32,411 nt of DNA from Flexilinea sp. (GTDB lineage Bacteria; Chloroflexota; Anaerolineae; Anaerolineales; Anaerolineaceae), in the NCBI GenBank assembly GCA_017432685.1, contig JAFRIR010000002.1:1-32411 (forward strand), given 5' to 3'. Positions 1 through 32,411 of this stretch are shown one piece after another. Position numbers and translations under genes: made by a program. Positions within the stretch are counted from its first letter, which is position 1, and every line of letters begins with the position of its first letter. Below the pieces are notes generated by a model. That model worked only from the letters and a program-made list of their open reading frames with translations. It was not told where the DNA came from and ran no database searches.

Positions 1-266
1 TCCCAGGAAAGCTGTGGAGAAGCATTCTCTCCTGAGGCATTGCTGCATATCTCATCCCATTTCCCGTCATGGAGACTCTCCGAGGATACCTTAAACCCGG
101 GATAAGCGCTTACGTACTTGTCATCTTTGTTATCTGTCTGATTTTCTGACGGTGCATCTGTTGTTTCTTCGATATTGTTTGCCGCAGAAGCGATTTCTTT
201 CGCTCGGTATCCTGCTATTCCAAAAGCGAGCGCTGCTACAAGAATCAACAACAAAAACTTTCTCAT
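1..266 (-). CDS. PEBP (YbhB/YbcL, Raf-kinase-inhibitor-like) family protein, N-terminal part only
   Basis: This gene runs off the left edge, so only about 88 N-terminal residues are present. It starts with a signal-like segment (MRKFLLLILVAALAFGIAGY), followed by a polar Thr/Ser/Asn/Asp-rich linker. Then comes the characteristic start of the PEBP fold: FKVSSESLHDGKWD, later ending in GENASPQLSW, which matches the family's G-N-x-SP-x-L-x-W motif. The start ATG (264-266, complement) follows a clear AGGAG Shine-Dalgarno about 7 bases upstream. PEBP proteins bind small anionic or phospholipid ligands, and the bacterial role is poorly known. The signal segment predicts export; there is no obvious lipobox cysteine. 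The family call rests on this short motif, so it is fairly but not fully certain. Confidence 0.72.
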   Translation of the reverse strand, partial: MRKFLLLILVAALAFGIAGYRAKEIASAANNIEETTDAPSENQTDNKDDKYVSAYPGFKVSSESLHDGKWDEICSNASGENASPQLSW

Positions 267-501
267 ATGCTTTCTCCTTATTACCAAACTGCACATGCCT
301 TTTATCCGTTCCATACTTTTCAGGGATCTGCTGACGTGAAAGTGGGTGTTTGGCATATCTGAAAACTAAAATCATTATATCAGATATCCCCTTTTTTCAG
401 TGGTCTGCTTGCTGACCACTATTCCTAACACATGACTAAACCAAGTCAGGTTCAAACAAAAACGTGTCTCCTATAATGAGCTTCATCGAAGGGAGGTATT
501 T
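267..501. other. Divergent intergenic region with a short inverted repeat
   Basis: This spacer separates two divergently transcribed exported-protein genes. It holds a perfect 7-bp inverted repeat, AGTGGTC (399-405) and GACCACT (414-420), around an 8-base spacer. Neither strand has a T-tract after it, so it is more likely an operator than a terminator. The promoter of the plus-strand gene lies to its right. Confidence 0.4.
449..477 (+). promoter_or_regulatory. Candidate sigma-A promoter of the secreted-protein gene
   Basis: A perfect -10 box TATAAT lies at 472-477. The best -35 at 17-bp spacing is GGTTCA (449-454), which is weak. The start codon is at 502 behind GGGAGG (491-496), so the 5' untranslated region would be short. 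Confidence 0.5.
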
Positions 502-1962
502 ATGAAACGTATTGTTTTTGTGTTTTGCATATTATTACTGAACCTTATATCGGCGGTTTATGCGGAAGATAGGATTTATTCATGTACATCTGATCCGGCA
601 GATTTCAATGGCAAGGTGTTTAATGATCTCATCATCGGTACCGGCTCATGTGACGGAAACACTGCAATGCTCAAGAATATTACGGTCACCGGTGATGTGC
701 ATCTCACCGGCGGCAGTGTATTTTTTGCCGGAAGTGATCTGAACCGGGTACGACTGGATTGTCCGGCCGGGAGCCACTGTGAAATTGGATTGGATGGAGA
801 AACCGAATTGAAGGAATTAGAACTCTTTCCGGGAGTTGGCAGCTCGGTAATGGTCAGCGGCTTGATGCAAACTGACGAACCGCTGCCATCCTTTTATGGC
901 AAGGGCTATCTTTGTGAAGGTCAGCCGGAGTTCGCAGCCTATGCTGATGTTGAGATCAGTATTGATTACCAGCTGCAGGATCTGGAGACTTTTGATATTC
1001 TGGGAAAGATCGATTCGGTCCGTATTTCTGCTGCCGATGATACGGCAGTGACTTTCAATAATGTATGGCTGCACCGGGCATTTATCCAGGCTGATGATAG
1101 CCGCTCTCCGCGGAATTTCACGGTCAATACCGCCGGATTTGCTTTTATCGATCTGCTGGACAGCGGTATATCGTTCGGCCTGCATAACATGGATCCGCAG
1201 CATTTGCCGCATAATCATGGCCGGCGCTGTTCTTATGTTGCCGGCGATCAGATGAATATCGGTCTGCTCCTGCTGCATTCGGATGCAGATCTAACGGTTT
1301 CCATGGACCGACAGTACATCGATTATGTGGTGTTTTTCGGAAGCGGCTGTGATCATTCCACGCTGACGCTCAATGCGTATGCAGGATCAGCACAGGTTTC
1401 TGATATCTACCAGGTCCATGTATATGATGCCAATGCGGAGTTTTATAACAAAACGATTCAGGACGTATATTTTCTGATCGCACCCGACGAGGTCCCGTAT
1501 GAATGTTTTTATCAATTCTTCGATCGGGCCGAAGATCTTCTCCGGAACCGCCAAAGGGATTTCACAGATCCGGAGATGCTGCCGTTTCTGCCGGATGCGG
1601 ATTCCGCTTATTGGGATCGGATCGATGCGGCCTTTGTCTGGAGTCAGCTGATGCCGTATTATAACATCACACCCGCAGGCCCCGCACAAAACGGCGCAGG
1701 ACACGTCTACGCGAGTCAGGAGGTTAATGTTCCGTACATCTACTACCATGCAGCCTATATTGACAAAGTCCGCGTTCTGAATGCTTACGGCAGCATTGAT
1801 GGCCAGCTCCCGGATTACATCAAGCAGAAGAACTGGGCCAGCCCCAATCCGTTCATGACCGGATCCACCATGCGCCTCTGTGAGAACGGTGGCTGCGGTT
1901 TCAATCATAGCATGTCATTGGGAACGGTTTCTTTTGAGACGTCGCTGCGGGATTTGCCGTAA
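502..1962 (+). CDS. Secreted protein of unknown function, 486 aa
   Basis: I do not recognise a family. The N-terminus is a textbook signal peptide: MKR, a hydrophobic core to about residue 18, and a likely cleavage after AVYA (residue 21). The mature protein starts EDRIYSC. The next ~100 residues have a strand-and-turn texture rich in Gly, Asp, Val and Thr (ITVTGDVHLTGGSVFFAGSD), reminiscent of beta-helix or surface proteins. The rest is mixed and acidic and has several cysteines, so disulfides after export are plausible. There is no sortase motif, C-terminal transmembrane segment or lipobox, so it is probably released. The start is supported by GGGAGG 5 bases upstream. It stands alone between its own promoter and that of the next gene. 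That it is a real gene is clear; its function is open. Confidence 0.8.
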   Translation: MKRIVFVFCILLLNLISAVYAEDRIYSCTSDPADFNGKVFNDLIIGTGSCDGNTAMLKNITVTGDVHLTGGSVFFAGSDLNRVRLDCPAGSHCEIGLDGETELKELELFPGVGSSVMVSGLMQTDEPLPSFYGKGYLCEGQPEFAAYADVEISIDYQLQDLETFDILGKIDSVRISAADDTAVTFNNVWLHRAFIQADDSRSPRNFTVNTAGFAFIDLLDSGISFGLHNMDPQHLPHNHGRRCSYVAGDQMNIGLLLLHSDADLTVSMDRQYIDYVVFFGSGCDHSTLTLNAYAGSAQVSDIYQVHVYDANAEFYNKTIQDVYFLIAPDEVPYECFYQFFDRAEDLLRNRQRDFTDPEMLPFLPDADSAYWDRIDAAFVWSQLMPYYNITPAGPAQNGAGHVYASQEVNVPYIYYHAAYIDKVRVLNAYGSIDGQLPDYIKQKNWASPNPFMTGSTMRLCENGGCGFNHSMSLGTVSFETSLRDLP

Positions 1963-2013
1963 CAATATACAGAACACAATCACCGGGAAGGAATGAAAAA
2001 TAGTGTAAAAATA

Positions 2014-2042
2014 GTGAAATAATAATGAAAAAAGGCTATAAT
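2014..2042 (+). promoter_or_regulatory. Candidate promoter of the Fic gene
   Basis: A perfect -10 box TATAAT lies at 2037-2042, 38 bases before the start codon. The -35 is poor (GTGAAA at 2014-2019 with 17-bp spacing). An AAGGTGA Shine-Dalgarno lies at 2067-2073. Confidence 0.45.
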
Positions 2043-2079
2043 TCAGATATATGACTTGCATTTCAAAAGGTGATTTCTG

Positions 2080-3186
2080 ATGATAAAAGTTCCTCTGACC
2101 AATGAAATATTACGCAGAATATCTGCCATCGAGCGGAATAAGTTCTCGCTGAGCACGATTGAGCTGCCGCCGGAAACATTTAATAAACTACGCAAAAATT
2201 CAAAGAAAAAAAGCTCTTACGCATCCAACCGTATCGAAGGAAATCCGCTTACAGAAGAACAGGCAGAGAGAGCGATCGAGAAAGATGCTCATCAGCATTT
2301 TCTGAAGCCCGAGCAGGAAGTCCGTAATTATTTCATGGCCTTGAACCTGCTGGAAGAAAAATGTAAAAAAAAGGAGCCCTTCTCCAAAAAGCTGATTCTT
2401 GAGGTGCAGGCTCTGGTTGAAAAAGGCGCCCCCAAAGAAAAAATTGGTTTCAGGGGGCAAACACCTCCCGGAGTGCTTTTTGCAGTTTATGACGGCGTCA
2501 GCGGAGAAATCGATTATATCCCGCCGGAATATGTTGACATTCCGGACCTGATCGACGAATTGGTCAGTTATGTAATTCACACCGATGATCACCCTTTGAT
2601 CGTAGCAGCGGTCGTGCATTATCAGCTGGTTACCATCCACCCCTTCGAGGACGGAAACGGACGTACCGCTCGCCTGCTTTCCGGATATATTTTAGATCGG
2701 GAAAGATATGGTTTCAATGGAGCCGGATCACTGGAAGAGTTTTTCGCCTATGATGCCGATGAATATTACAATTCGCTGCAGATGGGACTTCCGCCGCTTT
2801 ATTACTCCGGACGAAATGATCCGCCTCATCCGGAAATCTGGATCAATTATTTTCTGAGGATGATGGAACTGTATTCGGCAAAAGTTTGTGAGATCTCCAG
2901 AAGTGCCGGAAATCAGGAAATTTATGCGGGCCTTTCTTATCTGAATGCAAAGGAAAAGGAATTGCTCTGTTTTCTGATCCAAAAGCATCTTTACGAATTT
3001 ACACCCGCAGCGGTCAGTGAAATGGTTGGCGTTACAAATAAAACGATCATAAATCGCTGTGTCAAACTTGTTAACAACGGGTTTATCGTTCCGGTCTTGG
3101 GCAAACAAAGGATCCGGAGTTATAAACTAAGTGATATGACAAGGGCCAATGAAAAGCTGATCCTGACATTAATTCTGAATAATTGA
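2080..3186 (+). CDS. Fic family protein (protein AMPylase type) with C-terminal winged helix
   Basis: Fic enzymes usually transfer AMP from ATP onto a hydroxyl side chain of a target protein. The core motif HPFEDGNGR is intact at residues 187-195, including the catalytic His187. An N-terminal segment SNRIEGN (49-55) fits the class II inhibitory motif (S/T)xxxE(G/N), whose Glu blocks ATP binding. A Fic_N-like region precedes the core. Residues about 290-368 look like a winged helix-turn-helix (AVSEMVGVTNKTIINR, then a basic wing), the usual domain order for stand-alone bacterial Fic proteins of about 370 aa. Because the inhibitory helix is built in, no separate antitoxin is needed and none is seen nearby. 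The gene is monocistronic, with its own promoter and terminator. Fold and motif are certain; the target is unknown. Confidence 0.93.
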   Translation: MIKVPLTNEILRRISAIERNKFSLSTIELPPETFNKLRKNSKKKSSYASNRIEGNPLTEEQAERAIEKDAHQHFLKPEQEVRNYFMALNLLEEKCKKKEPFSKKLILEVQALVEKGAPKEKIGFRGQTPPGVLFAVYDGVSGEIDYIPPEYVDIPDLIDELVSYVIHTDDHPLIVAAVVHYQLVTIHPFEDGNGRTARLLSGYILDRERYGFNGAGSLEEFFAYDADEYYNSLQMGLPPLYYSGRNDPPHPEIWINYFLRMMELYSAKVCEISRSAGNQEIYAGLSYLNAKEKELLCFLIQKHLYEFTPAAVSEMVGVTNKTIINRCVKLVNNGFIVPVLGKQRIRSYKLSDMTRANEKLILTLILNN

Positions 3187-3220
3187 AAACTCAATAATTA
3201 TTTATTGGTATTCATCAGCA

Positions 3221-3254
3221 GGCGGACTATCCGATAGTCCGCCTTGTTGTTTGT
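3221..3254 (+). terminator. Intrinsic terminator after the Fic gene
   Basis: A perfect 10-bp stem, GGCGGACTAT (3221-3230) with ATAGTCCGCC (3234-3243), has a 3-base loop and is followed by the T-rich run TTGTTGTTTG. Confidence 0.82.
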
Positions 3255-3364
3255 ATACGGTTTCCTTTCCAACTTCAATCAAAGATTTATTGAAAAATAA
3301 AGAATGAATGGATAATAGATAATAATGATTTATCAGGGCTCTGGAAGTAGATGAGGAGGAGAAG

Positions 3365-3394
3365 ATGAGTTATAACGATAAATTCTTTCCATAA
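3365..3394 (+). other. Nine-codon ORF behind a strong ribosome binding site
   Basis: ATG at 3365 is preceded by GGAGGA (3355-3360) and encodes MSYNDKFFP before TAA. Upstream, TTGAAA (3290-3295) and AT-rich hexamers could form a weak promoter. It could be a leader peptide, the stub of a gene lost to the right, or chance. The continuation past the stop is antisense to the HTH gene and shows nothing recognisable. Confidence 0.25.
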
Positions 3395-3439
3395 ATCCAG
3401 CTGTTTCAGTTTATCAAGATGGTAGGTATACATACCACT

Positions 3440-3721
3440 TTAAATATCAGAAATCAAAGCAGCGATCATTTTTTCGATCCTGCCGGCAATCTTTTTACAG
3501 TATGAGATATGATAGCCTGTTTTGTGTGATATTTCGTCAAACGACAAACCTTCGCAGCGCCGACTGAAAATTTCCAGTTCCAGGGCAGTAAGTCCGGCGT
3601 TTTGACGTATAAACTTTTGCTCCATTTTTGATAAACGGTGATAACGATCATTAGGCCGTGGTCGTGTAAAGATTTTTCGAGTGATACCGGATTTGATGTA
3701 TGCAGTTTTTTCCTCATCCAT
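3440..3721 (-). CDS. Small helix-turn-helix protein, 93 aa
   Basis: The N-terminal third is basic. It is followed by LTALELEIFSRRCEGLSFDE and ISHKTGYHISYCKKIAGRIE (roughly residues 44-85). This is the helix pattern of sigma-70 region 4 or LuxR-type HTH modules: an L-T-x-x-E-x-x-I/V-F start, a G-x-S turn, and a recognition helix. The length suits a small phage- or element-type transcription factor. I chose the ATG at 3719-3721 (MDEEKT); a GGAG lies about 10 bases upstream on the minus strand, a slightly long spacing. The gene is isolated in an AT-rich stretch, so co-transcription gives no clue. DNA binding is an inference from pattern only. Confidence 0.55.
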   Translation of the reverse strand: MDEEKTAYIKSGITRKIFTRPRPNDRYHRLSKMEQKFIRQNAGLTALELEIFSRRCEGLSFDEISHKTGYHISYCKKIAGRIEKMIAALISDI

Positions 3722-4050
3722 GTTTCATTATCTCCAATATAAAATCTACTGAAAATATACTAAAAAGCTCCCTGAACGTTGTGAAATTTTTAAAAAAAGT
3801 ATGGTTTTGAAAAAAGTCAAATTTGCAAAAATACATCATAGATGTATCCGAAATGGATACGATTTCCTCGGGGGAAGAATAAAAATTTTGGGGACTATTA
3901 TATATACTTATATATATATTTATTCATTCTCAATCTCCCGATAAATGCTCACCGTAAAAAAATAGTCAGATGGTTTTGTCAGTATATCGATCCTTCTGAT
4001 CTTGACATAACTATACGGAATATTCCGGAGTAGTTATATATTCTTCTGAA
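3722..4050. other. AT-rich intergenic stretch with overlapping inverted repeats
   Basis: I see no convincing gene here. Upstream of the HTH gene lie two overlapping inverted repeats: ATACATC (3831-3837) with GATGTAT (3841-3847), and GTATCC (3844-3849) with GGATAC (3855-3860). They are candidate operators. An open frame from 3842 to 4033 (63 codons) has no ribosome binding site and very biased composition, so I do not call it a gene. Confidence 0.4.
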
Positions 4051-4086
4051 AAATAATAAGTGGCTGTTTTGTGCCACTTATTATTT
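4051..4086 (-). terminator. Intrinsic terminator of the 615-aa gene
   Basis: A perfect 14-bp stem joins AAATAATAAGTGGC (4051-4064) and GCCACTTATTATTT (4073-4086) over an 8-base loop. Read on the minus strand, the stem is followed by a T run, 31 bases beyond the stop of the 615-aa gene. A- and T-rich flanks on both sides make it possibly bidirectional. Confidence 0.8.
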
Positions 4087-4116
4087 CAGTATGAGGAATT
4101 TGCTGTCGAATTGAGA

Positions 4117-5964
4117 TCAGTCTTCTTCCTGATAATTTATATTTGATATTCTCCTGCCGTTCCAAAACTTACCTTGCTGTTTAAGATTTTCTTTCACCCA
4201 TGACAATTTATAGTATTCAGGGTCATCAGACTGATGGTAATCAAACAGTGTGTGTTTTTGGCAATAATCATCATCCAGAGAGGTACGCCACATTTTTTGA
4301 TAGACATACATGTTTCCACAAGTATTCATCTCAATTTCACCGTGTTTCGGGATCCATCTTTCCGGAACTTTTTTGGCGTCACTCAGCAAACCTACATAGC
4401 CACTGATATGCCAAATCTGCATTTCTTTGAGGAGACTTGTCGTTTTATCCATAATCATACCCGGATCGGCATCTGTATCATCATAAAGGAATACAACGGC
4501 AATTTCATCATAATCTTTATAGAAACTTTCTGCAGCCGGAATGAACTTTCTGTATTTATCGATTTTTCCGAGTACGATATTCTTATGATTTGTGTTGCGT
4601 TCTATTTCCAGAAACACTTTCATTTTCTTTTTCATGCCATTACCTGAGGAATAATAAAGGTTGAAACTTGCGTCAGGGCGAAGGCTGCGGAACAGGTTTT
4701 TACGATTGTAACGATAAGACATTTTCAAATTTGTGGAAATTGTTGAAAGCCCGCTCGCATTGACGTCATATTTGAATTCTGATTTCAAACTTCTGGCACC
4801 GCAAAAAAAAGCTGATGTGACTTCTTTGATCAGAGTCTGGTGCTCTGGACGAATAACACCCCAACGCTGTTTATAAAAACAATGGCTGTCGAAATAAGGA
4901 AATTTGCCGCGAAGATTCGAGGCATTATCGATAAAATCACCTTCATTAAAAGCTTGTAAAGGCAACGCACTATATTTTTTCAGGTATGCCGGGATCGTCC
5001 CGTAAAATCCGGCCAAAATATCGATGCTTTCCCAGGTGAGAATATATGTGTCCTTCATTGGACCACTCACAATATGTTTCAGTAAACGCTGTCTTGTCAA
5101 ATAATCAAGCCTTGCAATAATCTCCATTATTCTGTTATATTCGCGTTCACAAAGTTTAACGCTGTCACAATCCGATGAGTCTCCGCCCAAAAGGAGTCCA
5201 ATTTCGGGTTTTGTCAGGAATGGATTACATGCGATAAAAATAAGCATTCTAATATCCAAAGCGGCCAACTCAATACATTTGTGGCAGATATTCAGACTTT
5301 TTACTTCCTGCATGGAAATAATGTTTTTGTCTGTGCTGTTGTACAGATCATTGAAATGGGAGGGGAGTTTCGGATATGACTCCATAGTAGGATCGTATTT
5401 CCCCATAGAATGCTCATTAATCATTTTTGGTGTTATTGTAATTTCATCTTCCAGAGAAATGACTTGAACGTTATTACTGCCTGCATTTTTCCAGTTGATT
5501 TCGATCTGAACACGTAAAAAGGATGCGCGTTCCCGATTGCTACGAGTGACTACAACATCCAGCATATTCGTTCCGAAAGCAGGAGGATTGACTGCGAAAA
5601 GCAGACTATCCGGAGAGATATTTCCCATATCTCCCCAGGATCTGATCCAATTTTCTCCAATCTCATCACAGGAACGGAAATCAGCATTGAAGCAGGGACT
5701 TTCTGCCCGGTCAAAAATCGTATATCCGTACAGATGGGACATTTGTTTTCTGACCATTTCACGCCGCGGAATACCGGGAATCAGCCGGTAATTTGCCGGT
5801 TGGGCAGAATAATAAGTTTTTCCATCCGAATAGTCAATGGATACGATTTCTTCTCCAGCCATGTCAAGCATTTGCTGTAATTCGTTTGGTCCGAAATATT
5901 GTTCAAGCAAATCCTTGCTGGACCATGGGATTCGTTTCAAAAATTCAAGAAGCTTGTCTTCCAT
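4117..5964 (-). CDS. Replication-relaxation-like protein with a nuclease-like C-terminal core, 615 aa
   Basis: The best hint is at residues 429-471. RPDASFNLYY is followed by a strand ending FLEIERNT (451-458) and then K467-IDK-Y471. The order PDA - FxExxRxT - K - Y is the signature of the Replic_Relax (MobC-like) family, which resembles a PD-(D/E)XK nuclease core. An internal helical region (about 233-300: IRMLIFIACNPFLTKPEIGL, then a basic helix) fits the family's winged helix, though it is unusually far from the core. A further ~200 residues at the N-terminus and ~150 at the C-terminus are unassigned. The start is secure: AGGAGG lies 7 bases upstream. There is no relaxase, mobilisation or replication gene beside it, so it is an orphan and could be a remnant of an integrated element or a stand-alone defence gene. 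The family call is moderate; nuclease activity is only inferred. Confidence 0.55.
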   Translation of the reverse strand: MEDKLLEFLKRIPWSSKDLLEQYFGPNELQQMLDMAGEEIVSIDYSDGKTYYSAQPANYRLIPGIPRREMVRKQMSHLYGYTIFDRAESPCFNADFRSCDEIGENWIRSWGDMGNISPDSLLFAVNPPAFGTNMLDVVVTRSNRERASFLRVQIEINWKNAGSNNVQVISLEDEITITPKMINEHSMGKYDPTMESYPKLPSHFNDLYNSTDKNIISMQEVKSLNICHKCIELAALDIRMLIFIACNPFLTKPEIGLLLGGDSSDCDSVKLCEREYNRIMEIIARLDYLTRQRLLKHIVSGPMKDTYILTWESIDILAGFYGTIPAYLKKYSALPLQAFNEGDFIDNASNLRGKFPYFDSHCFYKQRWGVIRPEHQTLIKEVTSAFFCGARSLKSEFKYDVNASGLSTISTNLKMSYRYNRKNLFRSLRPDASFNLYYSSGNGMKKKMKVFLEIERNTNHKNIVLGKIDKYRKFIPAAESFYKDYDEIAVVFLYDDTDADPGMIMDKTTSLLKEMQIWHISGYVGLLSDAKKVPERWIPKHGEIEMNTCGNMYVYQKMWRTSLDDDYCQKHTLFDYHQSDDPEYYKLSWVKENLKQQGKFWNGRRISNINYQEED

Positions 5965-6220
5965 ATTATTACCTCCTGAAAAAAAGTATATAAAACGTAT
6001 CCCAGGTCCCCGATATTATAATCTTCATCGTTTCCGTGTTTTTAGCGAATCCGGATTTGCCAAAATCAGCTGGTTTTGGATAAAGTTTGTGAATAATCTA
6101 AATAGAAAACCTTATTGTTGTTTTTATGGCTTGATTCAGAATTTTTGGCTGTAAATTCGGACATAACATATCTGCAAGTCAGCCAATTGCAAGCAGGGGG
6201 CTGATGAAAAAATGTGTTTA
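5965..6220. other. AT-rich divergent spacer
   Basis: No coding signal is evident on either strand. On the minus strand a TATAAT hexamer (6015-6020, complement) could be the -10 box of the 615-aa gene, but I find no good -35. Open frames overlapping from the left are shadows of that gene. Confidence 0.4.
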
Positions 6221-6249
6221 TAAACATGCAGTGGTTCGTTTTGTATAAT
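6221..6249 (+). promoter_or_regulatory. Candidate promoter of the structured leader and SIMPL gene
   Basis: The -10 box TATAAT at 6244-6249 lies 17 bases after TAAACA (6221-6226), a 4-of-6 match to TTGACA. Transcription would begin near 6256. Confidence 0.5.
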
Positions 6250-6255
6250 TGTAAA

Positions 6256-6365
6256 TAGGGAGTGTTGGCTTAATTAATTTGGTTCCCTTGCCGGCAATCC
6301 TTTTTACTTAGCCGGAGGAAAAGAAGTGGAAAATGTCGCCCGTCAGGAGACCACTTCTTTTTTAT
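6256..6365 (+). ncRNA. Candidate structured leader or small RNA ending in a terminator hairpin
   Basis: Downstream of the promoter, about 110 bases contain three possible pairings: GGGA (6258-6261) with the TCCC of the GGTTCCC run near 6281-6287; CCGGC (6291-6295) with GCCGG (6311-6315); and AAAAGAAGTGG (6319-6329) with CCACTTCTTTT (6351-6361). The last is followed by a T run, so it forms a terminator. The arrangement resembles a riboswitch or attenuator upstream of the SIMPL gene, or a free small RNA. I compared it from memory with common riboswitch consensus motifs and found no match. The structure is hand-drawn, so the boundaries are approximate. Confidence 0.4.
6319..6365 (+). terminator. 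Terminator or attenuator hairpin upstream of the SIMPL gene
   Basis: An 11-bp perfect stem (6319-6329 with 6351-6361) spans a 21-base loop and runs directly into T residues. It ends about 57 bases before the next start codon, so either a second promoter or read-through must serve that gene. Confidence 0.65.
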
Positions 6366-6421
6366 TTTCCATATACTATAGATAGAAACAGACAACAGAA
6401 TAATAAATGGAGGAGTAAATC

Positions 6422-7099
6422 ATGAGGATAATTCGTGTGACTGGAAAAGGACAGATCAAAGTCCGACCGGATATGACAGTGATCACAATGGATCTGGAAG
6501 GAATGTATCCGAATTATGATGAAACACTTCGGCATTCCTCAGAGGATACAGAGGTCCTGAAGACTGTTCTTGAACAATTCGGCTTTGAAAGGACGGACCT
6601 GAAAACTCTGAATTTCGATGTCGATACGGAATATGAAAGCTATGAGGAACGGCATATGGGACGGAAGGAATATAAACGCCGCCTTGTCGGTTATAAGTTC
6701 ACTCACAGGCTGAAGGTGGAATTCCCGTCTGATAATGATTGCCTGGGAAAGATCCTCTATGCTCTGGCGAACTGTTCTGTCAGACCTGAATTGAGAATAA
6801 GCTATACGGTCAAAGATCAGGAAGCTGCAAAGAACGAAATGCTCGCCAAAGCCATTGCCGATGCCAAAGGAAAGGCAGCCGTACTGGCAAATGCAGCCGG
6901 TGTCGCATTACAGGATATCCAGTCCATAGACTATTCCTGGGGCGAGATCAGTTTTGAATACCGTCCGATGAATCGTTATCTGGAATGCGCAGATGCGTGT
7001 ATGTTTGACGGCGCATCTTCTAAAGGTTACGCGATGGATATTGAACCTGATGATATCGATGTTTCCGACACCGTGACTGTCATCTGGGAAATCGAATAG
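6422..7099 (+). CDS. SIMPL domain-containing protein (DUF541), 225 aa
   Basis: The opening IRVTGKGQIKVRPDMTVITM is the classic SIMPL/DUF541 start (V-x-G-x-G-x-v-x-v-x-P-D). It continues with a helix of the type DTEVLKTVLEQFGFERTDLKT (about 43-63), a long strand YKRRLVGYKFTHRLKV, and the second alpha unit AKNEMLAKAIADAKGKAAVLANAAG (about 139-163), all in family order. The usual length is 220-250 aa. Unlike many members it has no signal peptide, so it should be cytoplasmic. The start follows GGAGG (6409-6413). The domain's biochemical role is not established; some members are linked to signalling-associated or oxidative-stress proteins. It is probably co-transcribed with the small gene 18 bases downstream. 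Confidence 0.85.
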   Translation: MRIIRVTGKGQIKVRPDMTVITMDLEGMYPNYDETLRHSSEDTEVLKTVLEQFGFERTDLKTLNFDVDTEYESYEERHMGRKEYKRRLVGYKFTHRLKVEFPSDNDCLGKILYALANCSVRPELRISYTVKDQEAAKNEMLAKAIADAKGKAAVLANAAGVALQDIQSIDYSWGEISFEYRPMNRYLECADACMFDGASSKGYAMDIEPDDIDVSDTVTVIWEIE

Positions 7100-7117
7100 C
7101 AACTGATGGGAGGAATC

Positions 7118-7474
7118 ATGGATTACATACATACTGTCCGACATCATTATCTGTTATGGAAAACAAGAGTCGTACGGGGAATGTGCCGTCCGGACTGGTT
7201 CCTCCCTGTTGATGTTGAAATCTATAACATTGGCGAAGGATGGGCTGCCTACCCGAACGACGGGCTGGAAGTCCGTGATATGCTGATGGATTACGGCGAT
7301 TACAGCGTCATGGATATCGATGAAATCGAACCGGATCTTGCCGAGGCGATTATAAGGGAGCAGGAAAAGACCGGAACCTATGACATCTGGAAAAACAATC
7401 CAGAACTCAAAGCCTTTGCTTTGAAGAGCATGAATCACGACGGGTGTTATTACGCTGTTACATTTTTTGACTGA
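7118..7474 (+). CDS. Conserved-looking small protein of unknown function, 118 aa
   Basis: I do not recognise this protein. The start is the ATG at 7118, because GGGAGG (7108-7113) sits just before it; an upstream in-frame ATG at 7106 overlaps that ribosome binding site and is unlikely. The protein is acidic, rich in aromatic residues (HHYLLWK, PDWFLP, YYAVTFFD) and has no signal peptide or membrane segment. It reads like a small soluble alpha/beta domain. It lies 18 bases after the SIMPL gene and before a strong terminator, so the two form a bicistronic unit. Confidence 0.65.
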   Translation: MDYIHTVRHHYLLWKTRVVRGMCRPDWFLPVDVEIYNIGEGWAAYPNDGLEVRDMLMDYGDYSVMDIDEIEPDLAEAIIREQEKTGTYDIWKNNPELKAFALKSMNHDGCYYAVTFFD

Positions 7475-7547
7475 ACAACCGATTATTACAGATTGTCTTG
7501 AAATAGCCAAAGAAAAATCCTATTTGATCGAATGCCGAAAACATGAC

Positions 7548-7579
7548 AAAAATTATCCGAAACAGGGAGGATAATTTTT
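7548..7579 (+). terminator. Intrinsic terminator between the SIMPL operon and BREX
   Basis: A perfect 11-bp stem, AAAAATTATCC (7548-7558) with GGATAATTTTT (7569-7579), has a 10-base loop. The A-tract and T-tract are part of the stem, as in bidirectional terminators. It insulates the BREX operon from the left flank. Confidence 0.75.
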
Positions 7580-7590
7580 CCGGAAAACCA

Positions 7591-7741
7591 TATAATATTT
7601 TAATGAGTATGCCTTTAGGTGAGGTGTATTTTATGTTGGATTTTTATTCGATTGATAATTACCCGGTTTGCCCGACATAATTACCAAATTGCTGATAAAC
7701 TAATATACGGGAATTAAACTCATAAAATACGGAGTTTGTCT
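7591..7741 (+). promoter_or_regulatory. BREX operon control region: -10 box, phased direct repeat, upstream ORF
   Basis: A TATAAT (7591-7596) gives a plausible -10 box without a good -35. Between it and brxA are two copies of ATAATTACC (7655-7663 and 7677-7685), 22 bp apart start to start. That is about two helical turns and suggests an operator. No WYL-type BrxR regulator gene, common upstream of BREX loci, is present here. Confidence 0.4.
7633..7680 (+). CDS. Possible 15-aa leader peptide upstream of brxA
   Basis: ATG at 7633 follows AGGTGAGG (7618-7625) and encodes MLDFYSIDNYPVCPT before TAA. It lies in the 5' untranslated region of the BREX operon and contains the first copy of the ATAATTACC repeat. 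Translation could couple to downstream expression, but there is no run of one amino acid and no clear attenuator. It may be chance. Confidence 0.25.
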   Translation: MLDFYSIDNYPVCPT

Positions 7742-8332
7742 ATGGCATCGAGTGTAAACGAATACAGTATGTCCTTCACGGCAGCGAGCCTGCTGCCGGC
7801 GGAAAGTCTTGCGCTTGCAGACGCTTATGCCGAAACACGGGACTGGGAGCGGACGAAAGAACAGGCGCTGCGCGAAAACCTGATCCAGAAGCGCAGTTAT
7901 TCATCCATCAAGCGTCAGGTCCCGGAGCTTATCAAACGCCTCACAAACCTGAGTGACCCGCAAATCGAACAGCTCGTTTCCGCAAATGATCACGAACAGA
8001 AATATATCCTGTGGCTGGCGGTATGTAAGACTTATCCCTTCCTGAAAGAATTTGCGCAGGAAATCATGTATGAACATTATCACGCGTTCAACAATTGCAT
8101 CACCCCGGCAGATGTCCGCGCCTTCTTTGATTCAAAGGCGATAATCCATCCCAGGCTGCAGGATCTTTCAGTGGAAACACAGAAGAAAGTGATCTCGGAA
8201 ACGATGACACTGCTGCGGCAGTCAGGACTGATCTCAGAGAAAAACGAGATCCTTCCATTGTTCATGACTGCTGCATTGGAAGTCTGCCTGTCAGAAGAAG
8301 ACGAAGAATATCGCAGAATTTATCCCTGCTGA
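7742..8332 (+). CDS. brxA: BREX protein BrxA (DUF1819), 196 aa
   Basis: BrxA is a small, mostly helical core BREX protein; characterised homologues have a NusB-like fold and bind DNA. The N-terminus EYSMSFTAASLLPAESLALADAY fits the family pattern of a short strand then a helix. The middle (YSSIKRQVPELIKRLTNLSD, then KYILWLAVCKTYPFLKEFAQ at about 90-110) matches the DUF1819 body. Length (~200 aa) and position as first gene of the operon agree. I prefer ATG 7742, with CGGAG at 7730-7734, over the in-frame TTG at 7736, which is too close to that site. brxB starts 11 bases downstream, so the genes are co-transcribed. No missing part is evident. Confidence 0.9.
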   Translation: MASSVNEYSMSFTAASLLPAESLALADAYAETRDWERTKEQALRENLIQKRSYSSIKRQVPELIKRLTNLSDPQIEQLVSANDHEQKYILWLAVCKTYPFLKEFAQEIMYEHYHAFNNCITPADVRAFFDSKAIIHPRLQDLSVETQKKVISETMTLLRQSGLISEKNEILPLFMTAALEVCLSEEDEEYRRIYPC

Positions 8333-8343
8333 ACAGAGGTGAG

Positions 8344-8955
8344 ATGAAAAACTATCAAAAGCAAACCATGTCTGACCGTATGGATTACCTGTTCCTGGTG
8401 ATTTCTTCAGAAGATTTTCTGAATCTGAAGGGCGAGACGAAAGAGACCTCCAATTATATCTGTCCCTTTGATCCAAAAGAAGCCGAAACCTTTGCAAAGG
8501 AAACCAGACGCCTGAAGGAAAGGCTTCACACGAACGGCATTGAAGTCTGTATGATCGATCTTTATGACCTCAGTAAAACGATCCTCGAAGAAGAAGGTGC
8601 CTGGGACTCAATCATAGAAGATGAGACCGATTGGGACAAAGAAGAACTGAAAGATATGCTGAAAGGAATGCTTGATCCGAAGGAAGTCCTTGCTCCGCGC
8701 ATTGAAGCAGAGGCAGCAAAGACAGAGCATCAGGTGATCTTTATAACCGGTTCCGGAGCTGTTTTCCCTTACGTCCGGACACACAACCTGATCGAGAGTC
8801 TCGGATCACACAACGCCAAAAACGAACCGATCATAATTTTTTTCCCGGGGGACTACATCGATACACACGCTACCGGCCTGTCGCTGGAGCTCTTTAACAT
8901 GTTCCCGAATGACCGTTATTACCGTGCCCATAATATCTATAACTACATGGAATAG
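8344..8955 (+). CDS. brxB: BREX protein BrxB (DUF1788), 203 aa
   Basis: BrxB is a core BREX protein of about 200 aa of unclear biochemical role, thought to help assemble the complex. The sequence shows the DUF1788 elements: an N-terminal helix with LFLVISSEDFLN, the strand VCMIDLYDLSKTIL (about 76-89), the core strand HQVIFITGSGAVFPYVRTHNL (about 129-149), and the near-terminal strand EPIIIFFPGDY (about 160-170). It begins 11 bases after brxA behind GAGGTGAG and ends 9 bases before brxC. This tight spacing and the order A-B-C are diagnostic of type I BREX. The length is normal. Confidence 0.9.
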   Translation: MKNYQKQTMSDRMDYLFLVISSEDFLNLKGETKETSNYICPFDPKEAETFAKETRRLKERLHTNGIEVCMIDLYDLSKTILEEEGAWDSIIEDETDWDKEELKDMLKGMLDPKEVLAPRIEAEAAKTEHQVIFITGSGAVFPYVRTHNLIESLGSHNAKNEPIIIFFPGDYIDTHATGLSLELFNMFPNDRYYRAHNIYNYME

Positions 8956-8964
8956 GGAGGCAGC

Positions 8965-11900
8965 ATGAAACTAAACGAACTCTTCCTGGATCCGATCGAA
9001 CGACCGATCGATCCCGTCATCAAAGCCGACGACAGATCCCATTTACAAACGGATATCAACGAATATGTGATCACCCGGGAAATTGAAGAAAACCTGGATG
9101 AGTTGCTGGATACTTATATCACCTGGAATGAAGTAAACGGGGTTTGGATCTCGGGCTTTTTTGGTTCCGGTAAATCCCACTTGCTGAAGATGCTGTCCCT
9201 CCTGTTGGAAAACCCCGTGATAGATGGCTTCGAAAACGGGATCAATGAAGCATTCCGTAAAAAGATCGACGAAAGGGAAACGATCCTGAAAGGGAAGATC
9301 CGCCGATTAGTCTCCATCCCGAGTAAGTCGATCCTGTTCAATATTATCCAGGTCAACGATGTGACGGCTAAAGACAAGGACCAGGAGGGTGCCCCTGTTC
9401 TGATCGCATTTCAGCGGGAATTTGATGATTTCTGCGGATACTACGGCAGTCTGCCTCACATTGCCGAAATGGAACGGCAATTGGATGAGAACGGGCAATA
9501 TGAGGTATTCAAAGCAAAATTCAAAGAATTTGCAGGCGAAGAATGGGAAAACGGACGCAGGAAAAACCTGATCTTCTCAGCTGCCATCGATAAAGCCTTT
9601 GCGGCTGCCACGAATCAGGATGAAGTAAAGAACATCCAGAAGCAGTTCAAGGATAATTATCACAATTCCCCGAAGGATTTTGCGGGGAAAGTGAAAACTT
9701 ACATCGACAAGCAGGAGAAAAATTTCCGCCTGAACTTTTTTGTCGATGAGATCGGACAGTTTATCGTTCGCTCAAAGCAGCTGATGTCCATGCTGCAGAC
9801 AATCGCCGAGTCACTGGCCACGATCTGTAAAGGACGATCGTATATCTTTGTGACTGCGCAGGAAGAAATGGATAAATTCATCGGGAACCTGGATAACAAA
9901 GCTCACTCCGATGATTTTTCCACCATTCGCGGCCGCTTCAAGTGCAAAATGCACCTGTCCTCCAAAAACGTCGATGAGGTCATCGAAAGACGTCTGCTGC
10001 GGAAGAAACCGGAACATGTGGAAATGCTGCGCAGCCTTTATCGCACTTCCAACAGTGACTTTCCGACACTTTTCAATTTCTCGGATGATTCGATCTCTTT
10101 CAAACTTTATGAGAATGAAGATGACTTCATCAATAAATATCCCTTCGTTCCCTACCAGTTTGACCTCTTCCAGCAGATCATTCTGCAGTTTTCCGATCAG
10201 AACGTCTTTGAGGGAAAGTTCAGTTCCGTCGGTGAGCGCTCCATGCTGGACGTCTTCCAGAAAGTGCTGATAGCGCTGAAGGATGAAGAGATCGGCGTGG
10301 GCGGCACGATCGTCCCGTTTTTCCGCACCTATGACGGTGTTCAGTCAGATCTGATCTCCGCTTACCGCAGCGCCATCAACCTGGCCTCCAAAAACATGGC
10401 CGAAGACCCATTCACGGTGAATATTCTCAAGACCCTGTTCCTGGTGCGGTTTTATGACAAGTTCACCTCAAACGAAGGTAATATCCGCATCCTGATGGAA
10501 AACCATCTGGATCAGGATCTGCCAAAGCTCCGCGAACAGGTCCACAATTCACTGGTGAAACTGGAGAAGAACAATTACATTCAGCGTAACGGTGATACCT
10601 GGTCCTTCCTGACCGATGAACAGAAAGAGATCGAAAACGACATACAAAACAAGATCACCATCGACGACAGTGATATCGGCAGTGAGCTGAAGAAGCTGCT
10701 TTTCGATTCGATCCTGAACCAGCCTGCCATCCGCTACGACAAAACAGGACGGGATTATAAATTCACGAAACTTGTCGATGGGTTCCCGTATTCGCCCACT
10801 GTGGACCTTTCGGTGAACATCGCGACAACCTTTAATGATGATATTGACCATCCCGATACCCTGGTCTCCCATTCATTTGGGAAGAAAGAACTGCTGATCA
10901 TCCTGCAGCGGGATGACAACCTTGAGCAGGACCTCCGGCATTACCTCAAGACTGCCCGATATCTGACCTATAACTCTCAGCAGACGCAGAGCCCTGCCCG
11001 CAACCAGATCCTGCGGGATCTCGGGGCACTCAACAATAACCGCCGGGAAGAGCTGAAAAACCGTCTGAGTGATGCACTGAAAGCCGCCAAGTGGCTGCCG
11101 AACGGGGCCGAAGCGGAAATTATGCCGGCAGATCCGAAGGCAATGCTGCAAACTGCTTTTATCCGCCTGATCGAGCTTGTTTATCCGAACCTGCAGATGA
11201 TCGTCAACAAGACTTTCAGCGAGAAAAAAATCAAAGATATCCTGAATGCGGGTCCGGAACTGCTTGAAACGCAGCTGACCGTAGAGGAAAGAGATGTCCG
11301 CAATTATATTGGCAATCAGCATGTCAAGAACCCGCCGGTCACTATTAAAGACCTCATGGATCAATACACCGCAGACAGTTACGGCTGGTACACGGAAGCT
11401 GTTCAATGCATTCTTGCCCGTCTGCTGAAAGTCGGAAAAATCGAACTGTATCAGGACGGGACGGAAGTTGCGGAAAAGTATCTGTTCGGAGCACTGACGA
11501 ATTCGAGATTTTTCAATGCTGTACAGGTCGTTCCGCTGAAGGATTACGATAAGCGTGCCATCCGGGAGCTGAAAAAATTTTACGAAGACTTTTTCTCGAA
11601 GACTGTCTCAACTGAGGACCCGAAAGAGCTGGCAGCATTGGTTCGCGGGCAGTTTGATGAGCTGATGAAAGACCTTAATGACTGGCTGAACGAACAGGAC
11701 AAGCTGGCGGCATTTATTCCGAAAATCAAGGGTGCCCGGCAGATGATCCTGCCATCCTATGGGAAAAGCAATGATTATTATCTGAACGATCTCGCGGATG
11801 AGTATGAAACCCTGCTCGGACTGAACCGGGACTTCCTAAGCGATTTCAAGGCTTTTTATAACGGGAACCAGTATGCGATTTACAAAAACGCCGCAGAATT

Positions 11901-12549
11901 TCTGGACCGCGAATCAGACAACCTCAGTGAACTGCGCGACAAAACAGCGATCGATGAACTGGGCAGCAGGCTTGCGGATCCGGAATGTTACCAGAACGGC
12001 GGCATTCCGCAGATCAAAAAACTGCACGCTTCTTTGCAGAACCGCATCAGTGAAATGCTTATTGAGCTGCGGCAGCGGTATTGCCGCAATGTCGATGAGC
12101 TGGAAAAACAGCTGCAGTCCCAGGGGGAATATGTGGATCTGACGGAAGAGCAGAAGCAGACGCTCGCGGCCAAATACGCCGAAGCAAAACAGACCATCAA
12201 TCAGCAGAACAAGGCATGGGTGATCCGCAGCACTTTTGAGAATTTCAGCAAGGGACAGACGACCCGCCTGAACGAAATGAGCAATTGGGCGAAAATCAAT
12301 AAGGAGTCAGTTACGCCGGAGCCTCCGAAACCTCCAGTACACGAACCGGATGGTACAGGAAGTGTATCAGGTGGTGGTACGGTCAAACAACCGGAATCAC
12401 CGCAGCCACAGGTAACTTATGTCCAGGCACGGCAGCTGGTTCATTCCAATGCCATCCTTTCTACAGCGTCTGATGTCGATGAATATCTTGAAAAGCTGCG
12501 TAACGCCTATATGCAGGCCATCTGCGAAGGCAAAAAGATCCAGCTGTAA
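8965..12549 (+). CDS. brxC: BREX P-loop ATPase BrxC (PglY-like), 1194 aa
   Basis: BrxC is the large P-loop ATPase of BREX, required for both host methylation and phage exclusion. A Walker A motif GFFGSGKSH is at residues 64-72. A Walker B is at NFFVDEIGQF (257-266), with D261 and E262 as the acidic pair. After it, IFVTAQEEM carries a likely sensor strand, and FPFVPYQFDL-type sequence near 391-400 is typical of the family. The C-terminal half is helical and charged. It ends in a Pro/Gly-rich linker (about 1117-1150: PEPPKPP, GGGTVKQPE) before a last helical segment. The length of ~1200 aa is standard. GGAGG lies directly upstream of the start. The next gene begins 68 bases later, so the insert cassette follows without a visible terminator. 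Confidence 0.95.
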   Translation: MKLNELFLDPIERPIDPVIKADDRSHLQTDINEYVITREIEENLDELLDTYITWNEVNGVWISGFFGSGKSHLLKMLSLLLENPVIDGFENGINEAFRKKIDERETILKGKIRRLVSIPSKSILFNIIQVNDVTAKDKDQEGAPVLIAFQREFDDFCGYYGSLPHIAEMERQLDENGQYEVFKAKFKEFAGEEWENGRRKNLIFSAAIDKAFAAATNQDEVKNIQKQFKDNYHNSPKDFAGKVKTYIDKQEKNFRLNFFVDEIGQFIVRSKQLMSMLQTIAESLATICKGRSYIFVTAQEEMDKFIGNLDNKAHSDDFSTIRGRFKCKMHLSSKNVDEVIERRLLRKKPEHVEMLRSLYRTSNSDFPTLFNFSDDSISFKLYENEDDFINKYPFVPYQFDLFQQIILQFSDQNVFEGKFSSVGERSMLDVFQKVLIALKDEEIGVGGTIVPFFRTYDGVQSDLISAYRSAINLASKNMAEDPFTVNILKTLFLVRFYDKFTSNEGNIRILMENHLDQDLPKLREQVHNSLVKLEKNNYIQRNGDTWSFLTDEQKEIENDIQNKITIDDSDIGSELKKLLFDSILNQPAIRYDKTGRDYKFTKLVDGFPYSPTVDLSVNIATTFNDDIDHPDTLVSHSFGKKELLIILQRDDNLEQDLRHYLKTARYLTYNSQQTQSPARNQILRDLGALNNNRREELKNRLSDALKAAKWLPNGAEAEIMPADPKAMLQTAFIRLIELVYPNLQMIVNKTFSEKKIKDILNAGPELLETQLTVEERDVRNYIGNQHVKNPPVTIKDLMDQYTADSYGWYTEAVQCILARLLKVGKIELYQDGTEVAEKYLFGALTNSRFFNAVQVVPLKDYDKRAIRELKKFYEDFFSKTVSTEDPKELAALVRGQFDELMKDLNDWLNEQDKLAAFIPKIKGARQMILPSYGKSNDYYLNDLADEYETLLGLNRDFLSDFKAFYNGNQYAIYKNAAEFLDRESDNLSELRDKTAIDELGSRLADPECYQNGGIPQIKKLHASLQNRISEMLIELRQRYCRNVDELEKQLQSQGEYVDLTEEQKQTLAAKYAEAKQTINQQNKAWVIRSTFENFSKGQTTRLNEMSNWAKINKESVTPEPPKPPVHEPDGTGSVSGGGTVKQPESPQPQVTYVQARQLVHSNAILSTASDVDEYLEKLRNAYMQAICEGKKIQL

Positions 12550-12617
12550 CAGGGAATGTCCAGACAAGGAAGCTTTGAACAGACACAAAATAATAACGAT
12601 AAAAAACGGAGGCTAGA

Positions 12618-13883
12618 ATGCTGCTCCAATTCAGAATAAAAAACTACCGCTCATTTCGGGATGAAACCATGTTAGATATGACTGCAACAGACATTGCAGA
12701 GCATACAGAAACACTTATTCATTTCGACAATGAAAAAATCCTTCCCATTACTGCCATTTTTGGGGCAAATGCTAGCGGTAAGACAAACATTGTCAGCGCA
12801 TACATGGTTATGGCTTTCATGGTTCAACACTCTCTCGAATGGTATGACGAGACAGACAGCGAAGGTAATATAATTGGACACTTCGTTTTGTCCGAATACT
12901 ACCCATTTGCTTTTGATCCGGAGACAAAGGATAAAGACATTGAATTTGAAGTATGGTTTACTTCAAAATATGATAAGGAAGAAATCACATTTAATTACGG
13001 ATTTTCATGGAATAAGAACCGGATTCATGAAGAATGGCTGAACAAAAAAAATAAAAATACTGAAGAATACAGTCCTGTTTTTTTACGGCAAGAGAAGAAA
13101 TTAACCACTTTTTCTGAAGATATTCCTGAATCTGGAAATGAGATTATCCGAGACGCATTGTCACCTCAAATGCTCGTGGTTTCTCTCGGTGCGAGATTGA
13201 ATTTTAAAATACTGCAAAGTGTATATCGCTTCTTCCAGACAACCCAGGTGTTATACCCAAAAGGCGGTGTTGATATTCGTGTGCCTTACATGTTCAAAAC
13301 AGACAAGAATGTTCAGAACCAGGTTTTACGTTATTTGCAGGCATTTGATGACAGCATTGTCGGTTTTGAAATTGACGAATCTCTCCATTCTGCAAATGAA
13401 TACAAGAACATTTTCACCTTACATAAATCCATCGGAAGCCAAACGCCATCACGGATTCCCCTCGAAGAGGAATCTACAGGAACGCTGCGAATGTTCAGTC
13501 TTTACCGAAACTTATTTGCCGCAATCAATAATGGAGGTGTCTTGTGGATGGATGAGATAAATTCCCATTTACATCCCCTCCTCGTTCGCAATCTGCTTCT
13601 GAACTTTATTGATCCGGGGCTCAATCCACTTCATGCACAGTTGATTTTTACAACACATGATCCCTGGATGTTGGAAAATGGTTTGCTGAGAAAAGATGAA
13701 ATATGGTTTGTTGAAAAGGATACTGAAGGTATATCCGATCTTTATTCACTGGCGGATTTCAAGAATATCGGTGGGGATGACAACGAAAAAAGCTATGCCA
13801 AAAGATACCTGCTTGGGGAATTTGGAGCAATTCCTGAATTAAACACTTTGGTTCTTTATCCGGAGTATAGCCATGGCTCATAA
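12618..13883 (+). CDS. rloA: AAA/ABC-type ATPase, RloA/AbiLi-like, 421 aa
   Basis: The protein is an ABC-type ATPase of the OLD/RloA group. It starts LLQFRIKNYRSFRDETMLDM, the classic N-terminus of this group. It has a Walker A GANASGKTN (49-57), an ABC-signature-like ESTGTLRMF, a Walker B VLWMDEI (308-314, with D312 and E313), and the switch histidine in FTTHDPWML (H347). It starts behind GGAGG and overlaps the next gene by 11 bp, so the two are translationally coupled. With the RloB partner it should form an abortive-infection pair, in which the ATPase senses phage and activates the partner. It is related in logic to, but distinct from, the PARIS AriA-AriB pair. Its position inside the BREX operon is a known hotspot for passenger defence genes. 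Whether it acts alone or with BREX is unknown. Confidence 0.85.
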   Translation: MLLQFRIKNYRSFRDETMLDMTATDIAEHTETLIHFDNEKILPITAIFGANASGKTNIVSAYMVMAFMVQHSLEWYDETDSEGNIIGHFVLSEYYPFAFDPETKDKDIEFEVWFTSKYDKEEITFNYGFSWNKNRIHEEWLNKKNKNTEEYSPVFLRQEKKLTTFSEDIPESGNEIIRDALSPQMLVVSLGARLNFKILQSVYRFFQTTQVLYPKGGVDIRVPYMFKTDKNVQNQVLRYLQAFDDSIVGFEIDESLHSANEYKNIFTLHKSIGSQTPSRIPLEEESTGTLRMFSLYRNLFAAINNGGVLWMDEINSHLHPLLVRNLLLNFIDPGLNPLHAQLIFTTHDPWMLENGLLRKDEIWFVEKDTEGISDLYSLADFKNIGGDDNEKSYAKRYLLGEFGAIPELNTLVLYPEYSHGS

Positions 13884-14499
13884 AGGTGAACGAAAAACGC
13901 GCAGTGCACGTCCCGAACGGATCCCGAAGTTGGGCCGGTATGTTATTGTAACGGATACGGATGAGACAGAGAAAAACTATTTCGAAGGGCTAAAGGCCAA
14001 TCTCCCGGAGGCTTCCCGGAATCAGCTCGAAATCGTAGTTAGGAAATGCACAACACAGGAACTGGTAAAAAAGGCCTGCGAAGAGATGCTGCGCGCGCCT
14101 AAATATGCTCAGATTGTCATTGTCTTCGACCGTGACGATGTCAGGAATTTTGATACGATCATTCGTGATGCGGAAAAACAAGATATTTTTGTTGGTTGGT
14201 CAAACCCCTGTTTTGAAATCTGGATGCACGCCTACTTTGGTGAAATGCCGCCGTCAGATGTTTCCAAAACCTGCATCGCGAAATTTTCACGCTCTTTTAT
14301 GGAAAGGAGCGGAGGCGAATATGCCAAAAGTGATAAAAGGATTTATGAGAAGCTGACCCGTTATGGCAATGAGGAAACTGCAATAAAAATCGCAAAGAAC
14401 AGATATCAAAGTTATAAGGGAACAGCAAAACCATCCGAAATGAATCCTTGCACTGCCGTTTGGCAGATCGTGGAAGAAATAAAAAACAAGTCGGAGTAA
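13873..14499 (+). CDS. rloB: RloB/AbiLii-like protein, 208 aa
   Basis: RloB-family proteins are about 200 aa and are encoded beside RloA ATPases in restriction and defence loci. They are thought to be the effector, with a Toprim-like core. The features expected are present: RYVIVTDTDETEKNYFEGL (22-40) with the conserved E-x-x-YFxG; the acidic IVIVFDRDD (81-89); and SNPCFEIWMHAYF (110-122), where the S-N-P-x-F-E-x-W block is strongly conserved in the family. The N-terminal 16 residues are basic. The start ATG overlaps the end of the ATPase gene. The following gene starts 8 bases after its stop, so this cassette probably continues. Nuclease activity is inferred from the family, not visible as such. 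Confidence 0.82.
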   Translation: MAHKGERKTRSARPERIPKLGRYVIVTDTDETEKNYFEGLKANLPEASRNQLEIVVRKCTTQELVKKACEEMLRAPKYAQIVIVFDRDDVRNFDTIIRDAEKQDIFVGWSNPCFEIWMHAYFGEMPPSDVSKTCIAKFSRSFMERSGGEYAKSDKRIYEKLTRYGNEETAIKIAKNRYQSYKGTAKPSEMNPCTAVWQIVEEIKNKSE

Positions 14500-14507
14500 T
14501 AGCTTCA

Positions 14508-15584
14508 ATGGCGGATGAAATTGTTATAAAAGACGATGATATCGTCGAAATCAAAAGAAAAAAAGACGACGGCCTGATCGAAATATCAAATGACGAACGG
14601 GTTTTTCATCTGAATGATGAGCCGGGTGTTGACACGGAGGACCTGTTCGGAAAGATCGCCGGATTGCTCCGTATGGAAGATATTATTAAAAATGTTCAAA
14701 AAGGTGTTCATTTCGTCGTGAAGATTCCGGAACAATTCATTGAAGCCTATAACCGCGGCGATCTTAAAATGCTGGAATCACAGGACGGAACGAACTGGGC
14801 TTCCTTATATAAAATCAACGAATCGGGACGATATGAATTTGTAGCAAATTTGCCCGTTCAGGAAGAGTCATTCATTCAGGGAAATCCGTTCCAGGACTTT
14901 TCCGCAAACCTGCAAACGATGATGATCCAAAAACAGCTCTCAGCGCTGAAAGAGGCAATCAAGGATGTCGCTGAAACGGTACAGCGTATTGAACAGGGAC
15001 AAACAGATGACCGGATCGGGCTGATCATTTCCGGACGAGATCAGATCATTGCTGCTCTTGAAAATAAAGATCCTGAAGCCCGGAAACGTGAACTTGAGCA
15101 TGGCAGGCAAAGTCTCAATGATGGCCGCAGCCAGGTGTTTACGACGCTTTCCACCCGGGCAAGCGCGTATGAACCAATTCCCGGGAATAAATTTAAGTTC
15201 TATTTCAAACGATTGAATACAAAATATTCGCCGAAAAGAGAAAGGGATTTTTATTCCGTTCAGGACTATTTTGATCTTTATATGGATGCTACCAAAACGC
15301 TTGCCGCTTCTTACGCGATCGAAGGAGACATGGAACGGGCGAAAAGTACGATAGAACGCGCAGCCCGGGACCTCAGCAGGATTGATTTTGAAAATGTATC
15401 CACCATCAGGTACCTGCACCCTAAAAGGGACAATTGGTTCTTTGAAGATTCCCCAAACCTGATGAAGGACGAGGCAACTGAGTGCATAGAAAGCACAAAA
15501 AAATATGATTGCTTTCTGTTGGAAGTGCCTGCAGAAAAATTATTACCGGAAGGAGAGGATGATGACAGAGCGAAGGAAATTTGA
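14508..15584 (+). CDS. Unknown protein of the BREX insert cassette, 358 aa
   Basis: I do not recognise a family. Seen in the sequence: an acidic, strand-rich N-terminus (ADEIVIKDDDIVEIKRKKDD); a strand HFVVKIPEQFIEAY (about 68-81); a charged heptad-like helix QLSALKEAIKDVAETVQRIE (about 124-143) that could be a coiled coil; and a helical C-terminal half with a TPR-like look (ASYAIEGDMERAKSTIERAARDL). There are no membrane segments and no recognisable nuclease or NTPase motif. I take ATG 14508 as start, because an upstream in-frame ATG at 14448 lies deep inside rloB; the GGAG at 14492 is 12 bases away, a long spacing. Its end overlaps the next gene by 23 bases. Coupling to a small membrane protein suggests a sensor-effector pair, which is inference. 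Confidence 0.7.
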   Translation: MADEIVIKDDDIVEIKRKKDDGLIEISNDERVFHLNDEPGVDTEDLFGKIAGLLRMEDIIKNVQKGVHFVVKIPEQFIEAYNRGDLKMLESQDGTNWASLYKINESGRYEFVANLPVQEESFIQGNPFQDFSANLQTMMIQKQLSALKEAIKDVAETVQRIEQGQTDDRIGLIISGRDQIIAALENKDPEARKRELEHGRQSLNDGRSQVFTTLSTRASAYEPIPGNKFKFYFKRLNTKYSPKRERDFYSVQDYFDLYMDATKTLAASYAIEGDMERAKSTIERAARDLSRIDFENVSTIRYLHPKRDNWFFEDSPNLMKDEATECIESTKKYDCFLLEVPAEKLLPEGEDDDRAKEI

Positions 15585-15768
15585 GCGCCAGCGTTTTGAG
15601 AAAGATGAAGACAAGGGCTTTGAAAAAGCTATAGGTATTGGTAAAGTAGTTGGTGGGGCAATCGTCGGCATTGGAGTAATCGGTATTGGTATATTTTCCC
15701 TGGTCGTAAAAAAGGACTCGACATTGCTTGAAAAAGGCTTGGAAATGGTCACCAGAAAAAAACTGTAG
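15562..15768 (+). CDS. Small single-pass membrane protein of the insert cassette, 68 aa
   Basis: The first ~20 residues are strongly charged (MTERRKFERQRFEKDEDKGF). They are followed by one glycine-rich hydrophobic segment (about 22-47: IGIGKVVGGAIVGIGVIGIG, continuing IFSLVV) and a short basic tail ending RKKL. The regular small-residue spacing (GxxxG) suggests tight helix packing or oligomerisation. By the positive-inside rule both ends are basic, so topology is not decided. The start ATG 15562, with AGGAG 6 bases before, overlaps the end of the 358-aa gene; ATG 15559 is an alternative. Small membrane proteins paired with a cytosolic sensor are common in abortive-infection systems, which makes a membrane-damaging or anchoring role plausible but unproven. 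Confidence 0.62.
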   Translation: MTERRKFERQRFEKDEDKGFEKAIGIGKVVGGAIVGIGVIGIGIFSLVVKKDSTLLEKGLEMVTRKKL

Positions 15769-15786
15769 TAAACAACTGCGTGAGGT

Positions 15787-15815
15787 GGGGACAGTCCCAT
15801 AAAGGGACAGTCCCC
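15787..15815. repeat. 29-bp interspersed palindromic repeat, copy 1
   Basis: The element is GGGGACAGTCCC, then ATAAA, then GGGACAGTCCCC. Each half is itself palindromic around a central A, and the two halves pair as a 12-bp stem with one mismatch. An identical copy lies at 22669-22697. It occupies the gap just before the pglX ribosome binding site. Confidence 0.9.
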
Positions 15816-15832
15816 GATGAGGGGAGGAAAAG

Positions 15833-18800
15833 ATGAACAATCGAGCGCTTGAGACGTTTGCCGTGTGGGCGCGACGGGAATTGATGAAGGGGTGCCGGGA
15901 GCGGCTGCAGTATGTACTTTCTCATGAACGGGACCCGGAGTTCGCGGAGCACGCGGGCAACATCTCCATCCTGAAGCGGGAAGCCAACGACTCCTATATC
16001 GAAAAGGCGGCCTACACCTGGTTCAACCGTTTTGTCGCCTTCCGCTTTATGGATGTGCGCGGCTTTTATTCCCAGCGGGTGCTCTCTCCTGAATTTGATG
16101 ACGATCCCCGGCCGCAGCTGCTCACGGACGCCGTGGAAGGCGCCACTCCGAAAGCTCTTTCCCCGCGGGAACGTGATCGGGTGCAGAAATTGCTTGCTGG
16201 CCAGCTGCCCTCCCGCGATTCTCAGGCGGAATCCTACCGCATCCTCTTCCTCTCGAAATGCCGCGAGCTGCAGAAGAGCCTTCCCTTCCTCTTTGACGCG
16301 GTCAACGCCCCGATGGAGCTGCTGCTGCCGGATGACCTGCTCTCCCCGCAGTCTGTCCCCGCCAAACTGCGCACGGTGATGGATGAAGAAGCCTGTCAGA
16401 ACGTGGAAGTGATCGGCTGGCTCTTCCAGTTTTACATTTCAGAGAAAAAGGCTGACATCATGAAGCAGAAAGGCGCCGTCTCCGCGGCAGACCTGCCTGC
16501 ACGGACCCAGCTCTTCACCCCGGAATGGATCGTCCGCTACCTGGTGGAAAACTCCCTCGGCCGCCTCTGGCTCGAACACCATCCGGAATCCACCCTCGCG
16601 GATCATATGCGTTATTATCTGAAACCAGCCGATGGGGAAAACAAATCACTCCTCACTCCTGACTCCTCACTCCTAACTGTCGAGGAGCTAAAGCTCCTCG
16701 ACCCTGCCTGCGGTTCCGGCCACATCCTCGTTTATGCCTTTGAGCTGCTGACGAAGATCTATGAGGAAGAGGGGTACGGGAAGAAGGAGATCCCGGCGCT
16801 GATTTTGCGGAACAACCTCTTCGGGCTGGAACTGGATCCCCGCGCCGGACAGCTGGCCGCCATGGCGCTTTTCTTCAAGGCCTGCATTTATGATCCTTCC
16901 TTTTTCGCCCGGGTGACCGGGGCGGCTGACGAAGAGCGGCAAAAGCTCGAACCGCAGATCGCGATTTTGGAGAACATCCGCTTCAGCGCCGAGGAACAGA
17001 AGGATTACAGCCGCATAATCGGCAAGACGCTCATCACCCAGGACCTTTGGCTGCTGATGCGCCAGTTTGAGGACGCCGAGTCCCTCGGCAGCCTGATCAT
17101 CCCGGCAGCGGCCAATCTGAGCGCTATCGAAGCCGCCATCCGGAATTCCGGTGTGATGGAAAACCTGCTGATGGCTCATGTCAACGACAAGCTGCGGAAG
17201 CTGCTGCGCCTCGCCCGCTTCCTTTCCCCACGCTATCAGGTGATCTGCGCGAATCCGCCCTATCTCGGCAGCAGCAACCTCGATGAGGATGTTAAACGGT
17301 ATGCGCAGGATCATTTCCCCGACAGCAAGGCAGATTTATTGTCAATGTTCATGGAACGCGGCTTGCAGCTGACGCTTCCGGGAGGATATTCCGCTATGGT
17401 CACCATGCAGAGCTGGATGTTCCTTTCTTCTTTCGAGGCAATGCGGAAAAAACTGCTGAAATCGAAACATCTGGTATCTATGGCGCACATCGGTCCCCGC
17501 GGCTTTGATGCCATCGGGGGAGAAGTCGTACAGACCACCGCTTCTGTTTTCCAAAACCGGCATGATCAGGAGAATTGGGGTGATTATTTCCGCCTGATCG
17601 ATGGTGCCAATGAAGCCGGAAAAGAAAATATGCTGCTTCAGGCAATCGAAAATCCAAAATGCGGCTGGTTCTACCGCACAAAAGCCGAAAACTTCAGCAA
17701 AATCCCCGGCTCTCCAATTGCGTATTGGGTAGGAGAAAAAGCAATATCAGCATATGATAACTGCCAGTTATTGGGTAAAGTCGGACAATCGACTAAAGGG
17801 ATCATAACGGGTGACAACGACAGATTCATGAGATTATGGTGGGAAGTTCAACCACATAAAATCAAATATAACGCTAATAATTACATAGACGCTGAAATTT
17901 CTGAAATGAAATGGTTTCCATGTGCAAAAGGTGGAAACTATCGTAAGTGGTATGGAAATAAAGAATATATAATAAATTGGAAGAAAAATGGAAAAGAAAT
18001 CATTATTGATGCCAAAAAAGATAAAAGACATTCTCAAGATTACTACCCACAATTAAAGTTTCAAAGCGGAATATCATGGAGTTCCATTACTTCAAATGCA
18101 TGTTCTTTCAGATATGAAAAAAACAATTTAGTTGAATCAGCTGGTATGGCGATTTTTCCGTATCATGTAGATCAATTAAAACAAATACTTGGCTTTTTAA
18201 ATTCGTCTGTATGTGCATTTTACATGACTTTTTTATCTCCTACTTTGAACGTTAAAATCGGTCATATAGAAAATCTTCCTTTCATCGAGAACGTTGAAAA
18301 TAATCAATTTATTAATAATATTGTTAGTAATTGTATAGTTATATCGAATTTGGATTGGGATTCATTTGAAACCAGTTGGAACTTCATTGAGCATCCATTT
18401 GCGAAATCAGACATCAGACGTCAGACGTCAGAATCTGAAGTCCGGAGTCTGAAGTCTGACGTCTCTATACGTCTCGAAGACTGCTGGCTTGCCTGGCAGC
18501 AGGAGTGTGAGGAACGGTTCCGGACGCTTAAAGCCAACGAAGAGGCTCTGAACCGTATTTTCATTGATATTTACGGCTTGCAGGATGAGCTGACACCGGA
18601 GGTGGAGGACAAGGATGTTACTGTGCGTCGGGCGGATCTGGGACGGGAATGCCGCTCGCTGGTCTCCTACGCCCTCGGCTGCGCCTTCGGCCGCTATGAT
18701 CCGAAAAAACCCGGGCTGCAATATGCCGGCGGACCGGAAACCAATTCGGAAATCGGAAATCGGAAATCGGAAATTCCCGTCTATCTCTCTGTCCTGGATG

Positions 18801-19327
18801 ATGAGTATTCCGAAAGCGATGCCGTACGGCAGGTCAAGCAGTTTCTGCGGGAGGTCTACGGGGAGAAATATTATGTGGAAAACCTGCACTTCCTGGAGGC
18901 CGGTCTCGGCAAGGACCTGCGGTCGTACCTCCGCAATGACTTTTATGCCGACCACCTGAAGATCTACCAGAAGCGCCCAATCTACTGGCTCTTCCAGAGC
19001 CCCAAGGGCAGCTTCCAGGCGCTCATCTACCTTCACCGCTACAGCTCCGGCACCGTCGCCGCCGTCCAACAGGCCGCCCGGGATTACTATAACCGCCTCG
19101 CCGGTCAGGCCGCAGCCCTGAAAAGCCAGGCAGATAACGCCGCCGGTGCAGAACGCCGCAAAGCCGAAAAGCAGCTCACCGCTGTCCAGTCCGCCATGAC
19201 CGAAGTCAAGACCTGGGAAAAGGATGTCCTCGCCCCCCTCGCCGAAGCCCGCATCGAACTCGATCTCGACGACGGCGTGAAGGTCAACTACGCCAAATTC
19301 GGTGAAGCCCTGGCGAAGATAAAATGA
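15833..19327 (+). CDS. pglX: BREX adenine-specific DNA methyltransferase PglX, 1164 aa
   Basis: PglX methylates adenine (N6) at the BREX recognition site, marking host DNA as self. SAM-binding motif I DPACGSG is at residues 290-296 and catalytic NPPY at 474-477 (CANPPYLGSSN). The gene starts behind GGGGAGG (15821-15827). From about residue 634 to 857 (nt ~17735-18404) base composition becomes clearly AT-rich with a different codon use; this is where the target-recognition region should lie. Three heptanucleotide tandem repeats are embedded in frame: at 16647-16674 (residues ~272-281, just before motif I), 18406-18461 (right edge of the AT-rich block), and 18746-18773 (coding the repeat SEIGNRK). 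Seven is not a multiple of three, so loss or gain of one unit would shift the frame. In the present state the frame is open for the full length and both catalytic motifs are intact. Confidence 0.95.
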   Translation: MNNRALETFAVWARRELMKGCRERLQYVLSHERDPEFAEHAGNISILKREANDSYIEKAAYTWFNRFVAFRFMDVRGFYSQRVLSPEFDDDPRPQLLTDAVEGATPKALSPRERDRVQKLLAGQLPSRDSQAESYRILFLSKCRELQKSLPFLFDAVNAPMELLLPDDLLSPQSVPAKLRTVMDEEACQNVEVIGWLFQFYISEKKADIMKQKGAVSAADLPARTQLFTPEWIVRYLVENSLGRLWLEHHPESTLADHMRYYLKPADGENKSLLTPDSSLLTVEELKLLDPACGSGHILVYAFELLTKIYEEEGYGKKEIPALILRNNLFGLELDPRAGQLAAMALFFKACIYDPSFFARVTGAADEERQKLEPQIAILENIRFSAEEQKDYSRIIGKTLITQDLWLLMRQFEDAESLGSLIIPAAANLSAIEAAIRNSGVMENLLMAHVNDKLRKLLRLARFLSPRYQVICANPPYLGSSNLDEDVKRYAQDHFPDSKADLLSMFMERGLQLTLPGGYSAMVTMQSWMFLSSFEAMRKKLLKSKHLVSMAHIGPRGFDAIGGEVVQTTASVFQNRHDQENWGDYFRLIDGANEAGKENMLLQAIENPKCGWFYRTKAENFSKIPGSPIAYWVGEKAISAYDNCQLLGKVGQSTKGIITGDNDRFMRLWWEVQPHKIKYNANNYIDAEISEMKWFPCAKGGNYRKWYGNKEYIINWKKNGKEIIIDAKKDKRHSQDYYPQLKFQSGISWSSITSNACSFRYEKNNLVESAGMAIFPYHVDQLKQILGFLNSSVCAFYMTFLSPTLNVKIGHIENLPFIENVENNQFINNIVSNCIVISNLDWDSFETSWNFIEHPFAKSDIRRQTSESEVRSLKSDVSIRLEDCWLAWQQECEERFRTLKANEEALNRIFIDIYGLQDELTPEVEDKDVTVRRADLGRECRSLVSYALGCAFGRYDPKKPGLQYAGGPETNSEIGNRKSEIPVYLSVLDDEYSESDAVRQVKQFLREVYGEKYYVENLHFLEAGLGKDLRSYLRNDFYADHLKIYQKRPIYWLFQSPKGSFQALIYLHRYSSGTVAAVQQAARDYYNRLAGQAAALKSQADNAAGAERRKAEKQLTAVQSAMTEVKTWEKDVLAPLAEARIELDLDDGVKVNYAKFGEALAKIK
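16647..16674 (+). repeat. Heptanucleotide tandem repeat in pglX, (C/G)ACTCCT x 4
   Basis: Four contiguous 7-bp units read CACTCCT, CACTCCT, GACTCCT, CACTCCT, followed by a diverging AACT. In frame they encode a Leu/Ser/Thr/Pro stretch (SLLTPDSSLLT) just ahead of SAM motif I. Confidence 0.9.
18406..18461 (+). repeat. Inverted pair of heptanucleotide repeat blocks in pglX
   Basis: Units ATCAGAC, ATCAGAC, GTCAGAC, GTCAGAA (18406-18433) are followed directly by TCTGAAG, TCCGGAG, TCTGAAG, TCTGACG (18434-18461), which approximate the reverse complement. All eight units are 7 bp, so the block can fold as an imperfect hairpin. It sits exactly where AT-rich sequence returns to normal composition. Confidence 0.88.
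18746..18773 (+). repeat. Perfect heptanucleotide repeat in pglX, TCGGAAA x 4
   Basis: Four identical copies of TCGGAAA are contiguous at 18746, 18753, 18760 and 18767. Three units equal 21 bases and encode the seven-residue repeat SEIGNRK; here the product reads SEIGNRKSEI. A perfect non-triplet repeat in a coding region is a candidate slippage site. Confidence 0.93.
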
Positions 19328-19818
19328 TCATGGAGAAAGATAATGGCAATTTTTGAGTTTGACCCTATTTGAGAAAACATAATCTTGTTGAAGGAAGAGT
19401 AAATCATCTGTTTTTGTCAGCTGAGACAGCAAGAGTTATGAATGAAGAAATTGAGTATGTGAAAAACAAAGGATTTCATGACAAATACTACAAAGATCTA
19501 ATTGTTGAACTGATACAGAAAAAGGAAAAGGTGCAAAAAAGGGATATTCGGAAACTGTTATAGGAAAAACTTCCGGAATCTTACACAGATAAACAAAAGG
19601 AACAAAAAATATCAACATTATTAACTTCACTAAAAAAAGCAGGAAGGATTAAAACGGATTCTACTAATCAACAGTTATCTCATTGGATTCTTGTTGGATG
19701 CGATGAAAAATAAAAAAAATTACAACAAGATATTTATTGTGAGCAGGCTTTTTTCTGAGTAAATATCTTGTTGAAAGCTCGAAAAATCCAACAAGCTCCA
19801 ACAAGAAAAAAAGATGAG
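19328..19818 (+). pseudogene. Remnant of a Schlafen AlbA_2-type ATP-binding protein gene
   Basis: Right after pglX, an AGAAAGATA then ATG (19343) opens MAIFEFDPI and stops. From 19369 an in-frame stretch reads LRKHNLVEGRVNHLFLSAET, continuing through NKGFHDKYYKDLIVELIQKKEKVQKRDIRKLL to a TAG (19561-19563). It then resumes in the same frame as EKLPESYTDKQKEQKISTLL and KKAGRIKTDS up to TAA near 19713. This resembles the C-terminal region of putative DNA-binding/ATP-binding AlbA_2 (Schlafen-like) proteins: a G-F-x-D-K-Y-Y-x-x-L-I block, then a winged-helix-like end. The N-terminal bulk is missing and the fragment has an internal stop, so this is a decayed gene. The family is recognised from memory of the pattern. 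Confidence 0.5.
19690..19805. repeat. Nested inverted repeats around TCCAACAAG motifs
   Basis: CAACAAGATATTTA (19723-19736) is perfectly inverted as TAAATATCTTGTTG (19760-19773) with a 23-base loop. Outside it, CTTGTTGGA (19690-19698) faces two copies of TCCAACAAG (19787-19795 and 19797-19805). The block lies at the end of the decayed gene. It could be a terminator-like or recombination-related structure. Confidence 0.7.
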
Positions 19819-19824
19819 CTTCAT

Positions 19825-19914
19825 ATGACAGGAAAAACAATTAATGTCAAGATGGATGAAAACAGCATCACTGTCACGATTTCTCCCTCTGGAGCTCGTC
19901 TAAATAAAAAGTGA
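19825..19914 (+). other. Short ORF of 29 codons, possibly a gene fragment
   Basis: ATG 19825 to TGA 19914 encodes a short hydrophilic peptide (MTGKTINVKMDENSITVTIS, then PSGARLNKK). There is no clear ribosome binding site and no family is recognised. It could be the remainder of a small beta-rich protein. Treat it as doubtful. Confidence 0.2.
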
Positions 19915-20113
19915 AGTCAATTATTAGATGAGATTTAGATGAGAATTCAGATGAGATAATTTTAAGATTTATGAAAATTTGCAGTTTTTACTCATAATAT
20001 TAAAGAAAAGATTTCTTGTCTAATAATATAAGAAAAAATTTTATAAGTCAATCTTTAGTCAATCTGTAAAGATGATGGGGGTGGACAGTTCTATTCTAAG
20101 GGGTAATTGGCAT
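19915..20113 (+). promoter_or_regulatory. AT-rich pglZ upstream region with phased direct repeats
   Basis: Three copies of a 10-mer, TTAGATGAGA (19924-19933), TTAGATGAGA (19935-19944) and TCAGATGAGA (19947-19956), are spaced 11 and 12 bp apart. AGTCAATCT also occurs twice, 11 bp apart (20046-20054 and 20057-20065). Helically phased repeats before pglZ suggest a protein-binding site. A weak promoter TTGTCT (20016) - 18 bp - TTTATA (20040) may start a separate pglZ transcript. Confidence 0.4.
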
Positions 20114-22660
20114 ATGGGCACGCCTTTTGAAATAATGGTATCTAATCAGATGAAAGCGCACCGGGTACTGTTCTGGTATGATCCGGGCGGAGAGCACCGC
20201 AGCGACTTCGATGAGATTTGGGCACAGGATTATGAAAAACGAGTGATCGAAAACAATGAGTACGCCCTGAAATATGAGATCCTGCGAGTCAAACCGGAAA
20301 CGAAGTTCCTGCTCTATTCGGCATCCGCAGAACCGGAGCCGATGGAAAACTGGCTGCTGGACGTTCTGCTTGCCAACGGCAGGTTCTACGCGGACGAAAA
20401 GGGTGCCTGGCTGAACGACCTGAAGCTTGACACAAAATGGATCCCTTTCCTGGAACGCTACGCGCTCTTTTTCAAGAACGCCAACAATCGGGAACGCCTG
20501 AAAGCCCGTCTTGAGGAGAGCCTGCCAAAGGACAACGAGGATATGTTCCGCAAATGCTGCGCGGTACAGCTCGGCAGCGTTGGTGTAAGCCGGGATGATC
20601 TGGTGCTGAAGCTGATGAGTGACTGCATCCGTTCCGACCATAAAATGGAAAAAGCCCTGCAGAGCACCGGACTCGCGGAGCATTTCTGTGAGCAGCTGAA
20701 TGACATTTATGGTTACAAAACCGATGTACCGGACGCTGAAGACCTGGTATTGAGCTTCTTCAAAGATGAATACACCCGCCAAAAAGGCGGCAAAGCAGCG
20801 CTCACGAATGAAGCGCATCTGCTGATAAATCGCTGGAAAAACAATACGCAGAACCTTTCTTATTTCCGCAAGATCTCCGGATGGGCGGCCAGACAGCTGC
20901 AGATCGAAGGCGAATTAGAGGAACTGGACGCGGAAACGCTCATCAATATCGACGTATTTCTGGATGCACAGATGTTGGTGTTGGAAAAGGCCGCCGCGGA
21001 CTTGCAGAGCGGGGCATTGCTCGATGAAAAGCTGCTGCGTTCCCTGTCTGAACCCGCTGCCGGGCCCTGGGCAGAGCAGCTTGCGGATGTCCGGGACGCT
21101 GTGGCTGCCGCGGCCCGCTTCAATGAGGCACTGAACAGCTTCCGGCCGCTGATCAATACTTATGAAGACGGTTTCCGCAAGTACGTCACGGATTGGTTCC
21201 GTATTGACCGTTATTACCGTCAGTTTGAAACAGCCGTACGCAAGAGTTCGTCGGATGCCATTTCCGACTCACTTTATCAGGCATTGGAAACACTGCAGGG
21301 GGCCCTCCGCACAGCTTATGAAAGCCGTTACCTCCATCCGCTCAGCCACAAATGGCAGCAGATCATCCGGGAGGATGACGGACGGAAATGTACCGCTTTC
21401 AATCGTCAATGCGATTTCTATGACAACGCCTTTGGCCCTCGTCCGTTGAAACGGAAGACGGTCGTGATCATCTCGGATGGGATGCGCTTCGATATCGGCC
21501 AGGAACTGGCGGAGAAGATGAACGGCACCGACAGGTACAGCGCTTCCCTGCAGGCCATGCGCGGCATACTTCCCTCTTATACGCCCCTTGGGATGGCAGC
21601 ACTGCTTCCGCACAAATCCCTTGAATTGAAAGCTGACGGTAAAGTCGTTAAAGTGGATGGCAAGAGCAGTTCCGGCATTGACGCCAGACGGGCGATTCTG
21701 CAGAGTTACAATGCGGAAGCCGACGCGCTCAAAGCAACTGAGATCATGGAGCTGAGCACGGAAAAGCTGAATGCCCGCCTCAAAGGCGTCAGGCTGCTTT
21801 ACATCTATCACAACGAAGTCGATGAAGAGGGCGATGATAAGGAGACCGAACTGGGGACCTTCAAAGCCGCTGAAGAACTGCTGGATGAAAGGAGCGGACT
21901 TCCCGCGCTGATCCGCAAATGCGTCGGGGTGAAGTTCTCTCAAATCTATGTCACGGCTGATCACGGTTTTCTCTTCCAGTTCACGCCGCCGGATCCCAGC
22001 ATGTTCCCGGTCAACGATCCGCCAAAAGATCGCACCACATATTACCACCCGCGTTTTGTCATGGGCACAGATCTGGAAGATCAGCCGGCCCTGATGAAAA
22101 TCGAACCGCAGGGCTACAGCGCGGAAACCGATGTCTATGAAACAAACGGCGAACAGCGCCTGCGGCTGAGCGGTGCAGGGAAACGTTATGTCCATGGCGG
22201 CACTTCGCTGCATGAAACGGCGATCCCGCTGGTGAACATCGAATATAAGACCGAGCACATCAATCAGAAGGTCCGCGTCTCGCTTGCCAACAACACGGAA
22301 AAGCGCATCATCACCACTTCCGTCAAGACCGTCGTCTTCTTCCAGCAGGATCCGGTCCGGGAATATGATCCGATGGAACCGGACAAAGAGGAGATCCAGC
22401 CGCTCACCGTGACTGCCGGCTTTTATGATCCGGAGACGGGTGAGGCAGTCAGTGATGAACCTGTGATCACCTTCAATCTGACCGAACCGGAAGACCGTCT
22501 GCGCCAGGTGCAGCAGAACTTCACCTTCGGAAATAACGCCGTCGGCATCGGCAAAAAGGTGGAACTCCGTCTGACAGAGCAGTTGAGTGCCACTCAGACC
22601 CATACACAGACGCTGGGTGTTTACACGCTCCGGCGCATGATCCAAAATGACTTTGATTAA
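20114..22660 (+). CDS. pglZ: BREX alkaline-phosphatase-superfamily protein PglZ, 848 aa
   Basis: PglZ is the hallmark BREX protein with an alkaline-phosphatase-like metal-binding core; it acts with PglX and BrxC. The N-terminus AHRVLFWYDPGGEHRSDFDE carries the family's FWYD motif. The metal-binding strand VVIISDGMRFDIG (450-462) contributes D455, and YVTADHGFLF (612-621) gives D616 and H617. The C-terminal ~200 residues form the strand-rich domain usual in the family. The length is normal (~850 aa). I prefer ATG 20114, with AAGGGG (20098-20103) 10 bases upstream; an in-frame ATG at 20072 would add 14 residues that look unlike the family and has no good ribosome binding site. It is separated from pglX by a 786-bp AT-rich gap and so may have its own promoter. 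Confidence 0.94.
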   Translation: MGTPFEIMVSNQMKAHRVLFWYDPGGEHRSDFDEIWAQDYEKRVIENNEYALKYEILRVKPETKFLLYSASAEPEPMENWLLDVLLANGRFYADEKGAWLNDLKLDTKWIPFLERYALFFKNANNRERLKARLEESLPKDNEDMFRKCCAVQLGSVGVSRDDLVLKLMSDCIRSDHKMEKALQSTGLAEHFCEQLNDIYGYKTDVPDAEDLVLSFFKDEYTRQKGGKAALTNEAHLLINRWKNNTQNLSYFRKISGWAARQLQIEGELEELDAETLINIDVFLDAQMLVLEKAAADLQSGALLDEKLLRSLSEPAAGPWAEQLADVRDAVAAAARFNEALNSFRPLINTYEDGFRKYVTDWFRIDRYYRQFETAVRKSSSDAISDSLYQALETLQGALRTAYESRYLHPLSHKWQQIIREDDGRKCTAFNRQCDFYDNAFGPRPLKRKTVVIISDGMRFDIGQELAEKMNGTDRYSASLQAMRGILPSYTPLGMAALLPHKSLELKADGKVVKVDGKSSSGIDARRAILQSYNAEADALKATEIMELSTEKLNARLKGVRLLYIYHNEVDEEGDDKETELGTFKAAEELLDERSGLPALIRKCVGVKFSQIYVTADHGFLFQFTPPDPSMFPVNDPPKDRTTYYHPRFVMGTDLEDQPALMKIEPQGYSAETDVYETNGEQRLRLSGAGKRYVHGGTSLHETAIPLVNIEYKTEHINQKVRVSLANNTEKRIITTSVKTVVFFQQDPVREYDPMEPDKEEIQPLTVTAGFYDPETGEAVSDEPVITFNLTEPEDRLRQVQQNFTFGNNAVGIGKKVELRLTEQLSATQTHTQTLGVYTLRRMIQNDFD

Positions 22661-22668
22661 CCCTTCCC

Positions 22669-22697
22669 GGGGACAGTCCCATAAAGGGACAGTCCCC
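22669..22697. repeat. 29-bp interspersed palindromic repeat, copy 2
   Basis: The sequence is identical, base for base, to 15787-15815. It sits 9 bases after the pglZ stop and about 30 bases before brxL. Both copies therefore lie in gaps between BREX operon genes. Confidence 0.9.
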
Positions 22698-22728
22698 AAT
22701 GAACTGAGACAATGAGGAACAAAGAGCT

Positions 22729-24816
22729 ATGAACGCGACAGATGAAAAACTAAATGAAGTTTTCGCCGGACTGGTGGTCCGCAAAGATTTGGCCAAGATC
22801 GTCAAAGGCAACGTCTCCGTCCCGAATTATGTGCTGGAATATCTGCTGGGGCAATACTGCGCCACATCGGAAGAAGAAGATATCCAGGCCGGTGTGGAAC
22901 AGGTGAAAGACATCCTTGCACAGCATTTCGTGCAGCGCAGCGAGGCAGAACTGGTCAAGTCCACCATCAAGGAACGCGGCCAGCACCGTGTGATCGACAA
23001 GATCCTGGTCAGCCTGAATCAGCGCAACGACTGTTACGTCGCGGAATTTTCCAACCTCGGCATCAACAACGTCATCGTGGAGTCCAGTACGGTCAAAATG
23101 TACCCGAAGCTGCTGGTCAACGGTGTCTGGTGCCTGGTCAACCTGACTTATGATCATTCTGAAGATGTCACCGCAGTTCCGTGGGTGATCAAATCGCTGA
23201 AGCCGATCCAGCACGCCAACTTTGACATGGACAGCTACCTGGAAGGACGTGCCGAATTTACGCTGCAGGAATGGATCGATGTGCTGGTCCGCACGGTTGG
23301 TTTTGAACCGGATATGCTGAATGAGCGGAACAAGCTCTTTATCCTGACCCGCCTGATCCCCTATGTGGAGCGGAACTATAACCTGATCGAACTGGGGCCG
23401 AAGGGTACCGGTAAAAGCCACATTTATTCGGATTTTTCTCCGCATGGCATCCTGCTTTCCGGCGGTGAAGTCAGCATTCCGCGGCTTTTTGTGAATAATA
23501 CCAACGGCAGGCTCGGGCTCGTCGGCTATTGGGATACGATCGCATTCGATGAATTTGCCGGCAAGGACAAAAAACCGCCCAAAGCGCTGGTCGATATCAT
23601 GAAGAACTACATGGCGAATAAATCTTTCTCCCGCGGCAACGAGATGCTGAGCGCGGAGGGTTCCTTCGCCTTTGAAGGGAACACCTCACATAACGTCCCT
23701 TATATGCTGCGCTACAGCGATCTCTTCGACGATCTTCCGACCGCCTATCATGATTCCGCGTTTATGGATCGTCTGCATACCTACATACCGGGCTGGGAAG
23801 TCAACATCATCCGCAGCGAGCTCTTTACCTCCGGTTACGGATTCATCATTGACTATCTGGCGGAAGCCCTGCGGAACCTGCGCAAGGTGGACTTCAGCGC
23901 CGAATATGAACAATACTTCGAGGTGTCCAATACGCTTTCCACCCGTGATAAGGAAGGCGTACGGAAGACTTTCTCTGGACTGATGAAAATCCTCTTCCCG
24001 GGCGGCGGGGCAACCAAAGAAGAGATCGAGAACCTGCTGCACTTTGCCATAGAAGGCCGGAAGCGCGTTAAGGATCAGGAGATCCGCATCGATGCCACTT
24101 TCGCTGCGGTCGACTTCAGCTATCAGGATAAGGATACCGGCGAGATCAAGCCTGTGAAAACGATGGAAGAGATCCGCTTCCCTGAATACTATTATCAGGT
24201 CGCAGTCGATGAACAGCAGCCGGAGACCCCAAAAGCGGAAGATGCGACTCAACCGGTGCCGCAGAAACCTGCCGCGGAACAGCAGCCGGCTGAAACTCCG
24301 AAAAGCAAATATCCCTATCCGTCAGGAACGAGGATCGATTTTGAAGATTATCAGATCGGATTCAGCTATGAAAAGTATTTTGGTCCTTATTTTGACGGGG
24401 CGAAAGATATTCAGATCGTTGATCCGTATATACGTCAGCTGCATCAGTGTAAAAACCTGATCGAGCTCCTTCAGTGCATACTCCGTCATAAGGATCCTTC
24501 TGAGGAGGTTCTCGTAACGCTGACTACCGGCATGGAGCAGGATCCGCTTTATTATGACAGGCAAAAAGATAATCTTGAGCAGATTATCAGCATCTGTAAA
24601 GCGCAGGGAATCGATTTTGACTATAAATTTGATGACAGCATTCATGGACGGGAAATTGAAACAGATACCGGCTGGAAGATCACTCTGGACCGGGGGCTGG
24701 ATGTTTTCATGAATACCGGTGAAAAACCCAATGAGATATTCTCTTTTGCTTCCGGAATGCAGGAAGTACGGCTTTTGAAGAAATTCTATATCATTTATAC
24801 GAAGATCAACGACTGA
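22729..24816 (+). CDS. brxL: BREX AAA+ protein BrxL with an MIT_C-type C-terminal domain, 695 aa
   Basis: BrxL is a multimeric AAA+ DNA-binding effector needed for phage restriction. The N-terminal two thirds are typical: [16 protein letters not shown] near the start, Walker A GPKGTGKS (223-230), Walker B IAFDE (271-275), and a conserved FEGNT segment after it. A Pro/Gln/Ala-rich linker (about 492-530) leads to a C-terminal domain (about 535-692). In place of the family's Lon-protease-like part it reads like the MIT_C (MITD1 C-terminal, phospholipase-D-like) domain: [29 protein letters not shown] (565-573), then [11 protein letters not shown] (639-649) and the RGLDVF element. I see no Ser-Lys Lon dyad context. 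MIT_C domains bind ligands or membranes and generally lack PLD activity. It is co-transcribed with pglZ (68-bp gap) and with the next gene (17-bp gap). Confidence 0.92.
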
Positions 24817-24833
24817 GAAACAGAGGAAACCTT

Positions 24834-26189
24834 ATGAAAATCGGGAAAACAACAATCACGACGGTATTACACGATATCACGAAAATCGATTCTGTCACAG
24901 CAATTGTAAATGCGGCAAATAAAACACTTCTTGGCGGCAGCGGTGTAGATCATGCTATCCATGAAGCGGCAGGGAAGGAACTGTTGGCAGAATGCCGAAC
25001 GCTTCACGGCTGCGAAACAGGTGAGGCAAAGATTACCGGTGCTTACAATTTGCCCTGCAAATATGTGATCCACACTGTCGGACCGATCTGGAATGGCGGA
25101 AGACAAAACGAAGCGGAATTATTGGCAAATTGCTATCGAAATTCACTGCAGCTAGCGATGGAAAATGGGATCCGAAGCATTGCCTTCCCGTCAATCTCTA
25201 CCGGAGTTTATTCCTATCCGATCGATCAGGCTGCAAATGTGGCTGTTACTGCTGTTTGTGAATTTGTCAGAAATCATCCGGATGCGATGGATTTGATCGA
25301 ATGGGCCCTGTTGACTGATCACACCAAATCATATTACGATGCTGCAATATCAAAAGCTGGGGAAGAGCAAACATCTATGTCAGACGTTACCTATGCAAAC
25401 AATAAAGTTATCGGTTTTTACCATGAAAATGAAAAATATGGCTGCTTCAGCAACTGGTATCCAGCGGAATTCGATTACGCCGGAAAGCATTACGCTAATT
25501 CTGAACAATTCATGATGTACCAGAAAGTGATGATGTTCTGTCAGTTTGATCTTGGACAGAAAATTCTATCCACAAGTGATCCCAAGGAATGTAAGGATCT
25601 TGGCAAAACCCATTTTCCGGAATTCATCCCGGCAGTGTGGGAAAAAACCTGCTATCGGATCGTAAGACGGGGTGTTCGGGCTAAATTCCAACAGAACAGG
25701 GACATACTTGATATTTTGCTGGGTACCGGGAATGCGATCCTTGCGGAATGCTCACCGACCGATACAAAATGGGGAATCGGCGTTGATATCAGCAGCCCGG
25801 CACGGTACGATGTCAGAGAATGGAACGGAAAGAATTACCTCGGTATGATCCTGATGGAAGTGCGAGAGGAACTGCGCCTGGAGCTGATGCTTTCAGGTAA
25901 CGGTGAGCTTAAATATACTGATTTCCACGATGCCGAACCGATTCCGGAATGGAATATGCGGGCAGGTATGTTGAAACGGATTCCTCAATACTATAAAGCG
26001 ATACATGCTTACAGCGATACGCTTGACTGGCAGGAGAAAAATGCCTTTTACAATGGCGAACTGTACCGGGGATGGGAGGAGGCTATGCGTGAGAACATGG
26101 GTGGCGGCCTGCCGTTTGCCGGTTTCTATGAAATGAAGCAGGATATATATGAGATAGCTCGAAGGTTGGAATTGCTGGCAATCGGGTAA
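24834..26189 (+). CDS. Macro domain - NADAR domain fusion protein, 451 aa
   Basis: Residues 1-175 are a MacroD/YmdB-type macro domain: IVNAAN (24-29), [10 protein letters not shown] (34-43), VIHTVGPIW (78-86) and [12 protein letters not shown] (118-129). Residues ~190-345 are a NADAR (YbiA-like) domain: [20 protein letters not shown], then [12 protein letters not shown] with the conserved Glu224, and [13 protein letters not shown] (332-344). About 105 more C-terminal residues are unassigned. Macro domains bind or remove ADP-ribose, and NADAR enzymes have been reported to reverse guanine ADP-ribosylation of nucleic acids, as in DarTG1-type antitoxins. No DarT toxin lies in the window, so this protein may be an orphan reversal enzyme or counter phage or host ADP-ribosylation. 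It starts behind GAGGAAA, 17 bases after brxL, so it belongs to the operon. Confidence 0.88.
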
Positions 26190-26221
26190 AGAACCTTTAG
26201 GTTTATACAGGTGTTAAAAAT

Positions 26222-26277
26222 CCGGCTGGAGATCAACTATGCTTATTGCGGAAAGGAAGTTCGCTTTCTTCAGCCGG
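26222..26277 (+). repeat. Large hairpin in the gap before the DUF262 gene
   Basis: CCGGCTG (26222-26228) pairs perfectly with CAGCCGG (26271-26277), and an inner GAAAG/CTTTC pair (26251-26255 with 26264-26268) extends the fold. There is no T-tract. A 16-codon ORF (26239-26289) with a GGAG upstream lies within it. Confidence 0.4.
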
Positions 26278-26345
26278 GAACCAAAATAACAGTTATCGTG
26301 CCTTTACGAATCAAAGACAATTAGAAGTGTGGAGCGGTAAAAAAA

Positions 26346-27536
26346 ATGTCTGGTTCAAACAAATACGTTGATATGAGTGCGAAAGAAGCACTCAAGCTCG
26401 CAAAAGAAAAATTTCTGCTGCTTCCGGATATTCAACGGGAATATGTGTGGAGCATGGAAGATATTGAAAAATTGTTTGAATCAATAATCGATGGATATCC
26501 TATTGGGTCATGTATTTTTTGGAAAACAAACAAAAAAACAATTAATGAAGAGAAACCTAATCTGTATTATTTTCTGCGCGAGCATGAATTGTATAAGAGT
26601 AAAAACGAAGAGGCACCGGAAATCTTTGGGGAAGAAGGCGATTACTATATTGTTTTGGACGGACAGCAAAGAATCACGTCACTCAATATTGCATTATATG
26701 GATCTTACACAGAATTCAGAGGCGGACGCGGCCGCAGATGGGCTGACCCAAGAAATTGGATAAAAAGGGAGCTGTACTACGATCTGGATTATTACAGTAG
26801 AGAACTGACGGAAATAGACGATGAACGGACTCCTAAACATTTTAATTTTTTGTCAGAGGAGGAAACTCAATCCGGACACTTTTATAAAGTGAAAAATCTT
26901 TTGCAATTTGATGACAGTAATGAATTGCTGAGAGAACTAATCAATCAATCCTACAATCGGGAGATTCAAGATGATTTAGTGAAGTTATTTTCACGAATTC
27001 ACAGTTCAGGTTCGGATAGACTCATCCACTATTATTGTATTTCTGAAAACAAATATGATCAGGCATTGAATATTTTTGTGAGAGTCAATTCAACCGGCCG
27101 CAAATTGTCAAAATCAGACCTTCTGTTTTCGACGCTCATAGATGGTTGGAGGGAAGGGAAAGAAAACTTTGAGAATATTTTGAAATCTGTGAACAGCAGG
27201 GGAGATGGTTTTAACTTTTCACGAGATTACCTTATGCGCCTGCTGCTCGTTCTTGTGGATGCACCGACAAATCTCAAAATAGAATCTTTCGACAGAAGAA
27301 CGAGAAACAGGATACGAGATGAATGGAATAATCTTTCACAAGCCTTCTCGTATATGGTTGATGCACTTGTATCTATAGGTTTGTCGGACAGGTTCCTGTC
27401 ATCCTATAATGTCACAATGCCGCTTGTGTATTTCATTTATAAGGGCGGAAGCCTGAAAACGGATGAGGCAAAACAGGAAACCAGAAAATTCCTGTCCGTC
27501 TCTATGGCAAAAGGTCTCTTTGGTACAGAAAGCTAA
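26346..27536 (+). CDS. DUF262 (GmrS/ParB-like nuclease domain) protein, probably C-terminally shortened, 396 aa
   Basis: The DUF262 domain is the N-terminal half of GmrSD-type type IV restriction enzymes and of related defence proteins. Its hallmarks are here: LLLPDIQREYVWSMEDIEKL (24-43), the IIDGYPIGSCIFWK block (47-60), and the catalytic DGQQRITSL (105-113). The NIFVRVNSTGRKLSKSDL segment (about 240-258) is also diagnostic. Stand-alone relatives I know usually run to 550 aa or more; this frame stops soon after SMAKGLFGTES, only 78 bases before the convergent kinase gene ends. I infer that the C-terminal part was lost at the junction. The start has only a weak GGAGCGG site. Whether the short form is active is unknown. 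Confidence 0.8.
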   Translation: MSGSNKYVDMSAKEALKLAKEKFLLLPDIQREYVWSMEDIEKLFESIIDGYPIGSCIFWKTNKKTINEEKPNLYYFLREHELYKSKNEEAPEIFGEEGDYYIVLDGQQRITSLNIALYGSYTEFRGGRGRRWADPRNWIKRELYYDLDYYSRELTEIDDERTPKHFNFLSEEETQSGHFYKVKNLLQFDDSNELLRELINQSYNREIQDDLVKLFSRIHSSGSDRLIHYYCISENKYDQALNIFVRVNSTGRKLSKSDLLFSTLIDGWREGKENFENILKSVNSRGDGFNFSRDYLMRLLLVLVDAPTNLKIESFDRRTRNRIRDEWNNLSQAFSYMVDALVSIGLSDRFLSSYNVTMPLVYFIYKGGSLKTDEAKQETRKFLSVSMAKGLFGTES

Positions 27537-27548
27537 CAGAATATTTCC

Positions 27549-27567
27549 GGTTTTGCGCAGCAAAACC
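27549..27567. terminator. Hairpin between the convergent DUF262 and kinase genes
   Basis: GGTTTTGC (27549-27556) and GCAAAACC (27560-27567) form a perfect 8-bp stem with a 3-base loop, extendable by AATAT/ATATT outside. It sits between convergent genes, but the T-tract is poor on both strands, so terminator activity is uncertain. Confidence 0.4.
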
Positions 27568-27614
27568 ATATTCAGGTATCTTTATCTCATATATCAACGG
27601 GATTATTTGAGAAT

Positions 27615-28769
27615 CTATATCAGCCGGACAAAGTCATGCATTTTCTGACCCAGCAGCGGACGGCACCAGCGAAGGAATGAATCATTCACATCAAGCCCGT
27701 TTTCAGAAATGAATTCTTTCGGAAAGAGGCGTTCATGCAGGACCAGCTGCTCAACCGGGATCAGAATTTCTTCGCATTGGTAAGGATCATCCGAAATGCG
27801 TCTCAGACCGGACATGAAACCGCTTTTCCCGGAGAGTACGGTACGGGCAGCCAAAGCACCCATCCGTACAGCCTCATCCCGGTCCACACTTGATGTCAAT
27901 TCCGCACAGCTGCGGCCCAGAATACCCGGGGTCTCAAACCTTGCCTTGATCCCGAGTTTTTCGATCACCAGCCTGCTGAGATGCTGAGAAACAGCCCCGA
28001 AATAGACAGCCCTGCCCGATTTAAACACAGGCGGAGCTACCGGTGTGCCGTCGGCATATCGGATCCCTTCGCTGACCGCCACCATGACGCCGTGTCCCTG
28101 CTCCCATACCCGTCTGACTTCACTGAGGAACTTCTCCTCATCAAACGGCGCTTCCGGAATCAGGATAATATGCGGGGCATCGCCTGCTTGCTTCCGCGCA
28201 AGGGCCGAGGCTGCCGTGATCCAGCCGGAGTTCCGTCCCATGTATTCCACAATGCAGACATGGATCGGCAGAGAGCGGACATCCATTGCAATTTCTTCCA
28301 TGGTTCGGGCTGCAAACAAGGCGGCGCTGCCATATCCCGGCGCATGGTCCGTAAGATCCAGATCATTGTCAATCGTTTTCGGAATACCGCCTACGATCAG
28401 AGCCTGATCTGTACAAACACTGCTCAGCTTTCTGCAGGTATCCATTGAACCGTTCCCTCCGGTGAACAGCACATAAACGATGTCGTTCTTTTTAAGCACC
28501 GAAGCCATTTTTTCATAGTCCCGGTCTTCCAGAGGTGTGCGGGATGTTCCGATGGCGGAAGCAGGGGAAAAACGCAGCTTTTCCATCATCTCATCGCTGA
28601 GTCCGCCCAAATCCGTGAATTGTTCGTTCAAAATTCCGGCGGTCCCGTGCACCGCTCCCAGAATGCAGTCAACTTTTCCGCTGCGTTTTGCTTCTTTGAT
28701 GGCTCCGTAAAGAGAGGCGTTGATCACGGCTGTCGGAGCGCCTCCATGGACGATCAGCATTTTCGGCAT
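27615..28769 (-). CDS. 6-phosphofructokinase family protein (PPi-type signature), 384 aa
   Basis: PFK-family kinases phosphorylate fructose-6-phosphate or similar ketose phosphates at C1. The phosphate-donor loop reads TGGNGSMD (103-110) and the catalytic motif GGIPKTIDND (127-136) has Lys where ATP-specific PfkA has Gly, a feature of pyrophosphate-using enzymes. The substrate motif VEYMGRNSGW (174-183) is intact. The first loop, GGAPTAVIN (9-17), differs slightly from the standard GGxxPGxN. The length fits the 350-420 aa clades. The donor (PPi or ATP) cannot be settled from the sequence alone, and given its operon it may act on another ketose phosphate such as tagatose-6-phosphate. It starts behind AAGGA, 10 bases after the isomerase gene, so it is the last gene of the operon. 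Confidence 0.85.
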   Translation of the reverse strand: MPKMLIVHGGAPTAVINASLYGAIKEAKRSGKVDCILGAVHGTAGILNEQFTDLGGLSDEMMEKLRFSPASAIGTSRTPLEDRDYEKMASVLKKNDIVYVLFTGGNGSMDTCRKLSSVCTDQALIVGGIPKTIDNDLDLTDHAPGYGSAALFAARTMEEIAMDVRSLPIHVCIVEYMGRNSGWITAASALARKQAGDAPHIILIPEAPFDEEKFLSEVRRVWEQGHGVMVAVSEGIRYADGTPVAPPVFKSGRAVYFGAVSQHLSRLVIEKLGIKARFETPGILGRSCAELTSSVDRDEAVRMGALAARTVLSGKSGFMSGLRRISDDPYQCEEILIPVEQLVLHERLFPKEFISENGLDVNDSFLRWCRPLLGQKMHDFVRLI

Positions 28770-28779
28770 GGCAGGATCC

Positions 28780-30129
28780 TTACAGTTCGATCACGGGAAT
28801 GTTCAGCAGAGCGGCTGTCTGTTTCATCGCGTCATAAATATCGTCCCATACCAGTACATAGTGGTGGGGGATTTCTTCCTCGATCAGTCTTTCCGTGGTG
28901 CGGCGTACGGGAGCGGTCATCTTTACCTGAGTCATGCACCCTCTGGTGACCCGATCCCGGTCCAGGGCTTCGCCTCTCATGAGCACCAGCTTATACTGCC
29001 CGTGAAAATTGTGCAGACGGGCGATGGTCACGTATCCGGGTTTCAGCGCTGTCCAGAATGCGGATCCCTGTCCGACCAGCGGATGATTGCACAGTTCGGG
29101 ATGATATTTGGGATTATGCAGCGAAGGCGCGGCATTGCCGCAGTGCCAGAATGTCATTGTGTTTTCATCTTCATTGATGTCGATCATGTCGGTGATGAAC
29201 GGCGCATTATTTTCGGAAAGCAGCATCTCCATCACCTGCGTGATCCCTGCATCAACATCTCCTTCGCAGCCGATGGAAAGGCCGTCATCCAGCAGCCGGC
29301 CCAGTACGGCGCAGGGCTGTGTATGCGCGGCACCCATTTCCGGCCAGCATTTGATGATCCCGAAATCATAACCGTCCGCCTTTACCCGGTTCTTCAGAGC
29401 CAGGTACAGCCTGCTGTGGTTTTCAAGATGCCCTTCGGGCAGCCGCGAGATGTTCCATGCGGAGGATACCTTTTCCATATCCTTTTTCACTTCTTCTTCG
29501 GGCAGAGCGGCCATATCGTCAAAGACGGTTTTCAGTTCGGTCGCGTTCATGGTGATCCCGAAGGTGCGGCGGATGGCGGCTTCGTCGAAGGTGCTCACAT
29601 AATAGTTTGTCGGCCGGTACCCGAACAGACCAAGTGTCATCCGGCTCATTGCCTTTTTGACAGCGTAGGCTTTCAGAAGATTGATGACTTTCCCGGCGGC
29701 ACGTTCATCCTCTTTGCTGCCGTAAACCGTATGACAGGGATATCCCAGTCTGCCAAGCGCTGCTGCATTCATTGTCATCGCGCACAAAGCGTTTGCCCAC
29801 AGTCTTTCCTCCCGCTCATAGGGCGGTTCGTAAGGAGCCCACAGGATCAGCGGTACATTCATTTTCTGTACGATGGAAGCGGCAATATCGTCGCCGGTAA
29901 ACGCGCCGTAAACCATCACGACTGCATCCACCTGCTCGCGGCGCATCTCTGATATCGCCCGGTTCACCTCTACCGGTGTGGTGAGGACCTGCTCCGGCAT
30001 GACCAGGTTCATACCGGTCAGAGTTTCCCTCGCCCAGGCGGTATATTCTTTATGACGCCGGATCGGCAGTTCCCGGGGCCAGCGTCCGGATAAAGTAACG
30101 ATCAAACCGACATTCAGTTTTTCAGTCAT
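28780..30129 (-). CDS. L-fucose/L-arabinose isomerase-fold sugar isomerase, 449 aa
   Basis: The protein has the architecture of the FucI/AraA superfamily: an N-terminal Rossmann-like domain (LNVGLIVTLSGRWPRELPIR, then VDAVVMVYGAFTGDDIAASI around 70-90, and VPLILWAPYEPP) and a C-terminal isomerase domain (DFGIIKCWPEMG, SIGCEGDVDAGITQVM near 276-291, and TFWHCGNAAPSLH near 316-328). The acidic and histidine residues in CEGDVDAG and WHCGNA fit metal-dependent aldose-ketose isomerisation, but the substrate cannot be read. I prefer the ATG at 30127-30129 behind AAAGGGG; an in-frame ATG 24 bases earlier overlaps the aldolase stop and lacks a ribosome binding site. It lies between aldolase and kinase genes in one operon, pointing to a sugar degraded through a ketose bisphosphate. 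Confidence 0.83.
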   Translation of the reverse strand: MTEKLNVGLIVTLSGRWPRELPIRRHKEYTAWARETLTGMNLVMPEQVLTTPVEVNRAISEMRREQVDAVVMVYGAFTGDDIAASIVQKMNVPLILWAPYEPPYEREERLWANALCAMTMNAAALGRLGYPCHTVYGSKEDERAAGKVINLLKAYAVKKAMSRMTLGLFGYRPTNYYVSTFDEAAIRRTFGITMNATELKTVFDDMAALPEEEVKKDMEKVSSAWNISRLPEGHLENHSRLYLALKNRVKADGYDFGIIKCWPEMGAAHTQPCAVLGRLLDDGLSIGCEGDVDAGITQVMEMLLSENNAPFITDMIDINEDENTMTFWHCGNAAPSLHNPKYHPELCNHPLVGQGSAFWTALKPGYVTIARLHNFHGQYKLVLMRGEALDRDRVTRGCMTQVKMTAPVRRTTERLIEEEIPHHYVLVWDDIYDAMKQTAALLNIPVIEL

Positions 30130-30149
30130 TTTGTTTTCCCCTTTCCTGC

Positions 30150-31004
30150 TCATGCCTTGTTCTCGGAACCGGACAGTTCAATGATGTGTTTGACATCTTC
30201 AGCCAGCGCATTGCAGGCGAATTGACTCACCTTCCAGCTGTGACCCTGATGGTCGGTTTTCAGACCTTCTTCCAGATGTTCGATATATTTCCAGCGGATC
30301 TCTGTGCCGAAATTGATCTTGGCGATCCCAAGCTCTTTGACAGCCTTCCGGATAATGCTCTCGTCCATGCCGGTGCAGCCGTGAAGCACCAGCGGCAGGT
30401 CACAGAAACTGCGTACCGCTTCCAGAACATCAAGGCGGATATTGGGTTTTCCCCTGTAGAACCCGTGTGCATTTCCGATCCCGATGGCCAGTGTGTCCGG
30501 CGAGCACAGGGATAAGAATTCTTTCACCTGTTCCGGATCGGCAACGTTTTTGTTTTCAAGAACAGCTCCTGCACTGTCCAGCCGCTGCAATTCCCCGATT
30601 TCCGCTTCAACGGGCACTCGGAAACAGCGGGCGACATTCACAATGCTCTGTGTCATAGCGGCGTTATCATGAATCGGGAGTGTGGAGCCGTCGATCATCA
30701 GCGAAGTAAAGCCCAGCCGGAGCGCTTCCATGCAGATCTCAAAATCACTGCCGTGATCCAGATGAATGGAAACAGGGACAGAAACCTTCCCCGCGCACCA
30801 TTTCGCGACCTGAACAAACCAGTCATGACCGCTGTACGCACCGGTAGCGACATAATGGGCGAGGATGACCGGGGATCTCATTTCCTCAGCTGCTTTGCAG
30901 ATGGCCATGATGATATCATAATTTCCGCCCTGGGTATTGATTGCCGGAATGGCATACCCCTCACGGCGGGCACGCTGTAATTGTTCAAGGTTGGTACATA
31001 ACAT
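30150..31004 (-). CDS. Class II ketose-bisphosphate aldolase, 284 aa
   Basis: The enzyme cleaves a ketose-1,6-bisphosphate (fructose- or tagatose-type) into two trioses using a divalent metal. Family features: LQRARREGYAIPAINTQGGN near the N-terminus; SIHLDHGSDFEICMEALRLG (about 79-98) with the His-Asp-His metal/catalytic cluster; FTSLMIDGSTLP; the strand PVEAEIGELQR; LVLHGCTGMDE with another metal-binding His; and the phosphate-binding IAKINFGTEIR. The length is typical (~285 aa). The ATG at 31002-31004 is chosen because the family usually begins right there; an upstream in-frame TTG at 31016 is only 1 base from the AAAGGAG site. It is the first gene of the minus-strand operon, driven by a strong promoter facing the LacI gene. 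Confidence 0.92.
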   Translation of the reverse strand: MLCTNLEQLQRARREGYAIPAINTQGGNYDIIMAICKAAEEMRSPVILAHYVATGAYSGHDWFVQVAKWCAGKVSVPVSIHLDHGSDFEICMEALRLGFTSLMIDGSTLPIHDNAAMTQSIVNVARCFRVPVEAEIGELQRLDSAGAVLENKNVADPEQVKEFLSLCSPDTLAIGIGNAHGFYRGKPNIRLDVLEAVRSFCDLPLVLHGCTGMDESIIRKAVKELGIAKINFGTEIRWKYIEHLEEGLKTDHQGHSWKVSQFACNALAEDVKHIIELSGSENKA

Positions 31005-31026
31005 GATGATCGGCAAGCTCCTTTAA

Positions 31027-31050
31027 TCGCATAAATGTTTACACGTATGT
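31027..31050. promoter_or_regulatory. Candidate operator for the LacI-type regulator
   Basis: The segment between the aldolase transcription start and its ribosome binding site contains AAATGTTTA (31033-31041 region) and TACACGTATGTA-like sequence. The 9-mer recurs inverted as TAAACATTT at 31161-31169, inside the lacI promoter. A shared motif in both divergent promoters suits autoregulation plus operon repression. Confidence 0.4.
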
Positions 31051-31059
31051 AGTTACTGA

Positions 31060-31089
31060 AGTATAGCATAACCACTATGCTTGTGTCAA
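31060..31089 (-). promoter_or_regulatory. Strong sigma-A promoter of the aldolase-isomerase-kinase operon
   Basis: On the minus strand a perfect -35 TTGACA (31084-31089) is followed after 18 bp by -10 TATACT (31060-31065). The spacer holds the inverted repeat GCATA (31066-31070) and TATGC (31076-31080), well placed for a repressor. Confidence 0.8.
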
Positions 31090-31152
31090 GAGATAATCGT
31101 AAAAATTATGAGTAATTTGACTTAATTTTGAATGTTAATGGCATAATTCTTA

Positions 31153-31181
31153 TTGACTGATAAACATTTTTGTGGTAGGAT
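31153..31181 (+). promoter_or_regulatory. Promoter of the LacI regulator gene
   Basis: TTGACT (31153-31158) and TAGGAT (31176-31181) are spaced by 17 bp, 33 bases before the start codon. The TAAACATTT motif lies in the spacer. Confidence 0.7.
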
Positions 31182-31213
31182 GTACACATATAAACAATTA
31201 GAGAGAATAACGA

Positions 31214-32230
31214 ATGACAGGCAAAAATTCAGTTCCCACACGTAAAGATGTCGCAGAGTTGGCAGGCGTATCCGAAACGATCGTCTCATATGTTATCAAC
31301 GCGAACCGCTATGTTTCGGCTGAAAAGAAAAAAAGGGTTTTGGAGACAGTGGAAAAGCTGCATTATCGCCCCAATTCGATAGCCCGTGCCCTGAAAGGGA
31401 AAGGGAACAGCCATGTTCTCTTCATTGCAGACAATGTCGCCAATGATTATTTCGGGCGTCTTTTGCAGGAATTGGACAGTGTTGCCTATGACAAAGGCTA
31501 CCTCGTCTCTCTGATGAGTGCGAAAAACAACAGAGACTTCATCACACGCATTCTTTCACGGCAGGTGGATGCGGTGATCATTTCCTCTGCCAGCCTGGCT
31601 GAGAATTATATTCAGGAACTGGTGGACAACAGTCTGCCCGTAGTTCTTCTGATGACCCGGGATTACGCAACAGTGCACGGACCTGCAGCCCGGATCTATA
31701 CCGGCATCGAATCGGGAATCATGTCTGCTGTCCGTCTGCTGTATGAAAGCGGATGCAGGAATCTTGTCCATGTGGATCGGGTCAGCCGCAATCTGCATTT
31801 CTCCAACCGGCAGGATCTGCGTTTCCGCGGATTCTGCAACCAGATGGAAACGCTTGGCATACAGCTTACCGAGCATTCCATCATCAGCGGCTGCAGGGAT
31901 TATGATGAGCTGTTCAGCGCTGTCTGCGCTCGGATCCAAAGTGATGAACCCGTAGACGGTTTTGTATGCCGGAATGACAGGCTGGCCTGTACAGTACTGA
32001 ACGCTGTCCTTGCCTGCGGGAAAAAAGTTCCTGATGATATTTCTGTTATCGGTTTTGATGACTCTGACAGCAGTAAAGTGATCCGGCCGGCTCTTTCGAC
32101 TATTGCGATGGATCAGAAGGGCATAGCTTCTGCAGCATTGGAACTGATCGAGATGATGGTCAACGGACAGACACCCACCGAAAAACACCTTGTCACCAGG
32201 ATGGTCCTGCGGGAAACGACCAGACAATAA
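31214..32230 (+). CDS. LacI/GalR family transcriptional regulator, 338 aa
   Basis: LacI regulators bind palindromic operators and respond to a sugar ligand. The DNA-binding head is clear: RKDVAELAGVSETIVSYVIN (about 8-27) as HTH, then YVSAEKKKRVLETVEKLHYR and the hinge helix PNSIARALKGKG (about 52-63). The ligand domain follows the periplasmic-binding-protein-like pattern: SHVLFIADNVANDYFGRLLQ, VDAVIISSASL, and near the end DISVIGFDDSDSSKVIRPALSTIAMDQ. The length is standard. It is divergent from the sugar operon and faces an ABC permease gene, so it most probably controls both. The ribosome binding site is weak (GAGAGAATAACG). The ligand is unknown but likely the sugar or sugar phosphate handled by the isomerase. 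Confidence 0.94.
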   Translation: MTGKNSVPTRKDVAELAGVSETIVSYVINANRYVSAEKKKRVLETVEKLHYRPNSIARALKGKGNSHVLFIADNVANDYFGRLLQELDSVAYDKGYLVSLMSAKNNRDFITRILSRQVDAVIISSASLAENYIQELVDNSLPVVLLMTRDYATVHGPAARIYTGIESGIMSAVRLLYESGCRNLVHVDRVSRNLHFSNRQDLRFRGFCNQMETLGIQLTEHSIISGCRDYDELFSAVCARIQSDEPVDGFVCRNDRLACTVLNAVLACGKKVPDDISVIGFDDSDSSKVIRPALSTIAMDQKGIASAALELIEMMVNGQTPTEKHLVTRMVLRETTRQ

Positions 32231-32250
32231 ACCGGAAAGAGTCACAGAAT

Positions 32251-32290
32251 AAAAAGTGCGGCTCCGTGATCGGAATGCCGCACTTTTTGT
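32251..32290 (+). terminator. Bidirectional terminator between lacI-type gene and ABC permease
   Basis: A perfect 12-bp stem, AAAAAGTGCGGC (32251-32262) with GCCGCACTTTTT (32277-32288), has a 14-base loop. The A-tract and T-tract arms serve both converging genes. Confidence 0.85.
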
Positions 32291-32315
32291 TTTAATTATA
32301 AATTACCCTTTTTTA

Positions 32316-32411
32316 TCAGCCTTTTACCGCACCCGCGACAAGACCTTTGATCATATATTTCTGGAAGAAGAAGAAAAGAACGATCATGGGCAGTGCGCCG
32401 AGAATGGACGC
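32316..32411 (-). CDS. Carbohydrate ABC transporter permease (MalG/UgpE type), C-terminus only
   Basis: Only the last 31 residues are inside the window. They read ASILGALPMIVLFFFFQKYM, then IKGLVAGAVKG and stop. This is the near-invariant C-terminus of the MalG/UgpE-type inner-membrane permeases (P-x-x-x-x-x-F-x-F-x-Q-[KR]-y-f-v-x-G-l-t-x-G-A-v-K-G). It would work with a second permease, a binding protein and an ATPase to import a sugar, and it lies in the same neighbourhood as the LacI regulator and the catabolic operon. The rest of the gene lies beyond the right edge. Confidence 0.9.
   Translation of the reverse strand, partial: ASILGALPMIVLFFFFQKYMIKGLVAGAVKG

Follow-up and report, generated by a model that had tools for sequence, protein, structure and literature searches.

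A heptanucleotide array in a Flexilinea BREX methyltransferase gene as a probable member of a genome-wide repeat class

The TCGGAAA repeat found late in the pglX gene of a Flexilinea type I BREX cluster is best explained, with a probability of roughly two in three, as one member of a lineage-specific, genome-wide class of heptanucleotide (heptad) arrays; within PglX, the class would have expanded in frame where loops tolerate it, and no dedicated switch would be involved. Under this explanation, degenerate heptad arrays, mostly with a C[CT]NA core, would have multiplied in this Chloroflexota lineage, mainly at gene edges and probably by repeat copying. Those within pglX would be tolerated because they fall in protein loops of variable length, and arrays would be retained by selection only at lengths compatible with an open frame. 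The TCGGAAA repeat (array D) would then be a young, pure array at one loop, and array C of the same gene an older one, common to three species. Accidental OFF cells are nonetheless likely, given that slippage by one unit would truncate PglX.

The BREX cluster and the arrays of pglX

The window, meaning the whole stretch of 32,411 nucleotides that was analysed, is one contig (C43) of a MAG-like assembly, G000, of 3.97 Mb in 151 contigs, 87.5% complete and with 4.7% contamination. All six genes of a type I BREX cluster are present together in it (Table 1), and the repeat does lie in the BREX methyltransferase gene, as the initial annotation had it. Its four copies were placed exactly, at 18746-18773, and the perfect period runs one base further. 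The three additional arrays of pglX listed in Table 1 were absent from that annotation.

Table 1. Features of the window discussed in the text
Feature	Positions	Strand	Details
brxA	7736..8332	+	
brxB	8344..8955	+	
brxC	8965..12549	+	
pglX (brxX)	15833..19327	+	BREX type I adenine methyltransferase, 1164 aa; NF033452, 1225 bits (cut-off 500); frame intact
Array A in pglX	16646..16678	+	TCACTCC/TGACTCC x4.7; residues from 272 (SLLTPDSSLLT)
Array C in pglX, left part	18406..18432	+	ATCAGAC/GTCAGAC x3.9; residues from 858
Array C in pglX, right part	18434..18464	+	Degenerate TCTGAAG/TCTGACG x4.4, inverted relative to left part; TRF only, 79% matches
Array D in pglX	18746..18774	+	TCGGAAA x4; codes residues 972-981 (SEIGNRKSEI)
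pglZ (type A)	20072..22660	+	
brxL	22729..24816	+	

With four units pglX is open over its full length, in keeping with the earlier statement that this number gives the intact frame, and by frame arithmetic the gain or loss of a single unit breaks it. The predicted products are 1039 aa after loss of one unit, 991 after gain of one, 984 after loss of two and 1046 after gain of two, so that the truncation once announced for about residue 980 is right as the position where the frame breaks. An intragenic tandem repeat with a frame-shifting unit is the first hallmark of a slipped-strand contingency locus, and array D has it. The array also ranks among the purest in the genome sample described below, where a perfect run of at least 28 bases occurs in 12 of the 139 arrays, and could for this reason slip.

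The protein is homologous over nearly its full length to the type I BREX PglX/BrxX of PDB entries 8c45 and 9ewz, which differ from it in lacking the heptad-derived inserts of loops A, C and D. The C-terminal domain of E. coli BrxX is reported to span residues 838-1205, with DNA-touching residues and a metal site that includes D997, D999 and D1012 (PMC11842806). Judged from the alignment with BrxX, a change of one unit would remove everything after about residue 981, approximately the last half of this domain. Array D itself corresponds to a loop that aligns poorly with BrxX and, by our own counting along the alignment, would lie at or beside the D997/D999 loop.

A chance origin of array D is ruled out by codon shuffling: a perfect period-7 run of at least 29 bases appeared in none of 1000 synonymous-codon shuffles of pglX, which yielded on average 0.04 arrays per gene, and a period-7 array of any kind appeared in 1 of 1000 codon-order shuffles. 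The 28-mer has a single occurrence in the assembly (reversed control, none), and three TCGGAAA units with up to two mismatches have no second site anywhere in it. At a score of at least 9, three of the four pglX arrays are called, with no other period-7 array in the window; the right part of array C, whose score falls short of the genome-count threshold, is not called at this level.

A genome-wide class of heptad arrays

The abundance of such arrays was assessed in 78 further stretches of the assembly which, together with the window, make up 1,162,689 bases or 29% of the genome. These stretches are the first 20 kb, or all, of contigs C1-C79 and hence not a random draw, and two of them are more than 10% unreadable. 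At a score cut-off of 12, this sample contains 139 period-7 arrays against 5 at periods 2-6, 8 and 9 together (none at periods 2, 4 and 8, one each at 3, 5 and 6, and two at 9). Among longer periods there are 2 arrays at period 10, 4 at 11, 12 at 12, 1 at 13, 7 at 15 and, corresponding to two heptads, 19 at period 14. The first 18 stretches (305,470 bases) alone hold 45 period-7 arrays and none at periods 2-6, 8, 9, 11 or 13, and first-order Markov copies of these 305 kb hold none at period 7. Extrapolation suggests about 475 period-7 arrays in the whole genome. Most of the arrays are intergenic, with 121 of the 139 lying outside ORFs of at least 80 aa, though such ORFs cover 89% of the sample. 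Both marks of a genome-wide class, an excess over neighbouring periods and a mostly intergenic location, are therefore seen in this assembly.

The 18 intragenic arrays are spread over 13 ORFs, three of them (four by TRF) in pglX. In a Pfam scan of the 12 other ORFs, nine had no match and three had a match with the array at an end: in two cases (L162 and L203) the array precedes the likely true start of an ABC-transporter-family gene, and in the third (L222) it encodes the C-terminal end of a dTDP-sugar epimerase. The nine unmatched ORFs comprise L129 and L224, which in our judgement look antisense, together with L120 and six short ORFs. Within the sample, pglX is thus the sole gene assigned to a recognised family whose arrays are internal and not terminal. 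Its outlier status points to some particular cause and lends the idea of a switch its strongest support. It also counts against the tolerance argument, as plain tolerance should have put arrays into more genes: none of the 12 other ORFs both belongs to a recognised family and has an internal array, and 13 of 13 loci of other methylase or specificity genes carry no array.

These loci come from a separate search, in which a general link between heptads and restriction-modification genes was tested for and not found. Seventeen loci were fetched for their N6_Mtase and Methylase_S matches in G000 and in the related genome G013; four proved to be pieces of the two pglX genes, and the other 13, at seven places and some with the gene in part only, had no array at score 10. 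The stretch surrounding an Eco57I place on contig C3 of a second relative, G012, was likewise without an array (a place on contig C85 of G000 was left out).

A shared core and the polarity of array pairs

The units of these arrays are diverse, with 46 distinct consensus units among the first 91 arrays and 63 among all 139. Aligned over strand and rotation, the 91 arrays share the pattern YNYCTNA (C 0.91, T 0.80, A 0.90), whose core information amounts to 5.18 bits as against 3.70-3.79 in 10 position-permuted controls. The relaxed core C[CT]NA, or TN[AG]G as reverse complement, is found in 118 of the 136 arrays outside the window (shuffled mean 54, maximum 68), and strict CTNA in 100 of the 136 (mean 35, maximum 50); the core was both derived and checked on one genome, G000. 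All four pglX units contain C[CT]NA, and three of them strict CTNA, the exception being TCGGAAA. This exception, together with the lack of any other TCGGAAA array in the assembly, counts against the preferred explanation of array D.

Neighbouring arrays less than 150 bp apart form 30 pairs with a marked polarity. Writing '-' for the TNAG type and '+' for the CTNA type, from left to right, 23 pairs are '-+', six '--', one '++' and none '+-', and in 20 of the 23 '-+' pairs both arrays lie outside ORFs. A laxer threshold on a smaller sample gave 22, 7, 0 and 0. The left arm is the purine-richer one in 27 of the 30 pairs, and both tests are independent of ORFs. Seventeen pairs are more alike when inverted, seven when direct and six are tied, which shows that in many pairs one arm is no close copy of the other. 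Base pairing alone does not account for the polarity, since a simple hairpin would permit '+-' equally.

A polarity is also seen relative to genes: among arrays no more than 60 bp from an ORF, 86 have the CTNA strand reading into the gene and 11 have it pointing away, as against 9 and 15 at greater distances. This second polarity is confounded, as units in one orientation hold stop codons and help to set the ORF ends. In the BREX stretch of G012, with four arrays outside ORFs, it is the opposite (three away, one into the gene), and in G013 polarity is weaker, with seven into and two away within 60 bp and pairs divided into four '--' and three '-+'. Within single arrays, such as L129 11834-11906, the unit can be seen by eye to drift stepwise from end to end with the position of the core kept, as if each unit had been copied from its neighbour.

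Distribution among relatives

The heptads are patchily distributed. No array was found in 200 kb of G004, a single-contig genome of the same genus, and four were found in 200 kb of G047, from the same order. In G012, six arrays lie in the 19.9 kb that surround the BREX genes, as against one in 220 kb elsewhere. In G013, 220 kb yielded 19 arrays, and the BREX stretch of 19.9 kb yielded none at score 12. Among 20 further single stretches of relatives, two contain arrays, 16 have none and two were unreadable. In 80 named pglX loci (of 157 relatives; 999,902 bases) there are nine period-7 arrays, in four loci, and seven at period 12. Three copies of AAATAAG, the commonest unit, occur 97 times in G000 and in none of the other 399 genomes searched among 400 of the phylum (reversed control, 0), a result that applies to the AAATAAG unit only. 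In one of the pglX loci, that of Desulforhopalus vacuolatus, two heptad arrays inverted relative to each other (L071 1410-1450 and 4624-4686), with 27 bases exactly in common, flank a segment of some 3.2 kb located directly upstream of pglX.

The contrast within G012 suggests a heptad-rich donor as the source of its BREX island. Extended to the window, this would make the pglX arrays passive relics that arrived with a horizontally acquired island, and the failure to find TCGGAAA elsewhere in G000 fits such an arrival. No donor is needed, however, as G000 is itself heptad-rich, and G013, for all its 19 arrays in 220 kb, has a BREX stretch that is empty at score 12. The donor reading is doubtful for these reasons; it is in any case compatible with, and not exclusive of, the growth of a resident class in tolerant loops.

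pglX in related genomes and the question of a switch

Full-length PglX relatives were found in three of the 14 same-genus genomes searched: G000, G012 and G013. By alignment, the G012 protein is 62% and the G013 protein 57% identical to that of the window. The nearest named pglX relative is on a contig of the uncultured Chloroflexi bacterium RUG11948, with 57% identity in the best segment, and this contig contains the G012 locus. Heptad-derived inserts are present in all three genes, and all three frames are open. At loop A, G013 has AACCTGA units and G012 a longer, degenerate insert. At loop B, inserts occur in G012 and G013 (the latter by eye) and the window has none. At loop C, both relatives carry inserts of TCAGAAA type, matching the window in position and orientation. 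The array at loop D is found in the window only. The called inserts of the G013 gene score just 11, below the cut-off of the genome counts. As loop C is common to three species and loop D is filled in one, the former looks old and the latter young. Between species array C shows point changes as well as differences in length, and five more distant PglX proteins that were aligned (of 79 other loci) have shorter or different loops at A, C and D.

The initial annotation had proposed array D as a candidate phase-variation switch. In a dedicated switch of this kind, slippage in array D (and in A and C) would switch full-length PglX between ON and OFF in part of the population and so limit the cost of BREX. 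Part of the proposal stands, namely the frame-shifting intragenic unit in four pure copies, with truncation within the C-terminal domain, and it gains from the outlier position of pglX and the inserts in three species. Phase variation of pglX has also been reported as common or possibly frequent (PMC11341690; PMC9122589), and a heptad precedent is described for neuO of E. coli K1, whose AAGACTC repeat switches with 3-53 copies and for which ON/OFF mixtures were measured (PMC13001214). Array D resembles neuO in its 7-bp frame-shifting unit within a coding sequence, and AAGACTC holds CTNA. It differs in that the neuO repeat sits in the 5' region, whereas array D lies late in pglX, is known here from one sequence and, with four copies, falls at the low end of the neuO range. 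The part of the proposal that gives way is the dedicated role: the genome has many arrays of this class, the majority of them outside ORFs, array C varies by point changes too, and among the three full-length genus orthologs, all in frame, no OFF or variable allele was seen, although each species is represented by a single assembly, in which a minority of OFF cells would go unnoticed. A selected switch is thus unlikely, and the in-frame growth of array D as part of the genome-wide class remains the preferred explanation.

Other mechanisms

A further possibility, quite improbable on present evidence, is that the arrays do not arise by plain slippage but through a sequence-specific activity that builds C[CT]NA heptads at intergenic edges with fixed polarity, PglX being the sole protein-coding target that keeps them and thereby has a built-in frame switch. 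Such an activity can be pictured, speculatively, as the addition of TNAG-type units to the 3' end on either side of a break, followed by rejoining, in a telomerase-like or hairpin-copying manner. If it exists, the frame switch of PglX could remove the last part of the C-terminal domain and uncouple restriction from methylation. An assembly or chance artefact, which the MAG-like nature of the assembly might invite, is next to negligible in view of the codon shuffles, the frame open over 1164 aa and the period-7 excess across the sample.

Comparison with known heptad repeats

In a 2007 survey, heptanucleotides are reported to have outnumbered every other category of long simple repeats in most genomes (Mrazek, cited in PMC4679880). 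Known examples include TAACTGA in Beggiatoaceae and some Cyanobacteria (PMC4679880), GGGAATC in Xanthomonas and GGGGA(T/C)T in Nostoc/Anabaena (PMC4692102), and MTYCTGA and GGGACCG in Geobacter metallireducens (PMC2700814). The arrays of G000 resemble what is described of these in the unit of seven, the many genomic sites, the mainly intergenic location and the patchy presence in relatives (PMC4679880, PMC4692102). Paired or opposed repeats are mentioned for the heptads of Xanthomonas (PMC4692102) and Geobacter (PMC2700814), and those of Xanthomonas and Nostoc are described as keeping a fixed orientation where they lie within 50 bp of an ORF end (PMC4692102), which on our reading seems to match the polarity in G000. 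The units TAACTGA, MTYCTGA, GGGAATC, GGGGATT and GGGGACT can be read as containing C[CT]NA, but GGGACCG cannot, so this core is not universal among known heptads. Heptanucleotide repeats of the Nostoc tRNA-Leu intron are reported to base pair and fold as a hairpin in the P6b element (PMC3488679); they are degenerate like those of G000 but concern one intron locus, whereas the latter are dispersed and mostly intergenic.

Unlike known heptad repeats, those of G000 comprise 63 consensus units that share little beyond the core, and several arrays lie inside one defence gene. A literature search over titles, the beginnings of abstracts and selected passages found no paper on such arrays in Anaerolineae or Chloroflexi, and none on heptads in pglX. 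The combination of a multi-unit class with one core, a strong polarity of pairs and a presence within one defence gene in three species appears to be new.

The class itself is of more interest than array D. What looks like a phase switch can be the local representative of a repeat class that spans the genome, and this makes phase-variation calls from one genome risky in heptad-rich lineages. With one core, dozens of units, polar pairs and presence or absence between species, the class offers a test bed for the long-open question of what makes 7-bp units so frequent in the longer microsatellites of bacteria.

Neighbouring genes of the BREX cluster

Several other genes of the window were noted beside the BREX genes. 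Between brxC and pglX (12618-14499), an AAA ATPase (PADLOC AbiLi, 271 bits; AriA-like) adjoins an RloB-like protein (AbiLii model, 79 bits), and the two are a possible accessory defence pair inside the cluster. The interval between the RloB-like gene and pglX holds an ORF of 378 aa (14448-15584) that matches no Pfam, NCBIfam or PADLOC model. Immediately 3' of brxL, a fusion of a Macro domain and a NADAR domain (24834-26189) matches PADLOC PDC-M42C and falls below the cut-off of the NCBIfam NADAR anti-phage model (58 bits vs 240). Downstream of the cluster lies a restriction-like protein with a GmrSD N-terminal domain (26346-27536), and elsewhere in the window, at 2080-3186, a Fic-domain protein is encoded.
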